From Eutreptiella sp. 'Long Island Sound 2002' (Eukaryota; Euglenozoa; Euglenophyceae; Eutreptiales; Eutreptiaceae), in the NCBI GenBank assembly GCA_964036045.1, contig OZ038385.1:25876853-25940852 (forward strand): DNA of 64,000 bases, read 5' to 3'. The translations under genes were made by a program, and so were the position numbers. Below the pieces are notes generated by a model, which was given only the letters and a program-made list of their open reading frames with translations, ran no database searches and was not told the origin of the DNA. This document shows positions 1-64,000 of the stretch, in pieces. How positions within the stretch are numbered: position 1 is the stretch's first letter; every line of letters begins with the position of its first letter.

Positions 1-730
1 ACTCCTTTTGTCGCTCAGCCAAAGTCTTTCAACTGATAAATGGCCATCCCACATGGAGGCGCCCTTTGCATGCACCATCCATGGAGCCAATCTCATAATC
101 CATATAATGCCCCTTGCTCCTTTTGGGCCCTTGGCGATCCCAAATGAGAACATCTGCCGATGTCCCGGGGGCCAACAGACAAAATCCAAACGATGTTCCC
201 AAGACTATCAATGGCAACTGTTACTTTGTCTCCACAACCAGCATACCCCAACTCAAGGGGCCACACCGAAGCGTGGGAGTCCGTCACACCCCAATTCGAG
301 GGGCCTCCAACTTGAAGGAGAGAACTGTGAACCGGTTATCCTCAATGGCCCGGAAGGTTAACAATAATTGGCCCCGTTTCCTCAAAAGCACCGGAAGGTT
401 GAAGGCCCACAATTGGGCCGACTGGCTAAATCACCCCTGCCTTCTCTGACAATGTGACATTTCTTTAATTCTGCAACTCTGTCATGTTGTGCACACAAGT
501 TGCGTATTCTCAATTTGTACTTAGTTGACAATGGAACAAAAGACAATTGTGTGTTGTTGAGGGTGGCAACCAATGCGCTGTTCATGGCTTTTCCAGTTGT
601 GCATGATGTGTGTTATGTGAAGGGAAGATGGTTTGCAACTTTCTTGAGCTTGGGCAGCTTGGGTCACCTAATTCTAAGGGTTTTTGAAAGGGGTGTGCCT
701 GGGGCTCTTCCGGGGGAACATAGTCTAAAA
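1..730. other. Intergenic DNA, no recognisable gene
   Basis: All six frames hold only short ORFs (117 codons at most) with no recognisable domain. From about 690 a stretch ending near 770 (GTGCCTGGGGCTCTT, then TCTAAAAGTAGCGC) recurs at 4089-4165, so the right edge is part of a dispersed repeat. Confidence 0.5.
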
Positions 731-1540
731 GTAGCGCGTAGTGCGTGCGCAGTGCAAGGATCCCCCCGTAGTATCAATAACAATGAGCCTTGTTGTGCAT
801 TCATATGAGTTGCCTACATGCTAGCCCTCATTTCTAGGGCATTTTGTGTGTGTTGATGTGCATGTTACTCAAAGGGTACCTTATTCGGTGCTGTGGTGCT
901 TCCAATGCCACGGATGGGCCGAACGATAGTGTTGTGCTCCTTCTTGTTGTGACGGGAGCTTGCCGTAGTCTTCAGAGCACACACTCTTTTGGGCCCCGGC
1001 TTTGATATTGAGTGTGAAGGCAATCAGCCCAGTGAGTGCAAACATGATGCCGACCGCAAACATGACGTCCGTTGCGCCGGTAGAGATGGACTACTGGTAG
1101 CCGAAGTGGAGGGGGACCGTGCGGGCCGGTTTGCCGCGCGTGGTTGTGACACTGCCGTAGACGGTGTATTCGACCGCTGCGATGGCGGGGGATCGCGCTG
1201 CTTAGCCTTTGGTGATGTCAGGAGACTACGGCCGGGCGGACTGGGAGAGGGTGGCAGTGAAGGTGACCGCACCCGGTACTCCCTTTCCATTGATGTGGAC
1301 ATGAAGGTCTGAGAGACAGCAGAGTGTCATTCGAGACATTTGAATGGGTTCCGCCCGTGACCGTGGGTTGGGGTGAACCATCATGTTGTACAACATTGTG
1401 GGGGTGTAGTATGGTCCATAGAGGCAAGACTATTGTCAACCGTAGGAAAAATCCCCAATTGCCCCCCTGTGATGTGCGTGTTGTGCGTGCTATGCGCGCG
1501 CCGTGCATGCTCTGCGCGTGTTGTGCACAAACACCCCCTG
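731..1540. mobile_element. Candidate gene-fragment-carrying transposon, copy 1
   Basis: Two blocks here recur in the same order at 45.2-45.86 kb. The left block (about 803-898) matches 45288-45385, sharing CCCTCATTTCTAG and a GGGTACC segment. The right block (about 1373-1535) matches 45706-45855, sharing CAACATTGTGGGGGTGTAG. GC-rich GTGCGCGC motifs lie at the outer sides of both copies. The DNA between the blocks is unrelated in the two copies: here it carries a degraded coding relic on the minus strand. Shared ends with different interiors suggest a non-autonomous transposon that picks up gene pieces. No target-site duplication was resolved, so the limits are approximate. Confidence 0.4.
881..1312 (-). 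pseudogene. Degraded membrane-protein relic with three TAR stops
   Basis: Read leftward from about 1310, one frame stays protein-like for about 140 codons, interrupted only by stops at 1226-1228 (TAG), 1202-1204 (TAA) and 1091-1093 (TAG). All three could come from CAG or CAA by C-to-T change. The visible features are a beta-rich segment near the start (HVHINGKGVPGAVTFTA), a second one (AAVEYTVYGSVTTTRGK), then a hydrophobic helix (MFAVGIMFALTGLIAFTL) and a short polar tail. This looks like the end of a single-pass membrane protein, but I do not recognise the family. It lies between the two blocks of the candidate transposon, so it may be captured cargo. A chance open frame is the alternative. 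Confidence 0.3.
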
Positions 1541-1677
1541 GGAATGTTTGCTACGGATTATTTCTATTGCATGTTGTTGGATGCTCCTGCATTTTGCCAA
1601 AACAAAATGCTTGCTTGAGGTACCCCATTAGGTACTGGCTGCTGGAGGTACCTCGTAGTCTCAACCCTAAGGGGTGC
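1541..1677. repeat. Dispersed direct repeat, copy 1 (partner 2956-3093)
   Basis: About 135 bp here and at 2956-3093 are alike at roughly 85-90% by eye. The shared core includes GATTATTTCTATT, CATGTTGTTGGATGCTC, TTGAGGTACCCCATTAGGT and GAGGTACCTC. Both copies end near AGTCTCAACCCTA. The two are in the same orientation 1.4 kb apart, so this is either a dispersed element or the edges of a larger inserted unit. No coding sequence is seen in it. Confidence 0.7.
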
Positions 1678-1831
1678 ACCGTGCGCGCGCTGTGCGAAAA
1701 GTATGCTATTTTGGGCCAGTTGTCCTAGTATTGTTGTGGTTCCTCAAGCATTGCTATTGTTTGGCCAAAGGGGGAGTGTTAGCGCGCAGGCCCTTGGTCT
1801 TGGAAGGTTGTGCGTGACATTTGGTTAGGAT

Positions 1832-2260
1832 TTGCATGCCAATACGCGCATCCTCTTGCACTTCACCCAATTCATGGTGAAGATACAAAAACAGTATCAG
1901 CTTTACAGCCCATGGAAGCACCACATTCCAAAATCCGTTCTAGAGAGAGGCCGAAGCACGGAGGTTGATGAGGAAGGGGATGATACCTATCTTTGCCAAG
2001 TTGTGGCAAAAAAGAGACATCCAATTGCTCAACATGTAACCTTCATTTGTGCGCAAATTGCTTGCACGAGCATGTGACCATAGAGGACATCCATTGGGCC
2101 CACAACTCAGTTTGGGAATGTGCAATGATTCAATGCTGTTTTTGCCTTGTGCACGTGTGCTTCCCCAGAGGTGGGTGGATTTCAGACTGGTCATGGGAAA
2201 GTTGAATTACTATTTGGCGCTGTGCAGAAACACCCCCTAAGAGGCTTGACGGTTGTTGCC
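1832..2260 (+). pseudogene. Cys/His-rich zinc-binding fragment, frameshifted, copy 1
   Basis: Two overlapping frames together resemble the ORF at 34757-35068. The first frame gives an acidic stretch (RSTEVDEEGDDTYLC). After a frameshift near 1990 the second gives CGKKETSNCSTCNLHLCANC followed by LHEH. The spacing C-x2-C...C-x2-C...C-x2-C...H resembles B-box fingers and also the Cys-rich tail of piggyBac-type transposases. Finding two diverged copies in one window favours a transposon-derived fragment. The functional assignment is only a resemblance. Confidence 0.3.
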
Positions 2261-4275
2261 AACAGGGCTGCTTAAGGGGTAGTGCTGACGGGCTGCTCAA
2301 GGGGCTGTGTTGGAGGGGATGTTTGAGGGGTTGTTTTGGAGGGAGCAATCCACGAGAGTTCTTTTGAAACCAAATTGTGTGAAGCACATTTTGTGAGGAG
2401 TTTGTAGTTGGTTAGAAATTCCTCCCTTGCCTTTGCATTAAAAGAGTTGGTAACGAGTTGGCTCGATTGCAGCATGTTTGGTGATTGGGCGAGTAGGGCC
2501 AGTTGGGGTGAGGGGCATTTTTGAATTAGGGTCGGGGTTGGCAACAATGCAAGAGGTTAGTAGTTAGGGTGAGTGTTGGGCAGAATGAGTTTGAACAAAT
2601 TGTTACAAGTGGAGAGTTGTGCACATTTTTGACTCTTGATGGGACCGCTCTAGGGTGCTTCCAGAAACCACTGCCATTTCTTTTCTATAGCCTTTTCTGA
2701 TGTGCCTTGGCATCATGCCGTCCCTACTGATGGGGCGTTCAAGGGCGCACATATTTCCTTCATAGGCCATCCAAAGTTGATATCTGGCTAGCATCATTTG
2801 GCGTTTTTGGATTGGGGTGGCTTGGTTGAGGCATCCCATCGGCATTTCATCAAGGACCAGGATTGGATTTGTGGGAAGTGTTGCCTGTCGAGATTATGGT
2901 TTTTCAGCATACAAGTGAGTTTGTTTTCAGTGAAGATTTCTGGTGATCGTGAATGGGAATGTTCGCTGAGGATTATTTCTATTACATGTTGTTGGATGCT
3001 CTTGCCTTTTGCCAAAACAAAGTGCCTGCTTGAGGTACCCCATTAGGTGCTGCCTGCTTGAGGTACCTCATAGTCTCAACCCTATCTTGTGTCTGAGTTG
3101 CTTGCAGTGGCTAGTTAGTGGGTAGGACCGTGCACATCAAAGACAGGCACCAGCACTACAGCAAAACAGTGGTCCGGTGGTCTGGTGGTCCAGGTGTTAA
3201 AAAAAGGTGTCTATGTCTCGAAAAACCCTCCACAACCATGCATTATCTGATGTGTTAATCCTCAAGGGGTGGATTTTGAGGAAGAATGTTGGTAAATTCC
3301 GTGATTTGTTTTTCAGTTGTGCTCCGTGTGCGCGCTGGTATGTGCTGTGTCGTGCGCTAGGCCCCCCTCAGGAGTGCTGCTGAGGGTTGCTGAGGGCTGT
3401 TGAGGGACACTGTACGGCTTTGCAGACAATGGGGGCGCGCCTTAAGCGCAGTGCGCGTGCAGTGCGCGCGCAGTGCAACTATTTTGGCGTCTGGCCGTAG
3501 TAGAAACCTAGACGTTGTGGTACTTTGGGCATCATTGTTGTTTGGTAGTAGGTTTTGATGCATTGGGGATGTGGCATTTTTGGATGTTCACCCTGTTTCA
3601 CCCATTTCTACTTTTTTGCACACAATTTTTGCCCATTTCCACCACATCTACTCTTTTTCTTGGTTGATTGATATGGTGATACACTTTGAGGGTGCCTGCG
3701 AAAGGACATCATACTTCCTCCCTCATTTCTCAGGCCCATTTTCTCCATGGATCTCAGTATTGGGGATAGGGTGTTCTACACCCGCTCCAATGGCCTGTGA
3801 CCTCCTGCCACGGTGGTTGGGACGGCTGAAGACGGACTCCTCCACTTGGAATACTACCAAGATGGGTTGAGAGTGGTGAATCGGCAATGCAAGATGGAGT
3901 CCATCTCCTTTGCCATCCCAAGTTCAGACTTGCCACCCGATTGCCCTCCATCTCGCTGCCCAACACACAGTCAAGTTCCCCCTCAAAGGCCCCTGGTCCT
4001 TCACCACTGCCACAAGAACCGGGACGGTCCCCCTCAAGGTCCCCTCCAGTCCAGTTTGGGTCGCCTATTTCGAAGGGTGGCTCCAAGGGGCGTGCCTAGG
4101 GGCTCTTCGGGGGGAACTTAGTCTAAAAGTAGCGCACAGTGCGCGCGCAGTGCAAGGATTCCCCCAATGGTCAATGGCTCAGGGGACCGACAGTGGACAT
4201 ATTTATTGAAGCCTGACGGATGAAGGCCTTGTCGCATCATATTTCCACAGGTTCTGACATCTTTTTCTGTGCGCC
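2261..4275. other. Intergenic DNA with dispersed GC-rich motifs
   Basis: No protein-coding frame is convincing. It contains the second copy of the 135 bp repeat (2956-3093), two GTGCGCGC-type motifs (3321-3360 and 3431-3480, the latter three turns of an 11-bp period) and a repeat at about 4089-4165 matching 692-770. Sequence just before the hydrolase start (from about 4170) is probably its 5' flank. Confidence 0.5.
3431..3480. repeat. GCGC/GTGC-rich motif, best tandem example
   Basis: Three turns of AGTGCGCGCGC with an 11-bp period, ending in GTGCAA. Related motifs occur near 731-760, 1475-1540, 1678-1700, 2216-2240, 3321-3360, 4131-4160, 34665-34690, 35228-35252, 45187-45225, 45818-45855, 55404-55435, 56446-56490, 58430-58470 and 58688-58705, in both orientations. 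The forward orientation is typically followed by GAAAA or by AAACACCCCC. These may be termini of short non-autonomous transposons. Confidence 0.6.
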
Positions 4276-4904
4276 ATGTCCGTCTTCAAATTTTTTTCCG
4301 GGAATGCCCAGCACGACCTCCTGTACCCTGTCCCTCAAACCGTCATGGATCCCCGCCGCTCCGGGTTCAACGTCTTCCAGTTGGATGCCCCAGACCTTGA
4401 GACCGGGAAAGTGATCTGCATGCATTCCCCCAGCAGCACTGGGAAGTACATTGTGTTCTTCCATGGCAATGGGGACCAAATAGGGGATGGGCCAGTCGGG
4501 ATTGCCCGAAAGCTGCAGCCCCAGGGACATGGCTTCCTTGCGGTGGAGTATCCAGGGTACGGCCTGGCCGCCTCCGGCGTCCCCCATGAGGCCACGTTGT
4601 ACCGAGCAGCAGCACGTGCGCTGGACCATTTGGCCACTAACCTTGGGGGCTCCGCGGCCAACACAGTGCTGGTGGGGCAGTCCTTGGGAGCTGCCGTGGC
4701 ACTGGAGATGGCAGTTCGTGGGTACGGCAGCGGCCTTGTGCTGATCTCCCCCTTCACCTCCATCAAAGACATGGCTGGGCTGTACTTCCCCCGATTTTTG
4801 GTGAATGCTTTCAAGGTGTGTGTGTGTGTGTGTGTGTGACAGAGAGAGAGTGTGTGTGTGTGTCTGTGTTTGTGAATGTGCAGGTTTGGGTGAGTCATTG
4901 ATTT

Positions 4905-4958
<54 letters not shown>

Positions 4959-5023
4959 GTATGTGTTTGTGTGTGAATGTGTGTTATGCCCACAGGAATG
5001 GTCTTTTGGGTGTCGCTTTCGCT

Positions 5024-5115
<92 letters not shown>

Positions 5116-8100
5116 GTGCCCACAGGGTTTGTGGGTGTCATTTCCGCGGGTGCACCTGTTGTGGTCTACAGCTCCATGAACATGGTATGCACGGCACCGG
5201 TGGTATGTGCATATTCTGGGCTGCCTACACTGGCAGGACAGCTGCACCGGATCTCCCGGGGCGGACGATGCAGTCTGGCTCAGGAGCACGGAGCAGGACG
5301 CCAGAGCAATCACTGGACCCGGAGGCCAAGGACGCGACAGCTTTGCGCTCAGACGTCACCAAAATGAAAATTGTGCACACTTTGATGCTGCTGGTGTGCC
5401 ATGGTGTACCGTCTGTGCATATGAACGGGTCCATGTGCCGGTTCCCTTGGAGAAGGACTGCATGCGCTTCCTGGGCCAACATGCGCACCCGCACATCTTT
5501 CACCGGGAAGATGCACGAAAACTCATGGTGGTGGCCAGCAGGGCCTCTATGGTGGTTGAACTGAAGCACAACGAGCCCTAGCCATATATAACCCCAAGGC
5601 GGGTGGAATGGCCGTTTTCTGGCAACAGTCCGGCCATGCCCAGCAGGTTGGTCTCTGCACTTTGGGCTTTTTGGGGAGCAATAATGCCCCTTCCCACTTT
5701 TCGGGCTGGGGGTGCAGTTGGGGGGCACACGCATACTGTCCCAGCCCAACCTCTGACTGCTTTTGCAGTCAACTAGGCCCGGCATTTGAACCACAACAAG
5801 CCCCACACCTGCATTTCTATGCTCTGGGGCTTGCACTGGGCATTTTGGAGCTTCAGCCCCGAGATGCTTTGTGTGCAGGCAGGATTGGCCCACTGTGACT
5901 GCCACCCCACAAGTCAGAATTGGTTTTTGTAGTACAGGCACCTCATGGACTTGCAGGTCTGGATGGTGGACGAGGAACCCTTGATGAATGTCCTCTAGTC
6001 CTTGCGCCCGGCATCCACAGTCGCAAAGACCGCTAACGCTCACACAGCCCTAGAGGCGAGATACCACAGCTTGGAGAAGACTTGTTGCATGTGGTGACCG
6101 TCTAGGTTTGTCTCACCGCATGGAGCATCATGGTGCCCGACTCACCCTTTACGGGCAAAGCAACTGGAAGCTCCCACGATCAAATTGACGGATGTCTCCC
6201 CATGGGCAGTTTTCCAAAATGTCTCTTGGTACCCCAGCCACGGCAAAGGGTGTCTTGGTTGTGGCAAACAGGAGACCTAGCGGTATGGTCCATTTCGGTA
6301 CTGGTGCACATTGGTGGGTCTTTCCGGGAGGAGTTGTTCGCCGCTTGGCCGGTACTCAAGGCTCGTAGGCCCATTGCATTGTTTTGGGCCACTTTACAGA
6401 GTCGTGGTCCTTTACCAACAGCAAGGGTTGCATAGACGCCGTGTTGCGCAATCCGGGTCAGTCCCATGTGGATCCCAACACTGTCCGATGATCTCTTGGG
6501 GGCTTGCCATGGGCTACAAGATGAGGGTTTCGCATTGCTGTGCCATCTATACCCCCACTAAGTGGGCACCTTCTTGGACTCCATGCTGGATGAGGCCAGT
6601 GTGGTGGTCAAGAGCGAGGTAGAAGGGGTTTTGCTGTTGGTGGGGTGGATTGGAGGGCTGCAAGAGCCACTGCCAGTGCTTCACTATGAGAGGCTTCTAA
6701 CGGCACTACCCGGACCAGCACTTGCACTAGGCAGCCATGTGCATGTGGCAAGAGCACCTCGGGGCCTTAGCTAGCTCTCGTGTGGCCTCCTTGGACACAT
6801 ACCAAGCGGTGGTAACCTGGACAAGGGGCTGGTATGGTGGGGAGCCCATGTCCGCACCGTAGCCCGGAGGAGGGGTTTAGCCCTTGATTGGATGTACACC
6901 TAAGTTCAGAGTGCCGGGGTGCCATGGGGCTAGGACATTTTACCCAAGCTTCCCCGTGGTGGCACCTATTCTACCCTTGCCAACGCACTCGCAGTTCCTC
7001 TACTTGCTCCAAACATTTGGTTGCCGATGGAGCAGATAGGCTGTCACCAAGTGGGGAGTCTTGGTGTGAACGGGGATGGCGTGTTTGCTATCAATGCAGG
7101 GTCTCCCGAATGGGGTTCCCCCACCTCCGGGAGGGCGTGAGGATATTGCACGTGGATCTCACTGAGGGGCTGGATGGGGAGGACCGTGCCTACCTCCATG
7201 ACAAGGGTGGTGGTGTGTGCGGCGCAAGACATGGTGGTATTGGTCATGAACTCCTGGGATAGCTTGGATCGGACCCACACCATCCCTTCCGTCCCCGCCA
7301 CCCCTAAGGTGTAGTATCAGACCCAGGACGGGCAGTCATGGGATTTGGCACATGAGTTGCTGCAAGACACCTCTCCGGGTACCCACGAGTGGGACGCGTT
7401 TGCCCAATGGCACCCACCCGGTGGCCTGCGGCAGGGCTGCTGTCTACCATGGCCAGCATGCAAAAAGGGGTTCCTCGCAGCGATGCTTCCCCGGGGATCC
7501 GAGCCTGCCAATTTTGGTTGGGCAGGGTTGGTTCTACCGGTATATGGACGGGCAGCTACTGCACTACACCCTCAATCAATCCGGGGGATGTCTCTAGCCT
7601 TGGTGGACACCCCGGTGGGCCTACTAGGGCAGCACCTAGTTTGAGTTATTTGCCTCGGGACCTCCTCAGGGCACGTTGCACATGGTCAGTTACCACGTTC
7701 ACGTTTGGTATCACCTCCTTGGGCTAGTGCAGGCGCCGGTCCGTTGAGCACATTCCGCAGGACACCGATGATGCTTGGTGTGCCGGGGCAGGTGGGTAGG
7801 GATGCGCAAGGGGTGCAGGCCGGAGGCGGCTCTCAAATAATGTGGGGTGTATGCCCTTCTTTTGGGTACCGCTCTTTGGCCGGGGAGGGCAGGGTGCAGG
7901 GGATGACTCCTGGCTTTCCCACTTCATCTGGGTGTGGGACGTAGCTCAAGTCTCTGTTCTTTGCTGCAGGCCTCTGGCTCAGTGCGGCTGCCAGAGGCTT
8001 GGGCGACATTGTGATCATGGATCCAGGATGTTGCATGCCCGTACCCCTGGACTGCGGAAAGGCGCCTAGCAGTTGAACAATGTCACTGCTTTTGTTCTAA

Positions 8101-8895
8101 CTGTGCCTGACGAGATTCAGTGCAAGCAGGCCTCCTTGATCGCTGCTCACTGTCTTGGCTGTTGCCCATCGCGCGCGCGCGCGTGTGTATACAAAGGATG
8201 CGTGCCGGACCCAGGGAACTCTGCCCATCTCATTGCCCTACCCAGAACCCCTGTCACTTGCAGAAAGGTGCTATCAAAACAATGTCTTTGTTCTGCCTAT
8301 CAAAACAATGTTCTGCGTGGCCTGATGAGGTGTTTGGAGATTTGTATCCTGCGACCAACGTGCCCTGCTGTGCTCCGTATCATTTGGTTGTTGGTTCATT
8401 TGTTTCCCTCACGAAGTGTGTGTGTGTGTGTGTGTGTGTGTTTGTGTGCTGTTCATGCATTCATTTCAGGCCGTGTCCGACGACTACAACAATTTAGCCA
8501 AGGCCCCGTACGTCCGAATCCCCACCGCCATCGTCCACGGGACGTATGATGAGGTCACCCCTGTGTCCATGGGGGCCCAGCTGGAGCGTGCCATCCATGG
8601 GGCGAAGCTCACGGTCATCCCTGCGGGCCACCATGACGTCTTTTCAGGCTCGAGCGGGCAGACGTGTCTGCGGCAGATCCTCTCAGTCATGCAGGGCGGG
8701 GGCCACGCGGCCGCCCCGTATATGCCTGCCGCCAGCAACTCCTTCTATTCGCCAGCCCAACCAACCGCTTTTCCGGTCCTCCAACCTACAGCCTATCAGC
8801 CAAAACCGGCCTATGGTGGGCTGATGATGGGGATGGAAGACGCATATGCCTACCCCCCCTCCCTGGTCCCTGCCCCACAGGTGGTGATGGGATGA
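4276..8895 (+). CDS. Alpha/beta-hydrolase, ABHD13/17 (Bem46)-like, two exons
   Basis: Exons are 4276-4815 and 8470-8895, joined in phase 0 (AAG|GT...TTTCAG|GCC), giving about 321 residues. The fold is a serine alpha/beta-hydrolase. FFHGNG at about residues 61-66 is the oxyanion HG motif, and EYPGYG follows at 91-96. GQSLG at 134-138 holds nucleophile Ser136. HGTYDEVTP holds the acid, Asp207, and GHHD at 233-236 holds the His. All catalytic residues are present. Relatives in the ABHD17 group remove palmitate from membrane proteins and other Bem46 proteins have unknown substrates, so the substrate here is open. The C-terminal ~75 residues are rich in Pro, Ala and Tyr (YxxPAQPTAFPVLQP) and resemble no domain I know. 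The ATG at 4276 starts directly at a family-like N terminus. The spliced length fits the family, and the residues on either side of the junction align with no gap. Confidence 0.82.
4816..8469 (+). other. 3.65 kb intron of the hydrolase gene, GT-repeat at both ends
   Basis: The intron opens directly with (GT)n, so the donor GT is the first unit of a microsatellite. A second (GT)n tract at 8417-8442 lies about 27 bp before the TTTCAG acceptor. Further GT tracts are at 4909-4970 and 5029-5112. Two acceptor-like sequences, GCCCACAGG after GT tracts at about 4988-4998 and 5118-5127, look like a 130-bp duplication. The rest (5.1-8.4 kb) has no convincing ORF on either strand. A 272-codon frame at 5225-6043 on the minus strand has no recognisable domain. 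Confidence 0.75.
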
Positions 8896-11800
8896 AGATG
8901 TACATACGTACCCTATGCACACATGCGCATGGGAACGTGTCTGGAGGTGTGCGGCCGGCCCCCCTCGAAGCTCACCTGAAACACCAGAAATACGCCCCCG
9001 CCCCCCGCCTTCCGGGACCAATAAGCTCTGGATCAGGGTGGTGCGTCCGACACAGATCAGGGAACGACCTCAACTCTTTCTGACACAAATGCAGTCACAG
9101 TCTGAAATCTGTACCACAACAGCAGAGGGATTGAGCCGCCACTTACCAAGTCGGACCGGGGTTCAGGTGATGGTTTCTCCAGCCCGCGTCAAAACCCTAT
9201 CGTTTCATGACTTTGCTGCAGCCCACTGGCCCTGGCGGGTGTAAGGCCACACAATGTGGACCTATTTCTAGGGGGGAGTTGGAAATCGATACCCACGTTC
9301 TTGTATCTCAAGTCATGCGTTTTTGCGCTATTGAGCCTTTGCTCTTGTTCATTCATTCAAAGCATTGCACTAGATATTGGCGTAGTTCTCCATAAACTGC
9401 ACACACTCTAGGTTGGTCACCCAGGGACCCAGCCGTCCAGCAACCAAGCCAAGGAATTGTTGTTGTTTCAAAGAGGGTAATACAGGAATTCGCAGCAGGG
9501 TCCGTTGTGCTTCGGACGATGACCTGCCCCCCTTCTAGAACCCGACGAAGGTGTGGAGGTCCGGCACAAGGCGTTTGGCCCTGTAAATCATGCCATGTAC
9601 AGTACCCAGCCATTTCGATGTGCCAAGACCATATCATTGAGCATATGATACTCTCAGTGCAGCGCAACTGCGCATTGTTTTACCCACAGCCCTCGGGCCA
9701 ATGCATCATGCCTCTGTTGGTGAAGCGCAGCAGCGACTTCCGGAATATTGATTGCATGTCGTCAGAGCTATTCTGCAGATGAATGCCCAAGTGCTGATCT
9801 TGGGTGACTCCGGTGCATGACCTCATCTACTGACGGCTGCGCATTCCCATTAGCTGATGCTCACATCACCGCAGGTTTGGAGAAGCTCAGGGCGAAAGTA
9901 CACTGAAAGGCGTGTGGCTTTGCAGTGCCAATCCTGTCCTTTGTAGCATCCTCTCCTTTTCTCAAGAGTGATCCCCCTCCACCCCATTCATCCTGAGTCA
10001 GTATTTCCCAAGACAGAGGGCTGACCCGGTATCCAAGTCACTGACTGGCCCATTAAGCCCACCCATACAGCTCAGCTTTCTGTCTGTAGCTGGACTCACT
10101 GAGGCGCATGTCAGCGCCTGAGGATTATGACAGTGCACTGCCAAGTTGCCATGTGGCCTGAGCTGTGCTCGTGGGCACAGCTGCAAAAGGTTGTGATTGT
10201 ATATGGCGCTGCCGTGAGAAATGCCTTCCCTCTTGTGGAATTCAAGTTGTATTTAGAACATTACTAGTGATCTGATTTATCCTCCGCTCTCTTGGGATTA
10301 ATCCCCAGGCATGTGTAGAACTCTGACCGCAAAATGAACACACCTGGCACCTTGATCCAAAGTTGTGGTTGTCACCATTTCAACCGACAGCGAATGATCA
10401 TCATCAGAGTCAAGCAGCAACCTTAAAGTGCAGACAACTAAAAACCGACAGTTGCAGTCCAACCAGCAGTCGGTTGCAATTCCTGCTCCACCATGTATTC
10501 GAGTGCAATGTGACCCTAGAAGTAATGTTCAACCGTACATTGTGTGGTCGATGGGTGTCCTTGCGCACGGTCATTTGCGCATTCAATATTGTGACTGTCA
10601 CTGGAATCACTGCTTGGATTCTGAATGTACTGCATTCGATGCACGTGCCACAAGTGTTCGTTCGTATTCGGAGATTAGGGACGGCTGGCCTGGTGTGTGT
10701 GTGTGTGTGTGTGTGTGTCTGTGTGTGTCTGTGTGTGTGTGTGTGTGTATTTTTCAGCACCCAAGAAACTTGTGCTGATTTGCTGGCTTCACCCATGCAT
10801 TGTCCTGGGAAGACAATTCGAACGACCAAACCACAGCTAAACATGAGGTACATCGATTGGCCAAACTTGCCTCACAACTACTCCAACAATTGAGCCCCCT
10901 ACCCCACATGCAGTCAGCATCATGCTCAATGCCATACTCTTGTACTGCCTAGACTGGGTTCTGATCTGTTACCTTCTCCTGAGCTCGGACAAAGGGTGTG
11001 CCAGACCCAGGAAAACAAAATCCATGGATATCGCCCGGCAGTTGTGATGCCCTGAAAACAGGTAAAGGGATTCAGTAAGGGCTTAGTTGGCAAAGGTAAT
11101 TTCATTGTGTGAGGGGCAGAAAAGAACGTTGCGTTTTAAACTACATCCTCTTGCAGTCTTAGCCCCACCAAATTTGCAGAGAACAAGACAAAAGGATATT
11201 GTTGCAGGTCCTGGGCCTGAGTCGGGCAGACCACCAATTTGTCTCTTTGGTCATAGTGCATGCACAAATACAAGCCGGACAAGCATGTTCCACTCTTGTA
11301 AAGTTGTTTGACCATTCAGGGTAGGATGTGGGAAATATCAGATTTTCATGTCTTGTTGTTTTTTCTCTGTACAGCTTGGTGTACAGGGGGGAGGGGGGGC
11401 ACATGCACCGCACGACCCACTGAAACCCAGGATTCTTGGCCTTCACAACCCTATCAACCCTTTATGAGCACAAGAAGTGTGGATGTGAGTGATACAAGCT
11501 CTGTCAGTTGAAAACACCAGCTTATCTAGTCCCCAATCAGACCTGCGATTGCCTACTGCATCCCCATTGCTGGTTGCTGGGGTTCGTGCCCCACAGCACA
11601 TTTGCACCGATGAGGTTGAAGAAGTCTATGGCAAAAATTGCACCACCATTAGAAGGAACCATTCCAATCAACAGGGGCGTTCTACTGTTTATAAACCAAT
11701 CCTCCCCACCCTTTACTAAGTAGTACTACAAAAAGACAAATAGCTTCCAGGGCACACACCATATTGATGTCCTCGTCAACAACAAGTCAACAACAACGTG

Positions 11801-14476
11801 TGGCATCTTGAGTAGAAACACAAAAGAATAGAGTAGATATCCCCTGCTGTTGCCAGAACAACCTCTTGTCAGAACAACAGCAGGTGCCGTTTTCGCAACT
11901 TTTGGAACCAGGTCCCATCTTGCCCTGTTTACCCCCCCCCCCCCCCTCTTGTCAGAACAGCAGTAGGTGTTGTTTCCTCAATTTTTGGAACCACCACCTA
12001 TTTTGCCTCTTATAAATACCCCAGCTTGTCAGAACAACAGTAGGTGTTGTTTCTGCAAGTTTGCACCATTCTTCTCACGAGGTGGGGGGGATAAGCACAT
12101 AAGGCACCTTATTTGCTTTTTGAAGGAAGCAATGGAAATCAAAAGGCACATATTTGTTTTAAAAGGTAGCAAAAGAGTTGGGGAAGAATCCACACAACAG
12201 TGAAACTTTTCAGTTGTTTATCATACTGTCAATGCGCAATGTTGCACAACAAAAAGCATCTTCTGCTGTGCAAGATTCCCCAGCAAAAACACACTCCAAT
12301 TGAGCTCATTCTAAATTTGGATTGCCCTAAATTGTCACTCCACTGCCTCACACAACTCATGGGGCCAGTCCAAATCAGTGTTAGGAGGCGCTCGGCAGCT
12401 GCTCAAGCGGAGTTGTGGAGTTGCGGTGGATGCAATCAAGTTGTGGCTCGGACATGCCAGAATGGAGGCCACCTAACCCTCCAACATAGGAGGTTCTCAC
12501 CAATGTGAGGGATCGGGTCTAGGTATCTAGGTCTTCTGGGGGCCTAACTGCCGGACTTAGCAGGGCCAATGATCCCATTTGCGTACATGTATTGGCCTCG
12601 TTGACCCATGCTTGTTTCCCTCCTTCATATGGCTCTGTCACGTTGCACCGAACTGAAGTTATGCAAATAACTGAAGTTTTGAGGCAGTGTGACAGGATCA
12701 GGACACTTGTGTGGTGGAGGGGTGGGTCAGAACACCACCGAGGGGATGATCCCAGGCAACCCCGTTCTCTGTCTTAGTTGATGTTCTGTTTTCCTGCTGC
12801 CAGTCAGCAGCGCATTCAGCCCGCACGCATGCACTCTTGCCCCAGTTCTGTACTATTCGGCGCCGACAAAGTGGCACCAGCTGCCATGGCGCTGAGCCAG
12901 CAGCCTGGCTCCATCATGCTCACTCTGAGCAAAGGACATGCTCATTCTGAGTTGGTTCTTGCTGCTGTCGTGGGATGTGGGTGACAGCTTTTGTCTTATG
13001 TGATGGGACGAGATCACTGTTTTCTTTGCGGAGGGGGGGGGGACTACCGTAACCACAAAACAGGGTTAGCCGAGTGCATGGCAAACATAGGGGGCTCACA
13101 AATGAATGGATGTGATGTTTTGTACAGGTTACGAGAGGTTACTAGAGCAAAACAAAGCATCTCCAGTCGGGCAACACCTCCGTACGAGAAGGCTCTTTCA
13201 CACAAGAAAGTCAAGCCGGACCTAGAGTGTATCAACCGTTTCCCATTGTTCGGCCAGGTTGAACGGGTTTTGGGGCCACCTATGCAAAAGTGGTACTCAT
13301 TGAGGGTTCAGGAGGTTTGGTTGCGTCGCCGCATTTTTTGGCAAATTTTTTTTGCAATTTTCCCGCAATTTTCCCCACAATTTCCGACAATTTTTTTTTG
13401 CAATTTTCCGCAATTGGATTGGACCCTCCCTGATCGCAATCCCCCCCCCCCATGCCCATGGTGGTGTCCCTCGCTGATGTGCTCGCGCTAGCGTCGTGGA
13501 CGTGATTAGACCCCCCCCCAAGGAAGGTAGTTTGGTTTGGAAGTGCTGCAGTGCAGCAGAACATGTGTGGCCAATGACCATTCGCCTGTGTCGTGGGGGC
13601 GCTAGGTAGCCAAGTATCCGTCGCTTCATGGCCCCAAGGAGGGCAGTGCCCTCCTTAATATGGTCCCACATCCCTACCCTGGGCGTCACACACATGCACA
13701 CCTCCTTGTACGATGTCGGGCGGGCAGGGAAGCAAAGAGCGACCCTCCCTCCCCCCGTCTCCATAGGGATGCACAATGTTGGGCCGTGGGGAGCGGTAGA
13801 GCACACGGTCTGATTTCTTGAGTCCCAATCAGAGCCCATGTAGAGTTATTCTCTGCACCCTTATTGGTGTCAGATCAGAGGTCTTGGTTCCCCATACCCA
13901 TCTTGTATTTGGGTTGGGGCCTCATCGTAGGGCGTGAGTGCCCTTTGTTTTCTTGCTATTTTGTGCTATGTCGTGTACATACCTTCGTTGCATATTATGG
14001 CTCTTCTCGTCCATTTAGGTATGAAGGGGCTCTTTTGTGATCGCTGCGCCTTACTGTTGAGCTAGTGTTTGTGCAGTTATTGTGAGTAGTGCTGTGCTTG
14101 GCGGTGCTTGCTCACCATGGGAAACGCGCCCGTACCAGACAATACCCCACGAGTAAAAAAAGCACCGGGAGTACTATCACAAAAGTCTCCTGAGGGCTAG
14201 CCGGAGTATCAGCCGAGAAGTAGCGCTCGCAGAAGCCCCCCCAAACAAACCGAGCCCATGCAAGACGGACCCCCATACTCGAGAACTCCGTGCCGCCGGT
14301 GCCTTGCCCCGATTCTAGAGTGAAGCCGCCCCCATTGCACAAGGGGCCGCTCTTCGAATCGCCCCCGGGCTGTCTTGTTGTCGTGTGGCTGGGTGACAGG
14401 GCAGGAGCCGTGGTTCATTGGCGGCGTGTGTTCACATGCAGGTGACAGCCCCCGGGGCTGCCCCCCTCGGGGCGAA
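8896..14476. other. Intergenic DNA, repeats only
   Basis: No ORF with domain content is seen. Low-complexity features are (GT)n at 10692-10748, a homopolymer C run near 11932-11947, a short tandem array at 11868-12070, and GCAATTTTCC-type repeats at 13336-13420 flanked by C runs. The 3' flank of the hydrolase gene is within the first few hundred bases. Confidence 0.5.
11868..12070. repeat. Three-copy ~80 bp tandem repeat, dispersed partner at 48.1 kb
   Basis: The segment CTTGTCAGAACAACAG followed by AGGTGTTGTTT, then TTTTGGAACC, occurs at about 11868, 11948 and 12026. An inverted relative lies at about 48103-48150, where GTTCCAGAAGTTGCGGAAAC is followed by AACACCT and TTGTTCTG. This indicates a dispersed family rather than a purely local array. 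Confidence 0.6.
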
Positions 14477-14570
14477 CAATGAACCCCTGTTTAACTTACC
14501 CACTTGTCTTCGTTGAACAGGGGATCACTTCTACTGTCGTGTACAGATTTGTTGAAAGTTTATTGTGTTT
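14477..14570 (+). repeat. Left inverted terminal repeat of element 1
   Basis: It matches the reverse complement of 20847-20936. Shared blocks are CCCACTTGTCTT, GGGGATCACTTCT, GTGTACAGATTTGTTGAAA and TTTATTGTGTT, about 85-90% identical by eye. The first ~50 bp can fold into a stem: CCCCTGTTTAAC pairs with GTTGAACAGGGG with one mismatch. Confidence 0.75.
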
Positions 14571-14695
14571 TTGTTGATGCAGCATGCAAGTTTTTGAATC
14601 CCCCTTCAAAAGCTCATCGTCTAAGGGCCAAGATCAGGGCCCCTCGGGCTTTGATTTGGTGTCGGGCGGCGCAGCAAGTGCCCGACACCAGTCAG

Positions 14696-15298
14696 ATGTC
14701 TGCTGATGAGTTGCAAGCTCTGCTGCAGTCTCAACAGGAAGCCATTGGACATCTGCAGGCACATCTGGAGGATTTTGCGATTGTTGAGCGCAACAGTGTA
14801 CTAGACCTGAACGTGGCGGTTGTAGAGCAGTTTTTGGGTGGCGAAAGGGTGGCGAGTTGGATGCTGCAATCGGGCGAAGCCCTGCGCGATTACGTGCGGT
14901 CGTCTGACGCTGCGCCCGTTTGACCGTTGGACGTCATGGGCAACACCATGGAGTGTCCAAGAGGAGACCGCCTGGCATACCGACTATGGGGAATCATCGT
15001 GGACTCCCAGCGCACATACGCCCAGCGTTTTGTGTCTGATGGCAGCAGCCGAACTGACCCAGCAAACCCGCTGGATGCGGTACGCTGGTCGGAAGCTATC
15101 CAGAGGGGCGGACCGTCCTTCAAGTACAAGGGCATCAATTTCGCCATGCGACAAGGCGCCCTTCACTAGATGTCGAAGAAAGGGAGGTGGATACCGGTAT
15201 CAGCCAAACCCTCGGGCGGCTGTCAGGGATGCGCCAGAGAAAATGTCCCACAGGAGCAATTGAGGCATTGGCATTTCCAATGCCCCCTTTGGTCCTGA
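14696..15298 (+). pseudogene. Gag-like ORF of element 1, coiled coil plus Cys/His finger, two stops
   Basis: From ATG 14696 the frame starts with a Gln/Leu-rich, coiled-coil-like segment (DELQALLQSQQEAIGHLQAH) followed by a compact alpha-helical part. It is interrupted by TGA at 14921-14923 and TAG at 15167-15169, which fit CGA and CAG codons changed by C-to-T. After the second stop the same frame contains C-x2-C-x12-H-x3-C (CQGC...HWHFQC), a possible nucleocapsid zinc finger, and ends at TGA 15296-15298. Its position ahead of the recombinase supports a Gag role. The family resemblance is structural rather than sequence based. Confidence 0.45.
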
Positions 15299-16374
15299 CG
15301 GGACTGTGGCCTGTGTGGCCGGACCGAGTGGGGGTGGCCATGTTGGTGTGCGGATTCGAGATCAGTCGTTGGGAACCCAGCACCATTACCCACCCAAGGA
15401 GCGACCTTCCAGGCAGCGGTGGTCTGCTGGCGATGGCAGCTGTCGGCTCGTATCGGGTGGCAGCCGTGGGCGTGTGTGGGTGGGCGCCCAAGACCCAGCC
15501 GAGATGCAGATCTGCGCTATCCGCTTTGGCAAGCTTCGAGGGCGCGAGGGCACTGCAGACGTTGCTTACTGACACGTTGTCTGAATTCCTGGCGTCGCTG
15601 GTCAGTCTAGGGCGGGCAAGATCAACCCTCCGAGCGTACGACTCGGCCGTGTGGGTTGCCGAGGATGTCCGACTGCTTCCGAGATGTGTGCGAGCCATCC
15701 ACTGGAGGCTGGCGAAGTCGGGTGAGCCAACGCCCGGGCTGCATTACATGGGACCATGCGAGCTCTGTCTTCTCTGGTCCGGGGCATCATCGCCGAAAGA
15801 GCAAGCCGTGGCAGCCCTTGCTTGCCTCGGTTGTCTGCTCTTCCTCAGAGTATCTGAAGCGTTGTCAATCACGCCGGCGGGCCTGGAGAGCGATTCCGTG
15901 GTCATGTTCGTCACTACCAAAGTCGGAGGTCATAAGGAAGTGCGGAGGCCGCTCTATGGGTGGGGGCGATCTTGGGTCCGTCTCTTTAGGGCCTATGCTT
16001 GCATCCCTGAAGGTCAGCCATTGGTTCCAGGAGGAGTTGAGGCAGTGGAGAAGACCTTCGTAGACCTCCTCCGCGACTCCCCGTATGATCGTCATCGATG
16101 GCACAACCTGCAGAGGGGGGGCGCCGCCGCTGCCTTCCACCGCTCCCCCAACGTCCCCTATTTCGTTTGGTGGGGGCGGTGGAGGCGTCAGGCCACAGCT
16201 CCAGAGTACGCTCTGGGGTACTCTGCAGTGGTTGGGGCACTGGACTTGCCGTTGCCTGTTGGCGACCAAACTGCTCCTGGGGGCTGGTTGTGCTCTTGGC
16301 GGACCTGTGGGGTGATGCCATGTACGCCACATCCGAGAGGACGACCGGTTCGGAGGTCCCTGTGCCTGTCTTGA
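15187..16374 (+). CDS. Tyrosine recombinase of element 1
   Basis: This frame has the two-domain layout of tyrosine recombinases. A helical core-binding part runs about residues 115-205 (RARSTLRAYDSAVW) and the catalytic part about 205-345. Catalytic Arg is in FLRVSEAL (about R221), the beta-hairpin Lys may be K245 in TTKVGG, and the HxxR box reads HNLQRGG, so the expected second Arg is Gln (CAG, one change from CGG). The GRW box (WWGRW) and the nucleophile Tyr (about Y341 in APEYALG) are present. In DIRS elements this enzyme inserts circular cDNA by site-specific recombination. The true start is uncertain because the first ATG-like positions overlap gag and residues 1-110 are not family-like. 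The loss of HxxR Arg probably inactivates it. Confidence 0.7.
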   Translation: MDTGISQTLGRLSGMRQRKCPTGAIEALAFPMPPLVLTGLWPVWPDRVGVAMLVCGFEISRWEPSTITHPRSDLPGSGGLLAMAAVGSYRVAAVGVCGWAPKTQPRCRSALSALASFEGARALQTLLTDTLSEFLASLVSLGRARSTLRAYDSAVWVAEDVRLLPRCVRAIHWRLAKSGEPTPGLHYMGPCELCLLWSGASSPKEQAVAALACLGCLLFLRVSEALSITPAGLESDSVVMFVTTKVGGHKEVRRPLYGWGRSWVRLFRAYACIPEGQPLVPGGVEAVEKTFVDLLRDSPYDRHRWHNLQRGGAAAAFHRSPNVPYFVWWGRWRRQATAPEYALGYSAVVGALDLPLPVGDQTAPGGWLCSWRTCGVMPCTPHPRGRPVRRSLCLS

Positions 16375-16399
16375 GGGGCCTATCGTATCTCTTGCTGAT

Positions 16400-16744
16400 A
16401 TGGATGTGGCAAAAACTCAGAAGGAGTTGGATGGCGCTGGATTTGATTCGGATTCTACTACCGTTTCGTCCGCATCCTCCGAGCGTGGAGGGTCGCCGCG
16501 ACCTGCCAGGGGTGACTATGCCGCCCCTACCGCGGCCGCAGCGCTTGAGCCCGTCTCCGAGAGGGCAAGCACCTACAAGGACCCCCGCGCCGACCTCAAC
16601 ACTAGGTCACAGGCAGATGGGATTTCGCGAATCACTTCCCCGGGGGGGGGGACTTCCAAGAAACCCCACCACCTCCCTCGCTGGACTCGGCCCTTGTGCC
16701 CTCGCCCTGACGCTCACTCTCGGAATGCGAAGCTACTTTGCTGA
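16400..16744 (+). CDS. Hypothetical Ser/Ala-rich ORF between recombinase and RT
   Basis: A 114-codon frame starting at ATG 16400 begins with a polar acidic segment (DVAKTQKELDGAGFDSDST) and runs into a low-complexity Ser/Arg/Pro stretch. It could be a linker or the N terminus of the RT polyprotein, or chance in GC-rich DNA. A further Cys/His cluster (CELCGMGVHGRGVDAIHC) at about 17000-17055, in the frame starting 16931, hints at another degraded zinc finger upstream of RT. Confidence 0.2.
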   Translation: MDVAKTQKELDGAGFDSDSTTVSSASSERGGSPRPARGDYAAPTAAAALEPVSERASTYKDPRADLNTRSQADGISRITSPGGGTSKKPHHLPRWTRPLCPRPDAHSRNAKLLC

Positions 16745-17160
16745 TAGGCCCGCCTAAAAGCCCATCAGGATGCCGTCGCTTGAGGGCAGGTTGTCGGGCC
16801 TTCGCAGAACCTAGGCCCACTGCCGCGCCTGCCGCATGATGCCATCGGACAAGTCGGGAACCGCCGAGACCAACGACCCTCCTCTTGGATCTCGGCGCGC
16901 CGGGGCCCGCGCCTCCTGTCTTAACGACCCTTGGCTCCTGGGCGGGTGCCCGCGCATGCCTCGCACGCTTTCCCCAACTCCGATCGGAGGTTGGATATCT
17001 GGTGTGAACTTTGCGGAATGGGGGTCCACGGCCGTGGCGTCGATGCAATCCATTGTGTGTTAGGTCTGAACCAGTGCCTCCGTTTGTTAGTTTTTTCAGT
17101 GTGTTCTTTTCTTTCCTACCCTGGCTTCACCGGGCGTTGTCTTGCAGTGTCTTGTTACTT

Positions 17161-18888
17161 ATGCGGCGCCCGCATATGTTTGTTTTACGGATGTTTGTCA
17201 CTTGTGAAGATTTTCGACTCAAATCTGTGCCGGATATCATTTTTGATGTTCTGAAGGAATTCACTTCGGATTCGTGGGAAGGTCTGTTGCACCTTTCCAC
17301 TTCCCCCGTGCGTCAGGTGGGTAAGGTGAATCCTCAGTTGGTTGGACAAGGACTCGGTGCGGTGGGTACTTATGAGGTCTCTGATGCGTTGTGGAGTGAG
17401 CTAGCCCCTGTGGATTTTGAGACCTCTGTTTTGGAGTTTTCCTTGCATCGCGACGTTTACTCCCTGACTAGGGATGAAATGGTTTTGCCCATGGTTCGTT
17501 GGCTCCTGACTGCGCGGGTTGTGAGCATTTTAGATAGGAACCTCCCTTTGAGGGCAACGTGCTGGCCGTTCATAATACCCAAGACCACAGAAAAGGTGTT
17601 GCTCATCTTTAACTTGGTTGATTTGAATGAGGGTTTGAAAAAAGCGGCCTCCTTTTCTCTGGATCGGTGGGAGCAGATTTTGCAAAAACTGGCGGAATGG
17701 GCGGCGGATAGACCGTTGTTCTGTACGCATGTCAATTTGAAAACACGTTCTGGAGTTTTACATTGCCACGGTGGCATGCGAGGGGCTTTTCGGTTCCGTG
17801 TGCGGTGGGAGGGTGAGGATAGGATTTTTTGTATGTCCCGGATGCCCTTCAGGTGGAAACACTCCTCGCTGTTTTGTTAGACAGCCCTGGGCCGTATCGT
17901 GCGCCCCCTCATACCAGACGCTTATCTGCTTTTTCACTACCTGGATGATTTCCAAAACTTCGGACCGGACCCGGTGCACTTGCGAGCCATCACAGCGCGG
18001 GTGGTTTGGGCCCTGGAGGAGGCGGGATTCCTCGTTTCGGCCAAGAGCACCCTAGACCCAGTTACTGAGTTTTTTTTTTTCTTCGGAAAATACGTTAACT
18101 TGGGTGTGCGCACTATGAGGTCCCACCCATGTGCTTTTCTGCAAATGTTTAACATTTGGTTGCGTTTGGCCACCCGCTCCCGCCCTTCGTCCCGCTTGCT
18201 TTCTAAGGCCTTAGGTTTCATCCACTGGCATTTCCGGCCGCGGTTGGGAGGGGGCCCCCTGCTCGCTAGGAGCTATTGCTGTGACCTTGGGGGGGGGTTC
18301 GAGCGCCCAACGCCCCGCAAAGTCCTCCATGGGCAATGTACTCCTATTGTCCGGTTTATGGAGCCCTGGGAGCCACCCGCATTGGCACGTATTGCCGTGT
18401 ACCGTTCATTGTCAATTGCGCGTGATTTGTGGGCGGTGCGCCATTGTGTGATGTTTGGTGATGCAGCGCTGGGTGCTATCCGGTACGGGGGGGGGGGCTT
18501 TATACCGAGGTTGTTTGGTATTCGTTCGCAGATTATTCCCCTGGGAAGGTATACACAGCAAAGTGCGGAGCTGTGGGTATTGGTGTGGCTAGTGTGGTTG
18601 GCCGTGTGACTGGGTTGGGGTTATGTCGTCCTGGTGACGGATTAGCAAGTGGCGGCTTGCCAGTTTTTGTCACTGCGGGCCTCTACATGGTTGAATCGAC
18701 AGCAACGTTTTTTGCGTGCCCTGGTGTTACATCCCTTGATTGTAGAATTGCGCTTAGTGCAAGGGGTATTGCAACCAGCTAATCCGCCTAGTAGATTGGA
18801 TTTGAATTATCAGTCTAGCATGCAACGTGCATGTAGCCGGGCTTATCGTTTGTGGCGGGTGTCACTTGCTCATCCTCGTGAAGTGTAG
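17161..18888 (+). pseudogene. Reverse transcriptase-RNase H of element 1, three nonsense codons
   Basis: One frame runs from about ATG 17161 to TAG 18886-18888, broken only by TAG 17878-17880, TGA 18607-18609 and TAG 18643-18645. Each sits where CAG or CGA would fit. The RT fingers are at PFIIPKTTEKVLLIFNLVDLN (about 17566-17628). Motif A reads THVNLKT, with Asn (AAT 17734-17736) in place of the catalytic Asp. Motif B is near MPFRWKHS and motif C is YLDD at 17938-17949, intact. RNase H follows, with FGDAALGA as the first Asp and AELW as the Glu. The final NPAD-type box reads PANPPSR, again Asp to Asn (AAT 18781-18783). DIRS-type RT copies element RNA into circular DNA; this copy cannot be active. 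Confidence 0.7.
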
Positions 18889-19472
18889 CAGGTGGGTGGT
18901 TTGGTCCCGTAGTAATTTTTTTTGGATACTTGTGGTGTGACATAGCGTTTGTAACTATGAAACGTCGTGTCAAGAGCTGCCGGCACCGCAGGGGCCGCTA
19001 GCACCACCGCCGTTCGGCGCAGGCCTTGGAGCATAGGCGGGAGCGTGCGCGTCTACACATGTGTGCGGTGCGAGCCAGGCCACTGGCGTGGAGACCTGTG
19101 TGCCGCGTTTGGCTAGGGTCGCAAGCGCGTTTGGTTTTTGACGGGGCGTGTACGCGGGCCGAGGCACCTGAGCTGTTGGAGTTGGCGGTGAAAGACTTGG
19201 GGCAGCGACTCCAGTCCAAAGCCGAGCAGCTGTTCACGGATGCGGGGGATCCTGATGTTAAAGACACAACCGGCAATCACCTTTGTAGGCATTGCTAGCG
19301 CGTGCGCGTGAACAGTCACACCATCTTTTTATCGTTGTCCTCCAACCGTCGGATTGGAGGTGAGCCATGCACGAAGATATACTGCACACGGTAGTGTCGG
19401 AGCTCGACCCGTCTGCGGGACGTCGGTGACTGCCGGGGTGACGGTCAGAGGCACTGAAGGTACCGTCGTCGA
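18889..19472. other. Inner right part of element 1, no clear gene
   Basis: GC-rich DNA with short frames. A plus-strand frame at 19026-19298 contains a helical segment (ELLELAVKDLGQRLQSKAEQ) of unknown meaning. A sequence at 19366-19400 (minus strand) repeats the GTGTGCAGTATAT leader found before the aldehyde dehydrogenase and LHC pieces, and is followed by an ATG opening a short frame (MAHLQSDGW...). Confidence 0.35.
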
Positions 19473-20255
19473 TCAGGACACGCGGGGGTTCAACCAAAGC
19501 GGCGCCTGACTTAGTGTTGTGTTGAGGGGCAAGGTGCGGGCCTCTGGGGCCAGCGTCATGGTGATGTTGGTGGCGTCGCCAGGGTGCCGCACATGTCGGT
19601 CCACGGCACACCTGCCAAAGAGCCCGCTGATGCAGACCAAGTACTTGTCATCCTGCTCCGTCCAGTTGGCCTCAGTTGCTTCCCATGCAGTAGACCCTGT
19701 ACCATAGGTGCTCCTGGTCTGCCACACGCATTGCATCAGGTGCTGGATCTCCTTCATGATCAGCATGGTCTGTGCCGCCCAGCCTGCGAGGCAGTGGAGC
19801 AGCGCGATCTCGAGGGTGACGCCCACTCTGCGCGTTACGCCCGCGGATGTGTCCCTGTCGTCGTTGCCCCATTGCGGAAGTTGCCGCTGGTGTGTGGCCA
19901 TTAGGTCGTTGAGCTGCAGCAGCATGTCGCAGCGGGTACTCCCCGGCATGTCGCGCCTCATGAAGATGGCCCTCGCTGCTGCGGCCACCTTATCGTCCAC
20001 ATCGGCCTCATTCACCGTCGGCAGCGTGTTCCGCACCTCCTGCATGGCTGGGTTGGAGGTCTGGAGCGTCGCACCATGCATCGAACTGGGCCACTCGTTG
20101 TTGACGAAGTACTGCTTGCAGGCGGCGTACTTGGACCCGTTTCCGCCGAGCGCCGCACGGGAAGGCCGGCACCGCTGATTGCGCTGGCATAGCAGACAAA
20201 GTCCTGCTCCAGCCAACACAGCGGCGGCAGCGACTCCATTCTCAGTCCCCATCAT
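19473..20255 (-). CDS. Aldehyde-dehydrogenase-derived ORF inside element 1
   Basis: From the ATG pair at 20250-20255 the frame has a short hydrophobic leader (VAAAAVLAGAGLCLLC), then a clear aldehyde dehydrogenase N-terminal region (20117 down to about 19760). YFVNNEWPSS corresponds to the FINNEW segment, TSNPAMQEV to the NPATGEV segment, and ADVDDKVAAAARAIF and LLQLNDLMATHQRQL to the following helices. A later LAGWAAQTM resembles the FRYYAGWADKI region. The catalytic half (Cys and Glu box) is absent. The remaining ~90 residues to the stop at 19473 are not recognisable. It lies antisense within a retroelement, so it is most likely a captured host mRNA fragment rather than an enzyme. Confidence 0.55.
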   Translation of the reverse strand: MMGTENGVAAAAVLAGAGLCLLCQRNQRCRPSRAALGGNGSKYAACKQYFVNNEWPSSMHGATLQTSNPAMQEVRNTLPTVNEADVDDKVAAAARAIFMRRDMPGSTRCDMLLQLNDLMATHQRQLPQWGNDDRDTSAGVTRRVGVTLEIALLHCLAGWAAQTMLIMKEIQHLMQCVWQTRSTYGTGSTAWEATEANWTEQDDKYLVCISGLFGRCAVDRHVRHPGDATNITMTLAPEARTLPLNTTLSQAPLWLNPRVS

Positions 20256-20283
20256 GAAAAATATACTGCACACTGTGGACAAG
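20256..20283 (-). promoter_or_regulatory. Shared leader sequence upstream of captured ALDH start
   Basis: On the minus strand CCACAGTGTGCAGTATAT precedes the ATG by a few bases. Similar leaders precede the ATG of the LHC piece at 24976-25015 (CCACAGTGGGTAGTATA) and of a short frame at 19366-19400 (GTGTGCAGTATATCTTC). It may be a common 5' UTR, promoter or trans-spliced leader remnant. The role is unknown. Confidence 0.4.
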
Positions 20284-20356
20284 AGAGGCAGCGATGCCAA
20301 ACCTGGGTTTCTGGGGAAACCTGGGATTGACTGACATGGTGCACGGACTAGACAAC

Positions 20357-20384
20357 GAGAAACTGCCCAAGACATTGTGTGTGT
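20357..20384 (+). repeat. 28-bp inverted repeat, left copy (partner 29350-29377)
   Basis: GAGAAACTGCCCAAGACATT followed by GTGTGTGT is perfectly matched, reverse complemented, at 29350-29377, next to a long (CA)n tract. The two copies bracket the block containing element 2, so they may mark its ends. They may instead be a dispersed microsatellite-seeding sequence. Confidence 0.55.
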
Positions 20385-20484
20385 CTGTGCGTGTGTGCCA
20401 AAGTATCAATTCCAATCATGCTCAAACTGCGAGGTTCAACATTCCTATCTTCCTACTACTACTTACTACTACTGCAAACCATGT

Positions 20485-20529
20485 GATCACACAAGACAAA
20501 GCACCAAATCAGTTCAACAATACACCTCT
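20485..20529 (+). repeat. 45-bp direct repeat, copy 1 (copy 2 at 20930-20974)
   Basis: The 45 bp starting GATCACACAAG and containing ACAAGACAAAGCACCAAAT recur at 20930-20974 with one mismatch. Copy 2 overlaps the outer end of the right inverted terminal repeat of element 1 by six bases. Copy 1 is about 320 bp inside the terminal repeat. An internal copy of terminal sequence is typical of tyrosine-recombinase retroelements (internal complementary region or split direct repeats). Confidence 0.75.
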
Positions 20530-20846
20530 GGCAGATCAACGGTACAGAGTGCTGCTGGCGCCCTTAGCACCATCAATAGTATCAATCGCAAAGAAAGCAT
20601 GCCAACAGCGCCAAAGGACTTAGTGGTCGCTCTCCAAAGGCCCCAACAGGCCTTCGGGACACCACACCGACACAAACCTACACTGGCATACACACATATG
20701 ACACAGCATGCAAGTCGCTCCATACCCCAAAGCATCTGTCAAATAACAGCCTATACCCCACAACCCATCCGCAGCGCCAATCGCGAATCACACACACGCT
20801 TGACTGCCATAGCATAAAAGGCAAGGGTGGGGGCGGGTGGTGGGAA

Positions 20847-20936
20847 CACAATAAATTTTCAACAAATCTGTACACAACAAAAGAAGTGATCCCCCGCTCA
20901 AGAAAGACAAGTGGGCAAGGTAAATAGGGGATCACA
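20847..20936 (-). repeat. Right inverted terminal repeat of element 1
   Basis: Reverse complement of 14477-14570 with the same blocks in the same order. Its outer part is a hairpin: GTGATCCCC at 20887-20895 pairs with GGGGATCAC at 20927-20935. An AATAAA lies at 20853-20858. Confidence 0.75.
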
Positions 20937-21197
20937 CAAGACAAAGCACCAAATTAGTTCAACAATACACCTCTTGTAATCTTCATCCTCTATTGCCATA
21001 TCACGCGACGATGCAATACCAGCAATATAAATATGGACCGGGCATGTCTGGGAAATGCGGGCCGGTCACTCAGCAGCCAGTCAGCCACGGGGCCTGGTCC
21101 CCACGTCACATTGGGGTGGCGTCTGGACCGCGCTCTGGTGAGGAGGCGGCGCTGTGGGCGGGCGTGACCGGCGTCGCGGGGGACTGCTGCGGGCTGG

Positions 21198-22370
21198 TTG
21201 GTGGCGGGGGCTGATTGGGGTGATGTGGCTGGGGGGAGTCCGGCGGTGTCTCTGGGTCTTCGGCCGGTGGATGCGGCGCTGTGGTTTCGGCGTCGATCGC
21301 CATCGCATGATTGCCTTCGGCTGCTGCTGGGCTATCTGGGCACGGCGCGGCTGGTCCCGGCGGTGTTGACGGATGTGTTGGTGGGGTGTCGCGCGATTGT
21401 GGTTGAGGGATGCCAAACAGGCGTCGCTCAACCTCTGGGTGGCCTTGTTGGTGGCCAGCGACAGCACTGGGGCCACCTTGAGAAGTGGCGGGTGTACATC
21501 CTCCGATACAAACGACCCGACCACTTGCCCACCACCCCCCTGTTCCCCGGCGATGGTTTCGCCAGCAAGTGCCTGCACGACCTGCTCGACGGCACCCCCA
21601 GCGCCCACATCACATGGCACCCGTGGAAGAGGTTCGCCGCCGCTGCGTACATCTGGCTTGGGGGGACCACGCCTCGCCTCCAGCAACGGGCACGGTGGCA
21701 CTCCCCGAAACGGGCCCGTCATTACGCCAAACACCCCCCAACATGGTCCCTGCCTGACACCATGTGCCTGCCCCTCCCAGCCCACTTCACAGGCTCCCCA
21801 GCTCGAGATATTGACTATGGGATCATCAACACCAAGGACCTGTGGCCTCGTGAAGCGTGGGCCCCGTCTACGCACCGCACTCGCCGTGCACCACCACCAC
21901 CTGCACACGTCGCCCAAAACCCACACTTCCACGACGACGACTCGTCGAGCTCGGGAGAGGAATCAGCGGACGTTACTGCGCAGCACTGCCCGCTGCCAGC
22001 GACCCAGCCCCAAAGCCCGCCTCCGCAAACGGAAGGAGCGACACCGGGCGTATGCCTGGCGATGCAGGGGAGCCACGTTCAACCCATACTGGTTCCTGCA
22101 GCGGATAAGCCACGACCTGAACGCGAGACGCCGCCGCGGGGCACCCCGCGGAATGGGGAAGCAGCGCAAAGTGTGGAGGGCCACACAGCTACTCCTGTCC
22201 CAGGATGTCCCGCAGGCGGACCTGGTGATCACGGTCTGCCAGATGCGGCGCCCCAGTACAAAGCAGGATCGCCGCCACAACCGTGCCCCAACGATGCCGC
22301 AGTATGGGCTGAGCGGCACAGTGACCCATTCAGCGTTGACTTTTTGGTCCTAGAACGTAAGGAATCGTGG
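21198..22370 (+). pseudogene. C-terminal catalytic half of tyrosine recombinase, element 2, displaced
   Basis: Within this open plus-strand frame the segment at about 21480-21775 matches the distal catalytic region of DIRS-type recombinases. LFPGDGFASKCLHDLL is followed by HPWKRFAAAA (HxxR box, with Lys at the Arg position), ARWHS (GRW box) and RHYA (nucleophile Tyr). Downstream the frame continues into a Pro/Ser/Asp-rich tail (HDDDSSSSGEESADVT), which may be a real C-terminal extension. No N-terminal recombinase domain precedes it on this strand. That half is on the minus strand at 22229-23101. The pair therefore looks like one gene broken by an inversion with a breakpoint near 22.3-22.4 kb. 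Confidence 0.5.
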
Positions 22371-23101
22371 GGTGGCAATGCCGTCCCAGGTAAAACGAAC
22401 ACGGCGAACACGGCGGCGCATGCCACCGCGAAGAAGGTGCGTGCCCACGCCCAGTGGTGGCGGCATTTACCAAGTCGCTCGAGGTCTTTGCCTATTGCCC
22501 ATATGCGTGGTCTGGCCATGTGGGCAGTGCTCTTGTCGATGGCGCGGACTTGCAGCCACATACGGGCTGTGACCACCTTTGGGATGAGCTGCAGCTTGGC
22601 CAGCATTTGGAACCCAGAGACGGTGTTCCGCGCCACAGAGCCGCCCCGCCGTCTGTGCCCAAGAAGCAGGAGGCGGCCGTCGATAGCCAGCTGGACGCCG
22701 TCGTCGCTGTTGGTGCCCTGCAGGGTGCCTCGTACTGCACAGAGGTACGTGGCCCTGGTGCCTTTGGCGAAAGCTCTGACTGCAAACACCAGTGTGTCAC
22801 TGTGGTGGTCGCGCAGGCCTGCACGCAGCGCTGTGCGGTAGGCGTCCCATGCCTGGGCCACTGTGACGGCGATTTGGGCTGGCGCGGGGGGTTGTGCGGG
22901 GGCGGGGGGGGGGGGGTGCGTACTGCGCTTCAGGCAGAGGAGGTCGGGCCACCGTGCTGCTGCACGAGTTGGAGCAGAGCGGCTGCCCAGTCGACTTGCT
23001 GCTGGCCAGGGCCGGCGGATGGTTGCTGTGCAGCGGGGGCGGTTGGGGGGGCCTGTGCTGGTTGGGGGCAGGGGTACTGGGCCCAGTGCCACTGTCCACA
23101 T
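22229..23101 (-). pseudogene. N-terminal half of tyrosine recombinase, element 2
   Basis: The minus-strand frame starts inside the 3' end of gag (overlap 22930-23101). After a Pro-rich lead it shows the core-binding helices of a tyrosine recombinase: a GTRATYLCAV helix, then GGSVARNTVSGFQMLAKLQL, then a RPR turn. A hydrophobic segment follows (FFAVACAAVFAVFVLPGTAL), corresponding to the FxLRPGEAL box. The catalytic Arg is missing from that box (VLPGTAL). The frame then loses resemblance at about 22360 and stops at 22229, with no HxxR or Tyr box. The rest of the enzyme is found on the other strand at 21.4-21.8 kb. Confidence 0.5.
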
Positions 23102-25836
23102 CTATTGCACGGCGCTGGGGGCGGTCCGTTCATGTCGTAGGCCTGGTTGTTGTTGACCCAGAGGGTGTGCTGGCCCACTTGCTGCATGTGGCCCCCGGCC
23201 TGCTTCCAGCGGCACACGCGTGCAATATGTCCCCGTTGCCCACAGTGGAAACATACTGTGCCCGATCCTGTCGCCGGCGCCGCAGGCGGCGCTGTGAAGC
23301 ACTGGGCCCGCGCCGCCTGTTTGGCCGGCATGGCTGGCGCTGACGGTCTGCCCTGGCGCTTGGCCCTCAGCTCTTCGTTCAGCACTCTCCACACCGTGGC
23401 GGGCAGCGGCTGCTTGGCCCACGCGCCCGACGGGTCCTCCATTGCGACCTCCTTCAGTGCCGCGCCCAGGGACGTCATCCAGGCGTAGGGCAGGGCCTGT
23501 GTAAGGAAGCGGTCAATGGCGTGTGTCGTCAGCGGTGGTATCATGGACTGCCTCATGTGTTCCACTTCCAGCTTTTGCGCTGACAGGAGCGCGACAATTT
23601 CGCGCATCCTGCCTTGGTCGGAGGTGATGTCCCCCTCTGCCTGGGTTGGTGCTCCTGCTGGGGGAAAACCCTTGAAGCGTAGTTCCTGGAAGTCCGGTCT
23701 GAGGTGCTTTCGCGCTGCGTACGCCCCCATTGCCCATACTGTTGTCGTGCGATCCATATCCATCCCCGCCGCCGCTGCAAACATGGCCAGCTGCTCTTGC
23801 GTGGCCTCGGCCTCCATCAAGTACTCCTCCATGTCCACCTCCCACTTGTCCAGGTCGCTGGCGTATGTGTTGCGGCTTTCGATGGCCACGTACGGGCCTG
23901 CGACCCACCTGGCCCACTCGAGTACGGTAGGATGCGGTTGCGGTGTGGGCGGGCTGGGGCTGGTTTCCGTGATGTTGGCGTCGGAGTCGCGCCCTGGCAC
24001 CCTCCTGAAGACGCTCTTGACGAAGTCCGGCTGCAGCGATCTGCGGCCCTTGTAGGCTGCCATGGCCCGCGTGGCCTCGGCTGCGGTGAGGGCCATGCCC
24101 GCCCGCGTGGTCATCGCGGCGACGGCCCCTTCTGGGATCCGAGGCTCGGTGAGAGCCTCGAGGAACGCCAGCTCCCACTCGTCCAGCTGCTGTGCGAAAT
24201 GGGCGCTCCTGAGCAGGGCTTGGTACGGGCCCTGCACCCACTTCGCCCACGCCTGGAGGGATGAATTCGCCGCTCGCTGTGGCTGTGGCGCTTCCGTGGT
24301 GTCCATGTTGTCGTCCCCGTTGGTTTGCCCGCTGGGCTCCCTCTTGGCAGGCATACCGCCCCGCAGTCGGCCTAGCACCTCGAGCGTGGAGCCTTCTCCG
24401 ATGCCGTACTGGGCCAGGGTCCAGTGGCTGTGCGTCAGCGTTTTGCCCGCGAACACCAGGCGATGCATGCCTGCCGGCGTACCCTGTTTGTAACGCAGGT
24501 GCGCCTCGATGGTGCTGACGGGGTCGTGCCATGAGTGGACGCGGACCGTCATGGTGCGTCCCGTCGCAGCTTTGACGAACACGTGTCGCACTGGTCCGGA
24601 GTCCCCGTATTTGGCGACGTTGCGCGGGAGGAGGGGCTGCGATACCAGGTTGTTGCCTCCGGGGAACCCTGGGTGCATCGCCAGGCCCATCAGCACGCGC
24701 GGGGGTCCCGTTGCCGGATCCTGCTGCACCTCAGGGTTCAAGTAGCTCAAGGTGCCCACCATATTCCAATGAGCGTGGATCAACCTGCCCTCATGGTATG
24801 CGGCGAGTGCGGCGGGGTCGGTGGGCAGACCGTCGGCGTCCCAAACGTAGTCACCAGGGTACTCACCACCGTGGTAGTCAGGGTCGGATGCTTCAGAGAA
24901 CGGGCGCCACCTTGTGTTGCGCCCAGGACCACCGCATGCAGCCAAGTTGTCAAGTACACGGCCAGAGGTAGCAGCCATGGCCGCGTACAAGATTATACTA
25001 CCCACTGTGGATAAGACACGGATGGAGGCCACGGCGATTTGGGAGGTCCAGCTCTCACCGGGACCCTCATCAGTCGCTATGGCCTGCACGTAATATTCGA
25101 ACATGGAGGCTATGGCCCAGCGGTTGTTCTTGGTCCGCTGCATCTGCAGCTCCATGACAGTGTCAGGGTTGTCAGTCCGAACCAGAGGGTCGAAGGCTTC
25201 ACCAGTACGGAGCGGATGCAGGTCCCTGCGCAGTGGACCAACGTGCACACGGTAGGCCCCAAAGGCACCCGGCACGACAATATGGCAGGCCGCAGTAGCA
25301 GCGATGTACTGGGCGTGCAGCAGGTTGGAGTTGCCGCGGTAGTCCAGGTCGCCCCCAGAGAAGATCCGCGCACCAGGCTCGTCGATCTGCACATCTGTGT
25401 ACTGGGTCACCCACTCAGGGGTCAAGCAGCGCGAAGTGTCGGTTGGGCAGTTCTTGCCAGGGGCAGTGATCACGACCTTCTTGGCACCAGCCTCAATGTG
25501 CCTGGAAGAGCCCTCCAAGCTGTTGAATGCACCAGTACCCTCGATGACGACCTCAGCATTCGTTTCCTGCCATGGGGCGGCGGCATGGTCACGGGTGGAG
25601 ATAAGCTGCATCTTCTGGCCGTCAACGGAGATCCAGTCATCACCGCACAACACAGTCCAGCGAGCGTGGATCAGCACGGCCTTACGGTACGCGGCGAATG
25701 TGCCAGGTTCAGCGGCCAGCCCAGCAGCGTCCCAGCCGTAGTCAACAGGGTACTCACCAGTGAGGTAGTCAGGGTCGGAGACGTCGGCGATTGGGCCCAG
25801 ACATTTGTGGCGCTCAGGGCCACAGCAGTTAGCCAA
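22930..25836 (-). CDS. Chimeric LHC-GAPDH-LHC-ubiquitin-Gag polyprotein ORF of element 2
   Basis: A 968-codon open frame, uninterrupted. Residue order: LHC N-terminal piece 1-64 (GEYPVDYGWDAAGL, IHARW); GAPDH NAD-domain piece 66-128 (VVIEGTGAF, HIEAGAKKVVITAPGK); LHC C-terminal piece 136-261 (NLLHAQ, AFDPL, YYVQAIAT); leader plus second LHC N-terminal piece 287-370; unassigned 371-416; ubiquitin-like 417-494 ending RLRGG before Met495; Gag 495-968. Gag has two related helical repeats (527-614 and 638-725), a C-x2-C-x4-H-x4-C knuckle (862-875) and a second C-x2-C-x3-H-x5-C finger (910-923). The first codon is TTG, and the frame continues upstream without an ATG to a TGA at 25939-25941. Chlorophyll-ligand residues of the LHC pieces are partly lost. 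All captured pieces come from abundant mRNAs, suggesting template switching during reverse transcription. Confidence 0.7.
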   Translation of the reverse strand: MANCCGPERHKCLGPIADVSDPDYLTGEYPVDYGWDAAGLAAEPGTFAAYRKAVLIHARWTVLCGDDWISVDGQKMQLISTRDHAAAPWQETNAEVVIEGTGAFNSLEGSSRHIEAGAKKVVITAPGKNCPTDTSRCLTPEWVTQYTDVQIDEPGARIFSGGDLDYRGNSNLLHAQYIAATAACHIVVPGAFGAYRVHVGPLRRDLHPLRTGEAFDPLVRTDNPDTVMELQMQRTKNNRWAIASMFEYYVQAIATDEGPGESWTSQIAVASIRVLSTVGSIILYAAMAATSGRVLDNLAACGGPGRNTRWRPFSEASDPDYHGGEYPGDYVWDADGLPTDPAALAAYHEGRLIHAHWNMVGTLSYLNPEVQQDPATGPPRVLMGLAMHPGFPGGNNLVSQPLLPRNVAKYGDSGPVRHVFVKAATGRTMTVRVHSWHDPVSTIEAHLRYKQGTPAGMHRLVFAGKTLTHSHWTLAQYGIGEGSTLEVLGRLRGGMPAKREPSGQTNGDDNMDTTEAPQPQRAANSSLQAWAKWVQGPYQALLRSAHFAQQLDEWELAFLEALTEPRIPEGAVAAMTTRAGMALTAAEATRAMAAYKGRRSLQPDFVKSVFRRVPGRDSDANITETSPSPPTPQPHPTVLEWARWVAGPYVAIESRNTYASDLDKWEVDMEEYLMEAEATQEQLAMFAAAAGMDMDRTTTVWAMGAYAARKHLRPDFQELRFKGFPPAGAPTQAEGDITSDQGRMREIVALLSAQKLEVEHMRQSMIPPLTTHAIDRFLTQALPYAWMTSLGAALKEVAMEDPSGAWAKQPLPATVWRVLNEELRAKRQGRPSAPAMPAKQAARAQCFTAPPAAPATGSGTVCFHCGQRGHIARVCRWKQAGGHMQQVGQHTLWVNNNQAYDMNGPPPAPCNRCGQWHWAQYPCPQPAQAPPTAPAAQQPSAGPGQQQVDWAAALLQLVQQHGGPTSSA
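23212..23253 (-). other. Gag CCHC zinc knuckle
   Basis: CFHCGQRGHIARVC has exactly the retroviral/retrotransposon nucleocapsid spacing C-x2-C-x4-H-x4-C, which binds element RNA. This identifies the downstream part of the polyprotein as Gag. Confidence 0.85.
23662..24258 (-). other. Internally duplicated helical Gag domain
   Basis: Residues 527-614 and 638-725 align over about 88 positions: AWAKWVQGPY with EWARWVAGPY, LDEWELAFLEAL with LDKWEVDMEEYL, and AAYKGRRSLQPDF with GAYAARKHLRPDF. A tandem duplication of the capsid-like domain is inferred. Both copies keep the same hydrophobic pattern. Confidence 0.65.
24355..24588 (-). other. Ubiquitin-like domain fused N-terminal to Gag
   Basis: About 78 residues align along the whole of ubiquitin with two single-residue insertions: VFVKAATGRT for IFVKTLTGKT, LVFAGKTL for LIFAGKQL (the Lys48 position kept), GEGSTLEV for QKESTLHL, and the terminal RLRGG directly before Met. 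The Lys63 position and hydrophobic-patch residue 8 differ. If deubiquitinases still cut after Gly-Gly, Gag would be released with a Met N terminus. Confidence 0.75.
24727..24978 (-). other. Captured LHC leader and N-terminal piece (second)
   Basis: From MAATSGRVLDNLA (ATG at 24976-24978) through GPGRNTRWRPFSE to GEYPGDYVWDADGL and LIHAHWNMVGTLSYLNPEV, this follows LHC precursors from leader to the first membrane helix. The Glu before IHARW, a chlorophyll ligand, is not preserved. Confidence 0.6.
25054..25431 (-). other. Captured LHC C-terminal piece
   Basis: Covers the second and third membrane helices of an LHCII-type protein: TPEW, RIFSGGDLDYRGNSNLLHAQ, VVPGAFGAYRV, AFDPLVR, then KNNRWAIASMFEYYVQAIAT. 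The pattern follows green-lineage LHC proteins, which supports a green alga. The helix-3 Glu of the KEIKNGR motif is changed. Confidence 0.7.
25453..25641 (-). other. Captured GAPDH fragment
   Basis: About 63 residues resemble the NAD-binding domain of glyceraldehyde-3-phosphate dehydrogenase, closest in pattern to plastid GapA/B: VDGQKMQLISTRDHAAAPW, then VVIEGTGAF, then HIEAGAKKVVITAPGK. It is inserted exactly where the first LHC helix would continue. The catalytic Cys region is not included. Confidence 0.7.
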
Positions 25837-25968
25837 GTTGTCAGATACGCGGTCCAGGGCGGTGCCATGCCCAGCCGCTGGGCTACGCAGGCCTGAGACT
25901 CCACTACCAGCAGCTCTGTCGTTCCCAGCTCCTGGACATCAGTCTGGTTGCTGTGACACGCAATCCCG

Positions 25969-26880
25969 TCATCGCTGGGTGCCGGCCATGGGCAGCCAAG
26001 CTCCAGTCGCTGGCAGTACGTCCGCATCGCTTGTGGGGCTTTGCCATGCTGCTGCGTCTGGTTGATGTGCTTGTGCGAGTGCATACGGGAGCGGCAGCGG
26101 TACGAGGAGGTGGGCTGGCGGAGTTGTCGGCCTAGGTGCCGCAAGCGGGGGCTGCAGTGGGGCCGCCTTCGAATGCGACGGAGGCGGCGTAGCTTGGTGC
26201 GTCGGGGACAGCATGGGCTCCGTTGCCGTGCACACGGGTTGGCGGATCTGCGCGGCGGCGGCCACCAGCATGCTGTCCATGATCGCCACGTGCAATGCCA
26301 GACCCCCCACCGCGAGGTCCTGCTGCACTTGGCGCATCACGGCATTTGCTGCCGGCGCGTGCGCGGTCTCCGGCTCCACCGGCGGTGCTGGTTGGGCTGC
26401 TTCCGGTGTCGGGGTCGTGTTCGATCGCTGCACCTGTACCATCTCCGCGTTCTGCTGCACGGCCGCCACGTCGGCGAACGGGCCCAGACCCTTGTTGCGC
26501 TTAGGGCCACAACAGTCAGCCAAGTTGTCAGATACGCGGCCCAAGGCAGTACCCATGGTAGCCATGAAAAGTACACCGCCGTGCTTGATCTTCTTCACCT
26601 GCAGCTCAGCAACAGTGTCAGGGTCTGCAGCCAGCACCAGAGCGTGGAAGGTTTCACCAGGGTGGAGCAGTTGCAGGTTCTTGCGCATAGCACCACCGCG
26701 CACACGGTAGGCCTGAAAGGTGCCCATCAGGACAATTTGGCAGGCCATAATAGCAGGGATGGCCTGGGCGTGCAGCCGGTTGGAGTCGTCGAGGTTGTCC
26801 ATATCTCCCCCAGTGAAGATCTGTGCACTAGGCTCTTGTCGCACAGGTTCATCGACCTGCACATCAGTGTGCTTGGCCAC
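25969..26880 (-). pseudogene. Upstream LHC fragment plus coiled linker, same frame as the polyprotein
   Basis: A 303-codon frame, in register with the ubiquitin-Gag frame and separated from it only by TGA codons at 25969-25971 and 25939-25941. Residues 1-107 are an LHC C-terminal piece (AQIFTGGDMDNLDDSNRLHAQ, IVLMGTFQAYRV, LAADPDTVAELQVKKIKHG). Residues 108-138 repeat the leader (MGTALGRVSDNLADCCGPKR) found again before the next LHC piece. The rest is a Pro/Ala-rich linker with a helical part. Upstream, in another frame at about 26890-27010, is yet another LHC N-terminal piece (DPSTFAAYREAVMIRACW, LTPEV), so a frameshift lies near 26880. The tandem LHC arrangement recalls LHC polyprotein genes. 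Confidence 0.5.
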
Positions 26881-26966
26881 CCACCACCTCTGGGGTCAAG
26901 CTGCCCGAAGTACCTAGCCCAGCCCAACAAGCGCGGATCATCACGGCCTCACGGTACGCGGCGAAG

Positions 26967-29147
26967 GTGCTGGGGTCAACGACCAAGCTGGCGGCGTCCA
27001 GCCCCCCCACACAGCTAAACGCCCACACGAGCCCACCGGAGTTACCCCCGCCCCCCAGCGAAAAGCTAGACCGCCAAACCCGCCGACACCAATACGCACC
27101 CCGCCCGCCCTCCAGAGTACCGCCGACAGTGACGCTCAGCCACAACACGACCATGCCCCATTTTGGGGATACGATCTCCTCGCGCCTCGGAAGGGCTCAC
27201 GGTACCTGCTCTGGCAGCCGGGACCCGTGCCACTGCCACCATTGGACCCAACCGCCACGTGCGTCCGTTTTGGAGCGTTTGCAACACATGATGCAGGAGG
27301 CAGCCCATCGCATGTCGATCAAAGGGCCACGTACCGGCACTATCCTATCCCTGCTCAGCGACCTGGCGATGCTGGCAATGAACCGGGCATGGGATCGGGG
27401 GCTATGGACCACGACCACTGAGCACATCACGGCGGTCATGGCAGTGCTGGCGGACCGTGACCCCCGCGAGGAAGACATCTCCCCGCCCTGAGACACCAGC
27501 CCCAAGCCCAAGCAGACACCGGGAGACCCGCTGCCACTGCATGTTGCATAGAAGGGCATCGGAGCGGCAGGCACCATACCCATCGAATCGGACACGTGGC
27601 GCAAGCACAAGCCAGCCGGCATGGAAAGGGCGCTGCGTGTAGCCCCTGACATGGGGGAGTCCGACGACGCGGCATTGGCGGCGCTGGCCAAGGCTATGCA
27701 CCGGGACGGCCTCCTGATCCAGTGCACGGACCAGCCCACAGCCAATATGCGCGCCTTCTCGAAGCTGAAATCAGCGGAAAAAGGGGCGCTCATTGCCGAC
27801 CTGCGCCTCCTCAACGCCCTGATGGGCAGCCCCCCGCAGCCGTTTGAGCTGCCAAGCCTCACACAGCTAGCAGCGCTGCTGGAGATCCTGAGGGCCAGGG
27901 GAGTCAAGGCACACTTTACCAAGCTGGATGTGTCCAACATGTACTGGTGTGTGCTACTGCATGCGACCAGCTTCCGGTTCCGTGTCAAAGGTACCACCTA
28001 CGCCATACCCAGCCTGCCTTTTGGCTGGGCAGCCAGCCCCAACATGGCCATAGAGGTACTGGCGGCCTACCTCACCCTACACTTCCCAAGCGACACCATC
28101 CTCATCCAGTATGTCGATGACATACTTCTCGTCTCCGCCGACCCACACCGCCTGTACCTCGAAACGACTATGCTTGCTGAGGACCTGCATGAGGCGGGGT
28201 GGATTGTGAGCCCCAAATCGCAGGTCATACCCGCCACCAATGTGTCTTGGATGGGCAAGGAGCTACGCGAGGACGAGTACATCCTGCTGCAATCGGCAGA
28301 GTATATGGCAACCACCATAGCCATGTGGATCCGACTTGCCACCAAGGGTTATCACCACCGTACGATGCGCAGGCTCTGTGGGAAGCTGATCTGGGCGTCT
28401 CGCCCTGGCAGAGGGGCCATGCCTTTCCTCAGCGGGGCGCTCGCGTGGATGAATTGGGGCCCCCAGCGGGCCAAGTACACTCCACCGGCAGTCGTGCGCG
28501 GACTGATGGAGGCTATCGCGGTCAGCCTGACGCCGTGGCAGGCGCCGCCGGCACTTACAGATCGCGCGGAAACATGGTTCGTAGACGCCGCCTTTGACGA
28601 CGGAGGGTGGACGGCGGCCCTGTGGACGGCCTGGCGAGGCATGCGCATATGGGCATTGCCACCATGGGTCAGAACACAGCAGGGGGCGGAGCTGGCGGCC
28701 ATCGAGATGGCAGCCAAGACAGCAGCGTACGAAGGGCTGACCAGCCTGCACTTGGTCGCAGACAACATGTCGGCCATATGGTCGACTATACGTAGTAAGG
28801 GCAGCACCGCCAGCCCCGATCGCGCCAGACACCTCCGGCGCATTGCCCACACGCTGCGTTGGTCGCACCTCAGGATGCGCCTGAGCTGGATTGCATCCCG
28901 CTTCAACCCTGTGGGTTTCCCTTCCCGCAGGTCCAAATACCAGTCTTTCCTCCACATGGCGGGGCCGCGCGCTCCCGCCCATCAGATGGTTGTTCGAATT
29001 AAACTGTGCCCGTGTCCGGAGGGCAGGGAGGATCTAGAGAATCAGCCAAACCATTGCCGTGTGCGGTCACAAGCTTGCTCCAGTGGGGGCCCTTACATAG
29101 GGGTGAGCGCATGGGCATGCTGGGCTGCAGGTTGCAGGTTGCAGTAG
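26967..29147 (+). pseudogene. Reverse transcriptase-RNase H of element 2
   Basis: One frame from 26967 to TAG 29145-29147, broken by TGA 27489-27491 and TAG 27549-27551. The part from ATG 27621 is open for 508 codons. RT motifs: GALIADLRLLN (fingers), KLDVSNMYW with catalytic Asp at about residue 103, LPFGWAASP, YVDDILLV at 164-170, and SPKSQVIP. RNase H follows: Asp in WFVDAAFDDGG (about 322), Glu in GAELAAIE, Asp in LVADNMSA (about 381). The last box reads FNPVGFPSR, with Gly where the family has Asp. The frame order is typical of DIRS-type pol, with no protease or integrase. Element RNA copying would need the stops bypassed; otherwise the product starts at 27621. Confidence 0.75.
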
Positions 29148-29301
29148 GCACCTGCAGACCTGTGCATACTCTTCATGTGGTGCTGAGAGGGCGGGAAGGC
29201 CATGCGGAGTGGAGAATCCGAACGTTTCTGCAGTGCGAACAAAGCTGTAGAGAGGTGATGTTCATAGCCAACACCATTGATTTGGTAGAAACATTTGGGC
29301 A

Positions 29302-29303
<2 letters not shown>

Positions 29304-29359
<56 letters not shown>
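29304..29359. repeat. (CA)n microsatellite at right edge of element 2
   Basis: About 28 CA units. It directly abuts the right 28-bp inverted repeat (29350-29377). Confidence 0.9.
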
Positions 29360-29360
<1 letters not shown>

Positions 29361-29653
29361 GTCTTGGGCAGTTTCTCTGGCAGTTTGAGGTCTTTCAAGA
29401 GGACACAGCAAAATACCTTTCAACCATTCTATCGATTTCTGGTTGTACCCCCCTTTGTGCAAGCACCTGTGTCTAAGCAACACCAGGGGTTGGCACTGTG
29501 GATTTTGGCAATGCGATTTGTAATTGGTCCAATTGTGTGCCATGTGTGCTGTCCCGCAAGTGGAACACGCTACGAACTGAGAAGGCAATGAAGGCCGTGT
29601 GAAGGCAGGCACGGCTGGAGCTAAGTGGTGGGTCCACACCTGACCTTCTGAGG

Positions 29654-29767
29654 CCCTGTCCAAGCAACGGTAACGGGTGATGAACATTGTGGTTCTATGG
29701 CCAAACAGCGGTAAATGACCAGAAATTGATGGAACCAATCCCAACGCCTAGTGTTGCTTGGACAAGG
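29654..29767. mobile_element. Short inverted-repeat (MITE-like) element, full copy
   Basis: CCCTGTCCAAGCAAC at the left and GTTGCTTGGACAAGGG at the right are inverted repeats with one indel, enclosing about 83 bp. The inner GTAAATGACCAGAAAT is the reverse complement of the loop of the related hairpin at 33866-33912. Confidence 0.55.
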
Positions 29768-30895
29768 GCTCTGCTTACGCACTGTGCTGTGCATGGTACA
29801 CGTGCAAACAATCGTTAGGGAGTTTGAAGCTGAGATGCTGGTACGCGAGCAGAGGGTGGACAATGCAACAGAAACCTCGTAAACAGTGATCACTGAGGAC
29901 CCAGAAATTCGCACTAACAGTTTGAAAACAACGGGTATTATGCGTTCACAGGCTCAGAAAGGAAGCCCTTCTTGGTCAAGCTATATGGCATCTTGAACTT
30001 CTGCACATGTTGCTTCTTTTTGCCCTTTGCATCACCCCTTTGCTGGAGGGGAAACCATGCTCCAAATGCCACCATTACCAAATGGATTTCTTGGGCTCCA
30101 GGTATGAACATCATGCACCTCAAGGTTCCTGAAATTTGTGGGATGTTTCCTTTTGCCTAATGGCCAGCGGGGGCGGTGGACTTTCATTTGGTAGGGAGGG
30201 GGTCAATGGAGCCCCCCAAAACTGGGTGGGGGAGGCTGGGCAAAGGGCTCAATTGACAGGAACCATTATTTGCATTGGCACCAAAGGCACCAGAAGGAAA
30301 ATTTTGTGAATGGTGGCCTACCACAACAATGTCCATGATGCATGACATGAATGCATACAGATTGATCAGCTCACTGAGGAGGTAGCATTACACACTGCTT
30401 CACACATTCCACTGCTCTCCCAAAAGAAAGTCAGATGTTGAACTTGATGCTCAGAAACCATTTTAGTTCTGGGTATCAACAATGATAATTGCGGCAGCCA
30501 AACGAAACAAGAGAACGTTCAAATTATAAAAGGGGCAGTGAAGCCATCCACTCAGAGTGATCTTTCTTGTTGCAATGCTTTCGTTTGGGACCACCTTTGG
30601 ACTCCTAGCATCTCAAGAGTGGTGCAAAGTTGTCGAACATGGCCTTATGACATATTTCTTCTGACAGCCTGACGAGGATGCTGACATTTTGAACCTTCCT
30701 GCTTGTTTGCTTGTTTGCTTGTTGTCATTGGTTACACACCCTCTTCCCCTTCCCCCTCCCTCCCCCCCTCCCTGGCTCCCTCTCCCTCTCTCTCTGTGTC
30801 TCTCTGTATGTGTGTGTGTGCGCGCGGGTGTGTTGTTGGCTGCCCTGTACTCTCGATGTCTGGCCTGTCTGTGCTCCAACAATGGTTAGGCAACA

Positions 30896-30938
<43 letters not shown>

Positions 30939-30958
30939 TGTGTGTGTGTGTGTGTGTA
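30896..30958. repeat. (GT)n microsatellite after a pyrimidine tract
   Basis: About 25-30 GT units with two TAT interruptions. Upstream, 30740-30810 is almost pure C/T on this strand. The long Cys-Val frames predicted here come from the repeat. Confidence 0.9.
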
Positions 30959-31302
30959 TGGGTGGGTGTGGGTTTGGGTGTGGGTATGTGGGTGTCTGTC
31001 TGGTTGGGTGTCTGCGCACTTGCATTCTGACACGCTGATGCTTGTTAGTCAAAAACTTGTGTATCTGCAAGGATCATTCGGTGTCTTGTAGTGTGCAATT
31101 TCGCGCCACGGTCGCTGCTGATTAATTCACATTTCACTGAGTGTGCCTATTCGTTGTGCAGATAGAGTGGTGTCATGGCTCTTGGCTTCTGAGCCTCTTT
31201 CTCATCACATCTGTACTTGACATTGATTGTGAGGCACATTGCACTTATAAGGGGGTGCCATCCATCAGGTGTGCACTGCCTTTCCTGCCAAATGGAGGGT
31301 CA

Positions 31303-31533
31303 AGTGTTTAGATGGTGAGCCCAAGTGTTTAGATGGTGAGCCCAAGTGATTAGATGGTGAGCCCAAGTGTTTAGATGGTGAGCCCAAGTGTTTAGATGGT
31401 GGTCCCAAGTGAGTAGATGGTGAGCCCAAGTGTGTAGATGGTGAGCCCAAGTGAGTAGATGGTGAGCCCAAGTGTTTACATGGTGAGCCCAAGTGTTTAG
31501 ATGGTGAGCCCAAGTGATTAGATGGCGAGCCCA
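31303..31533. repeat. 21-bp minisatellite, 11 units
   Basis: The unit AGTGTTTAGATGGTGAGCCC plus A is repeated 11 times without length variation. Differences cluster at TTT, ATT, AGT and TGT after AGTG. The array is open in one minus-strand frame as a heptad (SPSKHLG), but nothing else suggests a protein. Confidence 0.9.
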
Positions 31534-32453
31534 AGTGTAGGTTGAGCAGTCATGGGTTTAGCTGAGCAATTGTGCAGCGGTTGAGCGGGGTCTGGCAAAC
31601 TGCTGCCACAAGTCATCCAATGTGCTTTAGCCTATTCAAGGTAGCGTTCAGATGTGTTTGCGGGAGCTCAGCAATGGAGTATACAGTGTACGTGTGGTTG
31701 CTGACGGCCATGTTACATCCTGGTTGAAGTGAACTGTGAACTGATTATGGTCCGCTAGGCCACTGCAATTTGCAAGGCCTTTTCTTTCAGTTTGGTTGCG
31801 TCCGGGTGTATCCTTCTCCCTCCAATCAACTTCCCCGTTTCTTTTTGTTTGCCACAATCCCGTGCACCTTGTTTTAAGTCATCCATGTTTTAGACACCGA
31901 GCATAGAGAACAATTACTTCCATGGAGAGAAGGTGTTCCACATCTGCTCTATATATCCTCACAAAGAAGCTACTACAGATGATGATGATGATGAGTGAAT
32001 GATGATTCAGCAAACACTGCCTGTTGAAGAAAGGAAATGTGGATTCTTTCTGCCTAGTGTGTGGCTATAAGACCAAATGTGAATATGCAGGAGGTGATTC
32101 CTCCGAGGGGGAAAGCGGTAATGATGAGCCTCGAAACTGCAAGGCTATTATTGCCTCTTTAACCCGTTACCCTGCAAGTATCCCCACCCCCTTGTCCAAG
32201 GGTCTTCAGGGAGTACTAGAGGGCTGGCGGCCAGAGCGCAACTTGTCATGCAACACTGGCGACCTACAACACATCATTGAACAGCTGCACAGGTGGTTTC
32301 CTAAGGTGGTTTTAAGGTAAGGGCGCCTAAGCCTCCCACGACGGCATATAGACCGCCAGTGTTGGACCGAAAGGCTTTACAGGAGGCTAAGTGGGGGGAG
32401 TGTAAGAAAAAACTGCTGTAGGAGCTACTAACCTCGCGGGGCGGGGCTGTATA

Positions 32454-32770
32454 GTGACCTATATGGACGGATCAGCAAATCAGGTGCAGGGCTGGATGCA
32501 AGTTGGGCACGGGGTGTGGTATGGGGATGGGTTGGACACAAACTTTCACAGCTCGGTGCCGGCACATGAGCGCAAGAGCATCAGTTGGGGACAACTACGG
32601 GGCTTTTGCATGCATTGTTGCAAAGGCGATCAGGGGAACGGTTGGTCGTGGCGATAGATTCAGAGTATGTATACAAAGGGGTGGTGGACTGGTCAACAAA
32701 GTGCCAATGCCACGGATGGAGGTGCTCCATGGGGGAGTTGGGGCATCGTGACCCAGCGCATCCCACTTGA
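32454..32770 (+). pseudogene. RNase H fragment, plus-strand arm of an inverted pair
   Basis: Frame one gives TYMDGSANQVQGW (first catalytic Asp), HGVWYG and AHERKSISWGQLRG (Glu position lost). After a frameshift near 32600 a second frame gives LLQRRSGERLVVAIDSEYVY (catalytic Asp) and a short Trp/Cys-rich part. This is type I RNase H. It ends before the WVPSH box. A related, more complete copy faces it on the minus strand at 32803-33238. Confidence 0.5.
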
Positions 32771-33238
32771 TCACCCACCGTCTCTTGGACAGTGGGAGCA
32801 GATTATTGGGGTGCATGTCTCGACCTATTGCCGCTAGCACGTCTGCTTGTGCATTTCCATGCACATCCAGGTGGGAGGGCACCCACCTCAGGCACACACT
32901 CCTGCAGGATTTGTTCCCACAAATCCCGATGCCCCACTTCCCCCATGGAACACCGCCACCCGTGGCGTTGCCACTCCGCCGACCACTCTACCCCTATACA
33001 CATACTCAGAGTCCATTACAATGACCAGTCACTCTACCGGCCATCTCTGCAACAGCGCATACAGCACCGCCCATAACTCCCCCCAAGTGATGCTCTGGCG
33101 CTCATGTGCCGGGATGTGGCTGTGATAGTTCCTGTCTGAGCGTTCCCCATACCACACCCCATGCCTAGCCTGCATCCATCCCCCAACGCGCTTCGTAGAA
33201 CCACAGAGGGGCTGAAGCCCATGAAGGAACCAGCGCAA
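32771..33238 (-). pseudogene. RNase H fragment, minus-strand arm of an inverted pair
   Basis: Three frames read leftward together give VGGWMQARHGVWYG, HERQSITWGELWAVLYALLQ (Glu), VIVMDSEYVY (Asp), the QRHGWRCSMGEVGHRDLWE part, and the C-terminal box WVPSHLDVHGNAQADVLA (His and Asp). So all RNase H motifs but the first DGS are visible, with at least two frameshifts. It is probably a relic of a retrotransposon or a duplicated host RNase H. Confidence 0.5.
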
Positions 33239-33438
33239 TCGCTGGCCTCAGGGGATGATTCAGGCTGGTCGGGGATGTCAGAATCAGGCGTCGGTACGTC
33301 GTTGGAGGGCATGTGCTTGGAGTCCGACAGCGATGCGTTTTCCACGGATGTTAGTGGCAGGGCGAGGGAGAGGGCACAGGGGAGTGCACTGTGTGCAGGT
33401 GTGGGATACGGACTACAGTACGGAGGTGAGTGACTCAC

Positions 33439-34756
33439 GCCGAAGAAGGGGCAGGAGGTTAATCAAGAGTAATGGTGCCTAAAGGCACAGACTTGACCCA
33501 AGCCCAAGCATTGAACAATTTGTGACAGCGCCTTGCCAGTACTGTTGGAATACCAGAGTGATTCTGGGGGTGACGACCATCGTTGATCCATGGCAAAGCA
33601 ACGCCTATGTCCAAGTGACAGTAGGCGTTGGTTCCGTGAGTTTACGCACCTTGGATTCTGGCAGTGCATTTTTCAATTGGTCCTACTGTGTATGCTATGT
33701 GTGCTGTCTGAAAACTTGGTTTTGCGATGCATGATGTTCATATTTTGTGTCAAGGAAGCTGATTTGGGCATGATCGCCTTGGTAGCATATTTGCCCCTTG
33801 GTTTTCAGAACAGTACACCGTGTCTTTCCGCATGTACCATGCACAGTGTAACACGTAAGCAACAACCTTGTCCAAGCAACATTTCTGGTCATTTACTGTT
33901 GCTTGGACAAGGGGAGGGGGGGTTAGGGTGTGTGATTGCGGCGGTCCATTAGCAGTGGTGCAACGTGACCCACAACATGGGATAGTCATGATTGTGGTTT
34001 CAATAGTTCAATGTTTGTCTGCTCAGGCGGTGAGAGTGTATAGGAGGTCCGTGTGTGGAAACAACACTGCATATGCATGGAAATGGAGCAAGCTCTTTTT
34101 CGATTAATAGTCGCAGCTGCATGGGGTACATTGGGAAGTTACTGGTTCACCACCGCCTTGCTCATCAGTCCCCAATGGCACTTTTCATGCCCATTATTAT
34201 CAAGGATCAAGAGCAGAGCAGAATTTGCAGAAATATTTTTCGACAGGCTTTTTTGGGAGTGGAAAGCTCCAAGGCAAAAGTCTCAGGGCTCGCACGTGCA
34301 AGGCATTTCAAAGATCTGGGATGCGCAACTATTGCATTTGTATCATGCACAGGCGATCGTCTATGGGCCGAGTAACAGCATGCGCAAGTCTTTTTACCCC
34401 GTGCTGCTCATCATTTGTGGGGCACTTTTCTTAGGGTATGTTTGACTACTTTGCACCTGTTTCAATGCTGCGCTGAAGTCCAGGGTGAAAAGCAGCAAGA
34501 GGATTGTAAAAGGCCCCGCCCCATCCAAAAATGATGCCTCAGGTGTTGAGTGCCCAGCCAAGTAATTGCTGGCACATTCCCGACCAATCCCCCAAAAGAG
34601 ACAACGGTCTTTTTGAAATTGAAGGTTGCCAACGGCATTTCCTTGTTGTAACAACGGGGGAACGTTAGTGCGCCGTGCGCGCGCCGGGCATCTTTTTGGA
34701 CCCGTGCCCCACCGGTGGCCTTTTAGGGGATGCACTAAGGGGGCGCACTTAGCACA
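33439..34756. other. Intergenic DNA with repeats
   Basis: Repeats related to 29.5-30.1 kb occupy about 33580-33800. A perfect 15-bp-stem hairpin is at 33866-33912. GC-rich GTGCGCGC motifs appear near 34665-34690 and 34743-34765. No gene is recognised. Confidence 0.45.
33866..33912. repeat. Perfect 15-bp stem hairpin (short MITE-like)
   Basis: CCTTGTCCAAGCAAC, a 17-nt loop, and its exact reverse complement. Same ends as 29654-29767 with the interior reduced. Confidence 0.75.
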
Positions 34757-35068
34757 GTGCAGCTATTTGTGCGCCTGGCTGTACTAGAGACCCACACTTT
34801 GAGATACATTTTGTTGCATTTCACACAGTTTTGCATCCGGAGGCAAGTCCGTCACCCCCCCTACGGACCGTGGGAGCATGTCCCGCCTCAGGTTTGGACT
34901 GACCAAAGCAACTCGGCCGCCACGCAAGATGAGGCAGAGGATGAGGCGGAAGTGTGTGTGTTGTGTTGCCAACGGCGCTCCACCGTCACAGTTTGTGATG
35001 AGTGTAAGGAGCACTATTGCAATGAATGTATTGACACCCACACTTGTGGGACCAATGTTGTTTGTTAA
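34757..35068 (+). pseudogene. Cys/His-rich zinc-binding fragment, copy 2
   Basis: A 103-codon frame whose end is CVLCCQRRSTVTVC, then DECKEHYCNECIDTHTC: pairs of Cys spaced as in B-box or piggyBac C-terminal fingers, after an acidic run (DEAEDEAE). It parallels the copy at 1832-2260, including the preceding PYGPWEHVPP (there YSPWKHHIPK). There is no DDE-type catalytic domain upstream, so this is a fragment. Confidence 0.35.
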
Positions 35069-36303
35069 TTACACTACAAATGACAGTTGGAGTGGTTGAA
35101 ATCACAGATCCTGCTTTATTTTGCAACGTGCTTTGTAGGGAAGGTGTGCAGTGCAACGTGGTCTACTTGGGGGGCTTCTCCATGAGAGGGTAAATCTGGG
35201 GCTGAAGTCGGGATAGTTAATAGAAAAGTAGCGCGCCGGGCGCGCGCCGGGCAAACATTCCCCCAACAAACAGCCTTAAAGATTGCGAGGGTCTGATGGG
35301 ATGCTGGTTTTGCAGCGGTCCAGTGTATTTAGATGCATGTTGTTCTAGCAACGGGGATCCTGTTCTTTGGGGCCGGGTCCATTCACTGAGGCACCATTTG
35401 GACAACATTTTGTAAATGTGTGTGTGCAGCATTTTGAAGCTGCAGTGGTGAACACTGCAGGTAGTGGTGGAAAGGGATCTCACTGAACTGCCGAATGTTG
35501 CTGCATATCTCTCGGGGTCGTTGCATTATGCGCCAACTCGGTGGGTTTTCGGTGGTGGTTGTCATTGTTCCCTCATTTGTGCCCACTGAGTGTTCCGGAG
35601 GTAGGATATGTGGGGTATATTCGGAAAGCCCTTGAAAAGGGCCTTTCGGAGATGTAGGGTTAGGGGGGGGATCCGGAACCATATTTTTTCGAAAATTGGC
35701 CATTACCGTTTGACAGGTTGGGTTTTTTTTGCCTGTTCTAGTCCGGTTTCAGGCAGACTGCACCGCACCCTTACCCCCATTACTCCAACATATGGGCATA
35801 TGAGGGACAAATCATTCGGGTGGATTTGTTGCATTTGATGTGTAGAGGACATGTGCAACATGTGTCCCCTCAAGACCCCAATATGTTGAAGACTTTGACC
35901 AATAACTACCTTAGACACCCGGGTGATGCCTGGTGCAACTTGCAGCATCAAGCTCACCAGAGTGCAAGAAATCAACGATGGCAGAATTTCTCAAACAGGC
36001 TGTCAAGTTGGGACATGAGACCACAATATTTGGATTCAGCACGTCAAAATGCATCCATTTACCTCCTTTCACTTTGCTTCAACTCCACAATATGTCGGAG
36101 TACCCAGGGGAAAACCTGTGAGTTGGTGTCCCACACGCGTGAGCGGAGCAGCTTGGGGCCCAAAAACCCTGAAACGCCGAAAAGTTCGGCCTCGGTACTC
36201 AAAAATATGGTCACCTATCCCCCCCCAACCCATACATTTCTGAAATGGCCTTTTCACACAGATTTCAAAAAGTATACATATACCCCCCCCCCAGGGAACA
36301 AGG
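35069..36303. other. Intergenic repeats, partly inverted
   Basis: A block at 35530-35650 (GTGGGTTTTC, CATTTGTGCCCACTG, CCTTGAAAAGGGC) recurs at 55781-55900. An inverted relative lies near 36190-36300 (GGTATA...GAAAAGGCC on the opposite strand). A GCGCGCCGGGC motif is at 35228-35252. No gene is recognised. Confidence 0.45.
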
Positions 36304-36876
36304 GTACGCTGGCTGCATGTCCCCTCACACGTGGGCATTGTAGGGAACACACACGCGGACACACTGGCTGACATGGGCCGCCGCAAATCCCCCATTCTCC
36401 GAGGATATGTCACCTCAGCCCGGCGCCCACAGCAGGAGGGGCAGGCACAGGAACAGGATGACGAGTCCGACCTGGATGAGCCACCCATGTTTTCTCCAGA
36501 GGAGCGGACGGCCAACCCGCCTCCTCGTGGCACTCCCCCCCCCCCCCCGACCCCCCGCAGACAGGGAGTAACTCCACTGCTGGAAGTCGAGGACTGCACC
36601 CCAGCCTCCAAGAGACCACGCCACTCACCGGGCTGCACTGACCCGGCCTCTGGATGGAGGTCACGGGCAGTCTCCCGCTCACCACGGGCAACACCAATGC
36701 GAGACGTCAGGCAGGAACTCTTCCCCTCGTTAGCCCCCCCCTCCTCCCCAGGCAGCTGTGATGAGGACTGGCTGGCACCCAGATCACCGGCAACGGCCTC
36801 CACGATCACGTGCAGCACGGAGGGCTCACGGTGTGGGACACCGGACCCCAGCCGCCCTTTGTTTGGCACGCCATAA
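36304..36876 (+). pseudogene. RNase H C-terminal exon with long Ser/Pro tail
   Basis: The frame opens after a CCCCCCCCCAG acceptor-like site with VRWLHVPSHVGIVGN and HADTLADMGRR, the C-terminal His/Asp box of type I RNase H. It then continues for about 160 residues of acidic and Ser/Pro-rich sequence (EQDDESDLDEPPMFSPEE, RSRAVSRSPRATP) to TAA at 36874-36876. It could be the last exon of an RNase H-bearing gene or a retroelement tail. The rest of the enzyme is not found adjacent. Confidence 0.4.
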
Positions 36877-39800
36877 AGCACGCGACCCCACACCCCCATA
36901 GGATTAGACCCCAGAGCCGACAGACACCCCAAACAGGGCAAGAGACCGGCACGGCCCAGTAGTGAGAGCGGTAGTCTTCAGTCGTCCAGTGCAGGGGTTC
37001 GATCCCGGGAGCTGGTGCTCTTGGGATCCCTGCACGTAGAGCTCTCTAGTCGGCGTTGTGGGAACCACCCCCCCCTACAGCAACTCGCGCCACCACCGGT
37101 ACCGGTGCGTCGGGTGGAGGTCTCGTCCGTTTTGCCCCCACCCCCAAAAAGTGATACGCAGGATCCACACACACCTGCAGCAGTGCGCGCCGCCACCTGT
37201 ACTCGAACAGGTCGATGGGAGGTTCCGTCCGGTATTCGAAGGGATCGGTGGGAGACCACCGATCCCGGGACTCGAACCACCTCCCTCATGGCAAACGCCG
37301 GGTGCGCTGCCACTTGAGCGGCCGCCTTCTGAGAGGCACTGGAACTTGGCACAGGGAACGACCACACAGGTAAACACACCCACAACACATGCAGGCGCTT
37401 CGGCGCCGCCCAGCCTCCCCACCCTCTGTATGGCTGTATGTTGACCTCCGAAAAGCCAGTACCCACTGGGGTTTTTAAATCCTAAGGACCTAAATAGCCC
37501 AGGGCCGGTGGCAGTGGCCCACAAGGGTGACCTCTGACCGCCCCACCCCCCATGACCAGGTGACCCTGAATCACAGGTGTGTGGCCGAGAGGGGCCAGCG
37601 CAAGCGAGCATGCCAGCGCGACGGCGGGAGCCAAAGTGGGACACAACATACGCTACGCCCCAAACTCAGTCCGAAGGCGACAATGCCCTGAACCCTGTAG
37701 AAGCAGCCCGACTCTTACCCCATCCAGGGAGGAGGGAAGGGACGAACTGCTAAGCACTGTCTGCGTGACACGGACAATCATGGAACTGAGATGGCGATGA
37801 AGGTCGTGAGGCAGGCGCGGCTGGAGCTAAGTGGCGGGTCCACACCTGACCAATTGAGGCCCCAGGGAACAATATTTTGGCACATCAGATGAAAAGTTGA
37901 AAACACCCGGGGAAAATGCCAAAACCCACCGCGTTGGCGCACAATGAATGAGGCCGAGAGATATGCGTACTCGGATGTGCATGTGCTGGTCGTGGCCCAT
38001 ATTTCCACCACCAATGACCTCAACCAACAAGCAGTTCACGCAAAAAACAGCCTCATTCTGCGGTCGATATTGTTGTTTTCCCATATCCATTCATCAGCAT
38101 GCCTCTGTAAGACCTGCTGCATTTCATGGATGTGCAGATGGCATTCGGTAGCTCTGCATCTGGACGCAACCTTGAACAAGGCCACCAGGGGTGCATCCCA
38201 TCACACAAACCCCGCACATGGTGTTGTCACTGAAGGTGTGTGGGTGTTTCTGCACAGACCTGCCCTGCAAGTTTGATCTGTTCAATGTATTACCACAGGT
38301 CTTCCCCTGTCGAGGAAGCCGGAGACATGGTCCCAAAAAAAAATAATGTAGGCTCCTGCAGTGGACTAGGATGTTGCATAGCCAACAGCAGCGAGGTCAT
38401 GAGTGATGGCGTGCCAAGCTGGTGACGTTAGGCCGACAGGTTCGGCTGGCAATCCGGCGGATGCCAAGCTGCCCCCTCTCCCCAGATCGGCTTGATATGC
38501 CGGGTCGAGCAGGCAGCGTCTTAAGACTAGAGACTGCCCAGTCCATGTGCACAGGTAAACGTTGATACAAACCCTTTTTGAGAAATCGGGACTTTGGCAC
38601 CCTTGATGAATATTGTCTCTTCATTGCCATGCCTGTTCCCAGATGCCCTCCCCAAGTGGTATCGGGAGGCTCACTCGTGATGGGGGTGTCTGTGGTCATG
38701 GATTTGGACTATACCCTGCGGGCCCCCGTGTCAAAGTTTTCATTTCCATTGCAGTGGGTCTACTTGGGCACTGTCCTGCCTGACACTGTTGTTCCAAGAA
38801 TTACGGGAGACTGACAGTGGAGCAGATGCACTTCCCGCTGATCTGGCATTTCTTGATGGAGGAGGAACAGAGAAGTCAATGCAGAGCTCCATGAGCCTCC
38901 AGTCTCCATTATAGAAATTGAAAGGGGGGGGAGGGAGGATGGATTTCTTCAGCACCACTGTTACCTACCTTGCCCTATGGCCCCCCTTGGAGAGGACTCA
39001 GCTTCTTTCCGCTGCTATGGATCAGGGAGAGTCACAGGTCCCCAGATTAGAAGTGCTGCCTCCCACACAATCACCAATCGCACGCCTCCAGAAGTCATAT
39101 GAGTGACACAAAGACGGTGAGGCCCAGAGTCGGGGGCTACATAGGCGAGATGCGGGGTGCCCTCTTTTACAGCTGTGCGATCATACCTTGTTCAGTTGGG
39201 CCTGTTGTTGCCGTTAAATGGCCCTGTCCACGCTCCTCTCTCCTCAAGGTACACTATGCTCGCCCACATCTTTTGCTGATGGCTCGTCCCCCCCCCCTCC
39301 TTCTAGGGGTTGTGGTGGTTGCCCCAGCAGACCTTCACCTCCACCAGCCAAAATGCTAAGCAGGTGGAGTTGGGATAGTTTTGGCTCAATATTAGTTCTT
39401 GACCAGAGTCCATGCATGCATTGAGTTCGCCTGTGATTGCTTCATCTTCATCAGCATCTCGGCATCGAGCCCCTGTGTCAGCACAAGAGGTTATGACAAG
39501 TCCGCGTTCCGGTGCTGATCAGTCGAATGATCATGTGCAGGTTTCTCCAGGCATGAAGCTGTACAACACCACAGAGGAATGCCGAAATACAGTGCAAGGT
39601 GTGCCGCAGCGCGATCCAAGTTCTGAATGATTTGTGTTTTCTTTTCCTTTTGTTGTTTCGCCCCGGTTTCTGCGGATGTTTTTGTTGGGTGGATGACACA
39701 GCTCTATGTGGCCTCCCAGGGCACATGGCGGTGATTCAATGACGTTTTTGTTGGCTGGTGGGTCAGTTTTGCTGCATAGTTGACATATTTCACACACTGC

Positions 39801-40381
39801 CACTGCAACCACAGTTGACGTTTAAGTGCAGGTCCGGACCCTAGCCCCCCCATGCGCCCATTTTGTCGACGACCTGAATTATGATTCTGGCAATGTAAAT
39901 AGAGGTGTGTAGGTAAGCCGCTCAGAAATCCATTGGAGATTGAAACATGCCGGCCCATTTTTTCCCGAAAATTCGCTATATTTTTCAAGAGAAAAATTCG
40001 AAAAAAAACATTGCAAGTTTTGGAACATTTACCCCTATTTGTGTGTAATCTCAAATGATCAGAATCCTATGGCGCATTGAAATGTGCCGCAATGCCCAAA
40101 ACCTCGAGAGGTCCCTAGATCCCGCCCGAAACAAAAAAAAGGCCCCTCCGCTTATATTTGCAACTTTCAGCTGTGGCCCTCAGTGGAACTGCATCTTTTC
40201 CCCGGGTGTGCATTCAGAACCCTGTCAACTGCATGCGTGGATGTGAATTTATTTTTCTATCAACCCCCAGCTTCTGCTGCCACAGCAAAATACGCCCAGT
40301 TTCCCACTGTGCCTGCTTCATTCCTGCCCCTGCCGTTGCCATTTTTGTTTGTGCAACCTCCTGATCCCCATCTTTCTGCAG
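36877..40381. other. Intergenic DNA with repeats
   Basis: A second B-box-like sequence is on the minus strand near 37262-37280 (GGTTCGAGTCCCGGG). Repeats: 37798-37863 with 29588-29660, and 37885-37985 with 56293-56395 (AATGCCAAAACCCACC, ATGAGGCCGAGAGATATGC). The rest to about 40.1 kb has no recognisable gene. An upstream exon of the SPRING-like gene may lie in 40.1-40.37 kb. Confidence 0.4.
36947..37020 (+). ncRNA. tRNA-like (SINE head or tRNA pseudogene)
   Basis: An A-box-like GGCCCAGTAGTGAGAGC and a B-box GGTTCGATCCC occur 30 bp apart, as in tRNA genes. The ends GGCAC and GTGCT can pair. The anticodon and T stems pair poorly, so a working tRNA is unlikely. A tRNA-derived SINE or pseudogene fits better. 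Confidence 0.35.
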
Positions 40382-40737
40382 GGATGGTTTATATAACGGA
40401 TGACACGGGGGTGGTCTGCAATGCCGATGACGTAGATGGCTCTACTGGCTGCTGCAGTGTGTCCGGGGACGACCGCTTCCCTTGCACCACATGTGACCCA
40501 CGGACCGATTGCTGCCGGGTGTATGAATACTGTGTGGCGTGCTGCATGCATCCGCACCGTCAACTCAAGTCCCTGAACGCGATTCGGCAGAGGCACAAAG
40601 CCAAAGTCCCACTGTACATGAAAATCGGCGAGAACGACACCTTTGCCTTCTGCAGGGCTAAGTGCCGCACTGACTCTGGCTCCACAGTGCACGAAAATCA
40701 GTACAAATCCGATTTCCATTTTTGTTTCAGTCAATGA
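40382..40737 (+). CDS. SPRING/C12orf49-like protein (DUF2054), 3' exon
   Basis: The exon is about 118 codons and begins after a TTTCTGCAG acceptor. It carries the full Cys-rich domain of the SPRING family: YITDDTGVVC, then GCCSV, PCTTC, DCCRVYEYCVACC, then FAFCRAKCRTDSGS and VHENQYKSDFHFC. In animals SPRING sits in the Golgi and helps the S1P protease mature, which controls SREBP activation; family members occur widely in eukaryotes. The role in algae is not known. The N-terminal signal-anchor part is not identified. The same frame stays open upstream, but that region is pyrimidine-rich like an intron end. The stop is TGA at 40735-40737. Confidence 0.75.
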
Positions 40738-41635
40738 GCCATCCGGCATGGCATTGGCTGGCTTAGCAGGGCCCTGGCAGAATGTGGACTTCACTGTGGA
40801 CTTCAAGGGGGGCAGACGGTGATGGAAAGGGTGGCGCAGGGAGAAATGGACGATGAGGGCCGAAGCCAAGTGGTGGGTTTCAGACCTGGGTTGGTGCACA
40901 CGGCTACCGGGCTGCCCCCAACAGGTCTGCTGTTGGTCACTCATCAGCCACTGAGCCATGAGCCCCAACTATCGCCGCTTGGGCTTCAATCGCCCACCAG
41001 GCGCACTCCTATGACGGTCCTTGCCACAGGTGTTATTGAAGGCTTGGGTATGGCATCAGATGTCTGGCGAGGCCTGCCTGGCTGTGGGAGCTAATCCCTG
41101 TGAAACCTGGTGCAGTAGGATCTGCAGGCGAGCACTCAGAATGGGTGGAGGACCTCCCATTGGGTGCCATGTAGAGCCCCCAGAGTGGACGTGACGCTAC
41201 AGGGAAAAGGGGGTGGGGATTTCGGGAATGGACCCTGAAGAGGAGATGAAGCCGGGGATGAGGATCTGGATGGAGATGGGGACAGGAACAGCAGAGGTGC
41301 GAGAACAGCGGCACTTGACTGGCACATCGCACGTGGTTCCAGTTTGGTGCCAATGTCCTAGTTTCCCTTCTCAGAAGCCGCAAGAAGCATATTTGGTGTG
41401 TGTTGCTTACATACATGGCGGCACAGCCGGTCCCGCTGACCCCAGCACTGTTATGGGGCATGGGTGCAAGGGTCCAGGACCACAGGCAATGTTGTGCCAC
41501 AGCTGCAGGCCCGGCTACCAAGACATCCCGCGGCGATGTCTCAGTCGTTACGTGCCCGCAGCACTCGTTGTCCCCGCAATATCCTCCCCCGGTGAGCCCT
41601 GCTCCCGCGGCGGATTCTCACCCCCCAACCAATTC

Positions 41636-41745
41636 CGACCATTACCAACCATTACCGACCATTGCCAACCATTACCGACCATTACGGACCATTGCCGACC
41701 ATTACCAACCATTGCCGAGCATTGCCGACCATTACCGACCATTCC
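41636..41745. repeat. 10-bp tandem array
   Basis: The unit ATTACCGACC, with variants ATTGCCAACC and ATTGCCGACC, is repeated about 11 times and runs straight into the GTGTAT array. Confidence 0.85.
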
Positions 41746-41753
41746 CATGTATA

Positions 41754-41826
<73 letters not shown>

Positions 41827-41830
41827 GTGT
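41746..41830. repeat. (GTGTAT)n hexamer array
   Basis: About 14 units of TATGTG. It produces an artificial Cys-Met frame on the plus strand. Confidence 0.9.
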
Positions 41831-43779
41831 AGGGGGGGAAGGCCCGCAGGGGTCTGCAGGCTGCCTGTCTTGAATGCTCTCCATCAACAAGGGTTCAGTG
41901 TGCCTCAGGCATATGGTGGTCGCTTGAGGAGCATGCGATGGGTCAGTGGGTGGAGTTCTGTTGGGGCGGTGGTTTGTGACGTGAGCCCTGCTCTTCATCC
42001 CAAGTTAAGGGCAGAATCCCCCTCAACACTGACGGCCACTCAAAAACCCACCGCCTTCAGAGTCCTACAAAGTGACCAGCCCCCCCCCTGGGCCCCAGTC
42101 AGTGCTGGGGGGCTTGGGCAAATGATCTACCAGGGTGTCTCGCACGCACCACGCGCACTGCACTGCATTGCAACCTACTCCTGGCTACAGATGTAAGGTG
42201 TAAAGGGGGCTCAATGTTTCGCATCACTGTTGCAATGTGATATGTCGGGTGGACGGCAGTGTTGAGGCAGGCACAGCAATGCACATGACATCCTGGGACG
42301 TGCAATGCTGGACAACAAAGAGAGGGTTGACTGGCTATCTGAGGTGAGGGAATCACCAGAAGCACTGGGTACCACGCAAGGAGCTCCCTCTCTCCTCTCT
42401 GCCCCCTCCCTACTGAGGCTGTTGCCGTCAGCAGTTTTGTGTGAGCAGGCGTGGGTTGAGGCACGAACAGGACCCCAGTCACAGCACACATTTAAGGGGC
42501 AGGGGTCGATTATTCGCTATTGAGTGGATGGGTCCCAGTAGGCGTTGCCAGACAACTCATCGAAATCCTTCAGTCTACCAGAGGCACTGCCTGGACCCCA
42601 CAGCTTCGTTTCTCTCTCTTTCACTGACTACCCCCTCCTGATACACTGCCCTGGCCACGGAACTTGTAGAGGGGGTGGAGGGTCCTACCAGGTGACCCCT
42701 ACTGCTAAATTGTGGAAGATCCTGCAGCACAACTCACTAACACAAGCAATGCTTCCCTCACCAAACAGTCTGCCCACTAAGTAGGCTCAGGTGTGTCACC
42801 AAGGTGAAAAGATTCCATGCCCAACTGGGGACCACCCTTGTTGTTGTTTGCTCCAATTACAAACAGAACCTAGGCTGGACCGCTTCCACATGGAAAAGGC
42901 TGCATTTGACCTACACCGTACAAGAAAAGCAAGTGTTTATTTCGCCATAGTCAACCAACAGTGAATGGACTGATTGTAGCCACCTGCAACGCACAGTTTA
43001 CATTGGCATTTTTGGGTTGGGCGTACCACAGGCCAAATATTTTGCTGAAAGACCAGCCAAGTCTGCCCTCCGCTGTTCATTTAACCTACTTCCCTGAGCC
43101 ATGGGACTCATCATCATTCTGACTTTGACAACCGGCAAATGCGCTCCTGAACCTGCTGCAATCTTGGTGTTCCAGCCCTTCAGCATTTTTTGAATGTCTA
43201 CTTTTGGTTCCAAAAGTTGTCCTGACTTCTGCCATCACCCATTCTCCAAAGCAGGCCACCTGTAGGCTCTATGAGGCAGTGCCTTCGTCAATTGCAGATT
43301 GTTTGGTGGTTGCTTATCCTGTGCCAGGGGATCGTGATGGGCTGTGATTGGCTGTGTGAATTACCTTCAAAAAATCCACAAAGGTTCTTCTAATGTCAGG
43401 TGATACTAGTCAGTAATTGAAGTTGTGAGATGCGTGTGGTACAGGGCCAGGGGAGTATATGCTTCTGTTGGTTGGCCCCATAGCAGTTTTGATTTCCTGG
43501 GCATTTCTCATTTTGTTTTACTGCAAATGTATGTTCAGCAATCTGTTGGTGCCGCAGTTACCACCTCTTGGAGCTCCAGCAACCACATCATCTTTGCTCT
43601 TGAAGTGTGTATGCCCACATGCAAAAATATCCAATGGAGGAGACATGTGTCGCGGCTGTGAGGAGGGGCCAAGGGGAATCAGAATACTGCCCATCCAAGT
43701 ACGAAAGCCGTTCAAGTCATAAAAGCGGGTCCGCGATGGCACCAATGAACAGGCTTCATCCTCCACTCCACACCCCCAC

Positions 43780-44493
43780 TCAGCCCACAGACAGTCCAAG
43801 CGGTAGGCAAATGTTCCCATGGGGTGTACGAAAGTCAGCAGATGTCAGCGACAGCGAATCCTGAAGCATCATTGCAAGAGCTTTTGAGCCACCGTCGCCA
43901 ACTTGAGTTCCCCGCAAATTCATACTGAGGGCCGTAAGTGACGGAGCTTCCCCCAGTGTTGCAAGGGCATGTGCACCAACATCGGAGATGGGGCAGTCCT
44001 CAAGGTCCAGAATGAGGGTTCACGATGTACGTGCATCTTTCAGTGAAGAGAGGGCCTGTGCATCACCGTCTGCAATGCGACTGCCCGCCAGAAACAGTCC
44101 CAGGCATCCCAATGCTGGGGCAGCCTTGAGTGCTGCAAGGGCTTGCGCCCCAGTCTCACCGATTTCGCTGCCCTGCATCCGCAGCCCAAGCGCTGTCAGT
44201 GCGCTTGCATCCTTCAGAGTGGCGAGTGCTTGTAACCCATTCTCAGTGACATGTTTGGCGAAATCTAGACTGAGGGATTTCAGGGCAGGTGCATCCTTGA
44301 GCGTGACCAATGCCTTTAAAGCAAAGTCCTCCCACACAAAAAATGCCAGAAATAGGGAGAGGCTTCGCAATGAATGGGATTGCTTGAGTGTAGCGAGCGC
44401 CTGGGAGGCAGACCTTCTTACCTCGGCATCACATCCCCAGTACCTCATCCATAGGTTGACATTGGCAAAGAAGAAAGGAAGATAAGACTCCAT
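43780..44493 (-). pseudogene. Leucine-rich-repeat protein with one in-frame TGA
   Basis: Six 29-residue repeats of the ribonuclease-inhibitor type: ALxxLKxAPxLxxLxL followed by a variable loop with DxGxQ. Four precede a TGA at 44020-44022. The fifth repeat spans the stop and a sixth follows (ALATLGEAPSLTALSMNL), after which the frame ends at TGA 43780-43782. Since repeats continue in register after the stop, it is a single nonsense change or a readthrough site. The N terminus (MESYLPFFFANVNLWMRYW) is not LRR-like. On the opposite strand just upstream is an F-box-like exon of probably the same type of gene. Confidence 0.55.
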
Positions 44494-44714
44494 AAGCAGA
44501 ACAAGCTACCAAAGAGAGTGGCTGCACTTCCATTCAGAGTCAGAATAGCAACAGAAAATGATTTGCTCATCCTCTCGGGGGAGTACTCTTGTGTGCCATA
44601 CAGACCCCCCTTCAAGGATGTCAGGGAACGGCGACAGGGTGAAATCAATGAGGCATCTGGTTTCCCCTTGTCGTGCTTTCCCCCTTGTCGTGCTGTCACG
44701 TTTCTGTACAGATC

Positions 44715-44996
44715 ATGGTGTTGCACCTCTCTGCTGACGAGTTGCGGTATATTTCGGATTTCATACAGTCAGCTTCTCTAAGTCATGTATGCCACAAAAT
44801 ATGGAGTGTCCTGAAGATGCAACATTTGGCCTGGTATGCGGACTCCGCCAACGTGGCAACAATGATGACAGTACTCAAGGGTCAAGCTGCCCTGAGAACT
44901 CTTGCCGTTGTGTCCAGAAATATGGATGATGATAGTGCCCAGACATTTGCTGTGCAGTACATGCCAAAGCAGCACCGCTGTCTTGTCAAAATTTGA
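44715..44996 (+). CDS. F-box-like exon with start of LRRs
   Basis: From ATG 44715, right after an acceptor-like TTTCTGTACAG, the frame reads VLHLSADELRYISDFIQSAS, then a HVCHKIWSVL helix, then MMTVLKGQAALRTLAVVS. The first part has the pattern of an F-box (LPxELLxxI...VCKxW) and the second starts an LRR like those on the minus strand 220 bp away. A GTGCAG donor-like sequence at 44952 might end the exon. F-box-LRR proteins select ubiquitination targets in SCF ligases. No downstream plus-strand LRR exon was found. Confidence 0.35.
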   Translation: MVLHLSADELRYISDFIQSASLSHVCHKIWSVLKMQHLAWYADSANVATMMTVLKGQAALRTLAVVSRNMDDDSAQTFAVQYMPKQHRCLVKI

Positions 44997-45186
44997 CGAT
45001 TGTGTTACATTTTCATGTGAGTTCAAAGACCTTGTGTTGCAAAATAAAACCAGATCCTCTCCTGCTAGTGCTAAACGGGTGAGCACATTGGTGATATGAA
45101 CTTAGAGTGCCTGATTGACTGAAGGACAGGTGCGTGCTTGGGATGCCATGGCTTTGAAGGCATACCTTGATGGGGATGTTTCATAT

Positions 45187-45860
45187 AGTGCGGGCGTACT
45201 GCGCGCTGTGCGCGAGCTGTGCATAAAGTTTGTATAGGACCATACCCATGGTAGCTGCATGGTAGTGCCTAGTACCAGTAACATTGATATGAGTTGCTTG
45301 CATGCCTTGCCCTCATTTCTAGTGCATTAGGGTGTGTTGTTGTGCATGTCACTCAAAAAGGGTACCCCTTTTGGTGCTATGGTGATACATTCAGGTCCCT
45401 TTTCCAGTTGGGGATATGGACAGGCCGCTTTCCAGTTGGGGATATGGACCTGGACCTCTTTGCGCCTCCTCCTATGCCCCCTCTGCCACGGAAGCAGGTG
45501 AACGGAGAGAAGGCCTTGCCAAGTGCGGCCCCTGTCACGCCTACCGCTTCTAAAAGGCGTACTCGGAGTACCATCCCTTGCAAAACAGACCTGTTGGAGG
45601 TGGGAGACTGCTTGACGGACAACCATACCTTCTGTTGGTTGAACCCAGAGCTGTTGAAATGTGGAGGTTACAATTCGGGGCCCAGGGTGGGGTGGGGGTG
45701 GGGTGGGGCTGGGGTGAAACATGAGGCTGTCCAACATTGTGGGGGTGTAGTATGGTTTGTATAGGCAAGAATAGTGCCAATTGTAGTCAACCCCCCCCCC
45801 AATTTCTCCCTGTCCTGTGTGCACTGTGCACGTTGTGCCGTGCACGCTGGACATGCCCCC
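45187..45860. mobile_element. Candidate gene-fragment-carrying transposon, copy 2
   Basis: Blocks 45288-45385 and 45706-45855 match those of copy 1 (731-1540). The different interior here (45390-45700) contains a plus-strand frame that looks coding (DMDLDLFAPPPMPPLPRKQ, STIPCKTDLLEVGDCLTD) but matches no family I know, preceded by a duplicated TTCCAGTTGGGGATATGGAC. Confidence 0.35.
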
Positions 45861-48456
45861 AACACCTCGTATAGACCAGCATGTAAGACCATTACAGACC
45901 ATGGCTCTGCTATGATTCTGCTCCCCAACATGGGGTTGAACTCAGGACTGGCGGATGTAAAATTACAAAAAAAAATCTCTGCCTCTCAGGTTTCTTTGAC
46001 GATGTCATGGTGGCTCATGAGGATGACACCTTTTGTTCGTCATAATTTTTCCATTCCCTCTTCGACCCAATGTTGTGACGGGGTGCATGCTTCATGCAGG
46101 CTACCTCCCAACAAAATGACGACCCAGCAAATTGGAAGCTTGGGGGGGGGCGGTGGGCGGAGGCGTGCAGCTCTGGTGCGTGGTCAGCACGGATAGTCGA
46201 ACTGGCAACGGCACATCTGGGTGCAGCCTTGACCCCTGGTGGGATCGAGGAGCCCAGATTATCCATTGCCAAGTGGGAGCATCCAAGCACCGCAGGTGCA
46301 TCTGTGTGGAACCTAGGCACTCCAATGCCTGGAAAGCGGGACTGGGGGCATCCAGGTGCAGCCAAGACGCCACTCCCGTGTAGAAGTGATGGAGAGGCCT
46401 TTGGCTCGAACCAAGGCAAATTGCATGGGCACAACAACCGTGGCTCACTGGAGCGGCCAGAAGCAATTGGTATAGCATGGTCCCTCCCCCTCGCACCCCT
46501 TTCTTCCCAGATGGGACATACAACTGCCCAGAGTACAAGCATCAGATCGTTGAGATATCATGCATTCATATGCGACCCTGCATGACGTGTGGCAAGCTGA
46601 TGGCATAGTGGGCAGTCGGGCCCCACCTTACCCTAAACTGCAGATAGTTGGGTGAACAGCATCCGACCGCAGTAAGCAGGGAGGAATGGACCAAGGGAAG
46701 CGAATGGGAAAGGGTACTTGAGAGAGAACAAATGGCCTCCCATGGCAGAGATGGGTTACCCCATCAATCAGGTCCCCTCACCAGGGGGATTCAAGGGGAG
46801 AAGAGTGGGAATTGAATAGACTGAGACGAGTTTTACCAGCACCATAGGTGAACTATGTAATAGTATGCCATGGCTATTTGCATTGGTTACTACATGGTAC
46901 ACTTCAAGGGCCCATTTCTTCATGATCAAGCACGGCTGCTACGATGCTGATTGGTAATGGTGGTGGGTAAGCGTGGAAATCCGGAAAAATCACCATGCAA
47001 TGATTGGCAACACGGCCATGATGAATTAATGGGGTTCAAAGAAAGCATGGGCCATGCAGAGGTGGGCCAGATAGTTGTGTAAACCACCAGCAAATTTCGC
47101 CCCGTGCAGAGGCTATGCATGGAGCGTGTATCTGCAATGACAGACATCAGCAGGTGGCATGCGTCAAGCAACTCTTAAAGAGGTGGTCTTGGCAAGTTGG
47201 CAGAAATTCTTTTTTTTTTTGGCGGCTGGATTCCCTTTGTGCCACTGACAGAACTCTGAAGTCTGCCAAGAGGTCAAACACCCTCCAAAAAGCCTCAACT
47301 TATAAGTGCTACGGCTCCACGTTAGGGATTGAACTTCAAACCTTTTGCATCTGAGATGGTGGTTTGCAAGCTTCTCATATCACCTCTATGTGCCTTGCAA
47401 CTAGACCGAAGGTCAAGGAACGGTGTGTGTGTGTAATGCGGGGGAGAAAGCTGCAGCACTATGGTTCCACTTTAATGTTTGCGTTGGGCTTCAAGCCTTT
47501 TGCATATGGCGTGACGCTTCTTTGGTGCTCCAAATTGTCCCCCAATTTGCAAGGAAGGTAGGATGGTTTGCGAGTGCAGAGCTATGCCATGGAAGCTTTT
47601 TTTTGGGCTGCAGTGGGAGCATGAAATATTAGGCTGGCTGATGGAGCTTTTCCATGCACTCAAACTGAGAAAAAACTCCTGACTTTTCACACCACCTGAC
47701 GGTGCGGTGCACGCATTGCACAGTCCAAGACGTGTCTTCCACAGACTCCACAGCTACTGCTTTTGATTGTCAAAACAAAGCGCAGTTGCCTATGGGGCTG
47801 GCATAGGCCTGGATTGGCCGGAACTCTGTGGTATAGCTCTATCCCAACTGCTGCTGGTTGCTGGATCTACACCTCTCGGAACCACTGGCATCCCTGTGCT
47901 CTCCCCTGCAACACTGCCAGAGCTGAGGGGAATCAAGGAGGGAGAGCATGGTTATACATGTTGCCCACTGCGGTGGATACACAGTAGAGGTGGGGACACG
48001 GCGGGTGCAACACCTCTTTCTCACCCTCCCTCAGCAACACAGGCCAGTGTCCCCTTCAAAGGTGCATAAACTGGAACCCCCTTCCCTTCCAAGAACAACA
48101 GTACAGTTCCAGAAGTTGCGGAAACAACACCTCTTTTTGTTCTGGCAAAGAGTTGTTCTCGCAAAGGGGGGGGGGGGTGTACTGTCGCTTCAAGGGGTGC
48201 ACAACAAGGTGAGGGTACAATGTACCACAAAGGCAGTTGCAGACCAAATGTCCTAGACAGTACTCAGTCAAATGGGGATACTTGATTGCTAGTGTCACTC
48301 AGCCGCCCAGCGTGAGCTGCGTGCTCACAAGCTCTGTATGACCAGGTCAAAGAACAGCAGCCTCTACGAGGTTGACAGGCGGTTGCCACACGGCCGTGCG
48401 GTCAGGCTATTTGCGGCCCCATTTCTCAGGGTTCATTTTCTTAAAGGCCTGACGCA
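45861..48456. other. Intergenic DNA upstream of SEC31
   Basis: No recognised gene. A diverged ~50 bp duplication lies at 47300-47352 and 47453-47510 (CTCCACGTTAGGG... and TTCCACTTTAATG..., both ending CTTTTGCAT). An inverted relative of the 11.87 kb repeat is at 48103-48150. A TTTCTCAG site 27 bp before the SEC31 ATG may be a 5' UTR splice acceptor. Confidence 0.4.
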
Positions 48457-51400
48457 ATGAGGCTGAGGGAAATCCAAAGCAGCTCCACATTTGCCTGGTC
48501 ACCGCTCCCCTCGAAAGGGGGTCTGCTCGCCTGTGGGAGTGTCGCAGGAGCGCTTGGCGACAATTTCGATGCCGAGGCCACGTTGGAAATTTATTCGCTT
48601 GCTTTGGAGGAAGGCGGAGAAAGCATGCCCAAGTTGGGGGCTGTGCGTACGCATGACCGTTTCAATCGTATCACCTGGGGATCGATCACTGGGCCTGAAG
48701 ATCCGTATGGTTTGATTGCTGGTGGGCTGGTGGACGGTACCGTCCAGATCTGGGATGCCCGAGCCATTGTAGAGCAATCTGAAGGCACGTCCGCGGAGGT
48801 GGCTACCATCGACAAGCACAAGGGGCAGGTCAAGGGGGTGGAGTTCAACCCGTTCAACCAACCTCTCCTTGCCACAGCAGCACAGGACGGTGAGTGGTGT
48901 GTGTGGAGTCTTACTAACCCAAGTCAGCCGCAGAACTTGGGCACGGGCGTCAAGAACCCCCACAACTCCGAGATTGTCCAGGTCAGCTGGAACAAGAAAG
49001 TCCCTCACATTCTTGCGTGGACGTCCTCCGACGGCATGACTGCGGTGTGGGACTTGAAGCAGAAGCGGCAAGCCATGGCATTCCAAGACTCACAGAACAA
49101 AATGCGGTGCTCCTCTATCGCATGGAATCCCGACAAGGCCACTGACATTTGTGTGGCCAACGATGACGACCAAAACCCGGTGATCCAGTTCTGGGACCTT
49201 CGCAAGGCCTATTCCCCGGTACGTATGCTGTCTGGCCATACGAAGGGTGTTCTCTCCCTGTCCTGGTCGCCGATGGACAGCAATTTGCTGGTATCGTGTG
49301 GGAAGGACTGCCGTTCCATCTGCTGGAATCCCAATACTTCTGAGATCCTATGTGAGCTTCCAGTGTCGAACAACTGGGTATTCGATGTGCAATGGTCTCA
49401 CCGCATTCCTGCGATTCTCGCAACAGCTTCATTTGGGGAAAACATTACGGTCTACTCGTTGCAAGACAGCTCGCCAGTGGACGTGTCGCTGGAGGGCACT
49501 GGGGATTTCAACGTTGGGGCCGACAATGCAGCGCCACCAAAAATATTCAAGACCGCTCCAAAGTGGCTTCGCAGACCAGTGGGGGCTACGTTTGGTTTTG
49601 GTGGTAAGCTGGTGAGCTTTAGCCCTCCACCGGAGAACGCCAGCGGCGCCCAAGGCAAGAGCAAGTTTACCATGCGGACTGTTGTGACGGAACAGGAGCT
49701 TGTGGACCGCTCCAGCAAGTTTGAGGGTGTGCTGAAGAAGAACGAGCTGCCCACGTTCTGCGACGAGAAGTTGGAGCAGAGCGAGTCTGAGGAGAAGCCC
49801 ATGTGGAGCGTGATGAAGAGCCTTCTGGATGATGCGCCTCGCAAGCATCTACTGCAGTATCTTGGATTTGATGCGACGGAGATTCAAGCTGAGATTGACC
49901 GGAAGCTGACTGATGTAGATCCGTTTGCGGAATCTGCTGAAGGGGATGAGTCTTCGCCATCTGAGATGACCCCTGAAGAAGTTGATCAGCTCATCCAGCG
50001 ATCGCTGATGGTGGGTAACTTCGAGTCTGCCGTCAAATGCTGCTTGTATGCGGACCGCATGGATGACGCCCTGGTATTGGCCTCATATGGAGGCCCTGAT
50101 TTGTGGAGACGAGCCCAGGAGGCCTACTTCCAGAAGAAGGCTGGGAACCCATTCATGAAGGTGCTCTCGTCCATTGTGGACAACCAACTGCAGTCTGTTG
50201 TGTCCTCGTTTGATGCCCAGAAACCGGATGCTTGGAAAGAAGCGCTTGCAGTTCTGTGCACTTTCTGCAACCCCAAGGAATTCCCGCCACTGGCCAGTCA
50301 AGTGGCAGAGCGGCTGGCAGCAGAAGGCAACAACGCATCCATCCTGGCGTACATGGCTGCAGGCGATTTGGAGAAGGCTGTGGAGTGCTGGGTGACGCAG
50401 TTGGACAGCATGGATCCCAAGAAGTCTCAAGAAGGATTGCAAGATTTCATTGAAAAGGTGTCGGCATTCCAGGCAATCACCCAGAAATCGATGGTGACTG
50501 ACAAGATGGCGGGCAAATACACTGAGTACGCCGAGTTATTGTCGTCCCAGGGCTGTCTGGATGGGGCCAAGCGCTACTTAGACCTGCTTCCAAAGGATTG
50601 CCACGAGGGAGGAGCTGTGCTAAGGGACCGAGTGTTCCATGCTCGGGTGGGGTCTGGTGTGCTCCCCTTCCCCGTTCCAGCTTTCCCCTTCAACAGAAGC
50701 GACGTTGCTGTTCCGGAATCAGCGCCAGCGCCGGAGGCTGAGCCTGCAGTCCCTGCACAAATGCCACCTGTGCCTGTCCCTGAGCCAGAGCCTGCCCCAG
50801 TACAGCCCACACAGCCTGCCGTGCCGGAGAAACCCCAGGAAGCCCAGCAGCAGCAGTTTGTTCAGCAGCAGCAGTATGCACAGCAGCAGTATACGCAGCA
50901 GCAGCAGCCACAAGCACCACAACAGCCCTATCAAGATCCAGCGCAGGTTGCGCAGCAGCAGCAACAGATGCAACAGCAGCAGTACCAGCAGCAGCAGTAC
51001 CAGCAGCAGCAGATGCAACAGCAGCAGATGCAACAGCAGCAGATGCAGCAGCAGCAGCAGTATGAACAACAGCAGTATGAGCAGCAGCAACAGCAACAAC
51101 AGATGGCGCAGATGCAACAACAGATGGCACAGCAGCAATTCGGAGCACCTGGGTACAACCCACAGGCGCCACAGCAACAGGAAACTGCTGGGGCCTACCC
51201 TCCTGTACCAACCCCACCCGCACCAACCCCAGCCGCTGCCCCTGCGATGCCAGCGGCACCCACACCAGCAGCAGCACCTGCGCCTGCCGCCACCGGGCTG
51301 GCAGCAGTGGATACGTCATACGTACCTGCCCAGTGGCAACCCATGATCAGTCAGTTCAATTCAGCCTTTGCCCGCCTGGGCAGCAGGAATGCGGCAGACC

Positions 51401-51615
51401 AAAAGAAGCGGCCCCCAGTTGAGAAGGCTCTGACCACTTTGTATGGCAAACTCAACGCTGGGGAACTTAGCCCGGAGGTGTGCACTCTGCTGATGCGGTT
51501 CTCACAAGTCTGCGACGTGGGGGGCTCTGAGGCCAAGGATGTCATCCGCAAGCTCACGGACGCGCATTGGGACCAGTTCAAGGCGTTTAAGGATGTGAAG
51601 TTCCTCAGTAAATAG
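48457..51615 (+). CDS. SEC31: SEC31, COPII outer-coat subunit
   Basis: A single 1052-codon frame without introns. SEC31 pairs with SEC13 to form the outer cage of COPII vesicles leaving the endoplasmic reticulum and boosts Sar1 GTP hydrolysis through its Pro-rich part. Residues 1-340 are WD40 repeats (YGLIAGGLVDGTVQIWDAR, LATAAQDGEWCVWSL, GHTKGVLSLSWSPMDSN). Residues about 350-720 are the linker and alpha-solenoid (ACE1) region. Residues about 740-950 are Pro-rich, then strongly Gln-rich (50851-51170, mixed CAG/CAA codons). Residues about 957-1052 are the C-terminal helical SRA1-like domain (ISQFNSAFARLGSRN, LNAGELSPEVCTLLMRF). The N terminus MRLREIQSSSTFAWSPL is typical, so ATG 48457 is well supported. 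Family length is 1000-1300. Lack of introns contrasts with the hydrolase gene. Confidence 0.92.
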   Translation: MRLREIQSSSTFAWSPLPSKGGLLACGSVAGALGDNFDAEATLEIYSLALEEGGESMPKLGAVRTHDRFNRITWGSITGPEDPYGLIAGGLVDGTVQIWDARAIVEQSEGTSAEVATIDKHKGQVKGVEFNPFNQPLLATAAQDGEWCVWSLTNPSQPQNLGTGVKNPHNSEIVQVSWNKKVPHILAWTSSDGMTAVWDLKQKRQAMAFQDSQNKMRCSSIAWNPDKATDICVANDDDQNPVIQFWDLRKAYSPVRMLSGHTKGVLSLSWSPMDSNLLVSCGKDCRSICWNPNTSEILCELPVSNNWVFDVQWSHRIPAILATASFGENITVYSLQDSSPVDVSLEGTGDFNVGADNAAPPKIFKTAPKWLRRPVGATFGFGGKLVSFSPPPENASGAQGKSKFTMRTVVTEQELVDRSSKFEGVLKKNELPTFCDEKLEQSESEEKPMWSVMKSLLDDAPRKHLLQYLGFDATEIQAEIDRKLTDVDPFAESAEGDESSPSEMTPEEVDQLIQRSLMVGNFESAVKCCLYADRMDDALVLASYGGPDLWRRAQEAYFQKKAGNPFMKVLSSIVDNQLQSVVSSFDAQKPDAWKEALAVLCTFCNPKEFPPLASQVAERLAAEGNNASILAYMAAGDLEKAVECWVTQLDSMDPKKSQEGLQDFIEKVSAFQAITQKSMVTDKMAGKYTEYAELLSSQGCLDGAKRYLDLLPKDCHEGGAVLRDRVFHARVGSGVLPFPVPAFPFNRSDVAVPESAPAPEAEPAVPAQMPPVPVPEPEPAPVQPTQPAVPEKPQEAQQQQFVQQQQYAQQQYTQQQQPQAPQQPYQDPAQVAQQQQQMQQQQYQQQQYQQQQMQQQQMQQQQMQQQQQYEQQQYEQQQQQQQMAQMQQQMAQQQFGAPGYNPQAPQQQETAGAYPPVPTPPAPTPAAAPAMPAAPTPAAAPAPAATGLAAVDTSYVPAQWQPMISQFNSAFARLGSRNAADQKKRPPVEKALTTLYGKLNAGELSPEVCTLLMRFSQVCDVGGSEAKDVIRKLTDAHWDQFKAFKDVKFLSK

Positions 51616-52499
51616 CTGAGGGGCTGATGAGATTACGTCAGTTGTTCGTGCCTCTCCTAACTCCATGTGCCCCTGCACCAGAGAAAGGAACCAATTGTTT
51701 TTGTCAGTGAATATGCCGTGTGACTGAAACGCCACGTTGCATGCGCATGAGACATCTTTTGACAATATATGTGGATGTTTCCTCAATGATACTGCGTAAA
51801 AAATTTCTCCCAAAACCAGCATGGTGGTACGCAATTTTTGAGTATTTTCGAACATTTTGAAAACTTGAACATTTTTCTTCAGGGATTTACCAAATGTGGT
51901 ATTTGGCATGTTTGTTGTGAGTTGTTGTATCCTGAAAAAGATTTGTCTTACATTGCTGGCTTACCATTTGAAAACGGTTTTCATTTTCAAGATTCAACAT
52001 ACTTTTTTCACCAATCTTTTTGTTTCCTAATTCGCTTATTCTTGAACAATCAGCATCCACCGTACAGCAAGGAACACACGCAGACACAATTTGTACATTT
52101 GGATGTGTTTGGCCCAAATGTATTAGGGTATATGCAGCCACACACTTTGCATGTGTAGGTGGTCGATACAGCACGGGTTTTTTCGCACAAACCACACACT
52201 TTTTAGGTGTTTGGCCTGATACAAAGATATGCTGCTTTCTGTTTCGCAGTCATTGGTGCAATGTTATTACATGTGTTGAGCCAGCACATGTGAAGCAGTT
52301 GCAGTCCTAGCGCTCTTAGCGAATGAGAGTGGAGAAAAGAAATGGGTAGAGGGAGAGGATTCCAATGGTTCTTGGGATGCTTCCTCCCACTCATGAGATG
52401 ATGGAGAATGGGATCCTCAAGCAGAAAAAGGCATTGCATGCAAAATGATGTACACACGTGGACAGTGCTGCACAAGGCAACATACCCCAAGTCTTAGCA
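51616..52499. other. 3' flank of SEC31, no gene seen
   Basis: A/T-richer than the gene. Only short frames without domains. The SEC31 3' UTR should lie in the first few hundred bases. Confidence 0.45.
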
Positions 52500-52900
52500 C
52501 CACTCTGAGCAAATCTGAGACATCTGAGAGTTGCTCAAATATCTGAGCAATTCTCTAAGATTTGAGGGTTGCTTGGATACCGAGACTTGCTTGGATGTCC
52601 TGAGTGACTGTCCAATATCCAAAGAACTCTCGGACATCTGAGCAATTTTTGGATATTTGTGCGACCCCGGATATCCAAGAGACACTCCAATGTGAGATTG
52701 ATCCTTGGATATTGCAGCAACCTTGCAACATTAGAGAGCCACTTGGCTATCTAGAGTTGCTCAAGTGTCCAGGCGACTCTCCAATTTTCTAGCAACTCTT
52801 GGACACTAAAGGAAATATGGAATGTCTGAGAGGCACCGAGACGTGAGTTGCTCCGATGTCTTAGTGACCTGCAGATATCCGAGCATGTGTGGCACAACCT
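52500..52900. repeat. Degenerate GATATC-type repeat cluster A
   Basis: Imperfect units of about 28-32 bp with a core like GGATATCCAAGAG and a partner like GAGTTGCTC occur in both orientations. The same family fills 53750-54640. Confidence 0.65.
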
Positions 52901-53749
52901 GTGTACTATTTTGTATGCAAAAAAAAGTGAAAGTAATGTAAGTCAATATTGTGTACCTGGGTAAAAAAATACTTAGGTTACACTTTCTTTGGTGAGGGCA
53001 TCAGGTGCCAACAAAAGCACCCTAGTTCTGATCCAGACCTCCCCACTTTGGGGTCCGAGCCTCGGGTACAAAGCCCCTCAAACCCATGGCCAATGCTACG
53101 GATGTGGAAGATACCCAGCAACCGGTAAACGTCTGTGGTACAAGTGTCACAAGGTCCCACAAGCAATCCCAAGCATGCAACAGGACCTCATTGAGGACCT
53201 CACACGGCAGGTTAAAAGAATCTTCACGAGGCTTGTGCGCAGAACTCCAATCCCGGTGCAAAACCTCAGTTAGGGGACACCAAGTCAGGCCACATCTACA
53301 AATGTGCATTGTGCAACTACCTGTAGTGCTGTACCTTTTGTAGCATTATTTCGAACTCCACATCATGTTAAGGTGACCATCTCTTGTTTGGCGGCGAATC
53401 TGGTGGGTGTATAAACTGCTTTGTGCTTTCTGGTAGCATACTCATGAATTGATGTCATTGTCGAGGTGACCACCCGGCTCTTTAGGGATGCAAATATGGT
53501 GGTGCATGCATTTCATGCTGGTAGCTCCACATTGTCTTCAGACAACCACCTCTTTTCGGGTGCAAACATGGTGGCCTATGGTGGGTGTTTTTCTTCATAC
53601 CATGGCTCCATTGCTTTACCCATGTAGAAATGTCCAAAATGGTACGCGGGAGCTGGTTAAATCACAAAGAAAAGTATACATATGTGATAGCAACAAAATT
53701 AGGTGGGTTGCACTCTTGTCCATATGCGCGTAAAAATTTTCATTATCTA
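52901..53749. other. DNA between the two repeat clusters
   Basis: Short frames only. No domain or RNA gene recognised. Confidence 0.4.
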
Positions 53750-54640
53750 AGGAGCTCGAGAATATGAGGGATCCTCGGATATCCGAGAGTTGTTGAGACT
53801 ATGAGTGCCTCCGGCACGTCCAAGCAACTCTGAGGGATGCAAGAATGATTTCATATCCGAGAGTTGCTCAGATATCCAAGCGTGGATCTGATATGGGACC
53901 CTCACTGCAAATTCTTCAGAGACCCTTGGACATCCTCACAGCTCTTGGATATGAAATAATTCTTATTTTATCCAAGAGCTTGCATTTCTCAGCAAATCTT
54001 GGGTGCAAGGAAGGTTGGTTCGAGTTTATGGGTGTTGCTGGGATATTCCAGAGTCGGTCGGATATCCGAAGGTTGCTAGGATATCAGTTGGATATGGGAC
54101 ATTCACTTGTATATCCCAACGACTCTTGGATATCCCGACTGTGGGAAAACACAGAGTCACTGGAATAGTCCCACTATTCCCAGCAATGTTTCTCGGACAT
54201 GGATACCAAGACACGGGGATGTCCCAAAGTGGATGTGCAAGATTCGGATGTTAAAAAATTGCTTGAGTATCCGAGAGTTGCTCTGATAAGAGCATTACTC
54301 CAATCCGGAGCTGCTCTGAGATCGGAGCATGGCTTGGATATCCAAAGAGTTGCTCAGACATACCTGAGGGACTATCCAATATCCGAGCAACTCTCTGATG
54401 TCAAAGCGGTCTGGATATCGGAGCAACACTCTGATGTAAGAAGGTCCCATGGATATTCAAGTGATTTTCCAATTTTGCTCAGTGTCTGTATCGCCGGGAC
54501 TATTCTGGTGACTCTGGGTTTTCCCAGAGTCGCTCAGATATCCGAGAGTCGCTGGGATATCCAAGTGACTGTGGAAATTGAAGCAGCTCTCTGATATCTG
54601 AGAGTCACTCGGATATTCAATGAAAGTGCAGAAATTGATC
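53750..54640. repeat. Degenerate GATATC-type repeat cluster B
   Basis: At least 20 imperfect copies of TCGGATATCCGAGAGTTGCT-like units in both orientations. GGATATC is palindrome-like, so neighbouring copies can form hairpins. Apparent ORFs here follow the repeat. Confidence 0.7.
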
Positions 54641-57600
54641 TATTGAATTTTATATTTGAACCAAAATCTCTCACACTGAATTTGATTTTTTATGCAGTGT
54701 TATTGAATACCCAAGATAGCTGGCAACAGTCCCCACTGGTGTGGTGCAGTGCCCTGCCTATCAGCAGAGTCCTGATTTTAACGCAACAGGAAGGGGGGGG
54801 GGACTCCAACTATGCGATACAGTGCATGCTGGGTTTATTGGGAACAAGGCTGTTGTTGGATTCAATCAGTGGTTTGGCTGCCTTGGTGACGGAAGTTCCC
54901 CTCCTTTTGGTGCATGGCCACTGCTCTATGAAGAGGGGTGTGGGATGTGGGGCAGGATGAAGGCTGCATCTTCCAAGTCCTGTGGATGATGAAGGGAGCA
55001 TGCTCACTTATAGGTGGCTCTATGCAAGGTGCACCTTGCATCATCAGCTGGCCAATGATTCAAGTGCACCACATTATTGAAGCCATCCAGAGGTGTTGTA
55101 GCCTAAGCAAACACAGTGACAATTTTCTGCTGAGGGAATGTTGTGTTTGCACTTCCTGGTGCTGCATGTCTGAGTGTGAGGTGGACAGGAAGCCATTCTT
55201 TTGTGGCATCTGGGGAGTGGAGCGAGTGACAAAGGCTGAGGCAGACAGGACTCAAGACAATAGCACTGCACAATGCAGCAGCTTTGCACTCTGTGCTTAT
55301 GGATGCTTTTGTGTCTATACAGCGTGGAAGAACTGTTTCCGGGCTTTCAAAAGGGACCTCCAAGGCTCCCATTAGAACCTGCACACCAGTAGTGCAGGCT
55401 TGAGCGCAGGGCGCGCGCATGGTGTGTGCAGGCACACTTTTCGCTACCGGGTTGTTTTTGGATCTATAAGACCCAATGCATTTTGAGTATTTCTTGTTAG
55501 TCCCACAAGGCAAGAGGTTCAGGAATGTTGGAGGTCAAGGGGAGGAGGCCTTGATTTCTCCCCTTCATAACTACATGGCAACAGGATGACGTTGTGTGTT
55601 ATCAGTGCAGCATTAGAGGTTTGATATCAGCCACTGTCATTGAGGCACCACAAGAGGGCGAGGATTTCCAAATTTGGTTCGTACTACCCTCTGTTTGGCC
55701 CTGTAGGTGGATGTGGATAGTTGCAATCCAACAGGCACCCATGTGGGAGCATAACCCTCGGTGCCATTACGTTTTGTGCAAGCTCGGTGGGTTTTCACCG
55801 GTCGTTGTCATTGCTGTCCCATTTGTGCCCACTGTGTGTCCCGTAGGGGGTGGCATGTGGGGTGTATTCAGAAAGCCGTTGAAAAGGGCTATTTGGAACA
55901 CCCTGGGTCTGCATGCTGTACTGACGGTATGTTTTAGATTTTCGTCCTTTTTGGACTGTGTTTGTGCCACTTGTTGCCTCTTTTTGTCAACAAGCAGCTG
56001 CCATGGCTTCATACAAATTCACACCACATGGTGTTGCTTCCCCTCATTCACCACAAAAGCCTCTGGTGCGCAAAAGAGCGCGCTACGAGGTTGCAAATTG
56101 GGTGCGGGTGACCCGGCATCCTGAAAGAAGCCTCGTAAAGCCGGTTCGCAGCAGCCTGCATGCACCCACAAGGAATACCAGATTCTGTCCGCCGCAGAGG
56201 CCGCTTCTTTTGCAAGTCAATTTTGGGATTGCAAAGTGCACCCCACAAAGGCTTCACACCTAACCCCAAAGGAAGCATATATTTGGTGCATTGGACGGAA
56301 AGTTCAGAAAACCTGGGAAAAATGCCAAAACCCACCAAGTTGGCACATTCTGAATGAGGCCGAGAGATATGCATGCATCGTATTGCATATGGGCTGCCTT
56401 TTGCGGGGGTTCCATTTGGGGACATTTTCCAGGAAAATGAGCTGAAAGTGGCGCGCGAGTGCACGCAGGGTGCACGCAGTGCAAACAGTCCCTCCAAAGC
56501 AACCCATTGTTTGAAAGTGCTAAGGATTTGCAGGCACAGACTGGCCATGTGGTGGACTTCCATCGGCGCAGGACAAATCTTCCCCTTTAAAGGGGCTGAA
56601 CAGACCTGTGCTCCCATTGGACGATGGATCCTCTTTGGATTCTGCAGCTGATGCTCTGCACAGCCGCAACAGTTCCACGGCTCTGGACCCTTCTCTCTCC
56701 TGTTTGCCCCACCCTCCAAAATGTTGATGTCCCTTGGGATGCGAGCAGTGTCGGGGGAAGTTTGGATGAATTTCTGTGGATGGGATGGTCGATGGCAGAA
56801 CCACGGGATGTGTTCTGCCATGTTTGCTGTGTGATGATTATCGTGATAATCATGGGCATCATTTCATGAAGCTAGGAAAGGGGTGTGGGGAACCTGCAGC
56901 ACTCAGAATAGGGATGGGGCTCAGTAGGTGTTGCAGGTGTTGTTTCTGTAGTTGAAAGTTGGGGCTTGTGTTGGACCTTGTCAGTCGGTCTTCAGAGCGG
57001 ATCCACCTTTATAACTGGGACAGTGCACAACATTCCAGTGCTGTCCACCAATGCCTATTCTACCCAGGGCTGCTTCACTTCCAACAATGTCCCCGGACCC
57101 AGCACCAAATCACCCTGCAGACACTGCGGCACTGCATCCTGGTATGCACTCATGCCCACCCCGTCCCTGCCCCCCCCCCTTTCCGCCAAGGCACTTACTG
57201 AGCCTTTTATGGCAAACCCCCTCCGCCACCCACCCACGGTCTGGGATGACTTATTGTGAAGCCTGCTAGCGCTGGCAGGGGAGCGGCCTCCAATGGTGAG
57301 CAATGGGACAGACACTCAAACCTCCCTTGCAGAACTGCACCCCTACCAAAAAAAACAACATTTTCTCACATACGCACTTTCTCATCCTTCATGGCAAAAC
57401 TCCCTTACAACGCACATTCCCCCACAGAACAGACGTTGACCAACAAGCAGGTCATACAAAAGGCACAGCACTGGACACCAGTTGTACCACGCAGTAACCT
57501 ACCAGCCTTCATGGAACACCCACCCCTCCCCAACCCAGACCTGATCACTCATATACCTGAATGCCCCCCGTTCTTGTAGGCCCAGATATTCCCCCCTGCC

Positions 57601-60189
57601 CACCTTCACACCCAAAAAATCTCTTTCCGGGTCCGGTGGTCCGGCTGCCCATGGGTTGTGTTGACAATTTTGACGCCTGCTCTGCATGTCTTCGTTGGCA
57701 TGTGCTGCACCTCAGATTAGGAAACCAGAGGCAACAAGTGTGTTTGTCTGTGCAGTGTCTGTGTGAGTGTTGATACAGTGGATTTGCTCTGAAGCGCGAG
57801 AGGCAAGAGCAGTAAGACAGTAATGATGCAATACAAGGAGGTTATTTTTACCAATTGCAGGCAAGCTGTGATGAGTTGCTTTGCACTGCTTGGCAACATT
57901 AAAGACTGCTTCCTGGCCTTGCAGTGAAAGATCAGATTTTGGGGGTGTATTGGGGGCGGTGCAGTGATCTGTGGAAGGAGTTGAATGCTGGTCGGCTCGT
58001 TACTGAGAATTGGGATGGTTTGTGCTGCAGGAGAAGTTCCAGAACCACGACTTGCATACAATCTGCCCAGTGGCGAACTGAAGTTCCACTTTGTTTGGAA
58101 AGTACATGGAAGTTCTTGCCAATCCTAGCCCACTGCTTGAGAAGGAGTCAGCTATTCTTGTAGTTGTCAGGGGATCCCATTCAAGTTGTGCACTCTGATT
58201 CTCGCTTGGACACCGTAATGGCTCTGGCCGCATTTTGCCTGTGAGCGACATTGTGCTCAGAATCTATATCCTTTGCGCCAATATGCATGCATTGTGTGTG
58301 TTGCACGCTTGTTTTTCGATTTCACAGCAGCCAACTGCAGACAGCATCAAGCCTGGGACACAGTACAGAGCTGGTTCTCAGTGGGATCTACAATTTGATA
58401 AATTCTGTTGGCATTCCATGGGGGTGCACCATGCGCTGCGCGCGCTGTGCCCGCGCTGTGCGAAAAGCCGACTGTTTTTCCACCACCGGTAGCCATGGGT
58501 CCCAGGATCCTGAATTCTGCACCCTACAGCCCCTGCTGGTACACCAGAGATTTTTTTCTTAGTCTGATGCTTGCCACGGGACCCAGGGTCCTGAATTCTG
58601 CAACCCATGCTGTTTTGAATTGATAATACATGCTTCTGTAGGTGGGTGGTTTTCAGGGGTGTTCCCACAACAAACAGCGTAATATTGGCGCTGTGCGAAA
58701 ACACCCCCTATGCGCTACCCGGTAATATCGCCACTCCAGGCTCTCCCTTTCCCAACAGGCCAAAATGGGGGCCCAGCTCCTGTGCTGAAAATTGTGTGAT
58801 GCTCAAGTATGACATCGCAGATCCACCCAGTCAGAGATGCATTGCAAAATCATGGAAAAGGTGCACAGGCGCGCAAATGATGTCCAAAACTCCCCCGAGG
58901 TCCTGAATGCTCGAGGTGCTCCAGAACCAAAACTTGCATAGAAATTCAATCAAGTTGGCACTGGGTGGAACCAGTTTGGAGAAATAATCTTAAGATTCAG
59001 TATGCATGAGACGGTGACCTTGCCTACTCCGGCACGTTGTGCACATGGGGTGTTTGAGCCTGAGTGTGCCCAAAATGTTGACGTGCCCAAAACAGCTTGT
59101 GGACTGAAGTCACAAATTCCATTAGTGATAAAAAATGCATGCCATATCATCGGTGACCAATCCAGTTTCGCCTCATCCTATTAGTGGAAGGGTAGGTGAA
59201 TGCTTAGTTCCTTGGGTGTTGCTTTGTGTGTGCCCAACTGGAGACCATGCTTTGTTAGGGTGTTGCTTTCACTCTATTGTCAGTGATGTCGTGTTGACCG
59301 CGGCAGATCCCGAAAGCAACACTGTTGTGCAATGCTCTATTGGCACATGCCTTGCAGACGGGTCGGTGACCAAATGGGACCAAGCCCCATTGAGCAGCTC
59401 TTGGTTTTCTGCGAGCAGTTATTCCCAGGACCAATCTCTATGCTGCTGCACAAGCGCGGCTCCCTTTAGCAAGCTCACAATGGCAGCGAGCGAGCAGATC
59501 ATTAATTAGGACTTTCGATGAATGGGGTAGAACGGGGCTACACACAGAACTTCCCTTCCCTTGCAAAACTATAGCGCTCTTGCAAGAGGGGTTGAAGGGG
59601 TGGCCTATCAACTGAATCTTGGTGGCAGTGGCAGAGGATGGTGAACCATGGTTTTCAATAGTATCAGGATGCGTTCATGTTTTGCCTCATGCTAGCTTGG
59701 GGGTTGGAGGTACAGCCCTTCGACCTCAACCCAGAACAATCGGCGGGCTCGTTTGCATTGGCAAAGCAAATAAACGAGCCCAACAGAATCACGGCTCCGG
59801 GTGGCGCCAGAGGACCCCATGGGGCAAGTGGACATTGAGGCGGGAGACGGTGCACCAAAGCGCAACGACCAGATGACCCTCAAGAATATCAAGGCAATGT
59901 GCAGGGGCACATGAGCAACGTGATGGACCCAAAAGCTGTGCAAGGCCTTAGAGAGGTACGTCAAGGGGATGCAAGTACCACCAGCACATGTACCTAGATG
60001 CTTTGGGTCGGTGGACATCCACCTAGGAATATCACTTGCTCAAGCCACCACTTTTGTGGCAATACACCACAATATTGGTGGGTGTGCAAGGGATATGGGG
60101 GGGCATGCTTCAGAGACATGGCACCATATTGACCGGGCATATGCTAAGACTAGCACAGCATTTTCTTGACACTAGACCTACGACATATT
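54641..60189. other. Intergenic DNA with dispersed repeats
   Basis: No recognised gene. Contains repeat copies at 55781-55900 (partner 35530-35650) and 56293-56395 (partner 37885-37985), GCGC/GTGC motifs at 55404, 56446, 58430 and 58688, and a short duplication around GATCCTGAATTCTGCACCC (58507) and GGTCCTGAATTCTGCAACCC (58588). Confidence 0.45.
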
Positions 60190-60560
60190 GGTGGTTTGCC
60201 CCTACAAATTGGCTAGTGTCTAGGCTGGGATTATTGTGTACAAACGGGCCAATTTCCAAGCGGGAGTTTGCCTGCAAACGAGTTGGCGTCCGGGCCAGGG
60301 TTTGCTTGTACAAACGGGCCGGTGTCCCGGCTGCCGATCTAGCAGGGTTACTTAGCCCCCGATATCCCTCCAATTTGCCCGTACAAACGGGCCAACATCT
60401 GGGCTAGGATTTGCCGAGACCAACAGGCCCGTGTTTGCTAGCACGCCTAGCATGCTAGCGGTCCGGCCAGGTCACTTGGCCCCTTGGGTCGCGGAAAGTT
60501 TCCTTGTACAAATGGGCCAAAGTCCGGGCCGGGATTTACCTGTACAAATGGACTACCATG
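60190..60560. repeat. Interrupted ~37-bp repeat, about seven copies
   Basis: The unit TTGTACAAACGGGCC followed by GTGTCCGGGC and AGGATTTGC recurs near 60200, 60237, 60275, 60312, 60378, 60508 and 60540, with some unique DNA between copies. Confidence 0.7.
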
Positions 60561-62289
60561 GCCAACATATGGATGCATGTGGGATGCCTTTGAAATCAAG
60601 TGGCAGGATGGCCCGCATTTGTGTTAGGGAAGCTAATTTGGGGATAACGGCATTTATAGCACCCTTTTGTTGCTTGTGCCATCTCTCAATTTCTAATCTT
60701 CGTTAGACATTGACAATAAACCTCAAAGCCCACTTAGAATCCCCCCATCTTGTAGGACCCACCATGGAGAGGGGGGGGGGCACATCCGATAGTCCCCTTC
60801 CATTCCCACCACCAGCCCAAACCAAGTGTCTCAGACATGGTCACCCTCATTTTCCAATTCATTTGGCACCGCAATGCTGGCATTAATATCACCCATTGCT
60901 GCAAAACACACAACAATGCTTGAATTGCATTCTTTTTTTTATGCGTGGTAGCCCCGCGCCGAAGATTACACAATCACTGCTCACATGCGAGGTTCCTCAA
61001 AGGAAAGCCGCTGTTTACAAATATGATCGCATAAAAACAATTGTTCAAGGTGCAAAAATGCACTAACTTAAAGAAACTAGCGGCTTGCAATGCATTCTTT
61101 GTGAGGCCCACCATACTTTCAAGGCACCCACTTGGTTGGGCGGGAAGGTATGCCTTTTCTTGGGCAAGTGTAACTTTGGTTATGCCACCCTGGGGTTATA
61201 CATAGTGATGTTTGGTGTACCTCATTGTGGTGTAGGGATGGCAAACACGCAACCCGCGAGGGGTGGCTTTGCCGCGGGGAGATGGTGGCTTCCCCCGCTC
61301 GGCCACCGGGGGGGGGGGGGTCTACAGACGGGGTGGGACGGGCAACGGCTGGGAAGCAGCCGCCAGTTTTTTGGCCACTCTGCGCCTCCCCACGGCCCGT
61401 TTTTTTGGCTGGTTTTGGCTATCTTTGGCTTCTTACCCCCTGCCCCCTGTGCATGCCACCTTACCCTTGCATGGGCTCCTGCATGGGCTCCTGGGGTCCA
61501 CATCCCTCGTCTATTGCAAGTTGATGTGACGAGAAACGGGATTGTAGGGGTCAATTAGGGATGGTTTATGATTGGTAGATAAGTGGGAATGCGATCGGGG
61601 AGCGATCCACGAAGGAGTGCAGGCGCTGCTTAGCCCTGGAGCTTGTTTTTGTTGTTGTTGTTGGGTGGCAGCCAAGGTCTAAGGCTGCCCCCCTCGTGGT
61701 AAATTGACACTTGATAGGGGAGTGACCCATGCCGAGGGTCACCCCCTTGCGTGCCAACTTATTATTTATCACATGGAGGGGCAGCCGTCCACGGTTTCTG
61801 TAACTCATGGCAAACCCGCAGACTCCAAAAATGCAAACCTTTTTCCACCTTAGACATTAGCAACTCTTACTCTCTAGCAATCCGATCTTTCACCAAGTTT
61901 TCTACTATTTGTGGCCTCTTGCACGCCCGTGGAGGGGGGGGAGGACTCCGCGGGTCCTAGGACGCCACCCCCCCCCCCCCCGCCGCCCCCCCTTGGGGCC
62001 TCCGGCCAACAATTAGTTGCCAAAGGTGTCGCCCTCAGGCGTCCATTGGCGCCAAAGGCGCCCAATGCTCCATGAACACCAAAGGTGCCCTAAGGAAAAT
62101 TTTGTGCACTTTGCACCCCAACACTATCCTTAAACCCGACCTTGACTCTAACGCCCACCCCCAACCCTCAGCCTAGTCCTAAGCCTACACCTAACCCTAA
62201 TCAAGATTGAATATTGGGACCGAGCTGGTGGGGGAAGGAACATCGTCTTGGACACTTCAACAACAAATGAGGTTCGCAATGGAAAGTGG
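60561..62289. other. Intergenic DNA, C/G homopolymer runs
   Basis: Long G or C runs near 60770, 61308-61320 and 61967-61990. A segment near 62060-62100 (CAAAGG...AAGGAAAATTTTGTG) is related to 30280-30310. Degenerate telomere-like CCTAA motifs are at 62190-62210. No gene is recognised. Confidence 0.45.
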
Positions 62290-62870
62290 GTGAGAGCAGC
62301 TCAAATGGGGCTCAAAATGAGCTGTATTCATCCGTTTGGGCACCACAACTGGACGAGGATCATTTTTGCAAAACCATGGTTTTGACCCGTTTTTGAGCCA
62401 TTTGTGGTCCCAAATTGACCCATTTTCAAGGCCCTTTCGGCCTTGAGAGGGGCCAAAGTTGCTCAACATGGTCTCAAAATGGGCTCATTCCACTGGTTTG
62501 TGCACCCCAAATGGTCCAAAAGTATCTTTGGGAAAACAAATTTTTGATCCATTTTTGACTGACTTTTGGTCCCAAAACAGCCCATTTTCAAGGCATTTTC
62601 TGACTTTGGAGTGGCCAAAATGGCTTGCAATGGGCTCAAAAAGGGCTCATTTCACTTGTTTGTGCACCCCAAAAGGTCCAGGATCATTTTTGGAAGAACA
62701 CATTTTTGACCCATTTTTGACCCATTTTTGGTCCCAAAACAACCCATTTTCAAGGGATTATGGGATTTTAGCAGGGCCAAAACGGGCCACCACGAGCTTA
62801 AAACGCGCCAAAAACACTTGTTTTCGCATTTCATGTGGTGCAGGATTATTCTCGAAAAAAGTCTTTTTTT
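62290..62870. repeat. ~162-bp tandem repeat, about four units
   Basis: GGGCTCAAAATGAGCTG-type starts are at about 62309, 62469, 62633 and 62794, giving periods of 160-164 bp. Shared inner segments include TTTGTGCACCCCAAA, GGATCATTTTTG, TTGACCCATTTTTG and CCCATTTTCAAGG. The last unit is most diverged. Confidence 0.8.
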
Positions 62871-64000
62871 GCACCGGGTGGGCCTTGTTGGCCCGTTTTG
62901 GCACTCACCTCTTTGGGCTACCTGTTGCAGCTTGCCGCGGCCCAATGGGCCTAGGTACGGGGGTCTTGGCGTCGGTTAGGGCAATTTTGAGGGGTGGAAA
63001 CCACCAAAAGTGGGTGGTTGCAGGTCGATTAGGTGCGCTCGAAATAACGTTTTGAGCCACATAGCCCAAGATATGGTCTATTTTTGGTTTGGGGCTGTCG
63101 GCGGCCAATGTGCACAAATTGTGGGGCTTTTTGGGGGCCTTTTGGGGGCGGTTCGCGGACATATTGTGGAGTTAGAGGGCCCTAGAGGGCCCTTGGGCAC
63201 GGGGAAGTCTAGCTGCATGTGCAGAGTAGCCACTATTTCATTTCATTTGGCTGCTTTCAGCAGGTTCTAGGGGGGTTTTGGGCAATAAAAGGCTGATTTT
63301 GGCCCTAAATTGCAGATTTTGAAATGGAAGTCCGGCGCTTGCGATGCCTATTCCTGACCACCACCGTTGAATTTCTGCCTCATCTTTTGTGTGGTTGTCC
63401 GTCACACCCGTAGGTAGCATCCACCATTTTTGGCCGAATCCGAAGCACCACAATGGAGCTGTGATTTTTACCCATTTCGCGCATGCAAGGTTCCATGCTT
63501 GTTTGTTGCTTGCTTGCTTGCCAAACCTGTTAGGTCCACCCTAGACACTAAAGAGGGTTATAAAACCAAGACTAGTTCCACCAGCTCGGTGACCCTAGCC
63601 CTAACCCTAGCCCTAGCTCTCACACAAGAGTGAGTGTTGGGGTCCAAAATGGAGAGCAATGATGTGGCAAAAGTAGCCATGAACGAAATTGGGGGGATAT
63701 TGTTTAGCCCAATCAACATGGCTAGAATGGCCAAAGTAGCTGGTTGCAAAGGTTAGGGTTAGGCTTATGGTGATGGTATGGTTAGAGGGAGGGCAAGCGA
63801 GGTAAGGGGAGTGTGTGCCCCCCCCTCCCCTCCCCAACCAACACCCCAAATCGCCCCACCTAGACCCCCCCCCCACCACCCTAACACCCCCCCCCAACCG
63901 ACCCTCCCGGAGCCCCCGCTCCCCCCACCAAGCCCCTCCAAGCCCCGCCCTCCCCCCATTTGCCCCTCCCTGAACCCCCCGCCAACCCCCCAAGGGGCCT
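62871..64000. other. Terminal stretch, no gene; telomere-like and C-rich tracts
   Basis: A CCCTARCCCTAA-type run of about four hexamers lies at 63593-63618. The last 180 bp is extremely C-rich (G-rich on the other strand, so G-quadruplex-prone). No protein domain is seen. Confidence 0.45.

Follow-up and report, generated by a model that had tools for sequence, protein, structure and literature searches.

The open frame and its surroundings

The minus strand of the analysed stretch (64,000 nucleotides of Eutreptiella sp. DNA, the window in what follows) carries a frame at 22930-25836 that stays open for 968 codons and joins LHC, GAPDH, LHC, ubiquitin and zinc-knuckle Gag sequence, as seen in the ORF listing and with Pfam. 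By base composition alone, such an open frame has a probability of about 5e-13. It opens at 25836 with TTG, and its first ATG is found at 25611 (893 aa). The first-pass annotation had described this single frame together with a further LHC piece upstream, in frame with the mosaic and separated from it by two TGA codons only. The frame is present where it had been placed, and both TGA codons were located, at 25971-25969 and 25941-25939, between the frame and the LHC piece at 26551-26880 (minus strand, Pfam). Another LHC first-helix fragment, recognised by sequence comparison, lies at 26882-26998 on the same strand in a different frame.

Read along the minus strand, the mosaic starts with LHC piece 1 (25654-25866), an LHC N-terminus and first helix, and continues with a captured fragment of plastid-type GapA (25444-25653) and with LHC piece 2 (24991-25443); both LHC pieces were recognised by structure match and host LHC alignment. 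LHC piece 3 (24721-24990), a linker and first helix identified by comparison with other copies and a host LHC locus, is bordered by a 23-bp remnant of terminal repeat A (24994-25016). A leader delimited by sequence comparison follows at 24586-24720 and contains a diverged repeat A at about 24631-24674 (66%, E 8e-4). The ubiquitin domain (24355-24585, ORF residues 418-494; Pfam, tail alignment) ends in RLRGG, directly followed by the Met of Gag (22933-24354, ORF residues 495-968; Pfam), whose zinc knuckle CFHCGQRGHIARVC lies at about 23212-23253. When the frame was compared with Pfam, as had been proposed, Chloroa_b-bind (7.6e-21, in three stretches) and ubiquitin (PF00240, 4.3e-10) came out above the cut-offs, whereas Gp_dh_N (25.4 bits) and zf-CCHC (18.3 bits) stayed below them. 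The best of the NCBIfam GAPDH models for the GAPDH piece is PRK07729 (1.5e-19, residues 56-129), under the cut-off of this full-length model. A low-confidence predicted model of the ubiquitin-Gag part (score 58) suggests that the Gag region consists of two tandem helical domains.

Beyond Gag, the window copy is rearranged. The N-terminal half of a tyrosine-recombinase-like ORF (YR) is found at 22302-22927 on the minus strand, in two frames, and its C-terminal half lies inverted at 21477-21842 on the plus strand. Both halves were recognised by copy comparison, and in a comparison with protein P0017 the inverted half continues from the point where the N-terminal half stops. The spacer between YR and reverse transcriptase (RT) is located at about 21111-21466 on the minus strand (91% to L010 at +3133 to +3479). 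The reverse transcriptase-RNase H region at 27129-29054 (Pfam, copy comparison), with stops at 27489 and 27549, and the split direct repeat B at 28959-29052 (92.6%) are on the plus strand. Among 21 copies, only the window copy has the RT and the second YR half opposite to Gag. Because the spacer keeps the sense of Gag and the RT is opposite, we propose a large inversion of about 21111-27018, which together with a small inverted segment at about 21480-22315 carrying the YR C-terminal half would account for the layout. A native divergent layout was rejected, as 14 of the 20 other copies have the RT in Gag sense and none has it opposite. The window copy is very probably inactive. An exact 22-bp inverted repeat (20360-20381 and 29353-29374), beside CA/TG runs and 9 kb apart, was considered as the termini of the element, but its core has no match in the other copies searched, and the copy L023 ends in A/B direct repeats.

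The window holds further features. An ORF with an aldehyde dehydrogenase (ALDH) N-terminus (19473-20375, minus strand, Aldedh 4.3e-7) is found directly behind a terminal repeat A (20259-20325, minus strand, 91%) that opens the ALDH-bearing fragment, and about 20000-20333 is 90% identical to a far upstream part of L012. We take this ORF to be a likely neighbouring fragment of the same element family. The plus strand carries a second, older element at 15187-18876, in which a YR-like ORF (15598-16212) precedes an RT region (about 17236-18876); its identity is 24-38% to the RTs of the family and 27% to the family YR, and no Gag match was found there. An uninterrupted 1052-codon ORF at 48457-51615 on the plus strand has WD40 repeats and a weak Sec16-like Pfam match, and is perhaps Sec31. 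A tandem repeat with a unit of about 162 bp lies at 62334-62782 (2.8 copies).

Copies of the element and its putative class

Searching the genome with the ubiquitin-Gag part gave 84 matching stretches, 16 of which cover 487 residues or more with an identity of at least 83%. The 84 stretches are a lower bound and not a copy count, since some belong to one copy and two contigs duplicate a place; another 13, at 34-37% identity, match no more than part of Gag. Twenty copies, mostly from the top of this list, were taken as DNA and compared with the window copy, giving 21 in total. A protein search with the ubiquitin-Gag part found 22 relatives at 37-93% identity, and the LHC-GAPDH part found further proteins having identical mosaic junctions.

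The order in the copies is LHC, with or without GAPDH, followed by ubiquitin, Gag, YR and RT. Ubiquitin directly precedes Gag in every copy (20 of 21) except L021, which has only the ubiquitin tail; this does not fit the earlier view of ubiquitin as one captured piece among others. Sense LHC sequence is found upstream in 17 of 21 copies; within the stretch compared, there is none in L013, L016 and L028, and L027 has an antisense piece only. Eight copies carry a sense GAPDH piece (the window, L009, L010, L012, L014, L015, L018 and L021), and L022 has antisense GAPDH scraps. YR lies downstream of Gag in all 21 copies. RT lies downstream in the fourteen copies mentioned above; several stretches end early, and no RT was seen within the stretch compared in L009, L013, L014, L015, L018 and L020. 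The first-pass annotation's claim that the Gag is that of a retroelement is supported.

The same annotation had named a lack of shared junctions as an observation that would speak against an in-frame fusion, but the junctions recur in other copies: six sequences have the GAPDH-to-LHC junction in common, four the LHC-to-GAPDH junction and five the LHC-to-leader junction. L011 and L023 share 97% identity along 8,988 bp. An assembly artefact, in favour of which we found nothing except the inversions of the window copy, is therefore refuted for the fusion, because identical junctions occur at several genome places as well as in database proteins encoded on other contigs; we regard it as practically negligible. 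A search of viral contigs found no relatives of the element.

Some single sequences differ in their layout. L023 has a single open frame of 1971 codons at 3018-8930 which comprises LHC, ubiquitin, Gag and YR, a shift joining the Gag and YR frames. In L016, 450 open codons without LHC (3666-5015) precede ubiquitin; this segment is also present in P0007, and comparison with Pfam and PDB gave no match. The database protein P0028 has a GON-domain piece and a MACPF match below the cut-off ahead of LHC-GAPDH.

In L023 the element is about 9.2 kb long and its split direct repeats are complete. Relative to ubiquitin, A1 is found at -1984 to -1913, B1 at +6909 to +7001, A2 at +6998 to +7069 and B2 at +7134 to +7226, with 98.6% identity between A1 and A2 and 98.9% between B1 and B2. 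Short matches give the order A1...B1-A2-B2 in L028 and B1-A2-B2 in L016. The RT has a Pfam match (RVT_1, 4.6e-8) and a best profile match to retroviral RTs at 4.7e-17; RNase H was judged solely from conserved columns in alignment A3. In YR, the residues R174, K198, H259, R263 and Y294 are invariant in all seven aligned proteins, down to 26% identity; the alignment omits five more loci, two of these for a stop codon. We take this R, K, H, R, Y set to be the signature of tyrosine recombinases. One of three YR proteins matches a PHROG integrase (1.5e-4), while Pfam gave no recombinase match and PDB a lone, unrelated match at E 3.1. An AlphaFold model of P0017 from a thin alignment was unusable (pLDDT 41). 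The five invariant residues, the PHROG match and the repeat pattern point to a putative tyrosine-recombinase-type retrotransposon.

Host-derived sequence ahead of ubiquitin

An uninterrupted 511-codon frame of plastid-type GapA in the same genome, L043, matches the GAPDH piece with 95% identity over 217 nt. With the GapA frames L042 and L043 we find a mobile piece and a parent gene elsewhere, as in Bs1-like transduction. The LHC pieces of the window have 69-77% nucleotide identity to one host LHC locus, and GAPDH is therefore probably the later arrival. It is located between the LHC residues HARW-L and G-T-x-x-CLTPE, apparently without having displaced any LHC sequence, and its junctions are of two types on the left (P0032 and P0039 versus the window type) and of one type on the right. 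The earlier claim of captured LHC and glycolysis sequence is thus borne out by plastid-type GapA and LHC coding sequence that match host loci. The route suggested with it, template switching onto host mRNA, gained no support. The GapA and LHC loci examined are uninterrupted frames in their own right, which makes the absence of introns uninformative about an mRNA intermediate, and missing introns had to be dropped as proof of a spliced-mRNA capture.

Among solved structures, LHCI-2 of Euglena gracilis (9vfj) matches the LHC part best, and the genome carries many tandem LHC loci. Euglena LHC genes are described as tandem units encoding polyproteins (PMC12577709), and such genes are a likely source of the LHC pieces; the captured pieces differ from them in being diverged and, as a whole, free of constraint. 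The succession of LHC pieces may be partly inherited from tandem LHC genes. The repeat A remnant between LHC pieces 2 and 3 argues against a tandem-gene legacy alone.

Repeat A is found inside several copies. Internal copies lie at about -685 in L011, L017, L019 and L023, at -1380 in L018 and at -1349 in L012, and the 23-bp remnant is found at -430 in the window, L009 and L010; several are at or near the starts of captured modules. The leader before ubiquitin is itself a diverged repeat A in 8 of the 11 copies compared (E below 1e-3, 65-96% identity), with weak matches in L014, L016 and L025. With repeat A at or near several module starts and also in the leader of most copies compared, the pattern suggests that modules were added stepwise behind it.

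Selection and a possible fate of the captured part

For an analysis of selection, nine copies with the whole or part of the mosaic were placed on a tree, with codons mapped from tblastn stretches scoring 35 bits or more; of L014, L015, L021 and L022 the aligning parts alone were used. The captured part has 167 synonymous, 439 missense and 3 nonsense changes, with an omega of 0.94-1.00. Three mutation models predict 15-19 nonsense changes (P 6e-6 to 2e-4); the 3 events account for 4 stop codons, one of them common to the sisters L009 and L015. Leaving out the window gives 161, 412 and 3 changes, with 14-19 nonsense changes expected (P 1e-5 to 3.5e-4), and an earlier tally which shared out multi-step paths gave 6.2 versus 19-20 expected. 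Gag has an omega of 0.33-0.35 and 10 nonsense changes versus 36-43 expected from the synonymous rate, and the omega of ubiquitin is 0.54-0.60 in nine copies; over 20 copies it is 0.57 (P 1.4e-7). The captured amino acids as a whole are free, and stops are purged with roughly the efficiency seen in Gag. The first-pass annotation had supposed that the open frame could mean selection and had called for dN/dS across copies. The stop depletion agrees with this, whereas the captured part, with its omega about 1, shows no conservation of its domains.

Pooled pairwise omega values follow the same gradient: on the captured side they are 0.82 for LHC piece 1, 1.95 for GAPDH, 0.92 for LHC piece 2, 0.60 for LHC piece 3 and 0.84 for the leader; on the Gag side they are 0.55 for ubiquitin, 0.44 for the linker, 0.22 for Gag and 0.39 for the tail. 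Two LHC repeats inside the window are in agreement with free amino acids in the captured part, with a pooled dN/dS of 1.07 (bootstrap 0.69-1.72), and two 28-codon LHC linker pairs gave 0.28 and 0.96. LHC piece 3 (omega 0.60-0.74) gives a hint of weak constraint, and this value and the wide presence of LHC pieces among the copies would be expected if the LHC and GAPDH domains worked for the element, in targeting or pigment binding. This reading, already disfavoured, is very improbable given the overall omega of the captured part; furthermore, the host segment KEIKNGR, which presumably has a ligand role in LHC, aligns with QRTKNNR in captured LHC. The GAPDH pieces (25444-25653 in the window) have an omega near 2, with 78 missense and 13 synonymous changes between copies and a one-sided P of 0.001 in one of nine separate regions; this may be chance.

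Of the three frames, the one running into ubiquitin stays open longest in 16 of 20 copies, with a median of 216 codons versus 35 and 49. Six of the seven other mosaic copies now have a stop or frame break in the mosaic: part of it is out of frame with Gag in L010, L012, L014, L015 and L021, and L009 and L015 have stop codons. Only L018 and the window, among eight mosaic copies, are open from the mosaic through ubiquitin, and L018 stops 484 codons past the ubiquitin start, before the end of Gag. One explanation is that the captured part is untranslated 5' baggage, with Gag or ubiquitin-Gag made from a downstream ATG and the openness left over from its coding origin and GC-rich composition. The omega about 1 and the frame breaks would fit with this, as would L013, which has almost no leader, and the antisense frames, which are also long in the ORF listing. 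In simulations at branch lengths of 0.05, 0.1 and 0.17, a neutral stretch of 415 codons acquired no stop in 18-27%, 4-9% and 0.5-3.5% of runs, respectively; evidence from a single copy for selection on openness is thus weak and was replaced by the nine-copy test. We nevertheless consider untranslated baggage unlikely, as nonsense changes are depleted with and without the window, the frame leading into ubiquitin is mostly the longest, and ubiquitin is constrained yet does not start with Met in most aligned copies.

The ubiquitin of the window has 43% identity to ubiquitin and diverged surface residues, and all 16 tested positions, which we take to be buried in ubiquitin, are hydrophobic. Neutral simulation at 46-54% identity gave an all-hydrophobic core in 4-7 of 500 runs, and in all 12 alignable proteins the core is hydrophobic at 15-16 of the 16 positions. 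Twenty of the 21 genomic tails could be aligned without a gap, L021 by its tail alone and L012 being omitted for a gap; 18 of them have RLRGG, all 20 have GG, and Met is next in 19. In the database proteins RLRGG is found in 11 of 15, and the other four end in RLQGG, RLCGR or RLCGG. With PF00240, core and tail retained, the domain belongs to the ubiquitin family of beta-grasp folds with a C-terminal RLRGG. The top 8 Foldseek hits of a low-confidence model of this region are ubiquitin-like chains, all weak (best E 0.025). Ubiquitin might also stay on Gag as an uncleaved domain that recruits, for instance, host ubiquitin-binding factors, with its tail incidental. Its constrained fold and the viral ubiquitin in the weak Foldseek list are compatible with this role, but we judge it improbable, because nearly all aligned tails keep RLRGG and then Met despite the diverged surface.

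The reading that agrees best with the data, and that we think more probable than not, is that the captured stretch is a translated but disposable leader, with deubiquitinases freeing Gag after RLRGG. The element would have the layout A1, captured modules, in places an old A, ubiquitin, Gag, YR, RT/RNase H and B1-A2-B2, with the window as a degraded copy. Pieces of genes for plastid proteins (LHC, GapA, and ALDH in the neighbouring fragment) would have been added stepwise, often behind repeat A. From an upstream start, as we infer, the captured stretch would be translated as the front of a Gag precursor. Stops within it would abolish Gag and be purged, while its amino acids would be free. A folded ubiquitin with a retained RLRGG would let host deubiquitinases cut after GG and release Gag at MPAK, and everything upstream would be discarded. 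If the leader is disposable in this sense, the stops and frame breaks in six of the seven other mosaic copies must be decay after insertion. More tentatively, and a little less probably than the leader itself, ubiquitin as a self-trimming joint, freeing Gag from any sequence ahead of it, could let the element go on taking up host coding sequence behind the terminal repeat.

Free amino acids together with purged stops are a directly testable sign of sequence that is translated but disposable. If such a self-trimming joint is real, the element would supply a stream of translated fusion peptides without sequence constraint, a natural nursery of chimeric proteins and a tangible way for new fusion proteins to originate. 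In a euglenoid, the element would bring together three things that normally occur apart, namely a poorly known class of retrotransposon, the successive uptake of host genes and a ubiquitin placed where it could spare Gag from the effects of this uptake. Among the listed titles and abstract openings of the open-licence literature on Euglena retroelements and gene capture, on DIRS and tyrosine recombinase elements and on ubiquitin with Gag, we found no ubiquitin-Gag or capture-bearing element of such kind, and none of the listed papers on DIRS or tyrosine recombinases names Euglena. In the E. gracilis genome paper, unclassified repeats make up 32.7% of the genome, and the word DIRS is absent from its main text (PMC11252322).

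Several known systems resemble parts of this element. PAT-like, Ngaro-like and VIPER-like elements likewise have Gag, RT-RNase H, a tyrosine-recombinase-like ORF and split direct repeats, for which the order A1...B1-A2-B2 is reported (PMC6681497). Here, in contrast, ubiquitin precedes Gag, host modules lie in the Gag frame and the order is Gag-YR-RT. This order is shared with DIRS1-like elements, as the ORFs of DIRS1 are named in the order Gag, YR, Pol (PMC3266345). DIRS1-like elements differ in having inverted terminal repeats with internal complementary regions, whereas the ends of L023 are split direct repeats; a further difference is that the Pfam scan of the RT ORF of the window found no methyltransferase. 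Ubiquitin is known as a joint cut by host enzymes from ubiquitin fusion genes, such as those with ribosomal proteins, and from insertions in viral polyproteins. Our element may be analogous in placing ubiquitin before another protein as a potential joint for host cutting, but here that protein is a retrotransposon Gag and the ubiquitin is diverged. Bs1 of maize is said to have its captured host pieces fused to gag. It is an LTR retrotransposon with pieces of several host genes and represents the nearest precedent for the capture (PMC7264820). The element described here differs from Bs1 in being of the YR type, in having ubiquitin between the captured part and Gag, and in its accretion near repeat A in many copies.
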